DNA of 64,000 nt from the NCBI GenBank assembly GCA_017416345.1, contig JAFQCR010000018.1, positions 1 to 64,000 of the forward strand, in the 5' to 3' direction. Within the stretch, counting starts at the first letter, position 1; each line of letters opens with the position of its first letter. The DNA comes from Clostridia bacterium (GTDB lineage: Bacteria > Bacillota > Clostridia > Oscillospirales > Acutalibacteraceae). Positions 1-64,000 of the stretch are shown one piece after another. Under the pieces are notes generated by a model, which searched no databases, had not been told where the DNA came from, and worked only from the letters and a program-made list of their open reading frames with translations. The position numbers were made by a program, and so were the translations under genes.

Positions 1-125
1 CAAATTTTCAAAGAAAATTTGACAACGACCATTGCAATGATGTAGAAAAACAATCAAATTTCAAGAAATTTGATTGTTTAAAAGCTGATTTATCTGCTTT
101 TGTGGAAACGCTAAGCGTTTCCACA
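1..125 (-). terminator. Run of hairpins ending in a rho-independent terminator for the DUF4153 operon
   Basis: Four hairpins lie one after another beyond the end of the minus-strand operon. They are an 11-bp stem with a 3-nt loop at 101-125, a 6-bp stem at 80-100, a perfect 12-bp stem with a 2-nt loop at 51-76, and a 9-bp stem at 1-21. On the minus strand the 51-76 hairpin is followed at once by a T-run (complement of 44-50), so it is a convincing intrinsic terminator. The other stems may be backup terminators or repeat debris. Confidence 0.7.
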
Positions 126-149
126 TTCTACAATCATTATAGAGCACAA

Positions 150-216
150 CGCTGACGGCGCCGTACCTCTCTGTCCGCTTTGATGGCATCTCTCCAACTG
201 TGTAGGAGAGTCTTCC
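150..216. repeat. Diverged copy of the REP-like two-hairpin repeat
   Basis: This resembles the repeat inside the RAYT gene near 11.7 kb. Both share the order GACGC/GCTGACGGCGCCGT, then CCTCTCTGTC, a small hairpin, a CTCTCC...GGAGAG hairpin and TCTTCC. It lies directly after the DUF4153 stop codon. The match is imperfect, so this is an old copy. Confidence 0.55.
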
Positions 217-217
217 C

Positions 218-1903
218 TTATCGTGCCCTACTACAGTCAAGTGCACCGATGCTTTTCAGTGCTTTTTCGGCACGGTATTTTTGTAATGTGTAGGAGAAAA
301 TTCCGTTGTTTTCAAGCTCGAACCGTGATGCCGACCGCTTTAAATAATCGGTCACGTCACAGTATACCAACCGTTCAGAATCACCGCTGTAATCGGTGTT
401 TTTTTCTTGTGTCAGGGATATGGAAATATCCGTACCCAGACGCTCATCAAGCTCATTCGCAAGCCTTACAAGCTCGGGTGTTGCCGAGTCGCCAAGGTCA
501 TACAAGGCGCCTACATCGACCGTTTTAAGGTAGCCGTCAAGGTATCGGTCAACATTATGTCTTGCAATAATACCGTCAACGTTGGATAACGACAGCACAG
601 CAAGCATCACCACGCTCACACCGACACACGCAATTATAACCTTAAGCCTTTTAACAAACTGCTTGACGGTAATGATAACAAACACCAAAGCCAAAAGCAC
701 CATAAACCACGAGGCGTATACCCTTTTAGGGGTCAGTCCGTAGCAATCGATATACATAACCATTTTGGCTATTGCGGTGCTGATCAGTATCAACGTAAAG
801 GCCGAAAATACCACCGATAAAAGCTTCAAAACCAATGACCTGCCGTCCTCGTTACGTCGCATAAACGCCGACAGCACGATAATGGCAAAAAGGTTTATCA
901 CCGACACAGCGCAAAGCTGGAAGAAGCCTTCACGGGCATAATTGGCGTAGCTTTGGTCATCGGGCAAAACACCCGTAAAACCCGAAAAATAATATTTCCA
1001 TTGAGAAATAAAAAACACAACGTAAATAAACAGTAACGGCACCGAAGCGGCCACACCCGTAACGGTCGACAGTCTTTTCATTCCAAGTGAGATCCTGCCC
1101 GTATTTTCAGCGTTGATATAATCCGCCTTATCGCCGTCCGACGATGATAAAAACAAGCCGAAGATATACATTCCGATCGGGACACCCAAGCCTATCGACA
1201 AGATATGTGATAAAACGTCCAAAAAGTTGAAAGCAAATATTTTGCCAAGGATTTCGGTAAAGCCGTCATCATAGGATAAAAGCACTATTACGGTTATTGT
1301 CGGAAACAGCGCAATACAAACACCCAACAGTATCTTACCGAACGTTTTGCCGCCCGAGCTTGCCCTGCCGTAAAACATTGCTTTAAACATTTGCCCGAAC
1401 GAGCAGAACGGCAGTACTACCAGAGCTTTGAAAAAGTCGACCAAAATAAGGTCTGAAAAGCCCTTTTTAAGGGCGTTACCTGTTGAGGAATAAACAAAAT
1501 ACCCAAGAGCGGCCAACGAAAACGCAAATGATATTATGTGCAGCATTTCGTTGGACGAAAGTATCAATGCCAACGACAGCACTACCGCAGCAGCAACCGC
1601 CAAAACCGACATCTTTGTGAAAACGGCACCCTGCTTTTTGAGTATGACCGCCGTTGCGACGAACAACCCCAAAACAAACAGAAATCCTCCAAGCGGTGAT
1701 GAAGCAATGGGATAGAGTCTGCACAAAAGATAGCCTGCTAACCAGCTTATCCATGCAAAAACCGTCTGCGAGGTCGAAAAAACTCTTTCGGAAGCTTCAA
1801 AAGCGGCTTCGGCTGTAACAGTACCTTCACCGTCAGAGCTGTTTTGAGCATCCGAATCGGGTTCAGCCCCGGAATTTAAAGTACCTTCTCTGATCTCATC
1901 CAT
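218..1903 (-). CDS. DUF4153/DUF4173-type polytopic membrane protein
   Basis: A 561-residue protein with an acidic cytoplasmic N-terminus of about 45 residues, then about ten or more hydrophobic segments and a short soluble C-terminal tail. The residues 200-450 region, with repeated Phe/Leu-rich helices and the FISQWKYYFSGFTGVLP stretch, resembles the DUF4153/DUF4173 membrane family of Firmicutes. Its function is not established. It is the last gene of a three-gene minus-strand operon after the DUF2975 protein and the XRE regulator, with an 18-bp gap to the latter. The start is supported by an AGAAGGGA ribosome site. A sensory or envelope-stress role is only a guess from the context. Confidence 0.75.
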   Translation of the reverse strand: MDEIREGTLNSGAEPDSDAQNSSDGEGTVTAEAAFEASERVFSTSQTVFAWISWLAGYLLCRLYPIASSPLGGFLFVLGLFVATAVILKKQGAVFTKMSVLAVAAAVVLSLALILSSNEMLHIISFAFSLAALGYFVYSSTGNALKKGFSDLILVDFFKALVVLPFCSFGQMFKAMFYGRASSGGKTFGKILLGVCIALFPTITVIVLLSYDDGFTEILGKIFAFNFLDVLSHILSIGLGVPIGMYIFGLFLSSSDGDKADYINAENTGRISLGMKRLSTVTGVAASVPLLFIYVVFFISQWKYYFSGFTGVLPDDQSYANYAREGFFQLCAVSVINLFAIIVLSAFMRRNEDGRSLVLKLLSVVFSAFTLILISTAIAKMVMYIDCYGLTPKRVYASWFMVLLALVFVIITVKQFVKRLKVIIACVGVSVVMLAVLSLSNVDGIIARHNVDRYLDGYLKTVDVGALYDLGDSATPELVRLANELDERLGTDISISLTQEKNTDYSGDSERLVYCDVTDYLKRSASRFELENNGIFSYTLQKYRAEKALKSIGALDCSRAR

Positions 1904-1921
1904 AAAAAATCCCTTCTACTG

Positions 1922-2131
1922 TCAGTCGGGAGTATCTACAAATTCAATAATATCTCCCACTTCACAGTTTAGCGCATGGCAAATAGCATCCAGCGTTGAA
2001 AAGCGGATGGCCTTTGCCTTGTTGTTTTTTAAGATAGAAAGGTTGGCTAAGGTAATGCCCACCTTTTCAGAGAGCTCATTTAATGACATTTTCCGTTTTG
2101 CCATCATTACATCGAGATTTATTACTATCAT
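1922..2131 (-). CDS. Small XRE/Cro-family HTH regulator
   Basis: A 69-residue protein that is almost entirely one helix-turn-helix domain (about residues 5-65; LSEKVGITLANLSILKN as the recognition region). It matches the short YozG-like regulators that in Firmicutes usually follow a DUF2975 membrane protein, as here (13-bp gap). The pair is expected to form a membrane-linked regulatory unit, with the small protein probably controlling the shared promoter at 2661-2689. No effector-binding domain is present. The family call is firm; the target is inferred. Confidence 0.85.
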   Translation of the reverse strand: MIVINLDVMMAKRKMSLNELSEKVGITLANLSILKNNKAKAIRFSTLDAICHALNCEVGDIIEFVDTPD

Positions 2132-2144
2132 ATTTCACCCATCC

Positions 2145-2618
2145 TTAAACCGTAAGGTCGTTTTCGGCCTTCAATTCATTTGCCTCTTCAATGACATTTT
2201 TGACAACTCTTAAGCAAAGTCCCAAAAATATTGCAAGGAAGGAAACGACAAACGAAAGGTAGAAGTAATAACCCAATGCCGCAAAAGCCGCACAAAGTGC
2301 AATACAGCACCAGGAAACACCGCGGATAAGCGAAACAGTTCCCTTGGTAAAGACCTGTGACTTGCGAACGTTTTTGAGCAGAATAAACATCAGAATATCC
2401 GCAAAAACGAGTATGCCCAAAATGACGTAAGCGATTATCAGAACCGTCACACGGTCACCCTCAACAAGGTCGTCACGGACGCTGATACTGTCCCTTGCGT
2501 TGATGAGCATATCGCAAAGTGTGGGTAAAAGAAATGCACCTGCGACACACGCCAAAAAGAGAACCACCGACAAAGCAGTCGATAGCATAACGGAAATTTT
2601 GCTCGGTACCTTAAGCAT
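2145..2618 (-). CDS. DUF2975 domain membrane protein
   Basis: A 157-residue protein with four predicted membrane helices (about residues 10-35, 55-80, 95-115 and 118-140) and a charged C-terminus ending in ELKAENDLTV. Size, helix layout and linkage to a small XRE regulator fit the DUF2975 family. It is the first gene of the operon, with a GGAGG ribosome site before the ATG and a sigma-A promoter 45-70 bp upstream. Its biochemical role is unknown. By analogy with other membrane-protein/HTH pairs it may hold or modulate the regulator at the membrane. Confidence 0.8.
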   Translation of the reverse strand: MLKVPSKISVMLSTALSVVLFLACVAGAFLLPTLCDMLINARDSISVRDDLVEGDRVTVLIIAYVILGILVFADILMFILLKNVRKSQVFTKGTVSLIRGVSWCCIALCAAFAALGYYFYLSFVVSFLAIFLGLCLRVVKNVIEEANELKAENDLTV

Positions 2619-2660
2619 AATAAATGACCTCCAAAATAAGAATTACAATATTGTACCATT

Positions 2661-2689
2661 ATGATAGCACAACAAAATGCGTTTGTCAA
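2661..2689 (-). promoter_or_regulatory. Sigma-A promoter of the DUF2975-XRE-DUF4153 operon
   Basis: Reading the minus strand, TTGACA (2689-2684) is separated by exactly 17 bp from TATCAT (2666-2661). The 5' UTR is about 40 nt before the ATG at 2618. It is the only good promoter seen for the three genes. Confidence 0.7.
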
Positions 2690-2720
2690 TATAAATTTAT
2701 CGAATTTCAATAATTAATTG

Positions 2721-2752
2721 AAAAGGCAGAGTAGTGTTCTACCCTGCCTTTT
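2721..2752 (-). terminator. Bidirectional terminator between the Na/Pi transporter and DUF2975 operon
   Basis: A 14-bp stem with one mismatch and a 4-nt TGTT loop, with A/T runs on both sides, lies immediately after the Na/Pi cotransporter stop codon. Confidence 0.8.
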
Positions 2753-2758
2753 GAAGGT

Positions 2759-4555
2759 TTATATATTTGCGCCCAACGAGAATCTGGTTTTATACTCCTC
2801 AAACGCCTTGGTGTATGCGCTGTTGGGATCGTTTTTAACGTGGTTGAGGTACTCGTGAGCCTCAAATGTGCCGTGACGTGACTCGATAATGGCAACCGCA
2901 ACGTTGGAGCAATGGTCGGAAACACGCTCGTAGTTAGTGAGCAGGTCGGTCAGAACAAAGCCCAGCTCAATGGTGCAGTTTCCGTGCTGCAGACGCTTTA
3001 CGTGGTGGCTCTTGATATCGGCAATAATACCGTCGATGACCTGCTCCAGCGGCTCGACCGAGGATGCAAGCTCGAGATCATTGTATCTGAAGGCTTTGTT
3101 GGTAATATCAAGTATTTCAAGAACGGCATTTTTGAGCACGGCTATTTCAGCATTGGCCTCGTGCGAGAAGGTTATCTTCTTATCGTGGATCTCACGTGCA
3201 ACACCGACAAGGTTTTCGGCGTGGTCACCGATACGCTCAAAATCGTTGATGGTATGGAGTATCTTGGCTATCTTTTTAGAGTCGGAATCCGAAACACCGG
3301 TGCTCGACAGCTTGACCATATATGTTCCCAGTTGGTCCTCGTAATTATCAAGCAAGGTTTCCATTTCGGAGACCTCAGACGCTACAGCATCGTTAAAGCT
3401 GCCGACAATGGAAACGGCCTTGTTGAATGCGTTTTTGGAAACATCCGACATCTCAACAACAACGTCCAGAGCGTTGGTAACAGCGAAAGAAGGAACGGTC
3501 AGCAAACGCTCGTCCAAAAGCTTGCCTTGCTTTTCGTCATCCTTTTCGGGAACGAGCTTGTTGGCAATGGCTTCCAGCGTTTTTGTGAACGGGAAAAGAA
3601 TAAAGGTGGTAAAGATATTGAAAATACTGTGCACGATGGCTATTTCAAACGGAGTTATAGCACGGTCGAGCGCAGGAAGGTTGGCAACGTAATTGAAAAT
3701 ACAGAAAGGTATGAGCACGACCAGTGTGCCTATGATGTTAAAAGCAAGGTGCACAACAGCAACCTTTTTGGCATTTCGGCTGACACCGAAGCTGGAGATG
3801 ACCGCCGTAACGCAGGTACCGATGTTCTGGCCCATAATAATGGGGATGGCCATACGGTAGGTAACACCGCCGCCTGTAGCAAGGGCGGCCGTTGCGGCAG
3901 TCTGCAAAATACCGACCGATGCGGCCGAGCTCTGAATAATTCCGGTAAAGATAGCGCCGAAAGCAACTGCCAAAAACGGATTTTCAAATGCGGTAAGCAG
4001 GCTTGTAAAGCCCTCCATTTCGGTCAACGGCTTCATAGCATCCGACATAAGGTTCATACCAAACATCAGAACGGCAAAGCCGATGAGAATGCCGCCTACA
4101 TTATGATGCTTTTGCTTTTTGCTCAGCATTATAAGCATAATGCCGATAAGTGCAAAAATAAGGGAGAAATTCTTAGGCTGTAAAAGACCTAACAAAAGAT
4201 TTCCGTCCGACTCGATTCCCGCCAGACTCAATATCCAGGCAGTAAGGGTCGTACCGATATTTGAGCCCATCAGAACACCTATGGTCTGACCAAAATTTAG
4301 CAGACCCGAGTTAACAAGACCGACCAGCATAACGGTCAAAGCCGAGGATGACTGAATGGCAACGGTGATACCCGCACCGAATACAAGTGCCAACAGCTTT
4401 TTAGAGGTGACCTTGATAAGCGTTTTTTCAAGCTTGCCTTTAGCCATTTTCTCAAGTCCGCCCGACATAACGTTCATTCCGTAAAGGAAGAACGCCAGAC
4501 CGCCGAGAAGCTTTATGACGGCAAAAACAATTTCATTTACTCCCACATTTTCCAC
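2759..4555 (-). CDS. Na/Pi cotransporter family protein with C-terminal PhoU-like domain
   Basis: A 598-residue protein. The first 340 residues hold the two inverted Na/Pi-cotransporter repeats. Each carries a QSS signature: AIQSSSALTVML near residue 65 and GIIQSSAASVGIL near 210. The membrane region is followed by a helical PhoU-like domain (about 350-560). The family imports or exports phosphate using the sodium gradient (NptA type), and the PhoU part is thought to regulate it. It is monocistronic, with its own promoter (4611-4638) and terminator. The leader also contains a GC-rich hairpin near 4585-4605. Confidence 0.92.
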   Translation of the reverse strand: MENVGVNEIVFAVIKLLGGLAFFLYGMNVMSGGLEKMAKGKLEKTLIKVTSKKLLALVFGAGITVAIQSSSALTVMLVGLVNSGLLNFGQTIGVLMGSNIGTTLTAWILSLAGIESDGNLLLGLLQPKNFSLIFALIGIMLIMLSKKQKHHNVGGILIGFAVLMFGMNLMSDAMKPLTEMEGFTSLLTAFENPFLAVAFGAIFTGIIQSSAASVGILQTAATAALATGGGVTYRMAIPIIMGQNIGTCVTAVISSFGVSRNAKKVAVVHLAFNIIGTLVVLIPFCIFNYVANLPALDRAITPFEIAIVHSIFNIFTTFILFPFTKTLEAIANKLVPEKDDEKQGKLLDERLLTVPSFAVTNALDVVVEMSDVSKNAFNKAVSIVGSFNDAVASEVSEMETLLDNYEDQLGTYMVKLSSTGVSDSDSKKIAKILHTINDFERIGDHAENLVGVAREIHDKKITFSHEANAEIAVLKNAVLEILDITNKAFRYNDLELASSVEPLEQVIDGIIADIKSHHVKRLQHGNCTIELGFVLTDLLTNYERVSDHCSNVAVAIIESRHGTFEAHEYLNHVKNDPNSAYTKAFEEYKTRFSLGANI

Positions 4556-4610
4556 CTTAACCTTTATTTATAATTCCTCGTGGCAGGCGCTCACCTGCAC
4601 TCACACTTTA

Positions 4611-4638
4611 ATTATATAATAGATCAAAGTAAAATCAA
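4611..4638 (-). promoter_or_regulatory. Sigma-A promoter of the Na/Pi cotransporter gene
   Basis: On the minus strand, TTGATT (4638-4633), a 16-bp spacer and TATAAT (4616-4611). The start codon is about 55 nt further on. No Pho box was recognised. Confidence 0.65.
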
Positions 4639-4667
4639 AGTGATGACAATGTTAAATCTATGTTAAG

Positions 4668-6740
4668 TTAAATTTTTAACAGCTTGGCATCCAAAGCAGG
4701 CACCGTAAGAGTCTCACCGTTGGATACGGAAATAGTAATATCCTGCTCGGTGTGGTTTATGAATATCTGTGCCCTTTCGCCGTCGGACGACTGCCATGCG
4801 GTGGAAAGAATTGTTGAAGCGGTATAGGTACCGCCGTAGCGCTTGTCAAAGGTGGCGATTCTTTCACCGTCGGTTATCTCAAAGCTCAAAGGCTTTATCA
4901 TTTTACCGCAGGCCATCCACTTGGCGGCTTTTTCTTTATAGAACTTAATCAAAGCACCGACAAATTTCAAGGTCTTTTCCTTGTCCTCTACCTCCTCGTG
5001 ACCAATTCTTCCCCAATGGGAGACAACATTGCCGTCACCGCGTATGACGATAGAAAGGTCGTCACCGCAGGAGAAGCCGTAGGCCAAGCGATAGTAGATA
5101 CTGCCCGGCATCAAAAAGCAACAGCATTGATTGCCCATAAAGTTGTGCAGGTAACGGTGATAAAGATAAGAATAAAGCGGAACGGGCTGACTTGAAAGGA
5201 AATTAAGCTCAAAACGGTTGTCGCTGTAACGCAGGTTTCCGAGATACGGCTCGGCCGCCGCCGATTCGCAACCGATAAGCGGTCGGTTTCCGTGATTGTT
5301 CCAATGGGTCAGAAGCCCCTGCATCGTCTTGGTCATCCACTTGCCGGGTACGGGAGGGTGTCCGTGATCCTTGCTGTAACAGAAATACTGGCTTCCGCCG
5401 TGGTTCTGGTCCATTATCTGTGCATAGTCGATATTGGCCTCAAGCAACGGCTCGTAAGCAGAATTAAGTATCTGCTTGCCAAGATCGTTGGACGGACAGA
5501 TGTCATAGCCTGCTCGCTGTGCGGTGCATATCTTGCTCAAAGGTAAGGTCTGATCGGGAGCAACACACATTGCCCTGTCGTACCCCTTAAAACGGAACTC
5601 GTCTATACGGTTGTATTTTACATCAATTCGGCTGTAGATGGTGTATCCCAAGCCGCTGCAGTAAACACCCAGAAGGTCACCGTTTTGGTGGATCTTGTCC
5701 GCAAACTCATTAAACGGTTCAACACCGCCGTAAGGAGGCCAGACGTAAGGCGGTGCCCAGGTAGCGGTGCCCTCCCAATGAAGCAGTAAGGCCATAATGC
5801 GTGAATCGGTCTTGGCCTTGATCTCATCAACATACGGCATGGCATCCATATACGGGAAAATACCTCCGCAGGATGAGGGGTCGGTATCGTGGCGGCCTCT
5901 TACGGGGAACAAAACGGTCAGTACCTTTTGGTCGTACCATTCGGGGATTCTGTCGCTTTCCTCTATAGGCTTCAAGCCTTTAGGCAGATGGCCGTCAAAC
6001 CAATCACGGTAGATATCCGCGGCATCCATCCAATCGCCCTCAAAAACATCGGTAACAAGCGGATAATCCTGCTTATAGCTTTCACCGAACTCGGTACCGC
6101 AGAACAGTCTGAACTGCGTGGTCGCACCGCCGTACAGAGGTCTTATATCGATACATTTAGGTGCTCTTTCGACATCGTGTGCGCCAAGGTAAATACCGTC
6201 GTTGCCTATCGTCAGCGCCTCAAACTGGGCACATTGCATATACGGGAACATCGTATAGCTTCCCTCGGACGGATATTCGGGGTCACGGTAATAAAACCAG
6301 CCCTTTTCTTTGGCCTCAAGGCTGTCAAACAAGGCACCCTCATTATAGGGCTGCAGGAATCTGCCCTCACCGTCGGGACCCGTAAAGAAATTCTTGAAAT
6401 TATAGTCGGCAAGATCGACCCATTCAATCGCCTTGTCGGTACGGTTGGTTATCTCAACCGACCACTCAACGAAATACTTTGTGTCGGTGTTGCAGACCAC
6501 CTTAACGTCGATATCCTCCGAAAAGCCCGAATATACACAAGAATTTCCGCTTTCAACGGCCGATCTTGCCTCAAAAGCCGAAACCTTATAAAACTTTCCG
6601 TCCTTGTCCATCAAGCGGATGATAAACAACGGCGCATGGGTGTCGGTCAACAACTCACGTCCATTTACCGAAAAGGTTTCGACAAAACCCTTTTCAAAAT
6701 TCACACTTATCTCTGCATTCTTTTTACTGTGTACAAACAT
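4668..6740 (-). CDS. DUF6259 family glycosidase-like protein
   Basis: A 690-residue cytoplasmic protein without a signal peptide. An N-terminal beta-rich region (about 1-230) is followed by a probable TIM-barrel-like central domain (about 240-600; motifs LLLHWEGTATWAPPYVWPP, DYAQIMDQNHGGSQY and IGCESAAAEPYLG) and a C-terminal beta domain. Architecture and motifs fit DUF6259, a group distantly related to alpha-galactosidase-type glycoside hydrolases. Substrate and catalysis are not established. It is transcribed divergently from the AraC regulator at 6839, which is probably its regulator. A small GACCT...AGGTC palindrome lies in its leader (6759-6771). Confidence 0.75.
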   Translation of the reverse strand: MFVHSKKNAEISVNFEKGFVETFSVNGRELLTDTHAPLFIIRLMDKDGKFYKVSAFEARSAVESGNSCVYSGFSEDIDVKVVCNTDTKYFVEWSVEITNRTDKAIEWVDLADYNFKNFFTGPDGEGRFLQPYNEGALFDSLEAKEKGWFYYRDPEYPSEGSYTMFPYMQCAQFEALTIGNDGIYLGAHDVERAPKCIDIRPLYGGATTQFRLFCGTEFGESYKQDYPLVTDVFEGDWMDAADIYRDWFDGHLPKGLKPIEESDRIPEWYDQKVLTVLFPVRGRHDTDPSSCGGIFPYMDAMPYVDEIKAKTDSRIMALLLHWEGTATWAPPYVWPPYGGVEPFNEFADKIHQNGDLLGVYCSGLGYTIYSRIDVKYNRIDEFRFKGYDRAMCVAPDQTLPLSKICTAQRAGYDICPSNDLGKQILNSAYEPLLEANIDYAQIMDQNHGGSQYFCYSKDHGHPPVPGKWMTKTMQGLLTHWNNHGNRPLIGCESAAAEPYLGNLRYSDNRFELNFLSSQPVPLYSYLYHRYLHNFMGNQCCCFLMPGSIYYRLAYGFSCGDDLSIVIRGDGNVVSHWGRIGHEEVEDKEKTLKFVGALIKFYKEKAAKWMACGKMIKPLSFEITDGERIATFDKRYGGTYTASTILSTAWQSSDGERAQIFINHTEQDITISVSNGETLTVPALDAKLLKI

Positions 6741-6838
6741 AATACCGCCTCATCTCTTGACCTTTTAGGTCGATTGTATTATAATCACATTATAATGCAA
6801 CTAAACGCATTTTTAAAGACGAGAAAGGTGCATAAAAA

Positions 6839-7711
6839 ATGCAATTAAGCGCAAACACAACCTCTTTACAAAGTATTTCGGCACCAGTTTCTTTATCCGA
6901 TACCGAGCCGCTTATATTTGACAAACGGCACCTGCCGTTACCTGCAAAGGATATAACCTTTATGCACTGTCACAATTGCTGTGAGTTGGGCATTGTGATA
7001 AAGGGTAACGGACTTTTTACGGTGGAAAACAAGGTGTATTCGGTAGGCGTAGACGATATTATCTTCATCCCAAATGGCACAAAACATTACTCGAAATCGC
7101 TCGACCCCGATAATAAAGCCCGTTGCCGTTTTATTTATTTTGATGCCGAAAGGTTGCTGGATGTCATCGGTATTTCGGACAAAGATAAAATAACGGAGCT
7201 TTTAAGCAAATTGAAAAGCGCACAGCCGATACTCAACTTCCATGATGTTCGGTACGGTGCGTTGAGGCGGTTTGTTGACGAGGTCTTGGACAACAGCGGC
7301 GGTGACCTTTCACTTTGCGGAGTGTATTTTTATGAGTATCTGCTAAAGCTTAAAAACGACGAACCCACAAAAACAAATACTACGCACGACAGCGCTATGG
7401 AAAACGTAGTGCGGTATATGACCCTTCACTACGGCGAAGACATCACGACCGAACAGCTTGCCGGGCTATGCTTTTTGAGCAAAAGCCAGCTCAACCGCAG
7501 ATTCACGGCGGCTTACGGTATCTCCCCCATCCAATGGCTCAACCGATTCAGAGTATATTCAGCAAAAGAGCTTTTAAAAAACACCGATTACCCTATAACC
7601 GAAATTTCCGTGAAATCGGGATTTAAGAACACAAGCGACCTTTACCGTCACTTCAAATCCCGATTCGGTGTGTCTCCCAAGCAATACCGCAGCAGTAATG
7701 AAGTAAAATAA
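6839..7711 (+). CDS. AraC family transcriptional regulator with cupin sensor domain
   Basis: A 290-residue protein. The N-terminal AraC-type cupin covers about residues 20-160 (MHCHNCCELGIVIKGNGLF ligand pocket). Two HTH motifs follow at about 190-285, ending in the typical SGFKNTSDLYRHFKSRFGVSP signature. It binds a sugar-type ligand and usually activates neighbouring catabolic genes. The divergent DUF6259 gene, 98 bp away, is the obvious target. The gap holds two near-identical 15-bp sequences starting at 6795 and 6839 (ATGCAACTAAACGCA and ATGCAATTAAGCGCA), the second covering its own start codon. These may be operator half-sites. Confidence 0.88.
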   Translation: MQLSANTTSLQSISAPVSLSDTEPLIFDKRHLPLPAKDITFMHCHNCCELGIVIKGNGLFTVENKVYSVGVDDIIFIPNGTKHYSKSLDPDNKARCRFIYFDAERLLDVIGISDKDKITELLSKLKSAQPILNFHDVRYGALRRFVDEVLDNSGGDLSLCGVYFYEYLLKLKNDEPTKTNTTHDSAMENVVRYMTLHYGEDITTEQLAGLCFLSKSQLNRRFTAAYGISPIQWLNRFRVYSAKELLKNTDYPITEISVKSGFKNTSDLYRHFKSRFGVSPKQYRSSNEVK

Positions 7712-7730
7712 AAAAACATACAAAAATATA

Positions 7731-7809
7731 AAGATTCTTCGCTGCGCTCAGAATGACAAATTGCACAACTGCTATGTCATTCTGAGCCACTTGTGGCGAA
7801 GAATCTTTT
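7731..7809. repeat. AAGATTCTTCG-type palindromic repeat
   Basis: A 79-bp imperfect palindrome with ends AAGATTCTTCG...CGAAGAATCTT and inner arms CAGAATGAC/GTCATTCTG. It can fold into one long hairpin and sits between two convergent genes, where it may also serve as terminator. A second copy is at 42936-43012 and a half-copy at 15507-15535. It belongs to a different family from the two-hairpin repeats. Confidence 0.8.
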
Positions 7810-7825
7810 AAATTTCGGGAGTATC

Positions 7826-8524
7826 TTATTTAGGCTGTTCCTTTGAACCCAACGGAATTATTTTTTCAAAAAGGCAGGTGTAATCAGCCGTAACGAGCCT
7901 ATCCTCGTGCAAGGAGCCGAAGTACCAATGGTTGAATTTGACCGACTTGGCAAGCTCCTGAAAATATCCGTTCAGCTTATTTAATCGGTCGGGCTGACCT
8001 TTTCTTAACAGCATCGAGCTTTTGACCAGCAACGGCGGCTCGTGGGTGATGATATAATCGACCTTAAGGCCTGCCTCGTCAAGATTTTTTGCACCCGTTT
8101 CAAGCTGTTGGGGTGTCGGCAGCTCGTCACGGTACCATATACCCTTTTCCTCTTCGCTTCTTAAGTCACGGTCGTCGCTTTCGCCGCCGCCAAAGGTGAA
8201 TATCTTAACACCGTCAATATTGAATATCTGTCCTCGCATCAAGTGAAAAAGATTTCCGTTGACACGGTGGACGTGACCGCCCTTCCAGATGGTTTCATGG
8301 CATTTGTTGATCTTTCGGAAGTTTTCGTGAGTGCCGTCAACAAAGCAGACGGTAAATTTGCGGCTGCCAAGATAATCCAGCACGCTTTTTTCACGCTTTC
8401 CGCCGTCCCAAAGATAACCGAAGTCACCGCAAACGATAAGAATATCCCCTGCTTTCAGCTTGCGCCATTGGGCGTCATACAACCTCGACTCGTCACCGTG
8501 CATATCACCCGTAACGTATACCAC
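7826..8524 (-). CDS. Calcineurin-like metallophosphoesterase
   Basis: The protein begins MVYVTGDMHGD, the first metal-binding motif (GDMHG). It continues with VCGDFGYLWDGG, a GTHEN motif near residue 75, and later THEPP and a C-terminal GSLHED. These are the usual two-metal phosphoesterase motifs. I chose the GTG at 8524 rather than an upstream GTG at 8533, because the GGAGG site at 8534-8538 touches the upstream codon but sits 8 nt from 8524. It is a stand-alone gene with unknown substrate (phosphoprotein, nucleotide or nucleic acid). Confidence 0.85.
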   Translation of the reverse strand: MVYVTGDMHGDESRLYDAQWRKLKAGDILIVCGDFGYLWDGGKREKSVLDYLGSRKFTVCFVDGTHENFRKINKCHETIWKGGHVHRVNGNLFHLMRGQIFNIDGVKIFTFGGGESDDRDLRSEEEKGIWYRDELPTPQQLETGAKNLDEAGLKVDYIITHEPPLLVKSSMLLRKGQPDRLNKLNGYFQELAKSVKFNHWYFGSLHEDRLVTADYTCLFEKIIPLGSKEQPK

Positions 8525-8662
8525 CCATATCACCTCCGAAAAAATGCTTAAAAATTTCTGAAATTCAAAAATAACACTTTAAAACATCGCAATGATTTGT
8601 TATACTTATTATGAATTAAACTTATTATACTATTTCAAATCTATTATTTCAAGGAGAAACAC

Positions 8663-10024
8663 ATGTTAAAGAAAATTTTTTGTGTTTTATTTGTAATCAT
8701 ACTTACCGTTTCGGTCGTCACAGTACCTGCCTCGGCCTATACACCGACCAATTTTGAGATTGACGCCGAGGGTGCAATGCTGGTCAATATGGATACGGGC
8801 GACATTTTGTATCAGAAAAATGCCGACAAGCGTCTGTATCCTGCATCGCTGACCAAGCTGATGACCGCCCTTGTGCTTTATGAAAACACTAAGGATATTG
8901 ACGCCGAGACCATAACCGTATCGGATTACGCCATAAAATCGCTTCAGGGAACCGACTCCTCCTTGGGCGGACTGAAGGTCGGTGAGCAATTGACCGTAAG
9001 ACAGATGCTGTACGTTTTGCTTATGTCCTCGGCAAACGAGGGTGCCAACGCCATAGCCGAGCATGTTGCGGGTGATATCGAAAGCTTTTGCGAAAAGATG
9101 AACCAAAAGGCAGCCGCTTTGGGCATGACGGGGACTCACTATGCCAATGCACACGGTCTGCACGATGTCGAGCATTACACCACCGTCAGCGATATGTACC
9201 GCCTTGCCACCGCCATTCTGGCCATTGATGATATCAAGGAGATAGTCAATACCGCACAGTACAAGCTTGCGGCAACCAACAAGAACTCTGCCCGCACGCT
9301 GACCACCACCAACTTTTTGATGCTTAACAACGGTCAGAAATGCACCGCAGAAAAATATAAGGGACAAACCTATTATTACAAATACGCCAAAGGCATCAAG
9401 ACCGGTTATACCGATGCCGCAGGCCGTTGCCTTATTTCCACCGCATCCAAAAACGGATACAATTATATGTGTATCCTTATGAAAAGTCCCGTTTACGAAG
9501 GCAATAAGAAGATCCGTGTCGAGTTTGGCGACAGCAAAGCGCTGTATGAGTGGGCATTTAATGAGTTTGAGTATAAGACCGTGCTGAGCACCGATGAGAT
9601 AGTGGGTGAAGTGCCGGTAGACCTTGCAAGCGATACCGATTTTATCTCGGCAGTACCCGAGCAGAGCCTTTCGGCCATCGTCCCCAAGGTCGCCGATAAT
9701 TCAACCGTAAGCCTCAACATAACCTGGTACGAGGAAAAATTCAGCGCACCTATCGAAAAGGGCGATTTTTTGGGCGAATGTGATGTTGTTTACGCAGGCG
9801 AGACCTTAGGAACGGTCACGCTGGTGGCATCGCAGGATGTTGAGCGCAGTACCTTTATGTATATCGGCCGCGGTATCGGCAATTTCTTCTCCACACTTTT
9901 CGGCCATTGGGCATTTTATCTTGTGCTCGGTATAATCGCAGTAATTATCATTATCTTTGTAGTTTCACTCGTCATTCTCAACTCCCCCAAGCATAAGAAA
10001 AAGAAGAAAAACAGAAGGTATTAA
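8663..10024 (+). CDS. D-alanyl-D-alanine carboxypeptidase (PBP5/DacF type, peptidase S11)
   Basis: A 453-residue secreted serine peptidase that trims the terminal D-Ala from peptidoglycan pentapeptides. It has a signal peptide (about 1-25, cut near ASAY), then the active-site motifs SLTK (near 63), SAN (near 123) and KTG (near 246). A beta-rich C-terminal domain (about 290-390) follows. Unlike classic DacF proteins with an amphipathic tail, this one ends in a real membrane helix (about 415-440) and a very basic tail, KHKKKKKNRRY. It has a good AAGGAG ribosome site. The short pyrophosphatase gene starts 4 nt after its stop. Confidence 0.92.
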   Translation: MLKKIFCVLFVIILTVSVVTVPASAYTPTNFEIDAEGAMLVNMDTGDILYQKNADKRLYPASLTKLMTALVLYENTKDIDAETITVSDYAIKSLQGTDSSLGGLKVGEQLTVRQMLYVLLMSSANEGANAIAEHVAGDIESFCEKMNQKAAALGMTGTHYANAHGLHDVEHYTTVSDMYRLATAILAIDDIKEIVNTAQYKLAATNKNSARTLTTTNFLMLNNGQKCTAEKYKGQTYYYKYAKGIKTGYTDAAGRCLISTASKNGYNYMCILMKSPVYEGNKKIRVEFGDSKALYEWAFNEFEYKTVLSTDEIVGEVPVDLASDTDFISAVPEQSLSAIVPKVADNSTVSLNITWYEEKFSAPIEKGDFLGECDVVYAGETLGTVTLVASQDVERSTFMYIGRGIGNFFSTLFGHWAFYLVLGIIAVIIIIFVVSLVILNSPKHKKKKKNRRY

Positions 10025-10028
10025 CAGT

Positions 10029-10388
10029 ATGACCCTTGAGGAAAGAAAAGCGCAGGTACGGTCGTACCTCGGCAAAGTGTTACGGATAGTTATTGACCGT
10101 CCTATTGGATATATTCATAAAAAGACGATTCACTTCCCCATTAACTACGGATATATTCCGGGTGTTTTAGGCGGTGACGGCGAGGAGCTTGACGTATATC
10201 TGTTGGGTGTCACCGAACCTGTGACCGAGTACAACTGCCACGTTATAGGTATAGTCCACCGCAAAAACGACGTTGAGGACAAGCTGATAGCCGCACCCGA
10301 GGGCATTACATACACCGCCGAGGAAATGGCCGAGGCTATACATTTTCAAGAGAAATACTACGACACCTATATTGAGGTTTTAAAATGA
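10029..10388 (+). CDS. Short inorganic pyrophosphatase family protein
   Basis: A 119-residue protein matching the core of soluble family I inorganic pyrophosphatase: the INYGYIPGVLGGDGEELDVYLLG stretch (about 40-62) contains the metal-binding DGEELDVY. It is clearly shorter than the usual family length of about 170 residues, lacking much of the N- and C-terminal parts. Hydrolysis of diphosphate is therefore likely but not certain. It lies 4 nt after the carboxypeptidase gene and overlaps the next gene by ATGA, so the three are probably cotranscribed and translationally coupled. Confidence 0.75.
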   Translation: MTLEERKAQVRSYLGKVLRIVIDRPIGYIHKKTIHFPINYGYIPGVLGGDGEELDVYLLGVTEPVTEYNCHVIGIVHRKNDVEDKLIAAPEGITYTAEEMAEAIHFQEKYYDTYIEVLK

Positions 10389-10879
10389 AGATACACATCA
10401 TCGGCTGCAGCGGCTCGGGTAAGACATATTTAGCCAAGGCGTTGGCCGAAAAGTACGGCATACCCCACTTTGACCTTGATGATATTCATTGGGATAACTC
10501 GGGCAGTTACGGTGTAAAACGCCCGACGGAGCAACGTGCCGAGCTGCTCCAAAAAATTCTTAAAAATGAAGATTGGATAATCGAGGGAGTGTATTATGCC
10601 TGGGTAGGTCAATGTTTCGAGGACGCCGATGTCATATATGTTCTCGACACCCCGAAGCGAGTGTATAAATACCGCATCATAAAGCGGTTTATCAAGCGAA
10701 GGTTAGGACTTGAAAAGGGCAAAAAAGAGACCTTGAGATCGGTCAAAGCACTGCTCAAATGGACCGACACCTTTCAAAATGTCAATATGAAAGAGATATT
10801 GAAAACACTCGAACCCCACACCGCCAAAACCGTCCACCTGACATCGAGAAATGATGTGAAAAGGATAATTGAAGGGTAG
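10385..10879 (+). CDS. P-loop kinase-like protein (FlaR/topology-modulation type)
   Basis: A 164-residue adenylate-kinase-fold protein with a Walker A loop GCSGSGKT at residues 7-14, the HFDLDDIHW motif and an Arg-rich lid region (KRFIKRRLG). It fits the family annotated as DNA topology modulation protein FlaR-like. The biochemical substrate of that family is not settled, so a small-molecule kinase role is equally possible. Its ATG overlaps the preceding TGA. Confidence 0.75.
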   Translation: MKIHIIGCSGSGKTYLAKALAEKYGIPHFDLDDIHWDNSGSYGVKRPTEQRAELLQKILKNEDWIIEGVYYAWVGQCFEDADVIYVLDTPKRVYKYRIIKRFIKRRLGLEKGKKETLRSVKALLKWTDTFQNVNMKEILKTLEPHTAKTVHLTSRNDVKRIIEG

Positions 10880-10904
10880 TTTTCAAAACAGGCAAAGCAC
10901 TTTT

Positions 10905-10953
10905 AGCCTTCTCCAGCGGAGAAGGTGGCAGCCGCAGGCTGACGGATGAGGAG
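10905..10953. repeat. Two-hairpin REP-like repeat (GCCTTCTCC type)
   Basis: Hairpin one is GCCTTCTCC/GGAGAAGGT and hairpin two CAGCC/GGCTG, followed by GACGGATGAGGAG. The same layout, inverted or with changed but still complementary stems, occurs at 15449-15504, 47430-47470, 48626-48675 and 48726-48772. It also lies where a terminator for the upstream genes would be expected. Confidence 0.8.
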
Positions 10954-11066
10954 AACACGTCAACTACACACTTAATATAGATCGTTGCAAAAAAATACAA
11001 CTTCGTGTTTTGACAACAGTTATTTCATGACTTATACTTTTGGGAAGGCATTGAAAAGGAGTAAAA

Positions 11067-11543
11067 ATGACGCAGGATATTGTTATTCAAGGCGAAGAAT
11101 ACCGCTTTGGACTTCGCACCGTGGGTGTTGCAGTCAAAAACGGTAAATTGCTTGTGCAAAGGGAGAAAAACGGAAACCATTACGCCCTTATAGGCGGTGC
11201 CGTGCAGGTTTTGGAAACCACCGAACAAGCTTTGATCCGTGAGTTTAAAGAGGAAACGGGTGCAGACATCAAGATCAAACGCCTGCTGTGGACCGAGGAG
11301 GACTTTTGGAATTACAAGGGTCGCCGTCACCACGGCCTGGCGTTTTATTATCTTGTGGAGCTTGAAAATTTCGACATCACCCCCGACAGCGGCACATTCA
11401 CTCCGCAAAAGGATGACCCTAACGTCGTTTTCGGTTGGTTACCATTGTCCGAGCTCGATAACATCACCATCTACCCCACCTTCATAAAGGACGAGATCTA
11501 CAGCCTCAAGGATGAACTGAAACACTTCGTGACGAAGGAATAA
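11067..11543 (+). CDS. Nudix hydrolase
   Basis: A 158-residue protein with a complete Nudix box at about residues 32-54: Gly, five residues, Glu, seven residues, then REFKEETGA. It hydrolyses a nucleoside diphosphate linked to some other group; the substrate cannot be told from sequence. It has an AAAAGGAG-type ribosome site. The RAYT transposase gene follows after only 3 nt, so the two are probably cotranscribed. Confidence 0.88.
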   Translation: MTQDIVIQGEEYRFGLRTVGVAVKNGKLLVQREKNGNHYALIGGAVQVLETTEQALIREFKEETGADIKIKRLLWTEEDFWNYKGRRHHGLAFYYLVELENFDITPDSGTFTPQKDDPNVVFGWLPLSELDNITIYPTFIKDEIYSLKDELKHFVTKE

Positions 11544-11546
11544 TAA

Positions 11547-12119
11547 ATGACAATTGACAATAATCAACCCCAACGCAAAAACATACGGTTGAAGGACTAT
11601 GACTACAGCACTCCCGGTTTGTATTTTGTTACCGTTTGTACCAAAGATAAAAAACCGATTTTGTGTCGCATTGTAGGGACCGACGCTAACAGCGCCGTCT
11701 CCCTCTGTCGCTTTGCGACATCTCCCTCACACCGTGAGGGAGTCTTCCTCGGCGGTCCGAAAGTTGTAATGTTTGAATACGGTAAAATCGCAAACGAACA
11801 AATTAAAAATATGACCGTCTTTTACGATAACGTAAAGGTTGAAAAATATGTGATAATGCCCAATCACATACATTTTATCTTGAGCGTGGCCGAAAGCGCA
11901 AGCGGACCGCCCGGGAGGTCGGTCCCTACAAACAATGCAATTTCAAATTTCGTTGGGACGTTCAAGCGATTTTGCAACAAAAAGTACGGCAAAAATATTT
12001 GGCAAGCAAGGTCAAACGACCACATAATCAGAGGGCAACACGATTATCGAAAAATATGGGAATATATTGATGAAAATCCTGTGCGATGGACGTGTGATAA
12101 GTTTTACTTTGAGGAGTAA
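11547..12119 (+). CDS. REP-associated tyrosine transposase (RAYT, Y1/IS200-like family)
   Basis: A 190-residue Y1 transposase domain protein. The HUH motif is in YVIMPNHIHFIL (about residues 98-109) and the candidate catalytic tyrosine is in IWEYIDENPVRW near the C-terminus. RAYT enzymes nick and join REP hairpins as single strands and are stand-alone genes rather than classical insertion sequences. Two stretches of this gene are themselves repeat sequence, adding about 30 residues before the HUH motif and a short loop after it (see the repeat entry). The frame remains open, so it may still be active. Confidence 0.88.
   Translation: MTIDNNQPQRKNIRLKDYDYSTPGLYFVTVCTKDKKPILCRIVGTDANSAVSLCRFATSPSHREGVFLGGPKVVMFEYGKIANEQIKNMTVFYDNVKVEKYVIMPNHIHFILSVAESASGPPGRSVPTNNAISNFVGTFKRFCNKKYGKNIWQARSNDHIIRGQHDYRKIWEYIDENPVRWTCDKFYFEE
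11673..11930. repeat. Inverted REP-type repeat halves inside the RAYT coding sequence
   Basis: The left half (11673-11759) starts GTAGGGACCGAC and ends GGCGGTCCG. The right half (11902-11930) contains CGGACCGCC and ends GTCGGTCCCTAC. The 12-bp and 9-bp ends are exact reverse complements. They flank the 140-bp segment encoding the HUH motif. The same end sequences recur in the array near 46.97-47.1 kb. Both halves are read in frame. Confidence 0.8.
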
Positions 12120-12124
12120 ACTAT

Positions 12125-12601
12125 ATGGCCAAAACAATAATTGACTATATAAATGAATATTTAAGCGGTGAAATTCAGCAGACAGCTTTGAAATTTGTAT
12201 ACTTTTTGCAATCGCAAAATCTCAAGTTTTATAAAGACAACTGTGATTGTTGGAAGGATAAGGTCTATTATTGGGTTACTTATAACAATGAGTGTGTTTG
12301 CTTCATTGCAATTGCTGACCCCGACGAGCCACAAAATCTATGGACGGTGTGGTCGGATGAAAGCAAATTATACGAAGACTATATCGTTAATAATGAAATC
12401 AAACAAACCGCTTGGACTCATGTTGATCTTTGCGGTAACTGCGGTTCCTGTAACGGAGGAAAGCAGAAAACGGTTTTTGGCAAAACCTTTGACCGTGTAT
12501 GCAGTTGTACATTTCGGATTGATAATCCCACTTCTGCTGATGCTCCTTTTATGAAAAGAATGGTAGAAATTAAAATTGAAGAAATTCTCAAAAAGGTATA
12601 A
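12125..12601 (+). CDS. Conserved-looking hypothetical protein with cysteine cluster
   Basis: A 158-residue soluble protein that I do not recognise. Its N-terminal half is rich in Tyr/Asn. A Cys-rich centre, CGNCGSCNGG (about 102-111), with further Cys residues at DNCDC and VCSC, could bind a metal. The C-terminus, DAPFMKRMVEIKIEEI, is helical. It lies 5 nt after the RAYT gene with a GGAG site and 5 nt before a GNAT gene, so it is probably part of the same transcript. Confidence 0.6.
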   Translation: MAKTIIDYINEYLSGEIQQTALKFVYFLQSQNLKFYKDNCDCWKDKVYYWVTYNNECVCFIAIADPDEPQNLWTVWSDESKLYEDYIVNNEIKQTAWTHVDLCGNCGSCNGGKQKTVFGKTFDRVCSCTFRIDNPTSADAPFMKRMVEIKIEEILKKV

Positions 12602-12606
12602 TTACT

Positions 12607-13143
12607 ATGAGCACTATAACAACCGAACGTCTTATATTAAGACCGTTTACCGAAACCGATGCTGATAAGATGTTTAAAAGCTGGACCTGGGACGAGCGTG
12701 TTTCGAGATACTGCCGTTGGCATCCTCACAAAAGCGTTGAGGAAACCCAAGTTCTTTTAAATCACTACCTGCAGAAAGCCAAGAATGGGTTTGATTTCCG
12801 TTGGGGCATTGAACTGAAATCCGATGGGTCCTTGATCGGAATAATTGATGTTGTGGATTTTTCTCACGACAACAGAATCGTTAACGTTGGCTATAATTTG
12901 GCGTTTGAACATTGGCACAAGGGCTATGCGACCGAAGCACTTAAATCTGTCATAAAGCACCTTTTTAATAACGGTGTTGAAAAAATCATTGCAGAGCATC
13001 ACATTGATAACCCTGCTTCAGGCAGAGTTATGGAAAAGTGCGGTATGCGTTTTATAAAGCTTTCAAAAACCCAAGCCAAATTCGATTCTGACACACTTTG
13101 TGACGTGAAAGTATACGAGATAATAAAGACTGTCGAGGAGTAA
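12607..13143 (+). CDS. GNAT N-acetyltransferase, RimJ/RimL type
   Basis: A 178-residue protein. It starts TTERLILRPFTETDADKMF, the usual RimJ/RimL entry strand, and has the acetyl-CoA-binding segment EHWHKGYATEAL (about 101-112) and the late NPASGRVMEKCGM motif. The acceptor is unknown; relatives acetylate ribosomal proteins, antibiotics or small amines. It is followed after 2 nt by another GNAT gene. Confidence 0.88.
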   Translation: MSTITTERLILRPFTETDADKMFKSWTWDERVSRYCRWHPHKSVEETQVLLNHYLQKAKNGFDFRWGIELKSDGSLIGIIDVVDFSHDNRIVNVGYNLAFEHWHKGYATEALKSVIKHLFNNGVEKIIAEHHIDNPASGRVMEKCGMRFIKLSKTQAKFDSDTLCDVKVYEIIKTVEE

Positions 13144-13145
13144 CA

Positions 13146-13571
13146 ATGCTTGAGTTTGTGAATGTAAAGCAAAATATTTTTGACACGGATATTTTGCCGC
13201 TGTTGGCACCGAGTGTGTTTGAGCCAACGCCCGAAAAATTGAGATCCAGAGCCGAAAAATATATAAAACGCCCCAATACGCACATTTACGCCTGCCGTGA
13301 GGGTGGGAAATATATTGGCATTGTGGTGTTTGAGGTGGTTGGCACAAACGCCACCGTGCTGGACATTGCGGTGGATGAAAACTGCCGCAAACAAGGCATC
13401 GGTTCTGCCCTGCTCTCGTTTGTTCTCAAAACTTTCAACATTTCGGAGCTGACCGCCGAGACCGACGATGATGCGGTTGGATTCTATAAAAAATTCGGAT
13501 TCACCGTAACCGAAATCCAAACCGTTTATGACACAAAGCGGTATTTATGCACTTTCAGGAGGAATTTATGA
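13146..13571 (+). CDS. GNAT N-acetyltransferase
   Basis: A 141-residue single-domain acetyltransferase. The CoA loop is DENCRKQGIGSALL (about 79-92) and the C-terminal DAVGFYKKFGFT strand-helix is typical. The substrate is unknown. Its last codons overlap the start of the lipoprotein gene by 4 bp (ATG at 13568), suggesting coupled translation. Confidence 0.85.
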   Translation: MLEFVNVKQNIFDTDILPLLAPSVFEPTPEKLRSRAEKYIKRPNTHIYACREGGKYIGIVVFEVVGTNATVLDIAVDENCRKQGIGSALLSFVLKTFNISELTAETDDDAVGFYKKFGFTVTEIQTVYDTKRYLCTFRRNL

Positions 13572-14776
13572 AACGAGCAATCTCGTTAATATTATCATTT
13601 ATTCTGTTGTTTTTGCTATCTGCTTGCAGCAACGGCACTCAAAGTTCCGACGCTTCGGCACCCATCAGCAAAGCACCGGGGTTTTATGAGCTTGGCATCC
13701 CCTCGTCCGAGAGTTACACTGATTTTCACATTAACGCTCGCAATCCGTGGGATATGATAGTTGGGGGCGGCAAGTTATACATCGGTGGTGGAGACTACGA
13801 CTTCAACACTGGACCTGCCGATATATGGGTGTATGATATCAAAACCGAAAAATGGTCAAACTCGGGTGCTGTTGAAGATGAACAGATTGGTCGATTCATC
13901 CGCCTCGGCAATAAAATCATCGCACCCGGTATCGACCCAAGATACGATCCCGAAAACGGTCGCTGTTATGTGTTGGGCAACGGCAAATGGGAAACATTCT
14001 GTGAGGTCCCCGATGCAGTACACACTTTTGATATAATTGAATTTAACGGAAAGTTGTTTTTCGGCATCGGAACCGACGATTATTCAAAAAAGACACCAAT
14101 AAAGGTTTCGAGCGACGGTGGCAAGACCTTTGCAGATGTGACCGTTTACTACGAGAGTGTTCCTGTGCCCGAAATGGAGGGTTGCGTTTGCTTAAGAGTG
14201 ACTGATTTCTTTATTGCAAACGGTGAGTTATACTGTCTACTGGTTGCAAATAACGGAAAGTACCACGAATACCGATATTTTAAATACGACGGCAAAAACT
14301 TTCAGTTTCACTCAAAATTCGGCCCAAACAAATCATTTGCAAATTGGCAAAGGTCGCGGATCGGAGAAAAGGTCACGTTTGGAGATTTTTGTTTCCTTAC
14401 CACAGGTTATCTTTACAAAACTAAGAATTTCACCGAAACCACCGAGGTGCCGTCGCCCTATAATCCCGAGCCCGACCGACACACGCTGATCTCGCTTGAA
14501 ACACCCGACAAAGGCTTTGTGATGGATCTTCTGACCGAAGAAAATCAAGAAACAGGTGCAACCGATCTGTATGTGCTGAGTTCAACCAAGGACAATAAAA
14601 CCACAATTTGGAAGTATGTGAGTGACACCGAGTTTAAAGAGATATACAGTTTTGATTACAGTGTTATGGCTATGAGCTTTGCAAAGTATGAAAATCGTTT
14701 TTATATAGGTATGGGCGGAAACAATAAACAAAAAGATACCGTTGGAACGATTGTTGAGATAGTATTGGAAAAATAG
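13568..14776 (+). CDS. Putative beta-propeller-like lipoprotein
   Basis: About 402 residues starting MKRAISL, with a lipoprotein signal and lipobox LLSAC, so it is probably anchored on the outside of the membrane. The rest consists of repeating beta segments such as GGGKLYIGGGDYDF, NGKLFFGIG, NGELYCLLV and ENRFYIGMGGN. These look like blades of a Kelch/sialidase-type propeller, but no family could be assigned. I chose the ATG at 13568 because it has a GGAGG site. An in-frame ATG at 13547 would add seven residues before the signal peptide. Confidence 0.65.
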   Translation: MKRAISLILSFILLFLLSACSNGTQSSDASAPISKAPGFYELGIPSSESYTDFHINARNPWDMIVGGGKLYIGGGDYDFNTGPADIWVYDIKTEKWSNSGAVEDEQIGRFIRLGNKIIAPGIDPRYDPENGRCYVLGNGKWETFCEVPDAVHTFDIIEFNGKLFFGIGTDDYSKKTPIKVSSDGGKTFADVTVYYESVPVPEMEGCVCLRVTDFFIANGELYCLLVANNGKYHEYRYFKYDGKNFQFHSKFGPNKSFANWQRSRIGEKVTFGDFCFLTTGYLYKTKNFTETTEVPSPYNPEPDRHTLISLETPDKGFVMDLLTEENQETGATDLYVLSSTKDNKTTIWKYVSDTEFKEIYSFDYSVMAMSFAKYENRFYIGMGGNNKQKDTVGTIVEIVLEK

Positions 14777-14809
14777 TATCTATCCACGTGCAACAAATGG
14801 AGAATAATT

Positions 14810-15328
14810 ATGAAAATTGGTATAAAACTTGCCACGCCCGATGATGCAGGGAGGTTTGCCGAAATACACGCTCGGTCGTGGGAGTTTGCGTACGGTGGTT
14901 GTGTCCCCGAAAGCGTTTTGACGAAACACAACGCACGTTGGCCTTTAATTTGGTCAAAAATGCTAACAAACAACCGCAATTCCCATTACGCAATCACAAC
15001 CGACAACACAACTATCGGGTTTTTGACTCTCGGCACCGCACGTGACGGTGACCTCAGCGATACAGTTTGCGAATTGGTCGGGCTGTATCTTGACCCGAAA
15101 TATATCGGCAAAGGCTTCGGCAGGCAGGCTATGGATTGGGTAAAGCGTGAGGCGGTATCACGAAATTACAAAAGCCTATGCCTTTGGGTGCTGAAAGACA
15201 ACCTAAGAGCAAAAAGATTTTACGAAAAATCGGGCCTCACCTTTGACGGCACCACCAAACCAAGTGGCCTTGGCGATACGGTGGAGGAAAGGTATTTTTT
15301 GATATTGGATACTTCTGAAATGCAGTAG
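14810..15328 (+). CDS. GNAT N-acetyltransferase
   Basis: A 172-residue protein with the acetyl-CoA loop LDPKYIGKGFGRQAM (about 102-116) and a typical C-terminal NLRAKRFYEKSGL segment. It is the third GNAT in this cluster, preceded by a GGAG site. The acceptor is unknown. The cluster of Nudix, GNAT and kinase-like genes with a RAYT gene looks like accessory cargo. Confidence 0.86.
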   Translation: MKIGIKLATPDDAGRFAEIHARSWEFAYGGCVPESVLTKHNARWPLIWSKMLTNNRNSHYAITTDNTTIGFLTLGTARDGDLSDTVCELVGLYLDPKYIGKGFGRQAMDWVKREAVSRNYKSLCLWVLKDNLRAKRFYEKSGLTFDGTTKPSGLGDTVEERYFLILDTSEMQ

Positions 15329-15350
15329 TATATAGCAGCACCTGTGGTTG

Positions 15351-15535
15351 GCTCCCTCTTTGAGGGTGACTCCCCATAAAATGGGGAGATGTCACGAAGT
15401 GACAGAGGGGACCGCCGCGGTAAGTGGCTGTCGAGCGAATGCGAGACTGAGGGAGTACTCCTTCCGTCAGGCTGCGCCTGACACCTTCCTCTCAGAGGAA
15501 GGCTAAGATCCTTCGCTTACGCTCAGGATGACAGA
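15351..15535. repeat. Cluster of three REP-like elements
   Basis: At 15351-15416: CTCCCTC/GAGGG and CTCCCCAT/ATGGGGAG hairpins, then GTCAC/GTGAC, ending in AGAGGGGAC. At 15449-15504: CAGGC/GCCTG and CCTTCCTCT/AGAGGAAGG hairpins. At 15507-15535: half of the AAGATTCTTCG-type palindrome in a GATCCTTCG variant. Together with the MITE-like element this fills the gap to the AraC gene. Confidence 0.75.
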
Positions 15536-15542
15536 CAATCAA

Positions 15543-15849
15543 AAAGACAGGAGCTGCGGAGCGTTCACTTAGGGATAATTCGCCCAAAACAGCGACTTTT
15601 TGCGGCCTAATGCGTCAAAAGCCCACGGTACACGTCAGTGTTACCGTAGGCTTTTTCCTTTTATACCTACAAAAATTCATCTGTTTTGGGTGCAGGGCAG
15701 TTTTGTAGGATGAAATTTGAAGATGTTGCGAAGTTGAAAAATGCAGGAATACTGCCGTATTTCAAGGCTTTTCAACAAGCGGCATATCAAATTTCACCGA
15801 AAAACCGATTTCTCCCTAATTGAGCGCTCCGTGAACGGTTCCTGTCTTT
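15543..15849. mobile_element. MITE-like non-coding element with terminal inverted repeats
   Basis: Ends AAAGACAGGA (15543-15552) and TCCTGTCTTT (15840-15849) are exact reverse complements, and a nested pair CCCAAAACAG/CTGTTTTGGG lies at 15583-15592 and 15681-15690. The 307-bp interior has no credible gene. No clear target-site duplication was seen, so mobility is inferred from the nested inverted ends only. Confidence 0.45.
15617..15660 (+). terminator. Rho-independent terminator hairpin
   Basis: AAAAGCCCACGGTA pairs with TACCGTAGGCTTTT with one mismatch, followed by TTTCCTTTT. It lies inside the MITE-like element and could end transcription from the upstream GNAT gene. Confidence 0.65.
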
Positions 15850-15876
15850 CATTATATTTTTGGTTTGGTTTTTTCC

Positions 15877-16725
15877 TTATTTCTTACTGTCCTTGGTCAT
15901 ATCGTCCTGCTTTGGGGATACGCCAAAGCGGTTTTTATACATACGGTAGAACGATGAATAATCCTTAAAGCCGCAGGAGGTGCAGACCTTGCCTGCCTGC
16001 TCGCCTATTCTGATACGGTTTCTCGCCGAGATCAAACGCTTGATGGTGATATACTCCCACACGCTGGTACCGGTCGCCTTTTTAAACAAACGGTTGAGCT
16101 GTGACTGACTCAAGAAGAAGCGGTCGCTCAAGGAGTTCAGCGACAGCGGCTCATAAAGATTTTTGTTGATATAGTCAATGAGCTGAAGCACCGTCTCGGC
16201 ATTGTCGTTGGAAACCTCCTCGGCACGTTCCTTTTTGGTACAATAAGCCTTATAAACCTCGCACAAAAGAGCAAACAGCTTGGCTTCGGTCTCAAGCTTG
16301 ATACCTAACGGAGTATCACCGCTGAGACTTTCAAAGCATTGCTGATACAGCTTACTTCCGAAATCCTCTTCAGAATAGCGGTTGAGCCTACCCAACGGAC
16401 GCTCGAAAAACGGCTTCATCAAAAGGCCTTCGGGATCATAGTTCTTGAAATAATTCGGGAAAAAGTGTATGACCATACGCTCGTAAGGCATATCACCCAT
16501 CACCTTTAAATTATGTGTTTCGGACGGCTGCATCAACATAACATCGCCGGGCTTTAATATGTACTCATTGCCCTCGACCGAATAACGGCAATAGCCCGAA
16601 ATGAAGTAATAGATCTCCAAACGGTCGTGAGCGTGCATAGGAAACATCTCACCGTTTTCAGGGTGCTCGGTCAAAGTATGATGGATGTGAAAATCGTCAC
16701 ATCTAAGTTCAAAAAATCTTTTCAT
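15877..16725 (-). CDS. AraC family transcriptional regulator
   Basis: About 282 residues. N-terminal cupin (about 10-130; FPMHAHDRLEIYYFISGYCRYS) and two C-terminal HTH motifs (about 185-275), ending CGFKDYSSFYRMYKNRFGVSPKQ. I chose the ATG at 16725 because a GAGG site lies 9 nt upstream; longer starts at 16734 and 16740 lack one. It diverges from the uxuA operon, the likely target, and three related 19-bp sequences in the gap are its candidate binding sites. Confidence 0.88.
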   Translation of the reverse strand: MKRFFELRCDDFHIHHTLTEHPENGEMFPMHAHDRLEIYYFISGYCRYSVEGNEYILKPGDVMLMQPSETHNLKVMGDMPYERMVIHFFPNYFKNYDPEGLLMKPFFERPLGRLNRYSEEDFGSKLYQQCFESLSGDTPLGIKLETEAKLFALLCEVYKAYCTKKERAEEVSNDNAETVLQLIDYINKNLYEPLSLNSLSDRFFLSQSQLNRLFKKATGTSVWEYITIKRLISARNRIRIGEQAGKVCTSCGFKDYSSFYRMYKNRFGVSPKQDDMTKDSKK

Positions 16726-16749
16726 ATATAACATCCTCAAATTAAATCT

Positions 16750-16841
16750 TGCACAGATTTACAATACAAACCCTTCGGTTTGCGCCGATTAGCAATGTAT
16801 TTGGTGTAATTATATCACCAAATGCACGGATTTGCAATACA
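16750..16841. promoter_or_regulatory. Three direct repeats, candidate AraC operator for the uxuA operon
   Basis: TGCACAGATTTACAATACA (16750-16768) and TGCACGGATTTGCAATACA (16823-16841) match at 17 of 19 positions. A third copy at 16781-16799 matches at 14 of 19. Starts are 31 and 42 bp apart, close to three and four helical turns. A TTGGTG...CACCAA palindrome lies between (16801-16821). A TATAAT at 16883-16888 may be the uxuA -10 box, with a poor -35, as expected for an activated promoter. Confidence 0.6.
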
Positions 16842-16928
16842 TGATAGTCAGAAAAACAATAGTTTTTCGCAAAAATATGATGTATAATGTAAAAAAATGC
16901 CTGCGTTGCAGGTGCAAGGAGGAATAAT

Positions 16929-17966
16929 ATGAAGCTTACCTTCAGATGGTACGGAGACTCAGACCCCGTCACCTTGGAAAAGATTCGTCAGATACCCACA
17001 ATGTCGGGTATCGTTTCTGCTGTTTATGATGTTGCTCCCGGCGGTGTATGGAGCCGTGAAAGCATAGCTGAACTCAAGAAAAAGGCCAACGATGCAGGCC
17101 TTGAGTTTGAGGTCGTCGAGAGTGTTCCCGTTCCCGAGGATATCAAGCTCGGTAACGAGAAGGCTCCCCAGCTTATCGAAAACTATTGCGAAAACATCCG
17201 CCGTCTTGGCGAAGCAGGCGTAAAGTGTGTTTGCTACAACTTTATGCCGGTGTTTGACTGGCTGAGAAGCGAGCTTGAGCACGCCCAGCCCGACGGTGCC
17301 AATGCATTGGCTTACGACCACGCAGAGGTTCTTAAAATGGACCCCTTGAAAAGTGAGCTTTCACTCCCCGGTTGGGATGCAAGCTACACCAAGGAGGGCC
17401 TCAGAGATCTGCTTAACCAGTACAAGGAGATCGGAGAGGAGCAGCTTTGGAAGAACCTTGAGGTGTTCTTGAAGGCTGTTATTCCCGTTGCCGAGGAGGT
17501 TGGCATCAAAATGGCCATCCACCCCGACGATCCTCCGTGGGGTATGTTCGGTCTTCCCAGAATCATCACCTGTGAAGAAAACTACGACCGCTTCTTGAAG
17601 CTGGTTGACTCCCCCAATAACGGTCTGACCTTCTGTACCGGTTCTTTGGGTGCCGATCCCAACAACGATCTTGTTAAAATGGCTTCAAAGTATGCCGACA
17701 GGATCCACTTTTTACATCTTCGCAACATCAAATATGACGGTGACAGATGCTTTGAGGAGGTCGGTCATCCCACCGAGTGCGGCTCTATTGATATGTTCGG
17801 CATAGTTAAGGCACTTGTTGACAAAGATTGGGACGGATATGTAAGACCCGACCACGGACGTATGATCTGGGGCGAAAAGGGTCGCTACGGCTACGGACTT
17901 TTTGACCGTGCTTTGGGTGCAACCTATATCGCCGGTTTGTTTGAGGCTGTTGAAAAGCTTAGATAA
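16929..17966 (+). CDS. uxuA: Mannonate dehydratase
   Basis: A 345-residue enzyme that dehydrates D-mannonate to 2-keto-3-deoxygluconate in glucuronate catabolism. The sequence opens with the family start MKLTFRWYGDSDPVTLEKIRQIP and has the metal-binding segments MAIHPDDPPW (about 197-206), FCTGSLGA (about 236-243), HFLHLRN (about 258-264) and RPDHGRM (about 302-308). Length is slightly below the usual 350-390. It has a strong AAGGAGG site and is the first gene of an operon reaching 25.6 kb. Confidence 0.95.
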   Translation: MKLTFRWYGDSDPVTLEKIRQIPTMSGIVSAVYDVAPGGVWSRESIAELKKKANDAGLEFEVVESVPVPEDIKLGNEKAPQLIENYCENIRRLGEAGVKCVCYNFMPVFDWLRSELEHAQPDGANALAYDHAEVLKMDPLKSELSLPGWDASYTKEGLRDLLNQYKEIGEEQLWKNLEVFLKAVIPVAEEVGIKMAIHPDDPPWGMFGLPRIITCEENYDRFLKLVDSPNNGLTFCTGSLGADPNNDLVKMASKYADRIHFLHLRNIKYDGDRCFEEVGHPTECGSIDMFGIVKALVDKDWDGYVRPDHGRMIWGEKGRYGYGLFDRALGATYIAGLFEAVEKLR

Positions 17967-17978
17967 GGAGTGTCACTT

Positions 17979-18767
17979 ATGAGATTTGGTGTTTGTTGTT
18001 CGACTATTGATTATTATCCCAGAATTAAAGAGCTTGGATATGATTACGTTGAGGTTGGTTTTTGCCACCTCGCAACTATGGAAGATGAAAAATTTGAAGC
18101 TTTGGCCAATGCTCTTAAAGCTGTCGGACTTAAAGCCGAAGCCGCCAACGGCTTCTTCCTCGGTGACAAGGTCCTGACCGGTCCCGAGGCTGACCATTCC
18201 TTTATTCCGGAGTATACCGAAAAGGGTATGAAGCGCTTTAAGGCTCTCGGCGGCGAGGTTGCCGTTCTGGGTAGTGGTAAGGCAAGAAATATCCCCGAGG
18301 GCTTTGACTTTGCCAAGGGTGAAGAGCAGTTCATCGAGGTTTTGAGGATGGTTGGCGATATTGCCGCAAAATACGGTATCAAGATCGCTATCGAGCCGCT
18401 TCAGACCAAAGAGACCAACCTTATCAACACCGTTCAGCAGAGCCTGGACATTATTGCACGTTGCGGTCATCCCAACGTCTGCACATTGGCCGACTTCTAC
18501 CATGTTTTCAAGAACGGTGAAACCCTTGATGCCGTTGAAAACGCCGGCGAGCTGCTTATCCACACACATCTTGCCCGTGCCAATGAAGACCGTCAGATGC
18601 CGAGAACCGAAGAGGACTATGAGGTCTGCAAGATTTGGGCAAACGCACTTAAAAAGTGCGGCTACAATGCACGTATGAGCATTGAAGGCAGCTTCAAGCC
18701 CGAGTTCACCCAGACTATAGAGGATGTACTCCCTGCCCTCAAGATATTTAAAGATATTGTTGGCTAA
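17979..18767 (+). CDS. Sugar phosphate isomerase/epimerase-type TIM barrel (1 of 4)
   Basis: About 262 residues of the xylose isomerase-like/AP-endonuclease-2 TIM-barrel superfamily. Candidate metal ligands are in AIEPL (about 143), ADFYH (about 173), HTHLA (about 196) and SIEGSF (about 233). I start at ATG 17979, 8 nt after AAGGAG; an in-frame GTG at 17970 overlaps that site. Such enzymes isomerise, epimerise or dehydrate keto-sugars. The substrate is unknown. It lies 12 nt after uxuA. Confidence 0.82.
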   Translation: MRFGVCCSTIDYYPRIKELGYDYVEVGFCHLATMEDEKFEALANALKAVGLKAEAANGFFLGDKVLTGPEADHSFIPEYTEKGMKRFKALGGEVAVLGSGKARNIPEGFDFAKGEEQFIEVLRMVGDIAAKYGIKIAIEPLQTKETNLINTVQQSLDIIARCGHPNVCTLADFYHVFKNGETLDAVENAGELLIHTHLARANEDRQMPRTEEDYEVCKIWANALKKCGYNARMSIEGSFKPEFTQTIEDVLPALKIFKDIVG

Positions 18768-18791
18768 TCAACCGAAAAAGGAGAAAAAATT

Positions 18792-19616
18792 ATGAGTAAA
18801 ACTGTTGTAATCACAGGTGCAGGCGGCGTGCTTTGCTCCGCTTTTGCCGTTCACATGGCAAAGCTGGGTCACAAGGTTGCCGTTTTGGACCTTAACCTTG
18901 AGGCCGCCGAAAAGGTGGCCGCCGATATAGTTGCTAACGGCGGTGTTGCCAAGGCTTACAAGACCAATGTTTTGGACAAGGATTGCCTTAACGAGGTACA
19001 TAACGCTATCGTAAACGACCTCGGCCCTTGCGATATTCTTATTAACGGTGCAGGCGGCAACAACCCCAAGTGCACCACCCTGCACGAGACCTATCAGGAG
19101 GGCGACGACGTTGCTGAGGATTTCCTCACCTTCTTCAATCTTGACAAGGCAGGCTTCCAGTTTGTTTTTGATCTTAACATTATGGGAACACTTCTCCCCA
19201 CCCAGGTCTTTGCCAAGGATATGATCGGTAAAGAGGGCTGCTGTATCTTAAACATTTCTTCGATGAATGCTTTCCGTCCCTTGACCAAGATCCCCGCATA
19301 CAGCGCCGCAAAGAGTGCTGTAAGTAACTTCACACAGTGGTTGGCTGTCCACTTTGCCGAGACCGGTATCCGTGTCAACGCAATGGCTCCCGGCTTCTTT
19401 GTAACACATCAGAACAAGGCTCTCCTCTTTAATGAGGACGGCACCCCCACCGCCCGTACCGGCAAGATCTTGAACGCTACTCCCATGAAGCGTTTCGGCA
19501 AGCCCGAGGAGTTGCTCGGAACCCTGGAATTTTTGACCGACAGCGAGAAGTCTGCATTTGTCACAGGTGTTGTTATCCCTGTTGACGGCGGCTTCTCGGC
19601 ATATTCGGGTGTTTAA
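18792..19616 (+). CDS. uxuB: SDR oxidoreductase, likely D-mannonate oxidoreductase (fructuronate reductase)
   Basis: A 274-residue short-chain dehydrogenase. NAD-binding loop TGAGGVLC (residues 8-15), NGAGG near 80, catalytic Ser in ISSMN and YSAAK near 175. The long insertion between strands and the TPMKRFGKPEELLGTLEF end resemble the SDR-type UxuB (YjmF) of Bacillus, which reduces D-fructuronate to D-mannonate, the substrate of UxuA. Its place two genes after uxuA supports this. The gene symbol rests on that inference. Confidence 0.8.
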   Translation: MSKTVVITGAGGVLCSAFAVHMAKLGHKVAVLDLNLEAAEKVAADIVANGGVAKAYKTNVLDKDCLNEVHNAIVNDLGPCDILINGAGGNNPKCTTLHETYQEGDDVAEDFLTFFNLDKAGFQFVFDLNIMGTLLPTQVFAKDMIGKEGCCILNISSMNAFRPLTKIPAYSAAKSAVSNFTQWLAVHFAETGIRVNAMAPGFFVTHQNKALLFNEDGTPTARTGKILNATPMKRFGKPEELLGTLEFLTDSEKSAFVTGVVIPVDGGFSAYSGV

Positions 19617-19634
19617 TCTAAGGAGGAAATCATA

Positions 19635-20474
19635 ATGGCAGATTTTATTATTAACGCATTCGCTGACGAGTCGTCTTCCGAACTTCTCGGTCAGATCGAA
19701 GCAATGAAGCGTAATAACCTTCAGGGAATCGAGATCCGTAATGTCAACGGCAAGAGTATCCACAGCCACACACTTGAGGATATCAAGGAATTCGGCAAGG
19801 TTATTGAAGACAACGGCTTTAACGTATGGTCGATCGGTTCCGCACTCGGTAAGATCAAGATAACCGACGATTTTGCACCCCATCTTGACGAATTCAAGAG
19901 AACCATCGAGATGGCTCACATTCTGAAGGCTGACTACATCCGTTTGTTCAGCTTCTATATGCCCAAGGACGAGGATCCCACCCCCTACCGTGACGAGGTT
20001 TTCGAGAGAATGTCCAAATTCCTTGAAGCCGCCAAGGGTAGCGGCGTTAAGCTTTGCCATGAGAACGAAAAAGGCATTTACGGCGACATTGCTCCCCGTT
20101 GCCTTGAGATACATAAGGCAATGCCTGAGTTCGGTTGCATTTTCGACCCTGCCAACTACATTCAGTGCGGTCAGGATATCCTCTCGGGCTGGGAGCTTTT
20201 GAAGGATTACGTGACCTATATGCACATCAAGGATGCCACCGCAGAGGGCAAGATCGTTCCTGCAGGTAAGGGTATCGGCTGTCTGCCCGAGGTTCTCAAG
20301 CTGTATGCCGCTAAAGGCGGTAAGGGTCTTACCGTTGAACCCCACCTTTCTATCTTCAAGGGTCTCGCAGGACTTGAACGTGAGGGTGAAAAGACCCAAG
20401 CTGGTGTTTATCAGTACCCCACCAAGGAGGCCGCTTTTGATGCCGCAGTTGCCGCATTGAGAGAGATAATCTAA
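19635..20474 (+). CDS. Sugar phosphate isomerase/epimerase-type TIM barrel (2 of 4)
   Basis: A 279-residue xylose isomerase-like TIM barrel. Candidate metal-site segments: CHENEKG (about 141), FDPANYI (about 170), MHIKDA (about 197) and TVEPHL (about 236). It is only distantly similar to the other three barrels of the operon. The family includes hydroxypyruvate isomerase, inosose dehydratase and tagatose epimerases, so the reaction cannot be fixed. It has a strong AAGGAGG site, 18 bp after uxuB. Confidence 0.82.
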   Translation: MADFIINAFADESSSELLGQIEAMKRNNLQGIEIRNVNGKSIHSHTLEDIKEFGKVIEDNGFNVWSIGSALGKIKITDDFAPHLDEFKRTIEMAHILKADYIRLFSFYMPKDEDPTPYRDEVFERMSKFLEAAKGSGVKLCHENEKGIYGDIAPRCLEIHKAMPEFGCIFDPANYIQCGQDILSGWELLKDYVTYMHIKDATAEGKIVPAGKGIGCLPEVLKLYAAKGGKGLTVEPHLSIFKGLAGLEREGEKTQAGVYQYPTKEAAFDAAVAALREII

Positions 20475-20487
20475 GAGGTGAAGTTCT

Positions 20488-21249
20488 ATGAAATTAGGCG
20501 CACAACTGTTTACGGTGCGTGAGTTTTGCAAAGACCTTGACGGTTTTGCAGATTCGCTTAAGAGATTGGCCGATATCGGTTATTCAACCGTTCAAATCAA
20601 CGGCTCTTGTGTATTTGAAGCCGAATGGTTAAAAGAACAGTGTGATAATATTGGTATTGAGTGTCTTATGCCTACCGTACCGGGGCTTAATGTTGCCGTT
20701 GACACCGAAAAGGTTATCGAAAATCACAAGATAATCGGTTCAAAATACGTTAGTGCCGGCCACGTCAACACACGAAAGGTTGGGGCCCAAGGCTTTGTGG
20801 ATCAGTACCGCGAACCGATCAAAAAGCTTCGTGAAGCAGGTCTGATGCTGTTAAGGCACAATCATGATCACGAATTTTTGCGTGAAGCCAACGGTAAGAT
20901 AAGCCAGCAAAATCTCGCCGATCTGATCGCACCTGAAGACATGGGCTTTGTTCTCGATCTTTATTGGGTGCAGGCAGGCGGCGGCGACCCTATCTGGTGG
21001 TTAAACAACCTTAAAGGCCGCACACCCGTTGTGCACTTCAAGGATATGGGCTACGGACTTGTTGACGGCGAATACAGCCGCAAGATGGCCGCTATCGGCG
21101 AAGGCAATATGAACTACGAGGGCATTATCGAAGCCTGCTACAACAACGGCGTTGAGTATACAGTTGTCGAGCTTGACCATTGCTACGGCGAAGACCCGTT
21201 TGAATGCCTTAAACGCAGTTACAACTATCTTAAGGACAAAATCAAATAA
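20488..21249 (+). CDS. Sugar phosphate isomerase/epimerase-type TIM barrel (3 of 4, tandem pair)
   Basis: A 253-residue TIM barrel. Candidate ligands: RHNHDHEF (about 129), LDLYWVQAGGGDPIWW (about 153), VHFKDM (about 182) and VELDHCYGEDPF (about 230). It is a clear tandem paralogue of the next gene, sharing the IGAQ/LGAQ start, EFCK, GGGDPIWWLN, IGEGNMN and CYGEDPF blocks. The fold is as in IolE-like dehydratases and C-glycoside-deglycosidase subunits. The substrate is unknown. Confidence 0.83.
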   Translation: MKLGAQLFTVREFCKDLDGFADSLKRLADIGYSTVQINGSCVFEAEWLKEQCDNIGIECLMPTVPGLNVAVDTEKVIENHKIIGSKYVSAGHVNTRKVGAQGFVDQYREPIKKLREAGLMLLRHNHDHEFLREANGKISQQNLADLIAPEDMGFVLDLYWVQAGGGDPIWWLNNLKGRTPVVHFKDMGYGLVDGEYSRKMAAIGEGNMNYEGIIEACYNNGVEYTVVELDHCYGEDPFECLKRSYNYLKDKIK

Positions 21250-21261
21250 GGAGTGACATTT

Positions 21262-22011
21262 ATGCAAATAGGCGCACAGTTTTATACCATCCGTGAGTTT
21301 TGCAAAACCACCGACGGTATTGCGGAATCACTCAAAAAAGTAGCCGACATAGGTTATAAAACAGTTCAGATTTCAGGCACCTGTGCATTCGATGCCGAGT
21401 GGATGAAGGAAGAGCTTCGCAAAAACGGCTTGAAGTGTGTCATTACCCACACCAAGCCCGAACGTATCGTCGGCGAGACCGAAAAAGTTATTGAAGAACA
21501 TAAAACCTTCGGCTGTAATCGCATCGGCATCGGTCATTACGATGTTGCAAAAAACGGCGTTCAGGCCTTTATCGAATATTATAAGGAAGCCGCAAAGCTG
21601 ATAAAGGAAAATGGCCTTTTCCTTTCCTATCACAACCACGATGCAGAATTCATGAAAACAGACGGTAAGCTTATACTCGACCAAATCATTGATGCCTTCA
21701 AGCCCGACGAAATGGGCATTACGCTTGACACCTATTGGGTACAGTCGGGCGGCGGTGACCCCATTTGGTGGTTGAATAAACTTAAAGGCAGAACTCCTTG
21801 CATCCACTTAAAGGATATGGCTTTTGTCGAAAAAGAACGCCGAATGGCCGTTATCGGCGAAGGTAATATGAACTTTGAAGGTATTATCAAAGCCGCAATC
21901 GACAACGGTGTCGACTACGCACTCGTTGAGCAGGACAACTGCTACGGTGAAGATCCGTTCGATTGCTTGAAGAGAAGCTATCAGTACTTAAAGGCTCAGG
22001 GCCTTGAATAA
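21262..22011 (+). CDS. Sugar phosphate isomerase/epimerase-type TIM barrel (4 of 4, tandem pair)
   Basis: About 249 residues, starting MQIGAQFYTIREFCK at the ATG 8 nt after AAGGAG; the in-frame GTG at 21253 overlaps that site. It carries the same key blocks as its neighbour: YHNHDAEF, LDTYWVQSGGGDPIWW, IHLKDM, IGEGNMNFEG and VEQDNCYGEDPF. Duplication followed by divergence suggests two related substrates or successive steps. The next gene starts 16 nt after its stop. Confidence 0.83.
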   Translation: MQIGAQFYTIREFCKTTDGIAESLKKVADIGYKTVQISGTCAFDAEWMKEELRKNGLKCVITHTKPERIVGETEKVIEEHKTFGCNRIGIGHYDVAKNGVQAFIEYYKEAAKLIKENGLFLSYHNHDAEFMKTDGKLILDQIIDAFKPDEMGITLDTYWVQSGGGDPIWWLNKLKGRTPCIHLKDMAFVEKERRMAVIGEGNMNFEGIIKAAIDNGVDYALVEQDNCYGEDPFDCLKRSYQYLKAQGLE

Positions 22012-22027
22012 ATTGGAGGTAATTACA

Positions 22028-23203
22028 ATGGCAGACAAAATTAAACTTGGTATTATCGGTATCGGTAATATGGGTAGCGGTCACGCAAAGAGCATTGCTA
22101 TCAACAATACCAATGCCGAGATCGAGCTTGTGGCAGTAGCCGATATCAAGCCCGAGCGCCGTCAGTGGGCAAAGGATACTCTCCCTGAAACGGTCAAAAT
22201 TTTTGAGACCGCAGAGGAAATGCTGGATAGCGGTCTTATCGACTCCTGTCTTGTTGCAGTTCCCCACTACGATCATCCCAAATATGCTATCGAATGCTTC
22301 AAGCGTCATATCCACGTTCTTGTTGAGAAGCCTGCAGGCGTTTACACCAAGCAGGTCAAGGAAATGATCGAGGCAGCAAAGCAGACCGATACCACCTTTG
22401 CTATGATGTTCAATCAGCGTACCAACTGCATCTACAGAAAGATGCGTGAGTTGGTTCAGAGTGGTGAATACGGCGAGATCAAGCGTACCAACTGGATCAT
22501 CACCAACTGGTACCGTCCTCAAGTTTATTATGATTCGGGCGATTGGAGAGCAACCTGGTCGGGTGAAGGCGGCGGTGTCCTTTTGAACCAGTGCCCCCAT
22601 CAGCTTGACCTGTGGCAGTGGATCTGCGGTATGCCTTCAAAGATCCAGGCACACCTCCACTACGGTAAGTGGCACGACATCGAGGTTGAAGACGATGTTA
22701 CCGCTTATGTTGAGTATCCCAACGGCGCAACCGGTACCTTTATCACCACCACCGGTGACAACCCAGGTACCAACCGTTTTGAGATCACTCTTGACCGTGC
22801 AAAGATCGTTGCCGAGGGCGACAAGCTTATGATCTGGGAGCTTCCCATGAACACCAGTGAGTTCACCAAAACCGCTACAACTCCCTTCCAGAGCCAGAAG
22901 GCCGAATACCGTGAGGTTGAGACCGACGGTATGAACGAGCAGCACAAGGGTGTCCGTGATGCATTCGCCGCACACATCCTGCACGGCACTCTCCTTACCG
23001 CAGGCGGTGAGGAGGGCATCAACGGTCTTACCATCTCCAACGCAATGCATTTGTCGTCCTGGTTGGGTAAAATGGTTGACATTCCGTTTGACGATGAGTT
23101 ATACTATAATGAGCTTATGAAGCGTGTCGCCGGTTCAAGACGTAAGACCAACGTCACCGAGGTTACCGCCGATACCGAGTCTTCGTATGCAGGAACAAAG
23201 TAA
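22028..23203 (+). CDS. Gfo/Idh/MocA family oxidoreductase (1 of 2)
   Basis: About 391 residues. Rossmann NAD(P)-binding start LGIIGIGNMGSGHA, the family motif EKPAGVYTKQ (about 105-114), and a C-terminal beta domain with GEGGGVLLNQCPHQLDLWQW (about 181-200) containing the His usually used in catalysis. I use the ATG at 22028, which has a GGAGG site; an earlier in-frame ATG at 22004 lies within the previous gene. The family oxidises sugars or inositols at ring carbons, or transfers hydride within a glycoside. It is paralogous to the gene at 23326. Confidence 0.87.
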   Translation: MADKIKLGIIGIGNMGSGHAKSIAINNTNAEIELVAVADIKPERRQWAKDTLPETVKIFETAEEMLDSGLIDSCLVAVPHYDHPKYAIECFKRHIHVLVEKPAGVYTKQVKEMIEAAKQTDTTFAMMFNQRTNCIYRKMRELVQSGEYGEIKRTNWIITNWYRPQVYYDSGDWRATWSGEGGGVLLNQCPHQLDLWQWICGMPSKIQAHLHYGKWHDIEVEDDVTAYVEYPNGATGTFITTTGDNPGTNRFEITLDRAKIVAEGDKLMIWELPMNTSEFTKTATTPFQSQKAEYREVETDGMNEQHKGVRDAFAAHILHGTLLTAGGEEGINGLTISNAMHLSSWLGKMVDIPFDDELYYNELMKRVAGSRRKTNVTEVTADTESSYAGTK

Positions 23204-23227
23204 TAAGGTTTAATCAAGGCGATTGTA

Positions 23228-23278
23228 CCTCCCTCTGACGAGGGAGGTGGCATTCGCTTTGCGAATGTCGGAGGGAGA
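23228..23278. repeat. Two-hairpin REP-like repeat between the two oxidoreductase genes
   Basis: CCTCCCTC/GAGGGAGG stem, then GCATTCGC/GCGAATGT stem, then CGGAGGGAG. It is the same layout as the copies near 31.7 and 47.3 kb. It sits inside the operon and might cause partial termination or protect the upstream mRNA. Confidence 0.8.
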
Positions 23279-23325
23279 GATACTTCCGAAATTGGCAAAA
23301 CGAGTGCTTTTTAAGGGGTGTTATT

Positions 23326-24501
23326 ATGGAAAAGGTAAGAGTAGGCGTTATTGGTTTCGGTAATATGGGCTCGGCTCATGCCAAGCACATTTATGACGGT
23401 CTGATAAACGGTATGGAATTGGTTGCCGTTTGCGATACCGATGAAGCAAAACGAGAAAAGGCCAAGGCGGCTTTTCAGAATGTTGAGGTCTTTGCGTCTC
23501 ACCGGGAGCTTTTAAAGGCAGGCCTTACCGATGCCGTAATCATCGCAACCCCTCACTATTTCCATTGCCCTATTGCTATTGATGCATTTAACGCAGGTCA
23601 GCACGTTTTAAGTGAAAAGCCTGCAGGCGTTTACACCAAGCAGATACTTGAAATGAACGAGGCCGCCAAAAAGAGCGGTAAGATATTTGCAATAATGTTC
23701 AATCAGCGCACCAATATGCTATTCAAAAAAGCCCACGACATGGTGCAAAACGGCGAACTGGGTGAGCTGAAACGAATGGTGTGGATCATCACCAACTGGT
23801 ACCGCACTCAGCATTATTACGATTCAGGAAGTTGGAGAGCCACCTGGGCAGGTGAAGGCGGCGGTGTTCTTTTGAATCAGGCACCCCACAACCTTGACAT
23901 CTGGCAGTGGATCTGCGGTCTGCCCAAGAGGGTACGTGGCTTTTGCTCGGTCGCAAAGTATCACCACATTGAGGTCGAGGATGATGCCACCATCTATGCC
24001 GAATACGAAAACGGCGCAACCGGTATTTTTATCACCTCAACAGGTGAGGCTCCCGGCACCAACCGCCTTGAGATCGGCGGAACAAAGGGTAAATTGGTTA
24101 TCGAGGGCGGAAAAATGACCGTCACAAAGCTCAAGGTCGATGAACGTGAGTTCTGCTTTGACTGTGAGGATAATTTTTCTACCATTCCCTCAGAGGTCGA
24201 GGTCATTGAGCAGACCGAAAAGGAAAGCGCTCACATGGGCATTTTGCGCAATTTCACCAATGCAATCCTGCACGGAGAGGCTCTTCTTTCCCCCGGCTAT
24301 GACGGTATAAACGAGGTTCAGCTTTCCAATGCCGCTTACCTTTCTTCGTGGAAGGACAAGTGGGTCGAAATTCCCGTGAATGCTGATGAATATTACGAGG
24401 AACTGCGCAAAAAAGCTGAAAATTCCGAGCTCCACGAAGGAATCAAGAACGACAAGCATGCAGATATGAAATATAGCGAGCGCTGGAGCGTAAGGTGGTA
24501 A
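23326..24501 (+). CDS. Gfo/Idh/MocA family oxidoreductase (2 of 2)
   Basis: A 391-residue paralogue of the preceding oxidoreductase: VGVIGFGNMGSAHA nucleotide-binding start, EKPAGVYTKQ, YYDSGSWRATWAGEGGGVLL and APHNLDIWQW, with the catalytic-type His. The two differ mainly in the C-terminal third. Keeping two copies in one operon with duplicated TIM barrels suggests paired redox steps, for example oxidation of one sugar and reduction of the product. Substrate unknown. Confidence 0.87.
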   Translation: MEKVRVGVIGFGNMGSAHAKHIYDGLINGMELVAVCDTDEAKREKAKAAFQNVEVFASHRELLKAGLTDAVIIATPHYFHCPIAIDAFNAGQHVLSEKPAGVYTKQILEMNEAAKKSGKIFAIMFNQRTNMLFKKAHDMVQNGELGELKRMVWIITNWYRTQHYYDSGSWRATWAGEGGGVLLNQAPHNLDIWQWICGLPKRVRGFCSVAKYHHIEVEDDATIYAEYENGATGIFITSTGEAPGTNRLEIGGTKGKLVIEGGKMTVTKLKVDEREFCFDCEDNFSTIPSEVEVIEQTEKESAHMGILRNFTNAILHGEALLSPGYDGINEVQLSNAAYLSSWKDKWVEIPVNADEYYEELRKKAENSELHEGIKNDKHADMKYSERWSVRW

Positions 24502-24546
24502 AGCCATTGCGTTTTAATATTGGCAATACTTTTTGAGGTGTCTTTT

Positions 24547-25608
24547 ATGAATTTTTCCGAAAGCATAAACAAGGAAATTGAGCGTGTTATTGAAAAATTG
24601 ACCGCTGTAACCGACAAAAATGCCGTAAATTACGCCATTGTGACCGACACGCATTACGATACACAGCAATCTGTGGGAACACCCGAAATTGTTGATAATT
24701 CGGTGAAAATCATCCGTCTGCTTGCCGAAAAAGGTCTGATCGACTTTGCAGGTCATTGCGGCGATATCACCACAGGTTGGAGAAGCGGAGATTCCTGCAG
24801 AAAGTACACCAAGATCGTTGCCGATCTGTTTTCCGATTTCCCCTGCCCTGTTGTTTTCACAATTGGCAATCACGATTTCAACCACAACCCCGAGACCTTA
24901 AAGGAAGGCGCACATTCCTACACTTTAAACGATGAAAAAAATCCCGAGCTGCTTGACCACGCTGAATGGTATGACCTTACCCAGAAAAACTTCCGCAAGG
25001 ACAGCTTTATTTACGACGAAGCAATGCCCGGTTCACTCTATTTTTACTTTGATATTCCCGAGAAAAAGGCACGTGTGGTATGCCTTGAATCGTTTTATTG
25101 CCGTAATGTCGAAAAGCAGGTACGCTTCATTGCCGAAAAGGTGCTGACCGTAAAGGATGAGGGCGTAAAATATGTATTTTTGTCTCACGCACCGATCGAC
25201 AACCGCTACGAGGAGGGCAAAATGCACCACGTTTGTGCAGGTGCCGACGACCTTAAAAGGTTGATCACCGCACTTAACAACCGCACCGTTGCCCAAACCT
25301 CGGTCGGTACATACGATTTCAGCGACTATGCTTCAAATGCCGTCGCCTTTAACTGTGGTCATATGCACTCATCTTACGTCGAGTTCAACCGTGACCTTAA
25401 AATGTTCCACGCAACCTCGGGTCAGACGGGTGTTGTGGGAAGCGGTCATTTCCGTGAGGTCGAAGCCGATGACAATGCCACCGGTCGTCACAAACTGACC
25501 AACGATGACGCCAACCGCTATTTGTTTGACATTGTCAGCGTGACGCCCGAAAAATACGAGCGCATCCGCTTCGGAAACGGACTTGACAAAACGGTCAATG
25601 CCGAATAA
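24547..25608 (+). CDS. Metallophosphoesterase family protein
   Basis: About 353 residues. Calcineurin-like motifs in order: VTDTHYD (about 32), GHCGDITTG (about 70), TIGNHDFNHN (about 102), LSHAPIDN (about 211) and NCGHMHSS (about 280). It has no signal peptide. The ATG at 24547 follows a GAGGTG site; an upstream in-frame ATG at 24520 has none. It closes the uxu operon. It may remove a phosphate from a sugar intermediate, but phosphodiester or 5'-nucleotide substrates are equally possible. Confidence 0.83.
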   Translation: MNFSESINKEIERVIEKLTAVTDKNAVNYAIVTDTHYDTQQSVGTPEIVDNSVKIIRLLAEKGLIDFAGHCGDITTGWRSGDSCRKYTKIVADLFSDFPCPVVFTIGNHDFNHNPETLKEGAHSYTLNDEKNPELLDHAEWYDLTQKNFRKDSFIYDEAMPGSLYFYFDIPEKKARVVCLESFYCRNVEKQVRFIAEKVLTVKDEGVKYVFLSHAPIDNRYEEGKMHHVCAGADDLKRLITALNNRTVAQTSVGTYDFSDYASNAVAFNCGHMHSSYVEFNRDLKMFHATSGQTGVVGSGHFREVEADDNATGRHKLTNDDANRYLFDIVSVTPEKYERIRFGNGLDKTVNAE

Positions 25609-25630
25609 AATCTGCAATCAAAACCTTATC

Positions 25631-25670
25631 AGATCCTTCGGTCACTCACAGCCGAAGGATCTTTTTTTCT
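25631..25670 (+). terminator. Strong rho-independent terminator of the uxu operon
   Basis: AGATCCTTCGG pairs exactly with CCGAAGGATCT around a 10-nt loop and is followed by TTTTTTT. Confidence 0.88.
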
Positions 25671-25794
25671 GTTTGGTTTTTTGATTATTTTCATTTCTTT
25701 GAAACATTACTTTGCAGATTTTATGTGGAATTTGTTCTGTTTGTTGATATTATTTAATTTATTTATATATTTCAATATATTTTTAGTAAAAAGG

Positions 25795-25823
25795 TTGAAT
25801 TTATTTGTGCATTGTGGTAGAAT
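25795..25823 (+). promoter_or_regulatory. Sigma-A promoter of the dockerin protein gene
   Basis: TTGAAT (25795-25800), 17-bp spacer and TAGAAT (25818-25823), about 50 nt before the ATG. The preceding 130 bp are very A+T-rich. Confidence 0.65.
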
Positions 25824-25871
25824 TATTCTGTAAAACCTTACATTAAAATACACTTTTAGAAAGGTGATTTT

Positions 25872-28800
25872 ATGAGAACATTCAAGCGCGCAATTTCCAT
25901 CATTACTGCCTTGGCGATTTTGGTTATGACCTTCTCGTTTTTAGGTCTTATGCCGGTATCTGCTGAGGTCACCGCCCCCGAGGGTTATGAGATCGCAGAG
26001 CAGATCAAGATCGATTTCAACACCGATGGTAATGGCTGGTCGGGTACTAACGGAACAAAGGGAACCCACATAGACCAGATCACCGACCCTGATGACAGCT
26101 CCAACAAGTATATGTATCTGTATACTCCCAACGGTAACGGCTACAATATGGAGTTGGCTAACAGCAGTACATCAACAACCGCTTATGAAATGACTGCAAG
26201 CACCAAATACTCAATTGAGTTCAAGGTCAAGGTCGCCAGCTATACAAAAGCCGAAAACCAAATAGCTATTTGCTTTGGTACGCAGGCGGGATATAACGCT
26301 AACCTTGCAAAGCCGGTCATGAATACATGGACAGTTGACAAATTGTCAACCGAGGCTTGGACTACCGTATCTTATGAGTGGACCACTACCGAAACAATGC
26401 TGGCAAATACCTACGCTTCTTCAACAAGTAAAACCAATTTGTGTAACCGTATTTACCTTGTTGCTAACAACGGTTCATCTGCCGCCGCCTACTATATCGA
26501 TGATGTAGTTATCACAAAGTATAGGGAAATTTCCGCTTCCACCCCCAAAAATCAGATCACTTATATCAACTTCAACACCGAGGGCAAGGGCTGGTCGGAT
26601 ACCAACGGTTCGTCTTACCTTACGCAGGTAACCGATACCGAAGACAGCACCAACAAGTATATGACCCTTCACACCCCCAACGGTGACGGTTATAATATGG
26701 AGCTCGCTTCGGGAAGCAACTCCGATACCGCTTACATTCTCGAAGGCAGTACAAAATATCTTTTGACCTTCAAATACAAGGCGCTTGATTCGGCCTCAGG
26801 TAATCTTTCACTTTATTACGGTTCGATCTCTGCATATAAGAGCTCTAACCCCAAATACGGTCCGCTTACATCCTGGGCTGCAAGCTCGGCCAACGACGGC
26901 GAGTGGCATACCGCTACATACGAGTTCACCACCACCGAAACAATGACCTATGCTTCCTATAAAGGCAGCGGCAGTACCACCGTTTGTGACAATCTTTATC
27001 TTGTTGCACGCAGTAATCAGAACACCTGGGCCATTGACGATGTTGAGATAAAGAAGTATGTTGAGGGTGCAACGGAGGACGAGTATGTTGACGGAATTGC
27101 TCCCGACAGCGGTGAAGGCTCCGGCGATTCCGGCGAAGAGGAGACAGAAAAAGAAATGTATACTATCCCCGATTTCACGCACGAGCCTTATAAGACCTAT
27201 GCCGCACCCGATTCCTACAGCGGCACCTGGTACTGCTCGGTTCGTTGGTCTACCTACACCGAAGGCACCAACAGCGTAATGCGCTACAAGTTCGCATACG
27301 ACATTTCCGAAGAGGCCGCTTCCACCTCGGGTAAGCGTGGCACCACAGCCAAGGGTACCAACGGAAGCCAGCACGCTATGATGTGCCTTGTTGACGATGA
27401 TAACCCCTCGGTTCCTCTGTATGTAACACAAAACAAGTCCTACCGAGTATCCTTTAAATACAAGGTCACCGATGTTGAGCTCAACTCCTTTGTTTCGTTC
27501 AACATTATGAGAGGTCAGTATTCTTCGAGCTGGACCGGTTCTTCGGGCATCGGAAGCTCGACCGACAAGGACGCTGACCGCTATATTATTGCGATCGAAT
27601 ATGCTCCTACCGACGGTTGGGTAGACGCATACTACACATTTACCGCCAACTATACCACCAACCTTGAGCGCAACGTATTCCAGATCGGCGGTGCAGGCTA
27701 CGGCGATGCACTTATCGACGACATCAAGATCGAAGAGATCGATGCCTCCGAAGTCGAGCCGGTCAATAACGACGCCTCTAAATACGACTACTCGGTCAAC
27801 GGTCAGCAATCAAGCATCAACTCTTACAAAGGCAAGGATGCCGACCTCACTATTACCCACGTTATCGGCAGAAGACAGCTTACCTCCATAAATAAGTACG
27901 CCTTCCTTTATAACCGTTACGTAAAGAACATTGTTATCGAAAACGGCCCCACCACTATCGGCAACTACGCTTTTGAATATGCCAAGGTGCTTGAAACCAT
28001 CAGCATCCCCGCTTCGATAACCACCATCGGCAAGGGCGCATTCTACGGTATCAAGACCATGAAGGCCTTTACCGTTGATTCCGCAAGCGAAAGCTTTGCA
28101 TCGGTCGACGGCGTTTTGTACACCAAGGATATGAAGACCCTCTTGTACTACCCCGCCGCCAAGGATGCAACAACCTTTACCGTTCCTGCAGGCGTTACCG
28201 CCATTGCGGAAGGTGCTTTCCTTAACGCAACCAAGCTGCAGACAATCATCCTTCCCGACGGACTTACCACCATTGAGCGCCGTGCATTTATGAACTGCAC
28301 CGCACTCACCTCCATCAACATTCCCGAGACCGTCACCTCGGTCGGTTCTTCGGCTTTGAGAAACTGCTCGGCCTTGACCGCCGACGGAATCTCCATTGCT
28401 GACGGCCTTGCCGTCGGCGAAAACGCATTCACCGATTCTGCCACCTACACCGTCGGCAGCACCAGCGGTGATACCACCGTTGACGTTAAGGATGCAACGC
28501 TCCTTGCCAAGCACCTTGCCGGCTTTAAGGATTCCGACCTTGGCCGTTTTGGTGAGATGGCCGCCGATATCAATGGCGACGGCAATGTTGACATGCTTGA
28601 CGCAGTACTTCTCAAGCGTCACCTTGCAGGCTGGAAGGGCTATAAGTCCCTTCCCTACACCGGACTTGACGATACTACCTATGAGGAGTATGTTACTGAC
28701 AGCGAAACTCCCGAGCTGGTTGTAAATCTTTCCGAGAAGAACAGCCAGAAGGTCACACCTAAGCGTGACATCAACTACGACCCCAACAAGGAAGATATCA

Positions 28801-29969
28801 TCATCATCCTTATCACCGGTCAGTCCAACTCGGGTACCGGCGGTTACAGACAGGAATACGAATACAAGTACACTACTAACCACGGTGGCGCTGCACATCC
28901 CAATTGGGAGATCACTGCAGAGCCTACCCGTCCCGATGAAGGTACCGTATTCTTCGGCGCAACCGTAACTGCACTTAACGACGCAAACGACGTATACTAT
29001 ATGACCGATGCCGCATCGCTTGGTGCCTCCACGATGGGCGGTTACTCGCCTGCAATGGGTAAAGCTCTGCATGATGCAACCGGTGCTAAAATAGTGTTTG
29101 TTCAGGCTTCAAAGGGTGCTGTCGGTATGCACGAATGGACCCCCGAGCCTGAAAAGTACGAGTGTCCCTGCGGTGAAAACGGCGGCGGCAAGCTTTACAG
29201 CAACGCAATCGCCAACTTCACCAAGACCTATCAGGCACTTGAGGATGACTACAACATCATCGCAACCGCTTACGTTTTCAACCAGGGCGAGCACGAAGAA
29301 CTTAAGACCTACGTTGCCGAAAGCGCAACCGTGCACGATGACCAAACCTACTACAACGCATTGCTCGAAATGCACAACGGCTTCCTTTCGGAGTGTGAGA
29401 TCGATTGCGGCGGCGTATTCCTCCCCCGTTCGTGGTGGAACCGCTACGGTTTGAGCGGAAGTGACGACATTCCTCAGAACAGCCGCCGTCCGTCCATCGC
29501 ACGTGCCGCACAGTATGCCGCTTCGCAGAATGTTGAAAACTTCTTCATCTTCTCCAACGTTTCCGAGGAGATCTGCAAGGCAGGCCCCTTGAAGCCCGAC
29601 CCCACCAACTCCATCCACTACGGTATGGCCGCATACAATGCGATCGGCGCACAGAACGGTGACAGCGTTGCCAAGTACTTTGGCTTCCTGGATGCTTCCG
29701 AGCTTACCGGAATTAAGGTATTCAACAAGATAGGCGTTGAGCTTTGCGCTTTTGACGCAAACGGAAACCTTGTTTCGGGCAGCGACGTCGTTGAGTTCTC
29801 GGATGACAACTCCAAGCTGTATATCAGAATTGACCCCACGGGTACAATGTACACTCTGAACTACAGCTCGGCCGGAACCACTACCGATTTTGTAGACGAC
29901 TTCGGCATTATCACCTCGGTCGAGGGTCAGACATCCTTTAAGATCGTCATCAACCCTCCCGTTAAGTAA
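25872..29969 (+). CDS. Secreted multidomain protein: carbohydrate-binding-like repeats, BspA-type LRRs, dockerin and SGNH/SASA esterase
   Basis: A 1365-residue exported protein. Signal peptide 1-33. Two similar beta-sandwich modules (about 37-190 and 195-400; both contain GYNMELA and STKY). A third sandwich (about 430-635). BspA-like leucine-rich repeats (about 640-855; TTIGNYAFEYA, TTIGKGAFYG, AIAEGAFLNA). A dockerin (about 862-922) in which the second Ca loop DINGDGNVDMLD is intact and the first is degraded. Then a SASA/SGNH esterase domain (about 970-1260) with GQSN near 983, NQGEHEE near 1137 and SIHYG near 1247. It probably removes acyl groups from glycans and docks to a cohesin. The internal dockerin is unusual. 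Confidence 0.85.
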   Translation: MRTFKRAISIITALAILVMTFSFLGLMPVSAEVTAPEGYEIAEQIKIDFNTDGNGWSGTNGTKGTHIDQITDPDDSSNKYMYLYTPNGNGYNMELANSSTSTTAYEMTASTKYSIEFKVKVASYTKAENQIAICFGTQAGYNANLAKPVMNTWTVDKLSTEAWTTVSYEWTTTETMLANTYASSTSKTNLCNRIYLVANNGSSAAAYYIDDVVITKYREISASTPKNQITYINFNTEGKGWSDTNGSSYLTQVTDTEDSTNKYMTLHTPNGDGYNMELASGSNSDTAYILEGSTKYLLTFKYKALDSASGNLSLYYGSISAYKSSNPKYGPLTSWAASSANDGEWHTATYEFTTTETMTYASYKGSGSTTVCDNLYLVARSNQNTWAIDDVEIKKYVEGATEDEYVDGIAPDSGEGSGDSGEEETEKEMYTIPDFTHEPYKTYAAPDSYSGTWYCSVRWSTYTEGTNSVMRYKFAYDISEEAASTSGKRGTTAKGTNGSQHAMMCLVDDDNPSVPLYVTQNKSYRVSFKYKVTDVELNSFVSFNIMRGQYSSSWTGSSGIGSSTDKDADRYIIAIEYAPTDGWVDAYYTFTANYTTNLERNVFQIGGAGYGDALIDDIKIEEIDASEVEPVNNDASKYDYSVNGQQSSINSYKGKDADLTITHVIGRRQLTSINKYAFLYNRYVKNIVIENGPTTIGNYAFEYAKVLETISIPASITTIGKGAFYGIKTMKAFTVDSASESFASVDGVLYTKDMKTLLYYPAAKDATTFTVPAGVTAIAEGAFLNATKLQTIILPDGLTTIERRAFMNCTALTSINIPETVTSVGSSALRNCSALTADGISIADGLAVGENAFTDSATYTVGSTSGDTTVDVKDATLLAKHLAGFKDSDLGRFGEMAADINGDGNVDMLDAVLLKRHLAGWKGYKSLPYTGLDDTTYEEYVTDSETPELVVNLSEKNSQKVTPKRDINYDPNKEDIIIILITGQSNSGTGGYRQEYEYKYTTNHGGAAHPNWEITAEPTRPDEGTVFFGATVTALNDANDVYYMTDAASLGASTMGGYSPAMGKALHDATGAKIVFVQASKGAVGMHEWTPEPEKYECPCGENGGGKLYSNAIANFTKTYQALEDDYNIIATAYVFNQGEHEELKTYVAESATVHDDQTYYNALLEMHNGFLSECEIDCGGVFLPRSWWNRYGLSGSDDIPQNSRRPSIARAAQYAASQNVENFFIFSNVSEEICKAGPLKPDPTNSIHYGMAAYNAIGAQNGDSVAKYFGFLDASELTGIKVFNKIGVELCAFDANGNLVSGSDVVEFSDDNSKLYIRIDPTGTMYTLNYSSAGTTTDFVDDFGIITSVEGQTSFKIVINPPVK

Positions 29970-29993
29970 ACAACCAAATAATTCGCTTCAAAC

Positions 29994-30046
29994 GGCCCCC
30001 TTGCCTAAAGGGGGCTGTCGTTTTGTGTGCAAAACGACAGGGGGAT
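29994..30046. repeat. Two-hairpin REP-like repeat, possible terminator
   Basis: GCCCCCTT/AAGGGGGC stem followed by GTCGTTTTG/CAAAACGAC stem and AGGGGGATT. It lies 25 bp after the dockerin-protein stop and may end its transcript. Confidence 0.75.
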
Positions 30047-30079
30047 TGCGTTGGTTTGCAGTTAATATTTAATTGCATC

Positions 30080-30108
30080 TTGCCAATGAGCAATATTTAA
30101 TGTATAAT
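30080..30108 (+). promoter_or_regulatory. Sigma-A promoter of the pseudouridine synthase gene
   Basis: TTGCCA (30080-30085), 17-bp spacer and TATAAT (30103-30108), 29 nt before the ATG. Confidence 0.7.
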
Positions 30109-30137
30109 ATACCCAATAAATCTTTGCGAGGCATTTT

Positions 30138-31103
30138 ATGAAATCATTTACCGTAGGCAAAAACGATGCAGGGCTTCGTTTGGACAAGTTTGTCGTAAAA
30201 ACGGCTCCCCTGCTTCCCACGACATTGCTTTACAAATACATAAGGCTCAAACGCATCAAGGTGGACGGCAAGCGTGCCGAGATCAACACGAGATTGCAGT
30301 TGGGCTCGGTCGTTGAGATGTATATCAACGATGAATTTTTTGAACCCAAAAGTCCCAAGTACGACTTTATGTCGGCTTCAAAGGTGCTTGATATCGTTTA
30401 CGAGGACGAGAACATCCTGCTTGCCGACAAAAAGCAGGGTCTGCTTGTCCACCCCGACGAGAATGAGTATAACGACACGCTTATTGCCCGTATACAGCGT
30501 TATTTGTACGAAAAGGGTGAGTATGACCCCGAGGCCGAAAACAGCTTCAGACCCAGCCTAGCCAACCGTATCGACCGAAACACGGGAGGTATTGTCATTG
30601 CCGCCAAAAACGCCGAGGCTCTGCGTATTTTGTGCGATAAGATCAAGACACGTGAGCTTGACAAGCTGTACCTCTGCGTTGTCCACGGAACACCAAAAAA
30701 GAGAGAAGATATTCTGGAAGGCTTCCTTGAAAAGAACGAGACCAAAAAGCAGGTATACATCAAATCCAAAATGACAGATGACACCAAGACCGTCCGCACA
30801 AAGTATTCGGTCATGGCCTCGCACGACGGGTTGTCGCTTTTAAAGGTCGAGCTTTTGACCGGACGTACCCACCAAATTCGTGCTCATATGGCATCGATCG
30901 GGCATCCGTTGCTTGGTGACGGCAAATACGGCGTAAACCAAAAGGATAAAGCAATGGGCTTTAAGTATCAGGCGCTTTATTCTTATAAGTTAAAATTCAA
31001 CTTCACCACCGACGGCGGTATTTTGGAATATTTGAACGGCAAAACCTTCACCGTCCCCAAGGTCTGGTTCGCCGATCAACTCTTCCCCGAAATTAAATAC
31101 TGA
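30138..31103 (+). CDS. RluA family pseudouridine synthase
   Basis: A 321-residue RNA-modifying enzyme. An N-terminal S4 RNA-binding domain (about 12-70; LRLDKFVVK, YIRLKRIKVDGKR) precedes the synthase domain. The catalytic motif is NRIDRNTGG (about 147-155), where the usual HRLD is RID, keeping the essential Asp. LLTGRTHQIRAHM follows near 238. It converts uridine to pseudouridine in 23S rRNA (RluC/RluD-like) or tRNA; the position cannot be told. Confidence 0.92.
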   Translation: MKSFTVGKNDAGLRLDKFVVKTAPLLPTTLLYKYIRLKRIKVDGKRAEINTRLQLGSVVEMYINDEFFEPKSPKYDFMSASKVLDIVYEDENILLADKKQGLLVHPDENEYNDTLIARIQRYLYEKGEYDPEAENSFRPSLANRIDRNTGGIVIAAKNAEALRILCDKIKTRELDKLYLCVVHGTPKKREDILEGFLEKNETKKQVYIKSKMTDDTKTVRTKYSVMASHDGLSLLKVELLTGRTHQIRAHMASIGHPLLGDGKYGVNQKDKAMGFKYQALYSYKLKFNFTTDGGILEYLNGKTFTVPKVWFADQLFPEIKY

Positions 31104-31119
31104 AGCACCTAATGTTGTA

Positions 31120-31147
31120 TTGTAATAAAACTTAATTGTGTTATAAT
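31120..31147 (+). promoter_or_regulatory. Sigma-A promoter of the small membrane-protein gene
   Basis: TTGTAA (31120-31125), 16-bp spacer and TATAAT (31142-31147), 23 nt before the ATG, with a GGAGG site between. Confidence 0.65.
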
Positions 31148-31170
31148 AATAAAAAACGGAGGTAATAACA

Positions 31171-31524
31171 ATGGCAAAAGATATAAAAAATTTACGAGAT
31201 GAGTTACGTTCTTACAAATTTGATTTTGATGTTTTGCAGAAAATCCCCTGCACAGCTCAAGAAAACGAAGAATATCATAAGTTGTTAATGGATGGCGGCA
31301 CACTGCCCGAAGGTGTTTACGCTTACGTTTATGCCAACGAGGAAGTTTCAACAAAAGAATTTTATACTGTTTATGAAGCTGATTTGAGTGAAGCCGAATT
31401 ACAAGAATATCTTACATACAAGCAATTAAATCTAATTAAAACAATTAAAAATTGCGTTATGTTCTTCACTGTTTTAACCATAATAGGACTAGCCGCATAC
31501 ATTTTGGTGATGCTCAATATATAA
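31171..31524 (+). CDS. Small tail-anchored membrane protein of unknown function
   Basis: A 117-residue protein with a soluble charged N-terminal domain (1-85, containing DGGTLPEGVYAYVYANEE) and one C-terminal membrane helix (about 92-115) ending at the C-terminus. I recognise no family. A convincing promoter and a GGAGG site support it as a real gene. Base composition is more A+T-rich than its neighbours. Confidence 0.7.
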   Translation: MAKDIKNLRDELRSYKFDFDVLQKIPCTAQENEEYHKLLMDGGTLPEGVYAYVYANEEVSTKEFYTVYEADLSEAELQEYLTYKQLNLIKTIKNCVMFFTVLTIIGLAAYILVMLNI

Positions 31525-31594
31525 TACTATAGATTGTTAGACACAAAAAGACAACGATCATTTATCGATGCGTATTTTTCAGTAAAAGTCATAA

Positions 31595-31840
31595 CCACTG
31601 GCTAAGCCGGTGGCTTGCTCAGCCCTATAAGGGCATGTTACTGGCTGGGCTGAAAGCCCACCGAAACATTTGACACTTGCAAACTCGCCTTACCGCCACA
31701 GATGTGGCTACTATTTTTCGCCTCCCTTGCGCAAAGGGAGGTGGCACGCGCAGCGTGACGGAGGGATTGTAAAAAAGCACTCTCAAACAACCCCTCAGTC
31801 AGCTTCGCTGACAGCTCCCCTTACACAGGGGAGCCTACCT
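31595..31840. repeat. Array of three different hairpin repeats
   Basis: At 31595-31665: CCACTGGCT/AGCCGGTGG and AGCCC-type hairpins. At 31721-31768: CCTCCCTT/AAGGGAGG plus CACGC/GCGTG hairpins, ending GGAGGGATT. At 31791-31838: CAGTCAGC/GCTGAC and CTCCCCT/AGGGGAG hairpins in the reverse order, an inverted copy. No gene is seen between 31525 and 32127. Confidence 0.75.
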
Positions 31841-31878
31841 CTGCGGCGGGATTGCTCAACGGCAAAAGCCTCTAATGA

Positions 31879-31946
31879 ACCACCCGCTTAGCGGGTGGTT
31901 TTCGTTATACAATAAAACCCCGAAACCAAAGATGGTTTCGGGGTTT
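31879..31946. terminator. Two consecutive terminator hairpins
   Basis: AACCACCCGC/GCGGGTGGTT (31879-31901) is followed by TTTTCG. AACCCCGAAACC/GGTTTCGGGGTT (31916-31946) has T-runs on both strands, so it works in both directions. Confidence 0.75.
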
Positions 31947-31970
31947 TTGAATACTCTCTGTGATAAGTGA

Positions 31971-32149
31971 TTATCTCTTTGAGAACTGGGGTAACTCCCC
32001 ATAAAATGGGGAGATGTCTGCGAAGCAGACAGAGGGGACGGGCGCAGTAAGCGCCGCGACGAGCGCTCGGAGCGCAAAAAACAGACCCTGCGAAACGCAG
32101 AGTCTGTAATTTTTGAGTAATATAAAATTATCTCTTTGAGAACTGGGGT
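31971..32149. repeat. 22-bp duplication of the rpsI 3' end flanking a REP-like repeat
   Basis: The last 22 bp of rpsI (32128-32149; stop codon plus the codons for PQFSKR) occur again, exactly, at 31971-31992. Between the two copies lie a two-hairpin repeat (31994-32040; CTCCCCAT/ATGGGGAG and GTCTGC/GCAGAC) and the rpsI terminator. Confidence 0.8.
32074..32107 (-). terminator. Terminator of the rplM-rpsI operon
   Basis: On the minus strand, a 12-bp stem ACAGACTCTGCG/CGCAGGGTCTGT with a TTT loop is followed by TTTTTT (complement of 32075-32080). Confidence 0.82.
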
Positions 32150-32526
32150 GCGCGACGAGCTCCTTTGAGTCCGTACTTCTTACGCTCTTTCATTCTCGGG
32201 TCTCTGGTCAAGAAGCCTGCCTTCTTGAGCTCGGGACGAAGCTCCTCGTTGTACTGGAGGAGTGCACGGGAGAGACCGTGACGGATAGCACCGGCCTGGC
32301 CGGTAACACCGCCGCCTGCAACACGGCAAACGATATCGAACTTGTCGAGGTTGCCGGTGAGTGCCAAAGGCTGACGAACGATAAGCTTCAGGGTCTCAAG
32401 ACCGAAATACTCTTCGATATCACGGTCGTTAATGGTGATCTTTCCGGTACCGTTGTAAACGCGTACACGTGCGACAGAGCTCTTTCTTCTGCCGGTTCCA
32501 TAGAAATAAGGCTTTCCTTCAAACAT
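32128..32526 (-). CDS. rpsI: 30S ribosomal protein S9
   Basis: A 132-residue ribosomal protein, full length for the family. It starts with [16 protein letters not shown], contains [20 protein letters not shown] (about 72-91) and ends with the basic RRAPQFSKR tail that reaches the P-site tRNA. It follows rplM after 19 bp, the normal bacterial order. Confidence 0.98.
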
Positions 32527-32545
32527 CAGTATGTCCTCCCTTCAA

Positions 32546-32974
32546 TTAAAACGCATACTCTTCAGGCTTCTGAGCTGCGTGTACGTGCTCAGCACCCTTG
32601 TAGATGCGAAGTCTGGTGAGAGCCTGTCTGCCGATAGTGGTATCGGGAACCATGCCCTTAACAGCAAGTTCCATTGCAAGCTCGGGTCTCTCTGCCATCA
32701 AAGTAGCATACTGAACTGCCTTGAGGCCGCCAACATAACCGGTATGACGGTAGTAGAATTTCTTCTCCAGCTTGTTACCGGTGAGAACAGCCTTCTCACA
32801 GTTGATGATGATTACGTGATCGCCACAGTCAACATGAGGAGTGAAAGTGGGCTTTACTTTTCCGCGAAGAAGCTCGGCAGCCTTTGCAGCAACACGGCCA
32901 AGGGGCTTGCCTGCAGCGTCGATGATGTACCACTTACGGGTAACATCGGCGGGTTTTGCCATAAAAGTAGACAT
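32546..32974 (-). CDS. rplM: 50S ribosomal protein L13
   Basis: A 142-residue protein with the family motifs [17 protein letters not shown] (about 14-30), [12 protein letters not shown] (about 47-58) and [10 protein letters not shown] (about 71-80). The ATG at 32974 has a GGAGG site 8 nt upstream; a later Met (32962) would also give a plausible start. It is the first gene of the L13-S9 operon, with a consensus promoter. Confidence 0.98.
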
Positions 32975-33015
32975 AACGTTAACCTCCGAATAAAATTCTT
33001 TTTTTCAGCCTTGAT

Positions 33016-33044
33016 ATAATACCACAGCGAAACACACTTGTCAA
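33016..33044 (-). promoter_or_regulatory. Consensus sigma-A promoter of rplM-rpsI
   Basis: On the minus strand, a perfect TTGACA (33044-33039), 17-bp spacer, TG-extended TATTAT (33021-33016), about 40 nt before the ATG. This is the strongest promoter seen in the window. Confidence 0.88.
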
Positions 33045-33085
33045 CACCAAATTTTCAAAATTTTAAAATAAATTTGCAATGCTCT

Positions 33086-33125
33086 CGTTTTCTCTTGTTT
33101 TCTCTCATTTTCTCTCTTTTTCTCA
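33086..33125. repeat. Four 10-bp tandem repeats (NNTTTTCTCT), probable curved DNA
   Basis: Consecutive units CGTTTTCTCT, TGTTTTCTCT, CATTTTCTCT and CTTTTTCTCA put a T-tract at each helical turn. They lie between the divergent rplM and phosphatase promoters. Phased T-tracts bend DNA, which may stimulate one or both promoters. Confidence 0.75.
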
Positions 33126-33162
33126 ACTTTAATTTTCAAAAATATTTTAATAAAATACCGTA

Positions 33163-33191
33163 TTTACATTTGTTTGCGCTGATGTTATAAT
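33163..33191 (+). promoter_or_regulatory. Sigma-A promoter with extended -10 box (phosphatase gene)
   Basis: TTTACA (33163-33168), 17-bp spacer and TATAAT (33186-33191) preceded by TGT, 31 nt before the ATG. Confidence 0.8.
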
Positions 33192-33221
33192 GTTATAGAT
33201 ACATAGTTTGGGGGTGTTGGG

Positions 33222-33839
33222 ATGCGTTTATTTATGATTCGTCACGGTGAAAGCGAAAACAATCAAAAAAAGCTGTTTACCGGATGGGTAGACTGTCCCT
33301 TGACCGAAAAAGGAATTAAGGAAGCCGAGTCTATACGTTCTTTTATGTCAAGCTTTAAATTTGACAAGGTGTACTCCAGCGACCTTTGCCGTGCCATACA
33401 AACTGCCAAGATCGTTTTCCCAAACCGTGAACCCGAAACCTCTGCGTTGATACGTGAGCGTTCTTTGGGCGCCTTGGAAAACCAACCTATTGTATTTACC
33501 GATCCCGATATTCAAGAGGCGTTTAAGACAATGGATTTTACACGCTTTGGCGGTGAAGACCGCCAAATGCTGTCCGAACGTTTGGAGCAGTTTTTGGCCA
33601 CACTTGAAGCCTCCGATCACAATAACGTTGCCGTATTTACACACGGCGGTATTCTGTCACGTATGCTGAGGCTCGTTATCGGTGAGCATGATTCCTCTGC
33701 GGTGCGCCGCCCTAATTGCACAATTGCCGTTTTTGACTACACAAACAACAAATGGATGTTGACCGGTTGGCTTGATCCGGCCTTGCTTATCGCCGCTGAC
33801 AGTTACAGTTTAGATAAAAAAGACTATTTTATAATTTGA
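33222..33839 (+). CDS. Histidine phosphatase family protein
   Basis: A 205-residue member of the phosphoglycerate mutase-like phosphatases. The catalytic RHGESENN motif is at residues 6-13, the acid-donor loop near LGALENQPI (about 83-91) and the second His in THGGILSR (about 140-147). It could be a broad phosphatase acting on small phosphorylated metabolites. It is followed after 7 nt by the DnaD-domain gene, so it may be cotranscribed with the replication genes. Confidence 0.88.
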   Translation: MRLFMIRHGESENNQKKLFTGWVDCPLTEKGIKEAESIRSFMSSFKFDKVYSSDLCRAIQTAKIVFPNREPETSALIRERSLGALENQPIVFTDPDIQEAFKTMDFTRFGGEDRQMLSERLEQFLATLEASDHNNVAVFTHGGILSRMLRLVIGEHDSSAVRRPNCTIAVFDYTNNKWMLTGWLDPALLIAADSYSLDKKDYFII

Positions 33840-33846
33840 GGGAAAT

Positions 33847-34779
33847 ATGGGATATTATTTGAATCCGGGAGAGCTGACGGCTATGTTCGCAGTTCCCGCA
33901 TCGGTTGCCGACAAGCATTTGCGTTTGGCCTCGGCAGAACAGCTCAAGGTGCTTTTGTGGTGCCTTAAAAACGCAGACAAGCAGTATGATATCGCCGCCG
34001 TTTCGGAAGGCTTAAAGCTTGATGAATACACCGTCCGTGATGCACTTGACCATTGGTGCGAGCGTGGCGTGCTTTGCAGTACCCAAGAAGCCGCCCCTAA
34101 GGCTGAGCCCGAAAAAAGACATAAGGCCGTCCGTTCAGCCGCAGTAAAGCCCGGACGTGACGAGGTCGCCCGACGTGGCTTTGAGGATCCCGAGGTTGCT
34201 TTTATGCTGCGTGAAGCCGAGCAGAAAATGGGCAGGATCTTGCGTCAGAGCGAGGCCTCTACACTTTTGTGGTTGCACGACGATATGGGTCTGCCCGGCT
34301 CGTTGATACTTATGATAGTCGGTTTTGCCGTGACCGAGGGCCGTGCTAACATCGGTTTCATCGAGCGCACCGCCATCGAATGGGCCAACGACGGTGTTGC
34401 TGATATTGAAGCCGCCGAACAGCGCCTCGTTATTATGCGGCGCAGGAAATCCGCCTGGCATCTGGTCGAGACCGCGTTTGGTATCGAGCGCCGTTCACCC
34501 TCTAAAACCGAGCTTGAAACGGCCGACCAATGGGTCAACGAATGGGGCTACGGACACGATATCATCCGTGAGGCTTATGAGGTCTGCATCAACACAACCT
34601 CGAAATTTTCTATTCCCTATATAAAAAAGGTCATTGCCGAGTGGCACAGGGCAGGTGTCAAAACGGTTGAGGACATCACCGCTTTGACCGCTAAAAAGCC
34701 AACCGCCAAGACCGGCAATGTTTCGGACTACTCCGATTTTATTGACGGCATCATCACATCCAACGAGGAGGACAACTAA
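33847..34779 (+). CDS. DnaD domain-containing primosome protein
   Basis: A 310-residue protein. An N-terminal winged-helix part (about 1-85, reading as a chromosome-associated DNA-binding domain) is followed by a linker and two DnaD-type helical repeats (about 110-180 and 205-290; the second contains NEWGYGHDIIREAYEVCIN and FSIPYIKKVIAEW). In Firmicutes, DnaD-type proteins and the helicase loader start or restart replication. The next gene, directly abutting, is the DnaC/DnaI-like ATPase. Confidence 0.87.
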   Translation: MGYYLNPGELTAMFAVPASVADKHLRLASAEQLKVLLWCLKNADKQYDIAAVSEGLKLDEYTVRDALDHWCERGVLCSTQEAAPKAEPEKRHKAVRSAAVKPGRDEVARRGFEDPEVAFMLREAEQKMGRILRQSEASTLLWLHDDMGLPGSLILMIVGFAVTEGRANIGFIERTAIEWANDGVADIEAAEQRLVIMRRRKSAWHLVETAFGIERRSPSKTELETADQWVNEWGYGHDIIREAYEVCINTTSKFSIPYIKKVIAEWHRAGVKTVEDITALTAKKPTAKTGNVSDYSDFIDGIITSNEEDN

Positions 34780-35748
34780 ATGGCGTTTTCCAACGACGTT
34801 TTACGTGAGGCCTTAAAGCAGGTCTCCGACCGCCGCAAAAAGGCTCAGCGTGAATTTGAGAAGCAAAAAAGTGATATTTACGAGGCTCATCCCGAGCTGT
34901 CCGACATTGACAATCAAATGCAGATAAAGGCCTCAAGAGCCGCCTTGCTGATGTTTTCGGGCAACACCTTTGAAGCCGAAAAGCTGCAAAAAGAGCTTAA
35001 TGAGTTGACTGTTCAAAAAGCGAGAATACTTAAATCGGCCGAGCTGCCCGAAGTACCTGAATGCTGCTGTAAAAAGTGCAACGACACGGGTTACTGTGAC
35101 GGTAAGCTTTGCGAATGTGTAACCGACCTTGCGGCCTCTTTAAGCTATACCTCCCTTTTGGGCGATATGCCGCTTGATGTTTCGACCTTTGACAGCTTTG
35201 ACCTTGACTACTACAGCGAGGAAAAGAATGAAAAAGGCGTTTCACCAAGACGTCAGATGTCGGCAATTTTAAAGATCTGCCGTGATTTTGCCGAAAAGTT
35301 CCCCGAGGGTAAAAACCTACTCTTTACAGGCAGCAGCGGACTTGGAAAAACACATTTGTCCTTGGCCATTGCCAACGAGGTGCTGAAAAAGGGGCACAGC
35401 GTGGTCTACGGCTCGGCGCAGAATCTTATAACCGAGGTCAGCCGTGAGACCTTCGACCGCTCTGGCTCGACCGCCAAGATCGACAGTCTTAACAGTTGTG
35501 AGTTGTTGATTCTGGACGATCTCGGAACCGAGTTTTCGACACAGTTGAGCTCGTCCATAGTCTACAACATCATCAACACCCGACTTTTGAGAGGTCTTTC
35601 GACCGTTATCAGCACCAATCTTGACATCAAGCAGATAAACGACACCTATTCCGAGCGTGTTGCGTCACGCATCATCGGAAGCTACACCGTTTGCCCCTGC
35701 TTCGGTAACGACATACGACTTATCAAGGCAAAAAAAGCAAAAAAATAA
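34780..35748 (+). CDS. DnaC/DnaI-like helicase loader ATPase
   Basis: A 322-residue AAA+ protein. Its N-terminal region (1-95) holds a Cys cluster CCCKKCNDTGYCDGKLCEC (about 92-110), which resembles the zinc-binding part of DnaI. The ATPase domain has Walker A GSSGLGKTH (about 185-193), Walker B LLILDDLG (about 244-251) and sensor STNL near 282. It loads the replicative helicase with the DnaD-type partner encoded just upstream; the ATG follows the upstream stop with no gap. Confidence 0.9.
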   Translation: MAFSNDVLREALKQVSDRRKKAQREFEKQKSDIYEAHPELSDIDNQMQIKASRAALLMFSGNTFEAEKLQKELNELTVQKARILKSAELPEVPECCCKKCNDTGYCDGKLCECVTDLAASLSYTSLLGDMPLDVSTFDSFDLDYYSEEKNEKGVSPRRQMSAILKICRDFAEKFPEGKNLLFTGSSGLGKTHLSLAIANEVLKKGHSVVYGSAQNLITEVSRETFDRSGSTAKIDSLNSCELLILDDLGTEFSTQLSSSIVYNIINTRLLRGLSTVISTNLDIKQINDTYSERVASRIIGSYTVCPCFGNDIRLIKAKKAKK

Positions 35749-35752
35749 ACCG

Positions 35753-35791
35753 TTCCCCGACCCGAAAAGCACTCGGATCGGGGATTTTTTT
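35753..35791 (+). terminator. Rho-independent terminator after the helicase loader
   Basis: TCCCCGACCCGA pairs with TCGGATCGGGGA (one mismatch), followed by TTTTTTT. Confidence 0.86.
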
Positions 35792-35823
35792 AATATTTAC
35801 ACCGGTTTAAGTGTTGTCCCCTG

Positions 35824-35852
35824 TTGCAAATAATATATTTTAGCGGTATAAT
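35824..35852 (+). promoter_or_regulatory. Sigma-A promoter of the MBL lipoprotein gene
   Basis: TTGCAA (35824-35829), 17-bp spacer and TATAAT (35847-35852), 30 nt before the ATG. Confidence 0.75.
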
Positions 35853-35882
35853 AAACATATAATTTACCGATGTGAGGTTGCT

Positions 35883-36779
35883 ATGAAGAGATTTTTCAGT
35901 ATTATTCTTGCTGTTTTGATGTTGGCATCGGCTTTAGTCGGTTGCGGCGACGATAAGAAACCCACCCAAAACAATGACGGATTCCTTACTGTATACTTTT
36001 TCGATGTCGGCCAGGCCGACAGCTCGCTGTTGCTGTTCCCTGATGATACCGTTATGCTTATCGACGCAGGCAACAAGGCCGATGGTGAAGAAATAGCCGA
36101 TTTTATCGACGACCTTAACATTGATGTCATCGATTATTTTGTCTGCACCCACCCTCACGAGGATCACATCGGCGGTGCATTGGATATTTTTGATGAATTT
36201 AAGGTGCTGAACGTGTGTGTTCCCAATATTGATGCTGACTTTCTGCCCGATACGCTTATTTACAAAAATCTTGTGACCGCCATTGAAATGGAAGGCTCAC
36301 GTGAGATCAAGCTCAGCGGCGGAACGGCCGTTATCGAAAAAGAACACTACAACGTAACGGCATTAAGCCCCTCCAAAAGCTCGGTTTTCAGCGATATGAA
36401 CGATTACTCATTGACGCTTCTGGTCAACTGTTTTACCAACACGATTCTGTTCACGGGTGATGCCGAAGCTCCTGCCGAGCTGGATATGCTGGCTTCGGGA
36501 ATAAACCTTGATGCCGATATCCTCAAGGTTGGCCATCACGGAAGCGGCAACTCCTCTACCGAGGATCTTCTGAAGGCGGTCACGCCGCAGGTTTCGGTCA
36601 TTTCCTGCGGTGAAGGTAACACCTACGGACATCCGCACGATGATGCCGTAAAGAGACTTGGAAAGATAGGCTCAAGGGTGTTTAGAACCGATACCGTGGG
36701 CACCGTCATAGCCAAATGCCACAACGGCGGCTTTAATATCGAAACCGACAGCTCAATTGAGCTTGACGGTAACCGATGA
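35883..36779 (+). CDS. ComEC/Rec2-like metallo-beta-lactamase fold lipoprotein
   Basis: A 298-residue exported protein with a lipoprotein signal (lipobox ALVGC near residue 21). The metallo-beta-lactamase domain is of the ComEC/Rec2 C-terminal type: FFDVGQADSSLL (about 40-51), the metal motif HPHEDHIGG (about 84-92), FTGDAEAPAE (about 188-197) and KVGHHGSGNSS (about 211-221). It lacks ComEC's membrane channel, so DNA uptake is not implied; an extracellular hydrolase, perhaps a nuclease, is possible. Its TGA overlaps a potential ATG of the next gene. Confidence 0.87.
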   Translation: MKRFFSIILAVLMLASALVGCGDDKKPTQNNDGFLTVYFFDVGQADSSLLLFPDDTVMLIDAGNKADGEEIADFIDDLNIDVIDYFVCTHPHEDHIGGALDIFDEFKVLNVCVPNIDADFLPDTLIYKNLVTAIEMEGSREIKLSGGTAVIEKEHYNVTALSPSKSSVFSDMNDYSLTLLVNCFTNTILFTGDAEAPAELDMLASGINLDADILKVGHHGSGNSSTEDLLKAVTPQVSVISCGEGNTYGHPHDDAVKRLGKIGSRVFRTDTVGTVIAKCHNGGFNIETDSSIELDGNR

Positions 36780-36787
36780 GGTGTTTT

Positions 36788-37609
36788 ATGGAAAGCAAAA
36801 GCCTTAATTTGATCAATAAAAACGGTCTGAGGTATATAACCTTCCCGTCGTTGGAGTTGCCTGGTGTTACACACGGCTTTACCACCCGTCACGGCGGCGC
36901 TTCCAAAGGTATTTTCAGCACTATGAATATGTCGGTCTCACGTGGGGATGACATTGAAGCCGTAAAGGAAAACTACCGCCGAATGTGTGCCGCTTTGGGT
37001 ACAGATTGGGGAAAATGTGTTTTGTCGCATCAGACTCACACCACCAATATCCGCATCGTCACCGAAGCCGACGCAGGTAAAGGACTTGTAATTGACCGTG
37101 ATTATGACGATATTGACGGACTTATCACCAACGTTAAAGGTCTGACCCTTGTCACACAGTATGCCGACTGTGTTGGTCTGCTGTTTTACGACCCCATAAA
37201 AAAGGTTATCGCCACCTCACACGCAGGCTGGAGAGGCACGGCAGATATGATCGGCAAAAAGACGGTTGAACTGATGCAAAAGCATTTCGGTTGTGACCCC
37301 AAGGACATTCACGCAGGTATAGCTCCCTCAATAGGTCCTTGCTGTTTTGAGGTCGATGCACCCGTGTATGATGAGTTTATCAAAATGGAAGGCATTGACC
37401 TTGACCGTATTATAAAGAATGACGGCAACGGCAAGTATCATATCGACCTTTGGGAGACCAACCGTCAGACACTAATACTTGCAGGGCTTGACCCGAAAAA
37501 TATTTCGGTGACCGACCTTTGCACCAAATGCCTGCACGATGACTTTTTCTCCCACCGCTTCACGGGTGGCAAAAGAGGCAACCTTGCGGCACTTATAGCA
37601 TTAATTTAA
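36788..37609 (+). CDS. pgeF: Peptidoglycan editing factor PgeF (YfiH/LACC1 family)
   Basis: About 273 residues. Family motifs: GVTHGFTTRHGGASKGIF (about 23-40), SHQTHTTNI (about 80-88), ADCVGLLFYDP (about 130-140), SHAGWRGTA (about 152-160) and IGPCCFEV (about 187-194). In E. coli PgeF removes wrongly incorporated L-Ser from UDP-MurNAc; relatives act on purine nucleosides. The ATG at 36788 has a GAGG site; the upstream ATG at 36776 overlaps the previous stop. It lies 20 bp before malQ and near the MurNAc salvage unit. Confidence 0.9.
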   Translation: MESKSLNLINKNGLRYITFPSLELPGVTHGFTTRHGGASKGIFSTMNMSVSRGDDIEAVKENYRRMCAALGTDWGKCVLSHQTHTTNIRIVTEADAGKGLVIDRDYDDIDGLITNVKGLTLVTQYADCVGLLFYDPIKKVIATSHAGWRGTADMIGKKTVELMQKHFGCDPKDIHAGIAPSIGPCCFEVDAPVYDEFIKMEGIDLDRIIKNDGNGKYHIDLWETNRQTLILAGLDPKNISVTDLCTKCLHDDFFSHRFTGGKRGNLAALIALI

Positions 37610-37629
37610 GAAAGAATAAGGTAAATATT

Positions 37630-39060
37630 ATGAAAAGATCAAGCGGTGTGCTGATGCACATATCCTCCCTCCCCGGCGACTATTCCACAGGCACCTTCGG
37701 CAAGCACGCCAAGGCTTTTGTCGACTTTTTGGCTGACTGCGGCTTTTCCTATTGGCAGGTTTTGCCTTTCAGTATGATTGACGAATGCAATTCGCCCTAT
37801 AAATCCTACTCCGCCTTTGCAGGAAACCCGTTTTTTATCGACCCCGAGACGCTTTTTGAGCAAAGGCTGATAACAGCCGATGAACTGTTGGAGGCACGTC
37901 AGAAGACCCCTTACGCCTGCGAATTTGACAGATTGAGGACCGATCGAATGGATCTGCTTTTCAAGGCTTCGTTACGGGTCACCGACCGCAAGACGGTATA
38001 TGATTTTATCGGGCAGAAGCCCTACATAAAGCAGGCCTGCGAATTTATGGCATTAAAATCCGCCAACAACGACCTTGAGTGGCACGATTGGACGGTCAAT
38101 ACTCCCGATGATGATGTACTGTTTATGTGGTACTTCATTCAGTACGAATTTTTCCGTGAGTGGAAGCTCATCACCGACTATGCACATTCCAAAAACATAA
38201 AGATCATCGGTGACATCCCGATCTATGTTGCGCTTGATTCAAGCGACGTTTGGGGAAACAAGGACATGTTCCTGCTTGATGATGAATATCATCCGACCGA
38301 CGTTGCAGGCGTACCGCCCGACTATTTTGCCGAGGAAGGTCAGCTTTGGGGCAATCCGCTTTACGATTGGGACAAAATGAAGGCCGACGGCTTCAGTTGG
38401 TGGAAGGCAAGGCTTCAGAATATGTTTACCTTGTTTGACGGTGTGAGGATCGACCACTTCAGAGGACTTGAAAGCTATTGGAGCGTGCCTGCTACAGCCA
38501 AAACCGCCAAGGAGGGCCGTTGGGTAAAGGGTCCGGGCAAGGAATTTATTGATATGATAAACTCCATCCGTGGTGAGAATTTTGTCATTGCCGAGGATCT
38601 GGGAGACATCACGCCTGAGGTCATTGAGCTTGTGAAATACAGCGGCTTCCCGGGAATGAGGGTGTTCCAGTTTGGTTTTATCGACGATTGCGACAGCCCT
38701 CATCAACCGCATAACTACCCCAATAACTGCATTGCCTACACAGGCACCCACGATAACAACACCCTTTTGGGTTACGTATGGGAGCTTGACGAGGCGACCC
38801 GTAAAGGTATGCTGGAATACTGCGGATATTTCGATAAAAACTGGGATGCCTGCTACGACAGAATAATCGCAACCATGATGGGTAGCCATGCCGGCACCGT
38901 CATCTTCCCCATCCAGGATCTTTTGAAGTTCGGCTCCGACACAAGACTTAACATCCCCGGTCAGGCCGAAGGCAACTGGTCTTACCGCATAACGACCGAA
39001 CAGTTAAAAACGCTTGACAGCAAAAAATACAAACGTTTAAATTACGTTTACCGAAGATAA
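37630..39060 (+). CDS. malQ: 4-alpha-glucanotransferase (amylomaltase)
   Basis: A 476-residue GH77 enzyme that transfers glucan chains between malto-oligosaccharides. It starts SSGVLMHISSLPGDYSTGTFG and has the family blocks GDIPIYVALDSSDVW (about 195-209), the nucleophile segment GVRIDHFRG (about 271-279), the acid/base segment VIAEDLGDITP (about 316-326) and TGTHDNNTLLGY (about 375-386). Length fits the shorter bacterial MalQ class. It is followed by its own terminator. Confidence 0.95.
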   Translation: MKRSSGVLMHISSLPGDYSTGTFGKHAKAFVDFLADCGFSYWQVLPFSMIDECNSPYKSYSAFAGNPFFIDPETLFEQRLITADELLEARQKTPYACEFDRLRTDRMDLLFKASLRVTDRKTVYDFIGQKPYIKQACEFMALKSANNDLEWHDWTVNTPDDDVLFMWYFIQYEFFREWKLITDYAHSKNIKIIGDIPIYVALDSSDVWGNKDMFLLDDEYHPTDVAGVPPDYFAEEGQLWGNPLYDWDKMKADGFSWWKARLQNMFTLFDGVRIDHFRGLESYWSVPATAKTAKEGRWVKGPGKEFIDMINSIRGENFVIAEDLGDITPEVIELVKYSGFPGMRVFQFGFIDDCDSPHQPHNYPNNCIAYTGTHDNNTLLGYVWELDEATRKGMLEYCGYFDKNWDACYDRIIATMMGSHAGTVIFPIQDLLKFGSDTRLNIPGQAEGNWSYRITTEQLKTLDSKKYKRLNYVYRR

Positions 39061-39064
39061 ATTA

Positions 39065-39107
39065 AAAACAGCAAGATTCGCAAACTTTCGATTCTTGCTG
39101 TTTTATT
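39065..39107 (+). terminator. Rho-independent terminator of malQ
   Basis: AACAGCAAGATTCG pairs with CGATTCTTGCTGTT (two mismatches), followed by a TTTATTTT tract. Confidence 0.78.
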
Positions 39108-39128
39108 TTGCCGAAAATTCCACGATTC

Positions 39129-39192
39129 GTAGACTTTTTGCTTTATGCTGCCCATTTTGTGGATTTACAAGTAGACTTTTTAGGTGTATAAT
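39129..39192 (+). promoter_or_regulatory. Promoter and candidate operator of the HTH-kinase/murQ operon
   Basis: TTTACA (39164-39169), 17-bp spacer, TATAAT (39187-39192). An exact 11-bp repeat GTAGACTTTTT occurs at 39129-39139 and 39171-39181, 42 bp or four helical turns apart. The second copy lies between the -35 and -10 boxes, a good position for a repressor. Confidence 0.75.
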
Positions 39193-39214
39193 ATAGAAAA
39201 AGGAGGTCGTGATT

Positions 39215-40324
39215 TTGGATAGTAAGCAATTGTTTGCCAATAATCTCAAAGCGGCTCGTATCAAAGCAGGGTTAAGTCAGGTGAAGTTAGCCGAAATGCT
39301 TTCCTACACGGGCAAGGCCATCAGCAAGTGGGAATCGGGCTATGCCCTACCCCCTGCTGAAATTCTGCCCAAGCTTGCAAAAATACTTGACACCGATCTT
39401 AACACTCTGTTCGATTTCAGAGAGGAGCCACAATACTTTATCGGCGTTGACGGCGGCGGTACCAAGACCAAGTTTATGATGACCGACCGCAACGGTATCG
39501 TTATAAACGAGCTGACCCTTGGTGCCTGCAACCCGACAAGCGTTGGCATCGACAATTCCGTAGCCATTTTTTCTGATGGAATAAAACAGCTTTGCAGTGA
39601 TATTCCTTACGGCAAGGTCTCGGTCTACATCGGTAGCGCAGGCTGCGGTATAAAATCCAATCAAGAGCTTATTTCAAAAGGCTTGAGCAGTCTTAAATTA
39701 TCACGCCTTCAGATAAGCGGTGATGCCGAAAACATCATTTCGGCCGCTTTAAGAGGCGGAAACGGTGTTATTGCCATCCTTGGAACAGGGTCGATAATTT
39801 ACTCGGTCTACGGCAACACAAGCCATCGTATCGGCGGCTACGGTCACTTTATCGGCGACACCTTTTCAGGCTCGGAATTCGGCCGTGCGTGTTTAGAGGC
39901 GGTTTTTGCCGACCTTGATAAAAGCAGACCTAAAACAGCTATGACCAAAGCCGTAACCGATATAAACGGTACCGACGTTTCCAAAATGCTGGCCGATATG
40001 TATACCGAGGGCAAGACCTATATGGCAAGGCTGGCACACGTTGTGTTTGAGGCCGCAGATAAAGGTGACAAGGTTGCAAGCGAGATACTTGACCGCAACG
40101 TAAAACGCTTTTCTGCACAGCTTTCAGCCGCTTTGGAGCATCTGCCGCAGGGCGAAAGATTCAATATTGTTTTAGCCGGCGGTATTACCAATTTTGCCGA
40201 AAGTTTCGTTGAAGAATTGAAACAAAATATCACAGCAAACAACCTCAACGAAATAAAAATACTCGACTGTGAACCCGTTGTGGGTGCTGTGCTTCTCGCA
40301 GGAGCACCATATAAGGAGAATTAA
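39215..40324 (+). CDS. XRE-type HTH domain fused to BadF/BcrA-type sugar kinase (GlcNAc kinase-like)
   Basis: About 369 residues. Residues 5-65 form an XRE HTH domain (LAEMLSYTGKAISKWESG as turn and recognition helix). Residues 70-365 are an ASKHA-fold kinase of the BadF/BadG/BcrA/GlcNAc kinase family: FIGVDGGGTKTKF phosphate-1 loop, then AILGTGSIIYSV (about 189-200), RIGGYGHFIGD and VLAGGITNF. I chose the TTG at 39215, 8 nt after AGGAGG; the GTG at 39209 is only 2 nt from it. It probably senses and phosphorylates an amino sugar and controls its own operon, by analogy with ROK repressors. Two genes follow directly. Confidence 0.85.
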   Translation: MDSKQLFANNLKAARIKAGLSQVKLAEMLSYTGKAISKWESGYALPPAEILPKLAKILDTDLNTLFDFREEPQYFIGVDGGGTKTKFMMTDRNGIVINELTLGACNPTSVGIDNSVAIFSDGIKQLCSDIPYGKVSVYIGSAGCGIKSNQELISKGLSSLKLSRLQISGDAENIISAALRGGNGVIAILGTGSIIYSVYGNTSHRIGGYGHFIGDTFSGSEFGRACLEAVFADLDKSRPKTAMTKAVTDINGTDVSKMLADMYTEGKTYMARLAHVVFEAADKGDKVASEILDRNVKRFSAQLSAALEHLPQGERFNIVLAGGITNFAESFVEELKQNITANNLNEIKILDCEPVVGAVLLAGAPYKEN

Positions 40325-40326
40325 AA

Positions 40327-41136
40327 ATGCTTAACACCGAAATGAGAAACCCTAATTCAACGCATATTGATAAAATGACGTCTTTGGAAATGGCCAAGGT
40401 CATTCAGGCCGAAAACCTCAATGCCGCCCTGGCGGTTGAAAAGGTCTTGCCCGAGATTGCCGAGGTCATCGACCGTGTTTCGGAGCGCATCAACAAGGGT
40501 GGCCGACTTTTTTATGTCGGTTGCGGCACATCAGGTCGACTTGGTATACTTGACGCTTCCGAATGCCCTCCCACCTACGGCGTTTCGCCCGATATGGTGG
40601 TCGGTATTATTTCGGGCGGCGACAAGGCTATCCGCAACGCTGTCGAGGGTGCCGAGGATAACTTTGAGGCAGGCTACAGTGACATTTCAAAGTATAACCT
40701 CACCGAGCTTGACTCTGTGGTAGGAATCTCGGTCGCAGGCGGTGCGCAGTACGTTATCGGCTCACTTACCGCCGCCAAAGACAAGGGTGCTTTGACCGTA
40801 GGTCTTACCTGCAACGAGGGTTGTAAAATAAACGAAATGGCTGACCTGCACATCACCACCGATACGGGTGCCGAGGTCGTGACGGGCTCAACAAGAATGA
40901 AGGCCGGCACAGCACACAAAATGGTGCTGAATATGCTTTCCACCGCAGTTATGATAAAATACGGCAGGGTTTATCAGAACTATATGATCTACATAAAGCC
41001 CGTCAACGTGAAGCTCCGTGACCGTATGATAAGGATCGTGCGTGACATTGCCGAGGTTTCTTATGAGGAAGCCGAGCAACGCCTTGAAGCCAACAACTGG
41101 GAGATAAAGGACGCTGTTGAAAAGGGGCTGAAGTAA
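40327..41136 (+). CDS. murQ: N-acetylmuramic acid 6-phosphate etherase
   Basis: A 269-residue enzyme that removes lactate from MurNAc-6-phosphate, giving GlcNAc-6-phosphate. Family motifs: TEMRNPNSTHIDKM at the start, FYVGCGTSGRLGILDASECPPT (about 62-83), VEGAEDNFEAG (about 101-111) and TGSTRMKAGTAHKMVLNM (about 184-201). It is about 30 residues shorter than typical MurQ at the C-terminal end but has all the active-site blocks. It starts 2 nt after the HTH-kinase and overlaps the next gene (TAATG). Confidence 0.95.
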   Translation: MLNTEMRNPNSTHIDKMTSLEMAKVIQAENLNAALAVEKVLPEIAEVIDRVSERINKGGRLFYVGCGTSGRLGILDASECPPTYGVSPDMVVGIISGGDKAIRNAVEGAEDNFEAGYSDISKYNLTELDSVVGISVAGGAQYVIGSLTAAKDKGALTVGLTCNEGCKINEMADLHITTDTGAEVVTGSTRMKAGTAHKMVLNMLSTAVMIKYGRVYQNYMIYIKPVNVKLRDRMIRIVRDIAEVSYEEAEQRLEANNWEIKDAVEKGLK

Positions 41137-42923
41137 TGAAAACAAGTGAAATAAAGCTTATAAACGGCCGTCCTATACTCTTTGTTGACGGCAAAAAGAC
41201 ACCTGCGGCGGCCTATATCACCTATTTTGACGAGCGTTCGCATTGTGCCGATTTTGCCAACGTTGGTTATGAGTTGTACTCACTTTGCGCCTCGTTTACA
41301 AGCCTGCCGTTGAATGCCAACACGGGATTCTCCCCTCTTTTCGGTATTTTTGACGTTAAGGGCAGCCCCGATTTCAGCGAGTTTGACAAGAACGTCCGTC
41401 AGATAATTGCCGCTTGTCCCACCGCTAAAATTTTCCCCCGTGTCCGCATTTCGATGCCGCAATGGTGGGTCGATGAGCACCCCGATGAGTGTTGCCGAAG
41501 CAATGACGGAAGGCTTCGTGAAGCCATTTTCTCGGAAGAGTTTAAGGTCACGGGTGCCGAAATGCTCCGTGAGTATATTGCCCACGTGCAAAACAGCGAT
41601 TATGCCGATAACATTGTAGGTTACCAGGTTGCAGGCGGCTTTACCGAGGAATGGTTCCATTTTGATTCCAAGGGTAGCGTTTCGCCCAACTCCAAAAAGT
41701 ATTTTAATAAGTATTTGCAGGCGCATTACCCCGAAAAATACACCGAAGAAATTGAGATACCCGAGGGAAAGACCTATACTGGTAAGGGTTTTATCGAGGA
41801 TGAAAAGGCGCTTCATTATCTTGAATTTCTGAACGTCAGCCTTGCCGAAACTATAGCCCATTTTGCCCATGTTGCCAAGGAATGTGTTGACTTTAAGCAG
41901 ATAGTCGGTGCATTTTTCGGCTATGTTGTGGACATCGGCGGTCCCGTCAGAGGCGCAAGTGGTTTGTGGGAGATGCTCAAATGCCCCGATGTTGACTTTT
42001 TCTGCTCACCCAACAGCTATGCCTTTACCCGTGCGTTGGGCAAGGATTGGCACGAGCCGATACCGGGTGAAAGCCTGAAGTTGCACGGTAAGCTCTATTT
42101 TGCCGAGAACGACATCCGCACCCACCTTTCCGATTATCCCGACAACTGCCGTCCCGGTGTTGACCCCGAGAAAAAGTATGAGGGCCCCATCTGGAAAGGC
42201 CCCGATACGGTCGAAGGCTCGGTTGCGGCCGTCAGAAAGTCGTTTGCACGTCAGTTGACCCACTCCAACGCATTCTGGTGGTTTGATATGTGGGGCGGCT
42301 GGTACGATTGCCCCGAGCTTATGAGCGAGATGAAAAGCTTCCGTGAAATTATGGGTAGCTACACCAACGAAACCACCCACCTGCCCAAAGAAAACTCGGA
42401 GGTTGTGCTTGTCATCGACGAGACCTATCACCGCCGCATAGGCACCACCGACCCGATGTATTATGTTGTAGGAATATACCGCAAAGCGCTCGGCAATACA
42501 GGTATCCCTTACGACATTATGATGGCCGAGGATTTCGAGCATTGCAAGGATTGCAAGACGGTCATTCTGCCTTATCCCGAGGAATATTTTTCCGATACCG
42601 CAAAGGCACTCAAAGCATTTTGTGAGCAACACAATGTTCCCGTGCTGACCGCCACTTTAAGCGATATGACCGACCTTGACACCGACGCTTTGCGCCGCCG
42701 TCTTATTAAAAGCGGTGTTCATTGCTACTGCGATTCGGGTGATATAATCTACCGTGGCAACGGTTATCTTTGCATCCATGCCGCAACAGCAGGCAAAAAG
42801 ACGATAGCCCTCCCCCACGCTTACGAAATCACGTCATTGAACACTCCTACCCCCACCTTTGTTTCGGATAAAATAGAAGTTGAAATGAAGGAATTTGAAA
42901 CATTGATCTATAAGGTTAATTAA
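41136..42923 (+). CDS. GH42-like TIM-barrel glycoside hydrolase family protein
   Basis: A 595-residue cytoplasmic protein. TIM barrel about 20-390, then an alpha/beta domain (about 415-540) like the GH42 trimerisation domain, and a small C-terminal beta region. The segment GYQVAGGFTEEWF (about 163-175) stands where GH42 has its NE acid/base, here with TEE instead. LHGKLYFAENDIRTH (about 314-328) may carry the nucleophile Glu. The altered acid/base motif means a different substrate is likely. It shares the TAATG junction with murQ, so it probably cleaves a MurNAc- or GlcNAc-containing disaccharide for this pathway (inference). Confidence 0.75.
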   Translation: MKTSEIKLINGRPILFVDGKKTPAAAYITYFDERSHCADFANVGYELYSLCASFTSLPLNANTGFSPLFGIFDVKGSPDFSEFDKNVRQIIAACPTAKIFPRVRISMPQWWVDEHPDECCRSNDGRLREAIFSEEFKVTGAEMLREYIAHVQNSDYADNIVGYQVAGGFTEEWFHFDSKGSVSPNSKKYFNKYLQAHYPEKYTEEIEIPEGKTYTGKGFIEDEKALHYLEFLNVSLAETIAHFAHVAKECVDFKQIVGAFFGYVVDIGGPVRGASGLWEMLKCPDVDFFCSPNSYAFTRALGKDWHEPIPGESLKLHGKLYFAENDIRTHLSDYPDNCRPGVDPEKKYEGPIWKGPDTVEGSVAAVRKSFARQLTHSNAFWWFDMWGGWYDCPELMSEMKSFREIMGSYTNETTHLPKENSEVVLVIDETYHRRIGTTDPMYYVVGIYRKALGNTGIPYDIMMAEDFEHCKDCKTVILPYPEEYFSDTAKALKAFCEQHNVPVLTATLSDMTDLDTDALRRRLIKSGVHCYCDSGDIIYRGNGYLCIHAATAGKKTIALPHAYEITSLNTPTPTFVSDKIEVEMKEFETLIYKVN

Positions 42924-42935
42924 CTTCTAAAAAAT

Positions 42936-43012
42936 AAGATTCTTCGCCAACGGCTCAGAATGACAGTCCTAAATAAAATTTATGTCATTCTGAACGAAGT
43001 GAAGAATCTTTT
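42936..43012. repeat. AAGATTCTTCG-type palindromic repeat, second copy
   Basis: Same ends and inner arms as the copy at 7731-7809 (CAGAATGACA...TGTCATTCTG), with a different loop. It lies between convergent genes, as the first copy does. Confidence 0.82.
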
Positions 43013-43033
43013 ATTTTGAAGTCACATACAACA

Positions 43034-43066
43034 AACCCACCTGTTCCGAAAAACAGGTGGGTTAAT
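43034..43066 (-). terminator. Terminator of the fucose-isomerase-like gene
   Basis: AACCCACCTGTT/AACAGGTGGGTT perfect 12-bp stem just beyond the minus-strand stop codon. The T-run is short. Confidence 0.7.
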
Positions 43067-43077
43067 TTGTAATTCAA

Positions 43078-44484
43078 TTATTTCTCACAGGAATCGTCAT
43101 ACTTGAGGTTCGGGAAGTACTTGCAGAACTCCTTGAACTCTCTACGGTAGTCGCCCTCGATCTCAACAAAGTGATGGATATAAGGACCGTCGAGCAGTCT
43201 TGACTCGATTCTGTCAAGATCGTTGAACTCTGCCCAGATGTAGGTACCGTGGGTCTCGGGTCCCTCGCAGGTCTTGGCAAGCAAAGGCAGAACCATATAG
43301 TTGCCGCTTTCCTGGTCGATTCTGGCTACGGTGTAGGTGCCGTCCTTGCCACGGAACCACTCACGCTGATTGACAAGCAATGCAGGGCTGTCGGGAGCCT
43401 TGACAGAAAGCGGGAACGGTCCGCAGTGCCAGAGAAGCTCTGCATTCTTGTTCTCGGGATGACGGACGGTAAACTCACCAAGGAAGGGTCTTGCCTTGCC
43501 CAAAGAAGCCGAGGTAAGCAGGCTTGCGGTGATGGCACAGTGCATATCGCTCTCGCAAGCAACATAGTAACCCATATCATTCAGCACGCCGAATACTGCG
43601 CAGGGGCAGAAGCCGTCGAACATCTGAATAAAGCCGGTCCAGCACTCACTGGACATAATGTCGACATTATAATCCTTAAACAGCTTCTTGTATGTAACGA
43701 CCATAGTAGCCATGGTGTCAAGATAGTTCGGAGTGAGGTCGTCCATCTCATAGTTGTCCTTGAAGTACTGCAGAACCTCTTTGATCTCGTCCTGCATAGT
43801 CTCCTTGACCTCATTATAAGCTTGCTGAACAAACGCAAAGTTGATGGGGATGATGCGGATGCCGAACTTTTCCATCAGCTCGCCCTCGTTCCAGATAACC
43901 GAGTAGAACGGTCTGGTACGTGCTCCAAGCTGACCGATACGCATACCGCGGAAGTTCTTGACCATGCAAGCAACTCTTATGAAGCTGTCGAAGCCCTCTG
44001 CGAAGGTATCCGACTCAACACGGCAGCAGTTGATATGGCTGAAGGGAATGTGATATCTCTGCATCTGACGGGAAAGTCCGAACGAACCGCACTGCGAATC
44101 GGTAGGACGCATACCGTGCTCATAATACTCGTCATCAAGCGGAGCCCAGATGCAAACGGGTTTATCCATTGCCTTGGCAATATCGGCAGCAGCCTCTTCG
44201 TTACCGAAGTTTGCGTTGATGATAAGAACAGCATCAACACCTGCTTCCTTAAAGCGTGCAACAGCTGCATCGGCCGAAGCAGCGTCAAAAATAAGGTCAT
44301 TACAGCCAAGGCCGTTGGTATTGACAAACTCAACATTCTCGTTTGCAAAGTTATCTTCAATATACTTTACAAATCTGTGGCCTCTTTCCTCTGCGGAAAC
44401 CCAAGTGAGGAAGGTCTTTGCGGGACGCGGTGTTGCATCACGGCGAAGGGGCAAAAGACCGATCTTTACTTTGTAATCGAACAT
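43078..44484 (-). CDS. L-fucose/L-arabinose isomerase family protein
   Basis: About 468 residues of the fucose/arabinose isomerase superfamily. N-terminal Rossmann-like half (GLLPLRRDATPRPAK start, then DAVLIINANFGNEEAA), a central domain with CFxP-type signature MFDGFCPCAVFG (about 300-311) and a beta C-terminal domain. Candidate metal residues are in SSECWTGF and ESDMHC. It interconverts aldose and ketose sugars, or a close variant. The ATG at 44484 is preceded by GAGGTG; a longer in-frame start at 44544 lies in the promoter region. It is a single-gene unit with no kinase or aldolase neighbour. Confidence 0.85.
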   Translation of the reverse strand: MFDYKVKIGLLPLRRDATPRPAKTFLTWVSAEERGHRFVKYIEDNFANENVEFVNTNGLGCNDLIFDAASADAAVARFKEAGVDAVLIINANFGNEEAAADIAKAMDKPVCIWAPLDDEYYEHGMRPTDSQCGSFGLSRQMQRYHIPFSHINCCRVESDTFAEGFDSFIRVACMVKNFRGMRIGQLGARTRPFYSVIWNEGELMEKFGIRIIPINFAFVQQAYNEVKETMQDEIKEVLQYFKDNYEMDDLTPNYLDTMATMVVTYKKLFKDYNVDIMSSECWTGFIQMFDGFCPCAVFGVLNDMGYYVACESDMHCAITASLLTSASLGKARPFLGEFTVRHPENKNAELLWHCGPFPLSVKAPDSPALLVNQREWFRGKDGTYTVARIDQESGNYMVLPLLAKTCEGPETHGTYIWAEFNDLDRIESRLLDGPYIHHFVEIEGDYRREFKEFCKYFPNLKYDDSCEK

Positions 44485-44535
44485 AATATTCACCTCATAT
44501 TTAATTATGGGCTCATCACCCAGATCTACAATTAT

Positions 44536-44564
44536 ATTATCCAACTTTTAGGACGAAAAATCAA
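44536..44564 (-). promoter_or_regulatory. Sigma-A promoter of the fucose-isomerase-like gene
   Basis: On the minus strand, TTGATT (44564-44559), 17-bp spacer and GATAAT (44541-44536), about 50 nt before the ATG. Confidence 0.62.
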
Positions 44565-44598
44565 TAGTATATTTCACGAAAAATGGATAAATTTACAC

Positions 44599-45732
44599 TT
44601 ATTCGTCGCCGCCGAAGTCTCCAAGCTCGTTTTGAGAGGCGGCTTTGAGGTAGGCGTTGATAAATCCGCCGATGTCACCGTCCATAACGGCACCGACGTT
44701 ACCCGACTCAAATCCCGTTCTGTGGTCCTTTACAAGGGTGTACGGCATAAAGACGTAGGAGCGTATCTGCGAGCCCCAGGTGATCTCCTTCTGAACACCC
44801 TTGATGTCCTCTATTCTGTCAAGATGCTCTCTTTCCTTGATCTCAACCAGCTTTGAACGGAGCATGGTCATAGCCGTCTCACGGTTCTGGATCTGGCTAC
44901 GCTCGGTCTGACAGGCAACAACAACACCCGAAGGAATATGCGTGATTCTGACGGCCGATTCGGTCTTGTTGATGTGCTGACCGCCTGCACCGCTGGAGCG
45001 GTAGGTATCGACCTTTAAATCCTCGTCTCTTATCTCAATGTTGACATCCTTGGTTATCTCGGGCATGACCTCAAGCGAAGCAAACGAGGTATGTCTTCTG
45101 CCCGAGGAGTCAAACGGAGAGCAACGCACAAGGCGGTGAACACCGTTTTCGCCCTTTAAATAACCGTAGGCATTTTCACCGTTGACGGTGAGCACGGCAC
45201 TTTTAAGTCCTGCTTCTTCACCGTCCAAAAAGTCGACCATATTGACCTTAAAGCCGTTATGCTCTCCCCAATGGGTATACATTCTGACCAGCATCTGTGT
45301 CCAATCCTGCGCCTCGGTACCGCCCGAGCCTGCATGGAAGGTCAGAATGGCATTATTGGCGTCATACTCACCCGTAAGCAGGGTCGAAAGTCTTTGCTCC
45401 TCAAGGCTTGCCAATGCCTCGTCGACCGATGCCACGATTTCATCAAGCATCGAAAGGTCGCCCTCCTCATCGGCCATTTCAATAAGCACCAGGGTATCCT
45501 CAAAAAGTGAAACAAGGCTTTCGTATTTTTCAACCTTGTCTTTAAGACGGCTGGTTTTCTGTTGGATCTCCTGCGCCTTTTGCAGGTCGTCCCAAAAACC
45601 GGGTGCCGCCGCCTGAATCTCGCAGGATTCGATCTCTCTCTTAAGATATTCAAGACCCAAAGCCTCTCCAAGCTCTTTTATATCGTCCTCAATATCGGTC
45701 AATCTCAATTTCTGTTCTTCAAACTGAAGCAT
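44599..45732 (-). CDS. prfB: Peptide chain release factor 2, without programmed frameshift
   Basis: A 377-residue RF2 that ends translation at UGA and UAA. Tripeptide motif SPF in RCSPFDSSGRRHTSFA (near 205) and the catalytic GGQ in RSSGAGGQHINKTES (near 250). One open frame runs from an AAGGAG-preceded ATG to the stop. In many bacteria prfB has an in-frame TGA near codon 25 bypassed by a +1 shift after CTT. Here the same place reads GGT CTT GAA in frame, so autoregulation by frameshifting is absent. It lies 20 bp after prmA. Confidence 0.96.
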   Translation of the reverse strand: MLQFEEQKLRLTDIEDDIKELGEALGLEYLKREIESCEIQAAAPGFWDDLQKAQEIQQKTSRLKDKVEKYESLVSLFEDTLVLIEMADEEGDLSMLDEIVASVDEALASLEEQRLSTLLTGEYDANNAILTFHAGSGGTEAQDWTQMLVRMYTHWGEHNGFKVNMVDFLDGEEAGLKSAVLTVNGENAYGYLKGENGVHRLVRCSPFDSSGRRHTSFASLEVMPEITKDVNIEIRDEDLKVDTYRSSGAGGQHINKTESAVRITHIPSGVVVACQTERSQIQNRETAMTMLRSKLVEIKEREHLDRIEDIKGVQKEITWGSQIRSYVFMPYTLVKDHRTGFESGNVGAVMDGDIGGFINAYLKAASQNELGDFGGDE

Positions 45733-45752
45733 AAATATCTCCTTAAAGCAAA

Positions 45753-46673
45753 TTATATCTTTTTAACGGCAAATGCACGCCAATTTTCCATTGTTTCCTC
45801 GTCGATTATCTCAAAACCAAACTTTTTGAAGGCGGCCTTGACATCGTCCTCACGGATATCAATGATACCCGAGCAGATAAACACGCTGTTATCCTTCATA
45901 AAGTTCTCAACGTTTTCCAAAAGGCTGATGATAACATCGGCCACAATATTGGCACAAACCACGTCATACTTGTCGGTCATCTTGTCGCAAAGATCACCCT
46001 TGATAAACGAGACCTTGTCCGACATATCGTTCATAGCGGCGTTTTCGGCGGCAACCTTGACGGCAACGGGGTCGATGTCCACACCGTCAGCGTGTTTTGA
46101 GCCGAGCAGTACGCCTGCAATGCTCAAAATTCCGCTTCCCGAGCCGATATCAAGCATGGTGCAGTCGGGATAAATGTAGCGCTCAAGAAGCCCCAAGCAC
46201 ATTCTTGTGGTGGCGTGGGTTCCCGTGCCAAAGGCCGCACCGGGGTCGATGCTCAAAACAACACGGTTGTCCTTGTTATCATATTCTTCCCAACTCGGTC
46301 TGATAACCAATCTTTCACCGATCTCGGTGGTTTTGAAGAATTTTTTCCAGTTGTCGGCCCATTCAGCCTCGCTGATGGAGTTGGTGTCGATCTCACAATC
46401 GATACCAGCGGCCGCATAACGCTCCTTTAAGTAAGCAACCGACTCAAACGGGTTTTCCTCATCGCTGATATAAATGTGGATGATCGAAACGGTTCGGTCT
46501 TTTTTGAGAAGTTCCTCGTCGATCATATCAATGTGAGCAATGTCCAAAGCATCCTGCTCAAGGTTGGAATAATCCTCAACATAAATGCCGTAAGGCACCG
46601 CCATATTGGCAATGGCCTCGGCCGTTTCGGTGCAGTCCACCGGCACCTTTATCTTAATTTCTGTCCAATCCAT
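45753..46673 (-). CDS. prmA: Ribosomal protein L11 methyltransferase
   Basis: A 306-residue SAM-dependent methyltransferase that trimethylates ribosomal protein L11. An N-terminal substrate domain (about 1-110) starts MDWTEIKIKVPVDCTE. The SAM-binding motif MLDIGSGSGILSIAG is at about 172-186, after FGTGTHATTRMCL, and CANIVADVI is near 238. It is the first gene of a two-gene unit with prfB. Confidence 0.94.
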   Translation of the reverse strand: MDWTEIKIKVPVDCTETAEAIANMAVPYGIYVEDYSNLEQDALDIAHIDMIDEELLKKDRTVSIIHIYISDEENPFESVAYLKERYAAAGIDCEIDTNSISEAEWADNWKKFFKTTEIGERLVIRPSWEEYDNKDNRVVLSIDPGAAFGTGTHATTRMCLGLLERYIYPDCTMLDIGSGSGILSIAGVLLGSKHADGVDIDPVAVKVAAENAAMNDMSDKVSFIKGDLCDKMTDKYDVVCANIVADVIISLLENVENFMKDNSVFICSGIIDIREDDVKAAFKKFGFEIIDEETMENWRAFAVKKI

Positions 46674-46859
46674 GGTATCACCTGCTACAATCTGGATATT
46701 ATCAATTTATTGTAACACATCTTTAATATAAAATAAACAGTTATTTTTCAATTTCGGTAAAAAATATTCCTACCGCAATGTTGTAACAACATTCCATCGG
46801 TCGTTGCACCTCACCCAATAAAACACATAATGATACGATGTAGGGGGCTTTCCTGTTCG

Positions 46860-47220
46860 CCCAAAATAGGCCTGCTCTGCGGAAGGCATACTCCCTCAGT
46901 CACCTGCGGTGACAGCTCCCTCTTTGAGGGAGCCTGCGCCTTCCCTACAATCAAATCTACTGACATAACGTAGGGACCAATGCTGATAACACCATACCGC
47001 CCAAACCTGCATACATCTCCTCCTTACCGTAAGGACCGGCGTCCCCGACGGTCCGCCGTTAGCTGACTTACGGACCGCCAAGGATGTCGGTTCCTATAAA
47101 AAATCAATTCACCCGCCGTTGGGGCGAACCTGTGTGTTCACCCACCTCCAGCCGGTTTTCGGGAGGGCACAGAGGCCCTCCCCTACAAAAATCAATTCAC
47201 CCGCCGTAGGGGCGAACTGT
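46860..47220. repeat. Dense array of REP-like repeats
   Basis: Includes CAGTCACC/GGTGACAG and CTCCCTC/GAGGGAG hairpins (46895-46930). An element from GTAGGGACC (46971) through GACGGTCCGCC to GGACCGCC and GTCGGTTCCTA (47096) has the same end sequences as the repeat inside the RAYT gene. ATCAATTCACCCGCCG...GGGGCGAAC occurs twice (47102-47130 and 47190-47218). The gap 46674-47554 contains no credible gene. Short open frames here are low-complexity repeat translations. Confidence 0.72.
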
Positions 47221-47241
47221 GTTCGCCCGTGAGGTATATTT

Positions 47242-47434
47242 TGACGGTCCGCCTTTCGGGACGTCGAGGGCGCCGTCCCCTACAATTCAAACCTTGAAGT
47301 CGGTCGTAGGTGCGGCCATCGGCCGCCCGAAAGCCTCCCTTGTCTAAAGGGAGGTGTCACCGCAGGTGACGGAGGGATTCCGTAAGCCAACTGTATTGTA
47401 TCGTTTGCGGCCATTTGTGACGGTGTTCTCCTCA
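47242..47434. repeat. Repeat unit A, copy 1
   Basis: Nearly identical to 48155-48347 over its first 165 bp (shared landmarks: GACGGTC, CGAGGGCGCCGTCCCC, CGGTCGTAGGTGCGGCC, CCTCCCTTGTCTAAAGGG and TGTATTGTATCGTTT). The final 30 bp are weaker matches. Confidence 0.85.
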
Positions 47435-47580
47435 TCCGTCAGCCTTCGGCTGCCACCTTCCCCTACTGGGGAAGGCTTAAAAGAAGGTCACCTAAAGATA
47501 AAAAAGTGGGTGGCTTTCGCCACCCACCCCACGTGGTGTAATAATGCTCATTTGTCAATTAACAGAACCGTCCCCTGTGT
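47430..47580. repeat. Repeat unit B, copy 1, with built-in terminator
   Basis: Matches 48726-48878: CAGCC/GGCTG and CCTTCCCC/GGGGAAGG hairpins, GGTCACCTAAAGATAAAA, GTGGGTGGCTTTCGCCACCCAC and ACCGTCCCCTGTGT. On the minus strand the GTGGGTGGC hairpin is followed by a T-run, so it is a terminator for the 140-residue gene, whose last codons lie inside this unit. Confidence 0.85.
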
Positions 47581-47977
47581 TACTGATTTTTTTGCTTATC
47601 CACATAATCAGCATAGCTAAAAGCCCAAAAAATACAGATATACCTACAAATATCAAACTATCCTTCAAAAGCTCAATAATAAAAGCTATATCAAAAATTT
47701 TATTTGGTCTTGGCGTAAAACAAAAAATCCAAGAACAATAAAACACAATATGAAGCATTAACATCAAATTGGGTAAAATTATACTCTTGGTTTTACCATA
47801 TGAGTATATTCCATATATAGCGACAAAGAATAGCAATGCTATAATGAATGTCAGGTTGAAAAAACCGCCATAATAATACTCTGTTTCAGCGCTTGCTTCT
47901 TCCCAAGTAATGCCCAAGGCATAAAACAAAAAGAAAACACTAGTTATAACCGCCAATTTAACGTATTGCTTTGTCAT
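47555..47977 (-). CDS. Small polytopic membrane protein of unknown function
   Basis: A 140-residue protein with about four membrane helices (about 7-23, 38-57, 68-85 and 105-125) and a short basic tail. It is not recognised. Its final residues TGDGSVN are encoded by repeat unit B, so the repeat has replaced the original 3' end. It is more A+T-rich than the neighbouring housekeeping genes and follows a truncated gene fragment whose stop lies 9 nt before this ATG, with the GGAGGAG site in the fragment. Confidence 0.62.
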   Translation of the reverse strand: MTKQYVKLAVITSVFFLFYALGITWEEASAETEYYYGGFFNLTFIIALLFFVAIYGIYSYGKTKSIILPNLMLMLHIVFYCSWIFCFTPRPNKIFDIAFIIELLKDSLIFVGISVFFGLLAMLIMWISKKISNTGDGSVN

Positions 47978-47986
47978 TTAGTAAAA

Positions 47987-48154
47987 TCACTCCTCCAAAT
48001 AATCAATCAACTTGTCTGTTACATCTATTCTATGTGGCATTTTGCCATGAAAATGATTGGTTAACGAATTCCCACCATCAGTATCAATATTTATAAAAAC
48101 TTTTTCAAACTCTATTTTTTTACTGGGAGAATTGGAATCATCGCAAGTGTGTTG
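47987..48154 (-). pseudogene. 3' fragment of a gene cut off by repeat unit A
   Basis: Reading the minus strand, an open frame of about 55 codons runs to a TGA at 47989-47987 and ends GKMPHRIDVTDKLIDYLEE. It includes FEKVFINIDTDGG and NHFHGKMPH. It has no start codon or ribosome site; upstream it runs straight into repeat unit A at 48155. It reads like ordinary protein sequence and is tightly linked to the following membrane-protein gene, so it looks like the remains of an upstream partner gene. Family not recognised. Confidence 0.6.
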
Positions 48155-48347
48155 TGACGGTCAGATTTCGGGACGACGAGGGCGCCGTCCCCTACAATTC
48201 AAACCCTGAAGTCGGTCGTAGGTGCGGCCATCGGCCGCCCGAAAGCCTCCCTTGTCTAAAGGGAGGTGTCACCGCAGGTGACGGAGGGATTCCGTAAGCC
48301 AACTGTATTGTATCGTTTACAGCCTTTTGTGGCGATGTTCACCTCAT
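48155..48347. repeat. Repeat unit A, copy 2
   Basis: A direct repeat of 47242-47434, 913 bp away. After the shared part the first hairpin differs from copy 1: CCATC/GATGG replaces CAGCC/GGCTG with pairing kept. Its left end is the breakpoint of the truncated fragment. Confidence 0.85.
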
Positions 48348-48725
48348 CCACCATCTCCGATGGTCCCCCTTCCCCTTGAGGGGAAGGCAAAAAAGAGGCA
48401 AGGGGACGGGGCTCTTGTCTCGTTCTTTAATATAATTTTACCACATTTTATACACGGAGTCAATATATGATGAATTTCTTAAAACCAAAATGTGAATTTT
48501 ATTCACTTTTTGTTCTTCTGTGTTGTGTGTGATGCTGTTTGCGAATTTTATTCACATTCAAGCCTCTCATTTCTCAATACTGCACATAAAAGAAAACGAG
48601 GCAAGGGTGAGCCCTTGCCTCGTTTTCAGCCTTCTCTTGTGAGAGAAGGTGGCACGGCGCAAGCCGTGACGGATGAGTAGTAAAACTATGTCCATTGTAT
48701 TTACCGGATTGTAACCCAACCAACA
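48348..48725. other. A+T-rich non-coding spacer with terminator and paired palindromes
   Basis: No gene seen. A perfect 15-bp stem AAAACGAGGCAAGGG/CCCTTGCCTCGTTTT with TGAG loop (48593-48626) is a bidirectional terminator. GTGAATTTTATTCAC (48492-48506) and GCGAATTTTATTCAC (48541-48555) are near-identical palindromes 49 bp apart. A two-hairpin repeat (CCTTCTCTT/GAGAGAAGG, CACGGC/GCCGTG) lies at 48629-48677. Confidence 0.65.
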
Positions 48726-48878
48726 CCTCATCCGTCAGCCTTCGGCTGCCACCTTCCCCTACTGGGGAAGGCTGAAAATAAGGTCACCTAAAGATAAAAA
48801 AAAGCGGGTGGCTTTCGCCACCCACCTCTGTGGAAATCTAATGCTCATTTGTCAACTCAAGGAACCGTCCCCTGTGTT
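48726..48878. repeat. Repeat unit B, copy 2, with built-in terminator
   Basis: A direct repeat of 47430-47580. Its GGGTGGCTTTCGCCACCC hairpin is followed on the minus strand by a long T-run, so it terminates the 145-residue gene. A third fragment of the end sequence (ACCGTCCTCTGTGTTTGC) follows at 48928-48945. Confidence 0.85.
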
Positions 48879-48952
48879 TGTCTTCTTTGCAATAATGATC
48901 TAACGCTTTCTTGTGTTATTTGCTTGAAACCGTCCTCTGTGTTTGCTAACAG

Positions 48953-49354
48953 CTAGCTTGGATAATAACACACTATACTTTTATTTGTTGGATTGGGGCT
49001 TTCGGCATTATATGTGCATAAAAACTCGACTCTGTCGTCAAAAAAATCCACTTTTGATCTACCTGATTTTATGCAATAGTACGCATCAAGATCAAAAGTA
49101 ACCCCTATCTTCTTCATTTTTCCGTTGCTATATTTGTAATAAAATTCTGTACTACTTTGGGTAAGATACGTCCAACTTTTTACTACTATTTTTGATTCAC
49201 TGTTTGGAATATCAATACATATTTCTTCATCTAAATAGTTCACGTTAAGCAATTCGTTGTCGACCAAAAGATAGCGGTATGCCAATATCGCGCTAATAGC
49301 CAAAATACATACGACAACACAAACACAAACCGCTGTTTTAATTCCCTTTCTCAT
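48953..49354 (-). CDS. Small membrane-anchored protein of unknown function
   Basis: About 133 residues, starting MRKGIKTAVCVCV. One N-terminal membrane helix or uncleaved signal (about 5-28) is followed by a soluble beta-rich domain with CIDIPNSESKIVVKSW and STEFYYKYSNGKMKKIG. It is not recognised. The ATG at 49354 has a GGGAGAG site and overlaps the 3' end of the large secreted protein gene by 17 bp, so translation is probably coupled. This position fits an accessory, chaperone or immunity-like partner of the large protein (inference). Confidence 0.65.
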   Translation of the reverse strand: MRKGIKTAVCVCVVVCILAISAILAYRYLLVDNELLNVNYLDEEICIDIPNSESKIVVKSWTYLTQSSTEFYYKYSNGKMKKIGVTFDLDAYYCIKSGRSKVDFFDDRVEFLCTYNAESPNPTNKSIVCYYPS

Positions 49355-52300
49355 CTTGTATTCTCTCCCAAATATAATCGGTAAAAGCACTAGCTACTGC
49401 GTCAGCCTGCGTTACGCTCACCTCAAATTCTCTAAGCAGAGGCCAATCGACCATTAGAAAGAACTCGTTATCTGTGTAATAGCGTGCGCAAACATATATT
49501 TCACTCTTAGTCCAACCATTTGTAAAATCGGTAAAGCGCGTTTCTATTCCTGTGCTATAGTAAGACGTGAAAGTTGCTACAGGATTAGAAACATTTATTA
49601 TATTCCAAATATTGTAAGCATCAGTATCAGCCAACAAGTCGGACATACTGAAGTAAGAATCTGTTTCCGACTCTGCACCTAACAGTAAGTATGCTCTATT
49701 ATAAATTTCTTCGGCATCGTTTGAATAATTTGTTTCTATTAACACTTGATTAACCAAAGTTTGCAAATCTCCTGCCCAACCACATAAATCATCCACACTC
49801 GATTCTCCAACAACAAACGCTTTAAATCCTGTAGAATCGTACAACAAACCATTCAGTACAGCACACAAGTGCACAAAATCAATTTCGCCTAAACCACTTG
49901 GGCATCGAACCAGCATTTGTGCACTCAAATCGCCCTCTTTCAGTACGGTGAAATAGTTATATATGTCCGGATTATTAGCTTGGACATAAGCCACAAAACT
50001 AGCATCTATTGTTCCGGCAACAGTATTCCAATTGTAATCATTATAATACCCTCTTCTTATAAATTGCAGAGCTAGCATCAATGCCGAACTATCTGATATA
50101 TCTTCATAATGAGAATTTGCGATATTAAACAAGATTTGCAAGTTTTCTAAAACATCTGGTAAAGAACTATCTACACTAATGTTAAATGCGTTCGCATAAC
50201 CAGTAACTTTATGAACAGCTGTGACAGTGCAATCATATCGTTTTAGTGCCGTTATGGTTGAACGTTCGTTGTCTATTTCAATCGGATTCAAGCTATGACT
50301 GTAACTATAAATAAAATCATACGAATTAACCCATAAAAAATTTTCACCTTCTGAGCAAACTGTCGGTTTTTTAACCTCATTAACATCAATCGTCATACCA
50401 TTCATTGAAAAATCAGAAGATAATTCAACGCTACTATAATTTGATGAACTTCCATACTCATCAATACTCACAATACGCCAGCAGGCATCGGCGGTGGTGT
50501 CGGTAACCTCACCTGTTGATTGGTCGAAAAAACAATCTCCGGCATCAACACGGGTTTTGAGATGACCACCGCCGTCAATATACAAATATCTGTTGTTATA
50601 TCGGCTTTTCAAAAAGCATCCGTTGCTTGCCAATACTATATCCCAAACATAGTTATATGTTCCAAGGACATCCGGTGCACTCAAAAGAACACTGTCGGAG
50701 GTATATCCGGCAGGCACGGCAAGCATTTGGTTTGTATCACCTAAATTTTGCAATACATATCCGTCACTGAACTCGGTTAAGATCCATTGGATGCTTGTTC
50801 CTAAATCGGCCAACAAACCGGATTGTGCATCGGCTGCGCCATTTGTGTTTTTTAGATATCTGCCGTATTCACGGTTGTTCAGGTAAAAAGTTCCGCTCGG
50901 CACAACTTCTGCATATCCTGCAACGGTATAACTCTTCGCAGATAGCAATTCATAGCAATCGTTAGGGTCGCTGCGGCTTCCTCCGGGAGCTATTGCTATT
51001 GCTCTGACTGTATACTGACCCGGGGTGCATTCTGACCAATCAAGCGTACAGTAGAATCCGTAATTTCCCGAGTCATAACCCGCCTGAGCAACATCAGGAC
51101 GAGGCCTGTTTGCGATACATTCTTTTACAAAAACCTGACCTGTCGAGTTGTTGGTCATTTCTACTCTTACGGTACAAGCCTCGTCGGGGGCGTCAACGCA
51201 CCAGGCCCAGCCGCTTGCGTACGTGTCGGTCACGGTATCAAACCAGCCGAAGGGTCTGGCGTTATCGCTGTTGGAGTTATCATACTCAACAGTAATTACC
51301 GGTCTTTTATTCGGATCCAAATGATTAAATGATGCAAACCTGTTATAATTAGTCACGCCTGCGGCTTCAACACTATCCTCTGCCCTGAACAGAATTCCTT
51401 GCCCAACAGCGGTCGGTGAATCTATGCAGCATTTAATATAATCAAGTATATCAAAGGTATACCACATATGAGTAGTGTTTATTCTGTTCTGTGACAAAAA
51501 ATGCGTGTACGAATTTGCATTGACATTTGTCCATGTTACCGTTTCTTCTTCCCACTCATTACCGGTAAACATATATGCTATAGCCTTAATAGGAGCGTGG
51601 CTTGGTGAATTATTATACAACCGCACATTGGCACTGATAATTTTCTTTGAATCTAAAACATCTGCCAAAATCAGCCCCGGAAATTTCATCAAAACACGTG
51701 ACACACCGTATCCCTCACGGTAACCAACATACAATTGATTCTCATCGGCGTTTGAGCCTGCCAAGCTGTTTATGGTAACATCCTGAACAGCAGGCACTTC
51801 ATCACGAATACCAACCGTCGGGTCGATGCGGATGGGGTAAGCTGTTTTTTCGTCAGCCAACCACTCGGCATCAACGTGGATAGTCAGCTCATATTCCTTG
51901 TTTTTCTTTATTTCTTTATGGGTCATATAGCCCATTGTGTTATTTGCACCATCGGCCGTGGTGATGATGATATCACCCAAATGTGCCTTGGTCTCACCCT
52001 TTTTATCGGTGAGATAATACGAACCGTTCGATTCGCACAAGGTCAGTCCGTTTGTCTCAAGCGTGAACACGTACTCGGTCTGACCCGTATACTCAGAAAC
52101 AACTATATCCTCTTTAAAACCGGTATAGGTCAAACTGTATTCAATTCTTGTACTGTTATTATAATAATACGAAAGTCTCTTTTTGTCAAGTTTTGTTACA
52201 TTCACAGAACTTGCATCGGGTTCAACCGTCACCTTTTTGGGCTTTGCACCCTTGCTTTGGTCGGCAAGTGAATAAAGCAAGGTATTGGTCAGCTGTGTAT

Positions 52301-52835
52301 CAAGCTTTGGAGTAAGCTTAATGTTGACTTCACCGTGTGAAAGCTTGATACCGTCCTTGGCTTTTTGGGGAAACACCGTTTTAATATTGCTTTTCTTTGA
52401 CTTGTATGCACCGCCGCCTGCGGCAGTCAGTTCAAGCGAGATATCCTCGATCTCACCTTTTTCATTGACAAACTTCACAGGATAGTCATAGACCGTCATC
52501 GTGTTGGTGCCGTCACCGTTGTCGATAACGATAACATTTAGATTATCGCCTTCATCAGAACGGACACGGTCATCATACGAAGGGTCGTAGGTCTCGGCGG
52601 CATCCGGAATATGCAGAACATAATCCTCACCGTAGAGGTCGTAGACCGATGCCGCACCTGCGGCAACATCCTGTATTGTGACACCGTCTTTTGCAGGGAT
52701 GCTTGGCACCTCGACCCCTGATGCAACTGCTCCCAGCGGCAGGGCGCACAGCATCATAACGACCGACAGCACCGCCGCCGTCAGTTTTAGCAACATTTTT
52801 AGTGCACTTTTGGTTTTGACTTTTGTTTTCTTCAT
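49338..52835 (-). CDS. Large secreted protein: DNRLRE domain, ricin-like lectin and unknown C-terminal domain
   Basis: A 1165-residue exported protein. Signal peptide 1-40. An N-terminal region of the type found at the start of WapA/Rhs-like wall proteins (about 60-330). DNRLRE (CBM96-like) domain (about 335-520; SRVLMKFP). A beta domain (about 525-635; GWFDTVTDTYASGWAWCVD). A ricin-type trefoil (about 643-790; YLNNREYGRYLKN). An Ig-like stretch (about 798-885). Then an unrecognised alpha-helical domain (about 885-1165) with IDFVHLCAVLNGLLY and DLCGWAGDLQTLV. From residue 790 on, sampled lines are about 60% A+T versus roughly half upstream, so the end looks swapped in. It is followed by an overlapping small gene. 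Confidence 0.75.
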   Translation of the reverse strand: MKKTKVKTKSALKMLLKLTAAVLSVVMMLCALPLGAVASGVEVPSIPAKDGVTIQDVAAGAASVYDLYGEDYVLHIPDAAETYDPSYDDRVRSDEGDNLNVIVIDNGDGTNTMTVYDYPVKFVNEKGEIEDISLELTAAGGGAYKSKKSNIKTVFPQKAKDGIKLSHGEVNIKLTPKLDTQLTNTLLYSLADQSKGAKPKKVTVEPDASSVNVTKLDKKRLSYYYNNSTRIEYSLTYTGFKEDIVVSEYTGQTEYVFTLETNGLTLCESNGSYYLTDKKGETKAHLGDIIITTADGANNTMGYMTHKEIKKNKEYELTIHVDAEWLADEKTAYPIRIDPTVGIRDEVPAVQDVTINSLAGSNADENQLYVGYREGYGVSRVLMKFPGLILADVLDSKKIISANVRLYNNSPSHAPIKAIAYMFTGNEWEEETVTWTNVNANSYTHFLSQNRINTTHMWYTFDILDYIKCCIDSPTAVGQGILFRAEDSVEAAGVTNYNRFASFNHLDPNKRPVITVEYDNSNSDNARPFGWFDTVTDTYASGWAWCVDAPDEACTVRVEMTNNSTGQVFVKECIANRPRPDVAQAGYDSGNYGFYCTLDWSECTPGQYTVRAIAIAPGGSRSDPNDCYELLSAKSYTVAGYAEVVPSGTFYLNNREYGRYLKNTNGAADAQSGLLADLGTSIQWILTEFSDGYVLQNLGDTNQMLAVPAGYTSDSVLLSAPDVLGTYNYVWDIVLASNGCFLKSRYNNRYLYIDGGGHLKTRVDAGDCFFDQSTGEVTDTTADACWRIVSIDEYGSSSNYSSVELSSDFSMNGMTIDVNEVKKPTVCSEGENFLWVNSYDFIYSYSHSLNPIEIDNERSTITALKRYDCTVTAVHKVTGYANAFNISVDSSLPDVLENLQILFNIANSHYEDISDSSALMLALQFIRRGYYNDYNWNTVAGTIDASFVAYVQANNPDIYNYFTVLKEGDLSAQMLVRCPSGLGEIDFVHLCAVLNGLLYDSTGFKAFVVGESSVDDLCGWAGDLQTLVNQVLIETNYSNDAEEIYNRAYLLLGAESETDSYFSMSDLLADTDAYNIWNIINVSNPVATFTSYYSTGIETRFTDFTNGWTKSEIYVCARYYTDNEFFLMVDWPLLREFEVSVTQADAVASAFTDYIWERIQDEKGN

Positions 52836-52892
52836 TTTCTTCTCTCCTTATTTTGTTATTTGTGGCAATTTGTGGTATATATTACCGACCAT

Positions 52893-52921
52893 ATTCCACC
52901 TCGTTTGGCATAATTTGTCAA
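52893..52921 (-). promoter_or_regulatory. Possible promoter of the large secreted protein gene
   Basis: On the minus strand, perfect TTGACA (52921-52916), 17-bp spacer and weak TGGAAT (52898-52893). The ATG is about 58 nt downstream with an AGGAGAG site. Confidence 0.45.
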
Positions 52922-53089
52922 TAGTATTTCTGTAACAATTTTCCTCATAAAAACTATGTGCCGAAGTTTAAAGCCTTGCAACGGCCGATACTTCTACATT
53001 TTAAATACGCAATTGAGCACAAAAATGTTACAAAATATCATATTCCGATTTAAACATCTGTCATAGATCTCCCGTTCATCAAAAACAAC

Positions 53090-53195
53090 GACTACCACTC
53101 CGACTGTGGTTTCACCACAGCCACCTCCCCTGACAAGGGGAGGTCCTTCATTGCTCCGCTTTTTATTATCCCCCCGGTAGAACCGGGGGTTTATT
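53090..53195. repeat. REP-like repeat and hairpin in the gap 52836-53286
   Basis: CTGTGGT/ACCACAG plus CCTCCCCT/AGGGGAGG two-hairpin element (53103-53145), then a separate CCCCCGGT/ACCGGGGG hairpin followed by TTT (53170-53192). The rest of the gap shows no gene. Confidence 0.72.
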
Positions 53196-53209
53196 CTTTG
53201 CTGAAGAGA

Positions 53210-53252
53210 CAAAAAACACCCGACTCTCCGGTTTTGCGGAAAGTCGGGTGTT
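53210..53252 (-). terminator. Terminator of the sugar-binding lipoprotein gene
   Basis: AACACCCGACT/AGTCGGGTGTT stem with an extended GC part, followed on the minus strand by TTTTT. Confidence 0.85.
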
Positions 53253-53286
53253 GAAATTACTGTTTAAGACTTGATCTTATTCAGGC

Positions 53287-54681
53287 TTATTTATATCTCT
53301 CACGGTCGGCGGCGAGCTTCTTCTGAACAAGATCGTTAGCGGCGTTGACAGCCTTGTCAACAACGTTGCCGACCTCATCGATAGCGGTCTTGACGCCTGC
53401 GGAGGAGACCTGTCTTACCTTGGTGTACAAGGTGTTGCTGGCCTCACCGATGAGTGCCAGGCAGGAGTAGTCTCTTGGGAAGTATTTCTCGGTTGCGGGG
53501 ATCTTGGTCAGGTTGTAATAGAAGTTACCTGCATCGACCGAGATGAATGCATTGTTAAGGTCGTAATTGGCGGGGTCGAGCCAGTAGCGGATGAAATATC
53601 CTGCGGCATCGGCATTGGGTGCACCGTCGATAATACCGTACATTCTGTAAACGGACGAGGTAATAAAGCCCTCACCCTCTTCCCAAGAAGGAAGGTATGT
53701 ATAGCCGATATCGCTCTGATCCATATTGATAAAGTAGCCGTTGGTCTTAAGGCCGTAAGGTCCGCGGACAACAAGTGCGCACTTGCCGGTCACGAAATCG
53801 TTGACAGAACCGTCAAGCAAGCCCTGGTCACGGGCGTCGGCATACCACTGGTAGCCTTCAAGCAAACGTGCATCGTTGACACCGCTGGAGAAACGGCCGG
53901 TCTGGGAATCGTACTTCATAAAGCCGGTATCAAGCGAAGAAATAAAGTCGTCGGAAGAAACGTAAAGTCCCTTATAGCCTTCGCCGAGGGTCTTGACGGT
54001 CTTGGCACACTTAAGCAGGTTGTCCCAAGTCCACTTGCCCTCCTTGAAGTATTCCTCGGGGGTCTTGAAGCCGTTTTCGGAGAAGATACGCTTGTTGTAG
54101 TAAACAAGGTTGGAGCCCGACCAGGGAGAACCGATGGTGTTTACCATGTAAATGTTGCCCTCGATGGTGGCACTCTCAAGCATAGTCTGGTCCCAGATAG
54201 GCTCGTTAAGGTCAACGGTAGAGACCTTGTTGATGGGAGAAGCGATCTGCAGAGTTACGGGGAAGTCGGTCGAGCCGGAGTTGTTAACAAAAACGTCGGG
54301 GATATCGCCCGAAGCGATCTTGGTCATAAGGCTGTTGACATAGCCCGACTCGGCAACAAGGTAAAGCTCAACGCCAAGGCCGGTATCCTCGGCAAACTTG
54401 GAAAGCGGAAGAGCACCCTCGGTTGCGGTATGGTCGGCCCAGGTTGCAAAACGAACGATGCTGCCCTTAATGCTGTCCGAAATGGTTGCATAAGGGTTCC
54501 AATCTTCCTCGGCATACTTGGAGCCGGAAGAAACCTCAGGCTTGGTGTAATCAACGCTGCCCTGCTCCGAAGACATATCTGCGCTGTCGGTCTTGTCACC
54601 GTCACCGCCGCAAGCGGCCAGAGAGAACACAAGTGCCAAAGCACAAAGCAGGCACAGTATTTTCTTGATACTGTTCTTCAT
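53287..54681 (-). CDS. Extracellular solute-binding lipoprotein (ABC sugar transporter, family 1)
   Basis: About 464 residues, starting MKNSIKKILCLLCALALVF with lipobox SLAAC (near residue 25), so anchored outside the membrane. The mature part has the family-1 layout: LSKFAEDTGLGVELY, SGDIPDVFVNNSG, NLVYYNKRIFSENGFKTPEEY (about 205-225) and a late WLDPANYDLNNAF. The family delivers oligosaccharides to an ABC importer. No permease or ATPase gene is adjacent, so it is an orphan relying on a transporter elsewhere. The start at 54681 has a GGAGG site; longer starts lie in the leader. Two promoters are visible. Confidence 0.88.
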   Translation of the reverse strand: MKNSIKKILCLLCALALVFSLAACGGDGDKTDSADMSSEQGSVDYTKPEVSSGSKYAEEDWNPYATISDSIKGSIVRFATWADHTATEGALPLSKFAEDTGLGVELYLVAESGYVNSLMTKIASGDIPDVFVNNSGSTDFPVTLQIASPINKVSTVDLNEPIWDQTMLESATIEGNIYMVNTIGSPWSGSNLVYYNKRIFSENGFKTPEEYFKEGKWTWDNLLKCAKTVKTLGEGYKGLYVSSDDFISSLDTGFMKYDSQTGRFSSGVNDARLLEGYQWYADARDQGLLDGSVNDFVTGKCALVVRGPYGLKTNGYFINMDQSDIGYTYLPSWEEGEGFITSSVYRMYGIIDGAPNADAAGYFIRYWLDPANYDLNNAFISVDAGNFYYNLTKIPATEKYFPRDYSCLALIGEASNTLYTKVRQVSSAGVKTAIDEVGNVVDKAVNAANDLVQKKLAADRERYK

Positions 54682-54774
54682 AAAATATCCTCCAAATCTA
54701 TTTTTGAGTTTGATCTGTCGTGTTATCTTAAAAACACTACAGATCTCAACGGAATGATCCACCACCCAATGTAT

Positions 54775-54803
54775 ATAATACCAAATTGCAACAAAAAATG
54801 CAA
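54775..54803 (-). promoter_or_regulatory. Proximal promoter of the solute-binding lipoprotein gene, with inverted repeat
   Basis: On the minus strand, TTGCAT (54803-54798), 17-bp spacer, TATTAT (54780-54775). The spacer region carries the inverted repeat TTGCA-N8-TGCAA (54786-54803), a possible operator overlapping the -35 box. Confidence 0.6.
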
Positions 54804-54897
54804 TATGATTTTAACACACTCCGACAGCGGTACCGTTGTGTTGCGCAGGTCACGGTCGGCACCGATACGCCAAAAGCGGTCGAATAATTCCTATATC

Positions 54898-54926
54898 ATT
54901 ATACACATAACACGCCTTGTTTTCAA
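54898..54926 (-). promoter_or_regulatory. Distal promoter of the solute-binding lipoprotein gene
   Basis: On the minus strand, TTGAAA (54926-54921), 17-bp spacer, TATAAT (54903-54898). It would give a leader of about 215 nt. The rest of the 54682-54996 gap holds no gene. Confidence 0.6.
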
Positions 54927-54996
54927 TAGACGAATCTGTCAACAATAAGGACAAATCTGTCGCCGCTGTGGAAATTATAACAAGCTTTTTTAATTC

Positions 54997-55032
54997 AAAA
55001 GGCCAACCGAGATCGATCGGTTGGCCTTTTGA
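54997..55032 (-). terminator. Terminator of the surface protein gene
   Basis: AAAAGGCCAACCGA pairs exactly with TCGGTTGGCCTTTT around a 6-nt loop, a 14-bp stem just after the stop codon. Confidence 0.85.
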
Positions 55033-55040
55033 CTACTGTA

Positions 55041-57881
55041 TCAGTTTTTTCTTAACTTAAGGGTAAACACTCCGAGAAGCGTTACGGTACTTAAAGCAAG
55101 CATTACAAACCAAGCAGCAACGTTGCTGCTGTCACCCGTATCGGGCGAGCCTGCCTGCAGCTCCTTAAGGTCTCGGACAGCGTTATTGAGCTTGAGTACA
55201 AGATCATCATCAAGAGCATACTTCTGCTCGGCGCTCAATGCATCATAAGCCTTCTTGGCGGCATTGATGGCATCGGCATCCTTTTTGCCGATAACTTCGG
55301 GAATGACGCTGATCAGCTGCTCTGCCTTTTCGATCTCGGTCATCAAGACGGTATTGGCGGTTGCCACGAAGTGCTTCGACTTCAAAGCATCTTCATCGTC
55401 ATAGGTCACCACGCAGGCATAGGACTTATCCTTCTGACTTTCGGTCAGAGCGGCGTTTGTCTGTCCGTCGATTGCCTTTCCGAGCTTTACGGCTCCGGTA
55501 TAAGCCTTGACGGTAGCATCCTCGCTTGTCATAGCCACGTCAAGCTGATAGATTCCGTCCTTCGTTACTGTGAAAACGATATTATTACCGTCTACAACGG
55601 CATTATCTTCAAGATCGATATCCTGCTCACTATCCCACAGGTACCACTCGATGGGCTCATGCGAGCAGAAAACGGTGACCTTGTCCCCTGCCTTGAGGCT
55701 TATCTTAAAATAGCTGAAGCCGTATTTATCTTCGTCAAACGGAATAGGCTCGCTCGACCACTCCTCGGTCGACTCGTCATATGAGCTGATCATACTGTGA
55801 ATGGTGTCAGGCTCTATCATATCTTTTGTGATAGGCTTGAGGGCACCCTCCACCTCATACCACTGATAGCTCTTGACGGCATCGGGGTAGTTGACATCAA
55901 TAAAGGGCTCATTGGCGGTGGGCTGATGGGTGATCTTATCAACCAGGTCTATGATGTTGCTCTTCACGGACTGTTGACCGTTGAAGGTGATCTCGCAGAA
56001 ATATCTTCCGTTGCGCTTAAACTCGGTCAAGGTGTCGGTGGTCTGTCCGTCAAGCTTTTTGGTGTTAGCGTCGGTTTCAATATATGCGCTGACGGTAACA
56101 TCATTTTTATCGCTTGATGCGGTCAAGACATACTCACCGTCTTCGGCGATCCTGAATATCACCGTATTGCCCTGCTCTTCATGCTCGACCGGCGGAATGC
56201 TCGAATCGGTCACATTAAGCCAGGGCATTGCCTGCGTATCGGATAACTTGGCAACCAGCACATCGCCGGCTTTAAGCTCTTTTACAAAGTAATAATTGAT
56301 ATATAACGTTGAAGAGCCGCTTGACGGGAGTGCACAGTAAGCACCCTTCCAGACATCCTTTTCGCTGTCGTAGGAGGACTTTGATACAACTGCCAGCTCA
56401 AGCATATCGGGGCTGAAATGCTCGGCCTGCTCGTTAAAATCAAAGATCTTAACGGTTTTATCGGTGGCCTTTTCCTTTTTGTACTCTATCTGATACCACT
56501 GATATTCGGCAACATCCTCACGGTTTACGCCGACCGTGGGCTTCTCGGCTGTAGGCTGCTGTGTGATCACGTATTTAGGTATGATGATGTTGGTCAAGAA
56601 TTCGGAGCCGTCTTTATAGGTCACCTTAGCGCAATATTCTGTATCGGGAACAAACTCGGTCAGAGTTTCGGTGGTCTGACCGCTGACAGCCTCATCCAAT
56701 ACGGAATACTCTCGGGATACCTTGACCGAAACAGAGTTGTCATTGCTGTAAAGGCTGAAGGTGTAGGTTCCGCCTTTATTGACAGTAACGGTATGCTTGC
56801 CATCCTCTCCCTCATCAAAGAACAAATTTTCTCCTTCCTTGCTGCTTAGGTAAAGGCCGTGCATTGAGGTGCCTTGGGTGACCTCTGCGGTAAATACATC
56901 ACCGTTTAAGGCATCGACAGTAAAGAAATGCACCTTATTATAACCCGAACCAACAGAGGTCCATTCGCCCTTTTCTGCGTTGAAGGTCGCGATACCGTGG
57001 TCATCGTTGTTGGGAGTGGCATCCCTGTCGGTAACTACACCCGAGGCCTTTGTTGTGGTATGCCAGCTGTAGCTCTTGACATCATCGGGGAAATACATCT
57101 TGACCGTGTGTCTTATGTCGGTCGGATGCTCTTCTATACCGTAGAACTTTTCGACCCCGACCTTGAATTCTTCGCCCTCGCTCTCGATATCCATAACGCA
57201 AACGGTATACTCTACGTCTGCGGACAATTCGTAAGCCACATAGAAATCATTATTCTTAAAATCATCCGTTTCACCCATAATACGGTAAGGCTCGCCGTCA
57301 GAGCTGCACACATTACTGATCATGGGGTCGGCTTCAGCACCGTACGGTGCGCTTGAATAAAACGCATAGGCTCCGTCCTTTTCGGGCTTGAAGGTGTAGA
57401 GCTTAAAATCGGAGTCTATCTTTACATTGATAGGAGTACCAAGTTCAAGAGAGCCTTCGGTCTCCTCGGCGAACTTGGAAACGGTAACGGTGAAATCAAT
57501 ACCTGAGGCTTGGATGTCCTCAACCTCAAGGGTGTAGGTCACACCTGCGGTGAGGGTGTACACGGCATAAAAATCGTTATCATTGACATCATCGTCATCG
57601 CCGTATTTCAGCTCACATTCTTCGTCGAAGCCATCATAGTAAAGACCGTCGATATCGGGGTCACAGTCACCCGCCGATTGAGACTTGAAGGCATAATCGC
57701 CCGAGGCTTCGGGTGTGAAGGTCATATAAACGTAGCTGTCATCCGAAACGGACAGTGTATGAGCTGTACCAAGCTTTAATTCGGGATACGCCTCCTCGGC
57801 AAAAACGGCAACGCTGATGCAACTCAACAGCAACACCGCCGTTAGCAAAACGCTTAAAATTTTTGTGAATTTTTTTGTCAT
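55041..57881 (-). CDS. Sortase-anchored modular surface protein
   Basis: A 946-residue exported protein. Signal peptide 1-28. Two related beta domains (about 32-135 and 140-245) that share a TFTPEASGDYAF or TFKPEKDGAYAF core and the NDNDFYAVY/NNDFYVAYEL strand, like bacterial pre-peptidase domains. Three Ig-like modules (about 250-850), each entered by ITQQPT or ITHQPT and a YQWY strand. A helical region follows (about 855-905). It ends with SPDTG (912-916), a membrane helix and KLRKN, an LPXTG-like sorting signal of the variant often seen in Clostridia. It is probably an adhesin or wall protein; the ligand is unknown. It has a very strong AAAGGAGGGTC ribosome site. Confidence 0.82.
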   Translation of the reverse strand: MTKKFTKILSVLLTAVLLLSCISVAVFAEEAYPELKLGTAHTLSVSDDSYVYMTFTPEASGDYAFKSQSAGDCDPDIDGLYYDGFDEECELKYGDDDDVNDNDFYAVYTLTAGVTYTLEVEDIQASGIDFTVTVSKFAEETEGSLELGTPINVKIDSDFKLYTFKPEKDGAYAFYSSAPYGAEADPMISNVCSSDGEPYRIMGETDDFKNNDFYVAYELSADVEYTVCVMDIESEGEEFKVGVEKFYGIEEHPTDIRHTVKMYFPDDVKSYSWHTTTKASGVVTDRDATPNNDDHGIATFNAEKGEWTSVGSGYNKVHFFTVDALNGDVFTAEVTQGTSMHGLYLSSKEGENLFFDEGEDGKHTVTVNKGGTYTFSLYSNDNSVSVKVSREYSVLDEAVSGQTTETLTEFVPDTEYCAKVTYKDGSEFLTNIIIPKYVITQQPTAEKPTVGVNREDVAEYQWYQIEYKKEKATDKTVKIFDFNEQAEHFSPDMLELAVVSKSSYDSEKDVWKGAYCALPSSGSSTLYINYYFVKELKAGDVLVAKLSDTQAMPWLNVTDSSIPPVEHEEQGNTVIFRIAEDGEYVLTASSDKNDVTVSAYIETDANTKKLDGQTTDTLTEFKRNGRYFCEITFNGQQSVKSNIIDLVDKITHQPTANEPFIDVNYPDAVKSYQWYEVEGALKPITKDMIEPDTIHSMISSYDESTEEWSSEPIPFDEDKYGFSYFKISLKAGDKVTVFCSHEPIEWYLWDSEQDIDLEDNAVVDGNNIVFTVTKDGIYQLDVAMTSEDATVKAYTGAVKLGKAIDGQTNAALTESQKDKSYACVVTYDDEDALKSKHFVATANTVLMTEIEKAEQLISVIPEVIGKKDADAINAAKKAYDALSAEQKYALDDDLVLKLNNAVRDLKELQAGSPDTGDSSNVAAWFVMLALSTVTLLGVFTLKLRKN

Positions 57882-57965
57882 ACTGACCCTCCTTTAGGGT
57901 AACGGTGTTTGGCTTGTGATCCGCCCTTCAGATCTCCCTGCGAGTCAAACGCCTCCTTTGTTAAA

Positions 57966-57994
57966 ATTTTATCATACTTTCGCCTTGTTGTAAA
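57966..57994 (-). promoter_or_regulatory. Sigma-A promoter of the surface protein gene
   Basis: On the minus strand, TTTACA (57994-57989), 17-bp spacer and TAAAAT (57971-57966), about 85 nt before the ATG. Confidence 0.62.
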
Positions 57995-58002
57995 TATAAA
58001 AA

Positions 58003-58040
58003 TTAAAAAAATCGCCGCAAAACTTTAATTTTTTTGCGGC
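58003..58040 (-). terminator. Terminator of the thioesterase gene
   Basis: On the minus strand, a GCCGCAAAA/TTTTGCGGC stem is followed by GATTTTTTT. Confidence 0.82.
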
Positions 58041-58065
58041 AACTTAATAATTTTCGGATGAAATT

Positions 58066-58470
58066 TCAGCGTTTCGGAATATGGCTTCCCGTGGTGGTGA
58101 TTAGAGCGATTTTTGTGCCAAGCTCATCGGTTATGCTGACCTCGTAAAAGCAGGTGGTCCTGCCGTCCTTTATGAGCCTTGATTCGCCGTAAAGCGTGGT
58201 ACCCTTGCAAGGGTTCAAATAGCATATCTGGCTGACGGTGGTGACCGTGACGCAGTCGGCGTCAAAGTTGGTCGACACGGCAAACACAAAGTCGGCCAGC
58301 GTATACATAACGCCGCCCATCGGGTGACCCACGGCATTCATATGGCGGTCGGTCAGTTTTAAAGAACACTTGGCATAGTTTTTGCCGACTTCTTCTATAA
58401 TGATTCCCGTAGCCTCGGTGGCATAACGGTCGTTTTTGAAAAATTCTCTTGCACGAATAAGATCGGTCAT
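58066..58470 (-). CDS. PaaI-type hotdog thioesterase
   Basis: A 134-residue hotdog-fold protein. The motif DRHMNAVGHPMGGVMYTLAD (about 42-61) is the PaaI/YbgC-like active-site region with NxxGxxxGG, and later strands TVSQICYLNP and FYEVSITDELG are typical. It hydrolyses acyl-CoA or acyl-ACP thioesters; the natural substrate is unknown. It is preceded by a GGAAG site and ends at a clear terminator. Confidence 0.87.
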   Translation of the reverse strand: MTDLIRAREFFKNDRYATEATGIIIEEVGKNYAKCSLKLTDRHMNAVGHPMGGVMYTLADFVFAVSTNFDADCVTVTTVSQICYLNPCKGTTLYGESRLIKDGRTTCFYEVSITDELGTKIALITTTGSHIPKR

Positions 58471-58532
58471 TTTTTATCTTCCTTCCAATGCTGTATGCAG
58501 TTATTTTATCACAGTCTTTTTCAATTTACAAT

Positions 58533-60113
58533 TTAAAAATTCAAATTTTTCATAGCCTTGGTGATCTCTTTAAAAACGGGGGCACAGTCGGTCGAGCTTG
58601 ACCGAACATCCTCTTTCACAATAACTATCACATATGTCTCGTTGCCCTCATAAAAGCCGCAAAACCAACCGTTTAATATGCTACGGTCGCCGTCCCTCCA
58701 GCCGGTTTGTGCCGTGCCCGTTTTGCCGCCCGACGAGATACCTTCCGCAAAAGCCGCACTACCCGTTCCGTTTTGCAAAGCGTTTTTGAGATATTCCTTC
58801 AAAATGTCGGCCGTTTTCTTGGAAAAGGCATAGGTCGGAGGACTTGGCTGACGGCGTTGCTCCGCTCCGTCAAGCTCGGTGGACTGCACGATGTAGGGCA
58901 GACGGTATTCACCGCCGTTGACCGCCGCCGCATAAAGCAACGACAATGCAATAGGGCTTAGCATCAGCTCGCCCTGCCCTATCGACAGATTGGTCAGCTC
59001 GGCAGGGATGCTTTTGAGTGTTTCGACCTTTGGCACGGCACCGCTTGAGGATACTACACCCCCACCGCAATCAAGCACCTCACCAAACCGCAGAGCCTTG
59101 GCCATATTATACACCGCCTCGGCACCCAGGCGCTCACCCAAGGTGTAAAAATAGGTGTTGCAGGACACGGCCAAGGCCTCTTTTAGCCCTAACTCACCGT
59201 GACCTGCCGACCGATTGCACTTAAAGGTCACATTTCCCACCGTTATACTGCCCGTGCAGGTATAACGGTAGTCGGAAAGGCCGTTTTCCAAAGCGGCGGC
59301 CGCAAGGCAAGGCTTGAACACCGAGCCGACGTTATAGGAATAGGTCGCACGGTTGATGAGCGGTGAGTTTTGGGCCTTTAAAGCGGCGGAAATATCTTCT
59401 CGGTCGTAATCGGGACAGCTTACGACCGCCCTGAGCTTGCCCGTCCGAGCCTCTAAAATAACGGCCGCACCCGACAACGTTTCGGACATAGCCTGCTCGG
59501 TCAACGCCTGCAGGCGGCTGTCGACCGTGAGGGTCACGTTGCCGCCTTTTTTACCTTCATCCACAGTAACACCAAGACCTTTGAGCATCCTGCCGCTTCG
59601 GTCAGCCGAGTAGCTGATGCTCAAGGCCGAGCCTGTGTAAAGCAGGTCGTCGAAGGCCTTTTCGACCCCCGTAACACCGTGTCCGTCCGACCCGACGTAG
59701 CCCAAAACGTGGGTCAGCACCGTGCCGTACCTTTGCGGTACGAAAAGCGACTTCCAATCGCCTTCAGTGAACGGTGTTTTGCCGAAGACCGTCACGGCAT
59801 TGCCTTGGCGAATTCTGTTTAAGGCCGCCTTGTACTCATCGCCCGACAGCATTTCGGACAACGGCACCGAGGCCGTATCGGTTGGCAGGACTACTGTGAC
59901 CTTATCGTAATACACGCCGGTCAAGGGCTTACCGTTGCAATCAAAAATGTTGCCTCGGTTAAGCGCAATATTGACCCGTCGTGTGGATTGTCCCACCGCC
60001 GCTTGTGACAGCTTTGGGTCGCTTGCCACCGTCATAACCCGCATCCCCGACACAAGCATAAGAGTCAGAATTAAAACAAAGCAAAAAACCGAGCGCTTGA
60101 AAAATCTTGACAA
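58533..60113 (-). CDS. Penicillin-binding protein transpeptidase (class B, FtsI/PBP2-like)
   Basis: About 526 residues. N-terminal membrane helix, dimerisation region with RGNIFDCNGKPLTG (about 50-63), then the transpeptidase domain: SVFK (near 264), SCN (near 322) and KTG in GGKTGTAQTGW (near 464). It cross-links peptidoglycan stems outside the membrane. It lacks C-terminal PASTA domains. An in-frame GTG at 60122 touches the ribosome site AAGGGTGAT, so the TTG at 60113 is the better start. U32 peptidase and mltG genes lie upstream on the same strand. Confidence 0.9.
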   Translation of the reverse strand: MSRFFKRSVFCFVLILTLMLVSGMRVMTVASDPKLSQAAVGQSTRRVNIALNRGNIFDCNGKPLTGVYYDKVTVVLPTDTASVPLSEMLSGDEYKAALNRIRQGNAVTVFGKTPFTEGDWKSLFVPQRYGTVLTHVLGYVGSDGHGVTGVEKAFDDLLYTGSALSISYSADRSGRMLKGLGVTVDEGKKGGNVTLTVDSRLQALTEQAMSETLSGAAVILEARTGKLRAVVSCPDYDREDISAALKAQNSPLINRATYSYNVGSVFKPCLAAAALENGLSDYRYTCTGSITVGNVTFKCNRSAGHGELGLKEALAVSCNTYFYTLGERLGAEAVYNMAKALRFGEVLDCGGGVVSSSGAVPKVETLKSIPAELTNLSIGQGELMLSPIALSLLYAAAVNGGEYRLPYIVQSTELDGAEQRRQPSPPTYAFSKKTADILKEYLKNALQNGTGSAAFAEGISSGGKTGTAQTGWRDGDRSILNGWFCGFYEGNETYVIVIVKEDVRSSSTDCAPVFKEITKAMKNLNF

Positions 60114-60168
60114 AAAAATCACCCTTTTTATTTTGCAACAAAAAGGATGATTTAATCGTAGTTTTATT

Positions 60169-61398
60169 TTATTCAGTTTTCATTCTCAAAAGTGAGCCGA
60201 CGGCCACGGGACGGTCGCAGGGGATCTTGACTGTCATGGTCGGATGGGGTGCGGAGTCTATCGCATTGCCGTCACCATCATACATTTCATTGGCGAAAAG
60301 GATAAACGGCTCCTGCTTGGGCTGCAGGCAATCAAGCTCCTGACCCTTTAAGAATTTGTTTTTCAGCTCCAGCACGACCATACCGTTTTCATACCCCTTG
60401 ACCACGCCTGCTACCGAGTAGCTTCTGACATAGCCTGCCGTCGGGTAGGTCTGCTCCTTTTTGGGCACCCCAAAGTAAAATCCCGTGGAATATGGTCGGT
60501 GGCTTATCTTTTCAAGCTCGTCCATGACCCATTGGGGTGTGGGGTTATCGGGGTTATTGATGTAGTTATCAATAGCGCCTCTGTAAGCGTTAGCGGTGAC
60601 CGCCGTGTAGTAGTGCGACTTGGCTCTGCCCTCGATCTTAAAGCTGTAAACACCGGCCTCACACATTGCCTTGATATGCTCGGCCATGCAAAGGTCGTTG
60701 GCGTTTAAGATATAGGTACCCTTATCGGTCTCGGTTATATCGAAATACTGACCGGGACGGGTCTGCTCCATTAAAGAATAGCTCCAGCGACAAGGCTGAG
60801 CGCAATCGCCGCGGTTGGCATCCCTGCCCGTCATATAGGACGAAAGCAGGCATCTTGCCGAAAATGACACACACATGGCACCGTGGGCAAAAGCCTCGAT
60901 GTCAAGCTCTTTGGGGGTCTTGGCACGTATCTCGGCAATCTCCTCAAGTGACAGCTCACGGGCTACAACTATACGCTTGGCACCCATATCGTAAAACGCA
61001 CGTGCGGTCTCGTAATTGACAATACCCGACTGCACCGAAACGTGAAGCTCCTGCTTGGGGCAGTATTTCTTGACAAGTCCTATAGTGCCGATGTCCGATG
61101 CAATTATTCCGTCAACACCAATGTCGGCCAACTGCTCCAAGAAGAAAGGCAGACGGGGTATCTCATCATTATGCGGCAATGTATTGCAGGTAACAAATAT
61201 CCTGACACCGTGCTTGTGGGCATAATCAACACCCACACGCATATCAGCCTCACCGAAGTTGGTGGCGGCGGTACGCATTCCGAACTCCTCACCTGCGAGA
61301 TAGACAGCATCGGCGCCGAAATCCACGGCGGCCTTAAGCCGTTCAAGGTCACCCGCAGGACACAAAAGCTCGGGTTTTGTAATCTTGATCTCTGACAT
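60169..61398 (-). CDS. Peptidase U32 family protein, likely tRNA-hydroxylation type
   Basis: About 409 residues. It starts ITKPELLCPAGDLERLKAAVDFGADAVYL and contains the family signature AHGAMCVSFSARCLL...GRDANRGDCAQPCRW (about 165-197), with its conserved Cys cluster. Family members once called collagenases include RlhA and TrhP, which hydroxylate RNA; this one looks most like the TrhP/YegQ group. Activity is inferred. I chose the ATG at 61398, which has a GAGGAG site. It lies 15 bp after mltG. Confidence 0.87.
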   Translation of the reverse strand: MSEIKITKPELLCPAGDLERLKAAVDFGADAVYLAGEEFGMRTAATNFGEADMRVGVDYAHKHGVRIFVTCNTLPHNDEIPRLPFFLEQLADIGVDGIIASDIGTIGLVKKYCPKQELHVSVQSGIVNYETARAFYDMGAKRIVVARELSLEEIAEIRAKTPKELDIEAFAHGAMCVSFSARCLLSSYMTGRDANRGDCAQPCRWSYSLMEQTRPGQYFDITETDKGTYILNANDLCMAEHIKAMCEAGVYSFKIEGRAKSHYYTAVTANAYRGAIDNYINNPDNPTPQWVMDELEKISHRPYSTGFYFGVPKKEQTYPTAGYVRSYSVAGVVKGYENGMVVLELKNKFLKGQELDCLQPKQEPFILFANEMYDGDGNAIDSAPHPTMTVKIPCDRPVAVGSLLRMKTE

Positions 61399-61413
61399 AT
61401 TTCTCCTCAAGGC

Positions 61414-62769
61414 TTAGCCGACCCACAAGCCCTTATTTTTAAGGTCACGGATGGTCTGATTGTGTTCATTAACGGTCTTGTTGAAGTAGAATTTCATATT
61501 CTTATCGGTAACGAAGAAGAAATCCTTGCTCTCTTCATCGGGGTAAAGGGCGGCGTTGATGGCGTCAATGCCGGGTGCACAGTAAGCACCGGGGGCAAGA
61601 CCTACTATCTTATAGGTGTCATAACGCTCGGGGTTGTACTTATACTTGGTGGTGGGATCGGACTGCAGACGTGCATCGTCGCCCCATTCGTTGATACGGT
61701 TCCAGAAGACCGCCGAGACCTGCTGCTTGACTTCATACTTGGCAACGCTGGACTCCATTTCGATTATGGATGCCATGGTAATGATATCGTGCAACGAAAC
61801 ACCCATATTCTCGGCTCTGATACGCATTGAGGGCAGTATCTTTTTATCAAAATTGTCCAGCATCTTTTTGATAGCCTGCTCGGCACCGGCCTTATCGTTG
61901 GTCTGGTAGAAATAATAGGTATCGGGGAACAGATAACCCTCAAGGCGGTAGTGTACGCCCTGCGATTCATCCTTGATGCCCTTCATAAAGTCATAAGGGT
62001 ACTTTTCGTATGTAGCCTCGTTGACCGCTTTTTTGAAGGTGTCGGCGCTGCAGACCTTGTTTTCTTCAAGTCGTGCGGCGATCTTATCGATGGTCCAGCC
62101 CTCGGGGATGGTGACCTTAACGGACTCGGCCTGGGTTCCCTGCTTGGTCAGCTTGTCAACGATATCCTCATAGCTGTCCTGCTTGGAGAAATAATAGATA
62201 CCGTCACGGAACTTGGGTGCATAGCCACCTTGACTTGCATAAAATCTGAAGAACAAGGGACTGTCAATAACACCCTTTTCCTCCAGCATTTCGGCAATCT
62301 CCTTGGCACTGGTGCCCTCGCTTACTTCGACCTGGATGTTTTCCTCAGCCGAATCGGCATCGAGATTAACACCGAGATAGTCCATTCCGAAATAAAGGAT
62401 TATAGAGGCGGCGCTGATCGAAATGACCAGAATAGCGGCCATCCATATCACCGAAAAGAGACAGCCCTTGCCTGCCGACTGCTTTTTCTTTTTCTTCTTT
62501 TTGACAGGTGCAGGCTCCTCGGGTGCGATATCGTCAGCGGCGGTGCTGTCAATAAAAAAGTCCTGACCGATAACAAAATCGTCCGAAAGGCGTGTGTCGT
62601 CAAGGTCGGATGACGAATCAATGACCGGCTCGGTTGCTATAGGAGTCGGTTCATTCTTCGGCTTTCCGATCTTAAAATCGCTGTCCTCGCCCATATCGCT
62701 GACCGAAGCGCTGTTGCCGTCGGTCACGGGCTCATCATCGGGTGTGATCTTGAAAAAATCGTTGTTCAT
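61414..62769 (-). CDS. mltG: Endolytic murein transglycosylase MltG
   Basis: A 451-residue inner-membrane enzyme that cuts nascent glycan strands and so sets their length. A long acidic cytoplasmic N-terminus with a KKKKKK patch (about 1-105), one membrane helix (about 108-132), a LysM-like region and the YceG catalytic domain. The active-site Glu is in TMASIIEMESSVAKYE (about 337-352), and RLQSDPTTKY and PGAYCAPGIDAINAAL are typical. The GGAGG site is 6 nt before the ATG. Its neighbours fit a cell-wall role. Confidence 0.94.
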   Translation of the reverse strand: MNNDFFKITPDDEPVTDGNSASVSDMGEDSDFKIGKPKNEPTPIATEPVIDSSSDLDDTRLSDDFVIGQDFFIDSTAADDIAPEEPAPVKKKKKKKQSAGKGCLFSVIWMAAILVISISAASIILYFGMDYLGVNLDADSAEENIQVEVSEGTSAKEIAEMLEEKGVIDSPLFFRFYASQGGYAPKFRDGIYYFSKQDSYEDIVDKLTKQGTQAESVKVTIPEGWTIDKIAARLEENKVCSADTFKKAVNEATYEKYPYDFMKGIKDESQGVHYRLEGYLFPDTYYFYQTNDKAGAEQAIKKMLDNFDKKILPSMRIRAENMGVSLHDIITMASIIEMESSVAKYEVKQQVSAVFWNRINEWGDDARLQSDPTTKYKYNPERYDTYKIVGLAPGAYCAPGIDAINAALYPDEESKDFFFVTDKNMKFYFNKTVNEHNQTIRDLKNKGLWVG

Positions 62770-62804
62770 TTGGTTCCTCCGTATTTTTTCAAACGTAAGA
62801 TAAC

Positions 62805-63428
62805 TCAGATCTGTCTTAAAAACTTTCTGCGGTCGTCACGGCGGCGTAAGCTTACGTCCTTTATCCATTTTTCGGTGACGATAACGTCAACCGGACGGTC
62901 AAACCGACCGTGGTACATGTGTCTGCGGATATACTCGGAGTAGCAGATGCCTGCACAAGCGCCCGTAAACCGTGACATATAGCGGTCGTAATAGCCCTTG
63001 CCGTAGCCCAATCGGTAACCGAGATAGTCGATCGATAAGGCGGGCAAAAGCATAAGACAACCCGTGAAATCATCAACTATCGGTGCATTTTCATCGGGCT
63101 CGAGCACACCGAAAGCGCCGGGTGAGAGGTCGTCCATCGACTCGATATAATGAAACTCCATCAATCGGGTATCGGGAATACATCTCGGCACGGCCACCCT
63201 TTTGCCGTCACGCAAGGCACCCTTGATTATCTCAATAGTGTCAACCTCGATAACGGTCGATACGTAGACCAGCACCGTCTTGCAGGCCTTATACTGATAA
63301 AGGCGGAACACGTTGCGTGCAACACCTGCGTCAAGCTTGGCTTTTTCCTCGGGGTCCATATTTCTGCGTTCCTCTTTAATGGAATTACGCAGCTCGGTCT
63401 TATACTGTCTTATATCTATCGGTCGCAT
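62805..63428 (-). CDS. 5-formyltetrahydrofolate cyclo-ligase
   Basis: A 207-residue enzyme that converts 5-formyl-THF to 5,10-methenyl-THF using ATP. Family motifs: KTELRNSIKEERRNM near the start, PRCIPDTRLMEFHYIE (about 79-94) and the ATP/folate loop GYRLGYGKGYYDRYM (about 136-150). Length is normal. It overlaps the preceding DJ-1 family gene by 13 bp, so the two are translationally coupled. Confidence 0.94.
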   Translation of the reverse strand: MRPIDIRQYKTELRNSIKEERRNMDPEEKAKLDAGVARNVFRLYQYKACKTVLVYVSTVIEVDTIEIIKGALRDGKRVAVPRCIPDTRLMEFHYIESMDDLSPGAFGVLEPDENAPIVDDFTGCLMLLPALSIDYLGYRLGYGKGYYDRYMSRFTGACAGICYSEYIRRHMYHGRFDRPVDVIVTEKWIKDVSLRRRDDRRKFLRQI

Positions 63429-63961
63429 AACATTGCTGCCTTAAAGTGGTTGGCCGAAGCCTCACTCTGGATATATTTTACGATCTCAAAACCGAATTTC
63501 ATTGCGGCACCTGCGCCACAGCCCGTGATGATGTTACCGTCGGTCACAACGGCATCGCTCAAAACGGTTGCATTGCCCAGCTGTTCCTCAAAACCGGGGA
63601 AGCAGACAGCCTTTTTGCCGTCAAGCAGACCCTTGTGGCCTAAGATAGACGGTGCGGCACAAATAGCGGCAATAAGCAGGTTGTTTTCAACACAGTAATC
63701 AATAAACTTCTGCACGTTGGCGGCCTTTTCAAGGTTCAGAGTACCGGGCATTCCGCCGGGCAGGATGATACCCTCACAATCCTTGTCGGGACCTATCTCA
63801 CAGTCGATAACATCGGCAACAACGGGTACATTGTGCGATGAGGTTATGACCTTGGCACCGACACCGACGGTGTAGACCTCGATCTCGGCACGGCGCATAA
63901 TATCAACGGGAGCAAGTGCCTCCACCTGCTCAAAGCCCTCGGCCAAAAATACATAATACAT
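63416..63961 (-). CDS. DJ-1/PfpI family protein
   Basis: A 181-residue protein of the DJ-1/YajL type. Glu in LAEGFEQVEA (residues 6-15), PGGMPGT (about 69-75) and the reactive Cys in AAICAAPSILG (about 99-109) form the usual site. Relatives act as glyoxalase III, deglycase or chaperone-like stress proteins; the exact activity is not predictable. It is complete, with its start 40 bp inside the right edge of the window. Confidence 0.92.
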   Translation of the reverse strand: MYYVFLAEGFEQVEALAPVDIMRRAEIEVYTVGVGAKVITSSHNVPVVADVIDCEIGPDKDCEGIILPGGMPGTLNLEKAANVQKFIDYCVENNLLIAAICAAPSILGHKGLLDGKKAVCFPGFEEQLGNATVLSDAVVTDGNIITGCGAGAAMKFGFEIVKYIQSEASANHFKAAMLCDR

Positions 63962-64000
63962 AAATACACTTCCAAATTTTAAATATTACTCAAATCTTTA

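Follow-up and report, generated by a model that had tools for sequence, protein, structure and literature searches.

A clostridial operon predicted to cleave glucuronides by a stepwise 3-keto route and to feed the mannonate/KDG pathway

How could a uronate operon without a glycoside hydrolase gain access to a glycosidically bound uronic acid? The question is raised by an operon at positions 16929–25608 of the window, a 64,000-nucleotide stretch of a Clostridia bacterium genome (contig JAFQCR010000018.1), in which all genes lie on the + strand. It encodes UxuA, four further PF01261 barrels (TIM1–TIM4), a UxuB-type SDR, two Gfo/Idh/MocA oxidoreductases (Gfo1 and Gfo2) and a calcineurin-type phosphoesterase. 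As originally predicted, no glycoside hydrolase is among these families, and we found neither a transporter gene nor a UxaC gene in the operon. We think it probable that D-glucuronides are cleaved by this operon through a stepwise 3-keto route that needs no hydrolase, and that the glucuronate is converted to KDG. Support for this reading comes from the genes present, their homologies and active-site residues, their neighbourhood and their co-occurrence.

The first gene, uxuA (16929–17966), encodes a mannonate dehydratase, which converts mannonate to KDG (PF03786, 470 bits; NF003027, 477 bits, cut-off 191). The SDR gene (18792–19616) encodes a fructuronate reductase (mannonate oxidoreductase; NF006132, 425 bits, cut-off 281), so that both enzymes of the glucuronate pathway exceed their curated NCBIfam cut-offs. 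The original prediction placed the SDR directly after uxuA, with barrels, oxidoreductases and phosphoesterase following without a break. All of these families were recovered, but TIM1 sits between uxuA and the SDR, which is therefore the third gene, and the run is only nearly continuous: with ATG starts at 17979 (TIM1), 21262 (TIM4), 22028 (Gfo1) and 24547 (phosphoesterase), successive genes are 12, 24, 18, 13, 12, 16, 122 and 45 nt apart. The widest gap separates gfo1 from gfo2, and a promoter-like site (23076–23105) precedes gfo2, making a single transcript less certain. Downstream of the last gene, a hairpin of 12 pairs followed by a T run (25631–25662, + strand) matches the consensus of an intrinsic terminator; it is suggestive only, because terminator-like sites are no commoner in the region than in shuffled sequence (12 observed versus 11.0). 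A divergent gene (15877–16740, − strand) encodes an AraC-family protein with a cupin sensor and an HTH domain (PF02311, PF12833) and is probably the regulator of the operon. The grouping of the genes is beyond chance, since the same genes recur together in relatives.

The identity of the oxidoreductases is indicated by their closest solved relative. For both Gfo1 (22028–23203) and Gfo2 (23326–24501) this is PDB 8tdi, 'P2B11 Glucuronide-3-dehydrogenase', at 46% identity (E 1.6e-103) and 44% identity (E 3.1e-94), respectively; the substrate of P2B11 is taken from the name of the PDB entry. The alignments span about 365 residues, nearly the full length, and the next-best structure is at about 1e-31. 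All three proteins share the motifs EKPAGVY, NQRTN and GEGGGVL.NQ.PH.LD.WQWICG. In a phylogenetic tree, P2B11, on a long branch, groups with Gfo1 (support 0.97), and Gfo2 falls in a separate paralogue clade (support 0.78). Neither protein reached the equivalog for the BT_2158 glycoside 3-dehydrogenase (40 and 53 bits, cut-off 750). Gfo1 is thus a candidate glucuronide 3-dehydrogenase on sequence grounds, and Gfo2, by analogy, a candidate for the reductase of the pathway, presumably acting on 3-keto-glucuronate; we infer this division of labour between the two.

The tandem barrels TIM3 (20488–21249) and TIM4 (21262–22011) resemble AtOGE (PDB 8BVK), an O-glycoside beta-eliminase described alongside AtHYD (PMC10628242). 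Identity to AtOGE is 27–31%, with TIM4 at 31%, and all five active-site residues of AtOGE (H132, H134, D163, H189 and E233) are found in each barrel, so that the metal ligands and the catalytic histidine are conserved; in TIM3 they align with H124, H126, D157, H183 and E228, and in TIM4 they are invariant across the 21 rows of its alignment (A3). The catalytic histidine is H126 in TIM3 and H129 in TIM4. TIM3 barely clears the Pfam PF01261 cut-off (31.4 versus 31.1 bits). The operon had been predicted to contain four TIM-barrel isomerases; the four barrels are there, but because TIM3 and TIM4 match the AtOGE residues we rejected the isomerase reading for these two, which are better named eliminases. 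TIM4 is accordingly a candidate 3-keto-glucuronide beta-eliminase, as judged by these residues, and TIM3 would be a second eliminase-like barrel. Barrels and Gfo genes had also been called duplicated; BLAST detected only TIM3/TIM4 (54% identity) and Gfo1/Gfo2 (50%) as paralogous pairs.

The assignment of TIM2 (19635–20474) as a hydratase is plausible, though weakly supported. Four of its residues (E143, D171, H197 and E235) are invariant in 23 of 23 homologues; its nearest solved relatives by profile search are AsbF (1.9e-14) and Art22 (2.9e-13), and the match to 8ro4, '2-hydroxy-3-keto-glucal hydratase', is marginal (E 0.008), behind these two and three others. TIM1 (17979–18767) is a ketose-3-epimerase-like barrel with E-D-H-E motifs, nearest to TM0416 (IolO) and to allulose and tagatose epimerases; it stayed below the equivalog cut-offs (best 74 bits versus 300), and a hexulosonate as its substrate is a guess. 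The phosphoesterase (24547–25608; PF00149) recurs among the related loci only in the closest relative (L038, which is the same locus as L098).

Together, these assignments suggest the following pathway. Gfo1 would oxidise C3 of the glucuronosyl ring with NAD+. TIM4, and TIM3 as a second version of it, would use a His/Asp/His/Glu metal site and a catalytic histidine to remove the acidified C2 proton, expelling the C1 aglycone and leaving a 2-hydroxy-3-keto-glycal uronic acid. Addition of water by TIM2 would give 3-keto-glucuronate, which Gfo2 would reduce to glucuronate with the NADH of the first step; because this NADH is reused, the net reaction would be a redox-neutral hydrolysis. UxaC, encoded elsewhere in this genome and within the operon in some relatives, would then form fructuronate, the SDR mannonate and UxuA KDG. 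TIM1 may have a side role in epimerising a hexulosonate. We infer all of these reactions for this organism, and likewise what the aglycone is.

For the neighbourhood of the cassette, we examined 43 family loci, made up of 42 places from a family search of 200 genomes (mostly best matches) and one same-genus place, with three loci of the window's own genome (L078–L080) left out, as well as 80 named loci, the best 80 of 569; four of the latter share contigs with the family set, and the two counts are therefore not to be summed. The family loci contain Gfo1 (38), TIM2 (29), SDR (21), TIM4 (20), Gfo2 (20), UxuA (18) and UxaC (11), and 19 of them an AraC homologue at 150 bits or more. At least one of UxuA, SDR and UxaC is present in 23 of 43. 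All three are missing nearby from 20 of the 43 and, among the 80 named loci, from 61, although some of the stretches are short; other glycosides may therefore be the substrates of part of the family, and a hydrolase gene is close to some of these loci (GH3 in L057 and L131, GH42 in L039). A gene of 453–463 aa in the relatives, considered as a transporter, was identified as UxaC by family search. KDPG aldolase occurs at seven loci, and so does a PfkB protein resembling KDG kinase; three housekeeping families (deaminase, RecR and DnaX) reach the same count, from one set of seven loci. The kinase-like protein lies below every equivalog cut-off and resembles IolC also. At some of the related loci, the cassette is accompanied by UxaC, UxuA, SDR, KDPG aldolase and the KDG-kinase-like gene.

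A unit combining two Gfo proteins and two kinds of barrel, as found here, also recurs in relatives. In two of 394 genomes searched (E 1e-150), relatives of P2B11 at 66% and 71% identity adjoin TIM2, a TIM4-like barrel and a second Gfo, and one of the two adds UxaC, SDR and a KDG-kinase homologue. The predicted neighbourhood of UxuA, two Gfo genes and tandem barrels was found in so far as its genes recur, but not for the TIM3/TIM4-type pair: no second barrel of this type at 150 bits or more was seen in the 43 family loci or the best 80 of 569 named loci, and only one locus in each set (L051 and L119) has one at 60–100 bits.

Co-occurrence across genomes points the same way. Gfo proteins (E 1e-80) are present in 74 of 200 genomes of the window's family, and UxaC accompanies them in 74 of 74 carriers as against 38 of 126 non-carriers. 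Taking one genome per genus to account for kinship, the figures are 51 of 51 and 24 of 84. A control sugar gene, AraA, was also enriched in carriers, although much less so (28 of 74 versus 15 of 126). The window's own genome encodes UxaC on contig C25 (NF002794, 626 bits, cut-off 387) as well as KDPG-aldolase-family genes, and has a separate uronate locus with GH115, UxaC, GH94, SDR, UxuA and GH39. It also has three GH2 genes: one scores 128 bits against 544 for the beta-glucuronidase model, the second is nearest to GalA, below its cut-off (758 versus 900), and the third lies on contig C13 at 121770. Hydrolytic glucuronidases may therefore also be encoded in this genome.

It is quite possible, although not the reading we favour, that the same stepwise chemistry acts on a uronic acid borne by an oligosaccharide (an aldobiuronic acid derived from glucuronoxylan or gum) rather than on a small-molecule conjugate. 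The GH115 uronate locus and a same-genus relative from yak colon suggest a plant-fibre setting, and some relatives have GH3 or GH42 genes close to the cassette. However, hydrolysis of such oligosaccharides is already provided for by the GH115 locus, the operon itself lacks a hydrolase, and among the 11 of 30 listed neighbour clusters that were named by family search, GH3 (three loci) is the only hydrolase. We regard it as rather unlikely that Gfo1 and Gfo2 are instead dehydrogenases that differ in specificity (one for alpha and the other for beta glucuronides, for example), that TIM3 and TIM4 are their separate eliminases, and that one of the two dehydrogenases runs backwards to carry out the reduction. 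That the two are about equally close to P2B11, with the same motifs kept, and that the window has two eliminase-like barrels would fit such an arrangement. Yet among the 38 family loci with Gfo1 a second Gfo, sometimes a distant Gfo, occurs in the stretch in 26 and within 3 kb in 25, whereas none of the 43 shows two barrels of the TIM3/TIM4 type at a threshold of 150 bits; having two Gfo proteins is therefore not coupled to having two eliminases.

Two further substrates named in the original prediction fared poorly. Cleavage of a C-glycoside or C-glucuronide in the manner of DgpABC is very improbable: TIM3 and TIM4 resemble AtOGE, which has a single subunit type, and the operon has no unassigned same-strand ORF of at least 100 aa, other than one inside TIM1, that could encode the small DgpBC-type partner. 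The enzymes do belong to the same two superfamilies, and DgpA is a match of both Gfo proteins, but a distant one, far weaker than P2B11. Inositol-type catabolism, with IolG-like dehydrogenation and IolE-like dehydration, is hardly credible. Although the top NCBIfam matches of Gfo2 and TIM4 carry the names IolG and IolE and the relatives' kinase matches IolC (below its cut-off), the Gfo proteins reach 87 and 126 bits (Gfo2, 126) against 355 for IolG and TIM4 reaches 45 against 290 for IolE; P2B11 is far closer, and scores so far under the cut-offs leave this option unsupported. By contrast, the P2B11 match, the AtOGE residues and the association with UxaC, UxuA and SDR argue for the glucuronide option. 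Oxidation and elimination feeding the mannonate/KDG pathway, as first proposed, is thus borne out by homology and can be narrowed to glucuronides.

When microbes remove glucuronic acid, drugs, hormones and bile pigments become active again, and this activity is generally put down to beta-glucuronidase. If glucuronide cleavage by this cassette, through 3-oxidation and elimination, holds in many Clostridia, given Gfo proteins in 74 of 200 family genomes, gene surveys would undercount glucuronide-cleaving activity, and inhibitors of beta-glucuronidase might leave it unaffected. In genomic data, the association with UxaC, UxuA and UxuB could mark glucuronide cassettes off from those for neutral sugars. 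More speculatively, and somewhat doubtfully, gut Clostridia may possess a widespread, beta-glucuronidase-independent stripping of glucuronides tied to the KDG pathway and missed by surveys based on beta-glucuronidase genes. In the window's lineage the eliminase would then have diverged into TIM3 and TIM4, serving distinct aglycones or anomers, and TIM1 would act as a hexulosonate 3-epimerase, salvaging product that had been reduced to the wrong C3 configuration.

A literature search, in which subscription journals were thinly covered, gave no report of such an operon among the matches listed. We compared the operon with known systems. The hexuronate (Ashwell) pathway runs through UxaC, UxuB, UxuA, KdgK and KdgA; the operon shares UxuA and the SDR with it, and part of the related loci also UxaC, KDPG aldolase and the KDG-kinase-like gene, but a glycoside-cleaving front end is added here. 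P2B11 (8tdi) presumably belongs to the study of Nasseri et al. (Nature, 2024, 631:199–206), which reportedly describes an alternative glycan-breakdown pathway. P2B11 is like the Gfo proteins in fold, identity and motifs, and its close relatives lie beside TIM2, an eliminase-like barrel and a second Gfo, whereas the operon here combines UxuA/UxuB with two eliminase-like barrels. In the levoglucosan pathway, LgdA is a Gfo-family protein. LgdA/B1/B2/C perform oxidation, elimination, hydration and reduction; LgdC is a Gfo/Idh/MocA protein, and two 'sugar phosphate isomerase' proteins carry out elimination and hydration (PMC7676230). The four roles (two oxidoreductases, an eliminase and a hydratase), with oxidoreductases at both ends, are those proposed here, but the substrate is an anhydrosugar, and Gfo1 and Gfo2 score 47 and 75 bits against the 650 of the levoglucosan dehydrogenase equivalog. 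AtOGE, whose active site TIM3 and TIM4 keep at lower overall identity, acts on 3-keto-glucosides in an operon that ends in glucose (PMC10628242), as opposed to the glucuronate proposed here. Puerarin C-deglycosylation by DgpABC likewise proceeds by 3-oxidation and then elimination, but differs in its partner subunit and in weaker similarity. The chemistry itself is thus already known from levoglucosan and AtOGE, and reportedly from Nasseri et al.; what appears to be new, as far as seen, is its wiring to the glucuronate pathway, its spread and the second eliminase-like barrel, and the link to the uronic-acid pathway suggests the purpose of the cassette.

The operon occupies positions 16929-25608, where nine genes lie on one strand in the order uxuA, TIM1, SDR, TIM2, TIM3, TIM4, gfo1, gfo2 and phosphoesterase; TIM1-TIM4 are PF01261-type barrels, Gfo1 and Gfo2 are Gfo/Idh/MocA proteins and the SDR is UxuB-type. 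Intergenic gaps are 12-45 nt, the sole exception being 122 nt upstream of gfo2. An AraC gene (15877-16740) is divergent from the operon. By consensus matching only, we found no promoter-like site on the plus strand between the AraC gene and uxuA, one ahead of gfo2 (23076-23105; 11/12) and, at 25631-25662, a hairpin of 12 pairs with a T run, a terminator-like type of site that did not exceed shuffled sequences. The gfo1-gfo2 interval also contains a CTCCCTC/GAGGGAG hairpin-type stretch (23229-23290), which by eye resembles one past the AraC gene (approximately 15360-15540); its 21-mer is single copy in the window, even with 3 mismatches allowed. Directly 3′ of the operon, 25872-29969 encodes a protein of 1365 aa whose BspA-type leucine-rich repeats and dockerin domain suggest that it is surface-located or cellulosome-like. 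Farther away, a minus-strand group at 49338-57881 includes a 1165-aa CBM96-module protein, a solute-binding protein and another protein, of 946 aa, that had no Pfam match at 1e-5.

UxuA and the SDR scored above curated NCBIfam cut-offs. TIM1-TIM4 and both Gfo proteins passed general Pfam domains, TIM3 barely, and none of these six passed an NCBIfam model. TIM3 and TIM4 are 54% identical and Gfo1 and Gfo2 50%; BLAST detected no further paralogous pairs among the operon proteins. Among all PDB chains, both Gfo proteins matched 8tdi, "P2B11 Glucuronide-3-dehydrogenase" (Gfo1, E = 1.6e-103, 46% identity; Gfo2, E = 3.1e-94, 44% identity), with 3q2i and 3q2k as runners-up at E of about 1e-31. The stretches EKPAGVY, NQRTN and GEGGGVL.NQ.PH.LD.WQWICG are common to all three proteins. 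In a midpoint-rooted FastTree tree of 160 sequences, P2B11, on a long branch, grouped with Gfo1 and 87 Gfo1 homologues (support 0.97), and Gfo2 formed its own clade with 41 homologues (support 0.78).

TIM3 and TIM4 matched 8bvk, 8tct, 8tcs and 8tcd in the PDB. The first of these is AtOGE, an O-glycoside beta-eliminase with His132, Asp163, His189 and, weakly, Glu233 as metal ligands and His134 as catalytic residue (PMC10628242). These five residues (His134 last) are all identical in TIM4 (H127, D159, H185, E226 and H129) and TIM3 (H124, D157, H183, E228 and H126), and they were invariant in 21/21 rows of a barrel alignment. TIM2 had no PDB match at 0.001 in a single-sequence search; a profile of 23 homologues matched AsbF (1.9e-14), Art22 (2.9e-13) and three others, followed marginally (0.008) by 8ro4, "2-hydroxy-3-keto-glucal hydratase". 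Its E143, D171, H197 and E235 were kept in 23/23 homologues. TIM1 was closest to TM0416/IolO and allulose-type epimerases.

A Gfo2 query (E 1e-80) matched 74 of 200 Acutalibacteraceae genomes. We annotated 43 loci, 42 of them from these matches and one from the same genus, with profiles from the window genes and UxaC, and found Gfo1 in 38, TIM2 in 29, SDR in 21, TIM4 and Gfo2 in 20 each, AraC in 19, UxuA in 18, UxaC in 11 and TIM1 in 10. The UxaC call was based on NF002794 scores above cut-off in two loci (L042 and L041). At least one of UxuA, SDR and UxaC was present in 23/43 loci, and none in 20/43. Of the 38 Gfo1 loci, 26 had a second Gfo in the fetched stretch, 25 of them within 3 kb. A TIM4 query matched at least 569 named loci. 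The best 80 of these, which contain TIM4 by construction (80/80), had Gfo1 in 57, TIM2 in 50 and Gfo2 in 35; 60 had at least one of the two Gfo proteins, and 19 had a uronate gene. Four lie on contigs already in the family set. Their record titles are mostly MAGs of Clostridia, Oscillospiraceae, Lachnospiraceae and Christensenellaceae, many with animal-gut sample names. No second TIM3/TIM4-type barrel of at least 150 bits was found in the 43 family loci or the best 80 named loci, including the closest relative (L038), in which TIM2 adjoins TIM4 and the remaining genes, including the phosphoesterase, keep the window's order.

Of the 30 neighbour clusters listed, a minority were named. Five families occurred at 7 loci: KDPG aldolase, over its cut-off; a PfkB kinase, nearest to KDG-kinase models yet under every cut-off; and a deaminase, RecR and DnaX, whose counts all come from the same 7 loci. 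KDPG aldolase and the PfkB kinase, both present in 6 loci, suit the pathway; their count alone is unremarkable. A GH3 family occurred in 3 related loci, and a GH42 lies close to the cassette in L039.

UxaC (PF02614, E 1e-30) was present in 74/74 genomes carrying matching Gfo proteins and 38/126 others (Fisher p 1e-26), and in 51/51 versus 24/84 (p 6e-19) with one genome per genus, the only step at which kinship was treated. An AraA control gave 28/74 versus 15/126 (p 3e-5). Thus, carriers are generally richer in sugar genes, but the UxaC link is complete within this sample. Searching 394 genomes of the order with P2B11 (E 1e-150) yielded two matches (66% and 71% identity). Both loci contain TIM2, a TIM4-type barrel resembling AtOGE (23% and 31%) and a second Gfo, and one adds UxaC, SDR, AraC and a protein homologous (37%) to the PfkB kinase; relatives of the solved enzyme therefore occupy the same setting.

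The window's own genome encodes one UxaC above the NCBIfam cut-off (contig C25), a second below it (contig C2) and KDPG-aldolase-family genes, so released glucuronate is probably usable although uxaC lies outside the operon. The second UxaC belongs to a uronate locus with hydrolases (L094:2511-12375; GH115, UxaC, GH94, SDR, UxuA-family and GH39, with a divergent AraC gene). The genome also has three GH2 genes, none established as a glucuronidase, and the cassette need not be its sole glucuronide route. On contig C3, a 631-aa protein (L079:4948-6843) fuses an AP_endonuc_2 barrel and a Gfo/Idh/MocA dehydrogenase in one frame and is possibly a one-chain oxidation-elimination enzyme; a GH38-type gene lies approximately 680 nt downstream of it. 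The minus strand of contig C27 (L080:1364-7122) carries a PF01261 barrel and then three consecutive Gfo/Idh/MocA genes whose products are 24-31% identical to Gfo2, with another barrel divergent, a candidate second 3-keto-type cluster.

The chemistry proposed here is already known from the levoglucosan pathway, AtOGE and DgpABC. Nasseri et al. in 2024 reportedly described the same kind of chemistry. Among the literature titles listed, none concerned the UxaC/UxuB/UxuA coupling or its spread, which is weak evidence of novelty. Opening of levoglucosan proceeds through 3-oxidation by LgdA, elimination by LgdB1, hydration by LgdB2 and reduction by LgdC; the annotation of both LgdB1 and LgdB2 is sugar phosphate isomerase, and that of LgdC is Gfo/Idh/MocA (PMC7676230). 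The cassette has an equal parts list, with a dehydrogenase of the glucuronide type. Stepwise, redox-neutral cleavage, in which glucuronides would yield glucuronate and an aglycone through steps predicted from homology, is therefore the best reading of the cassette.
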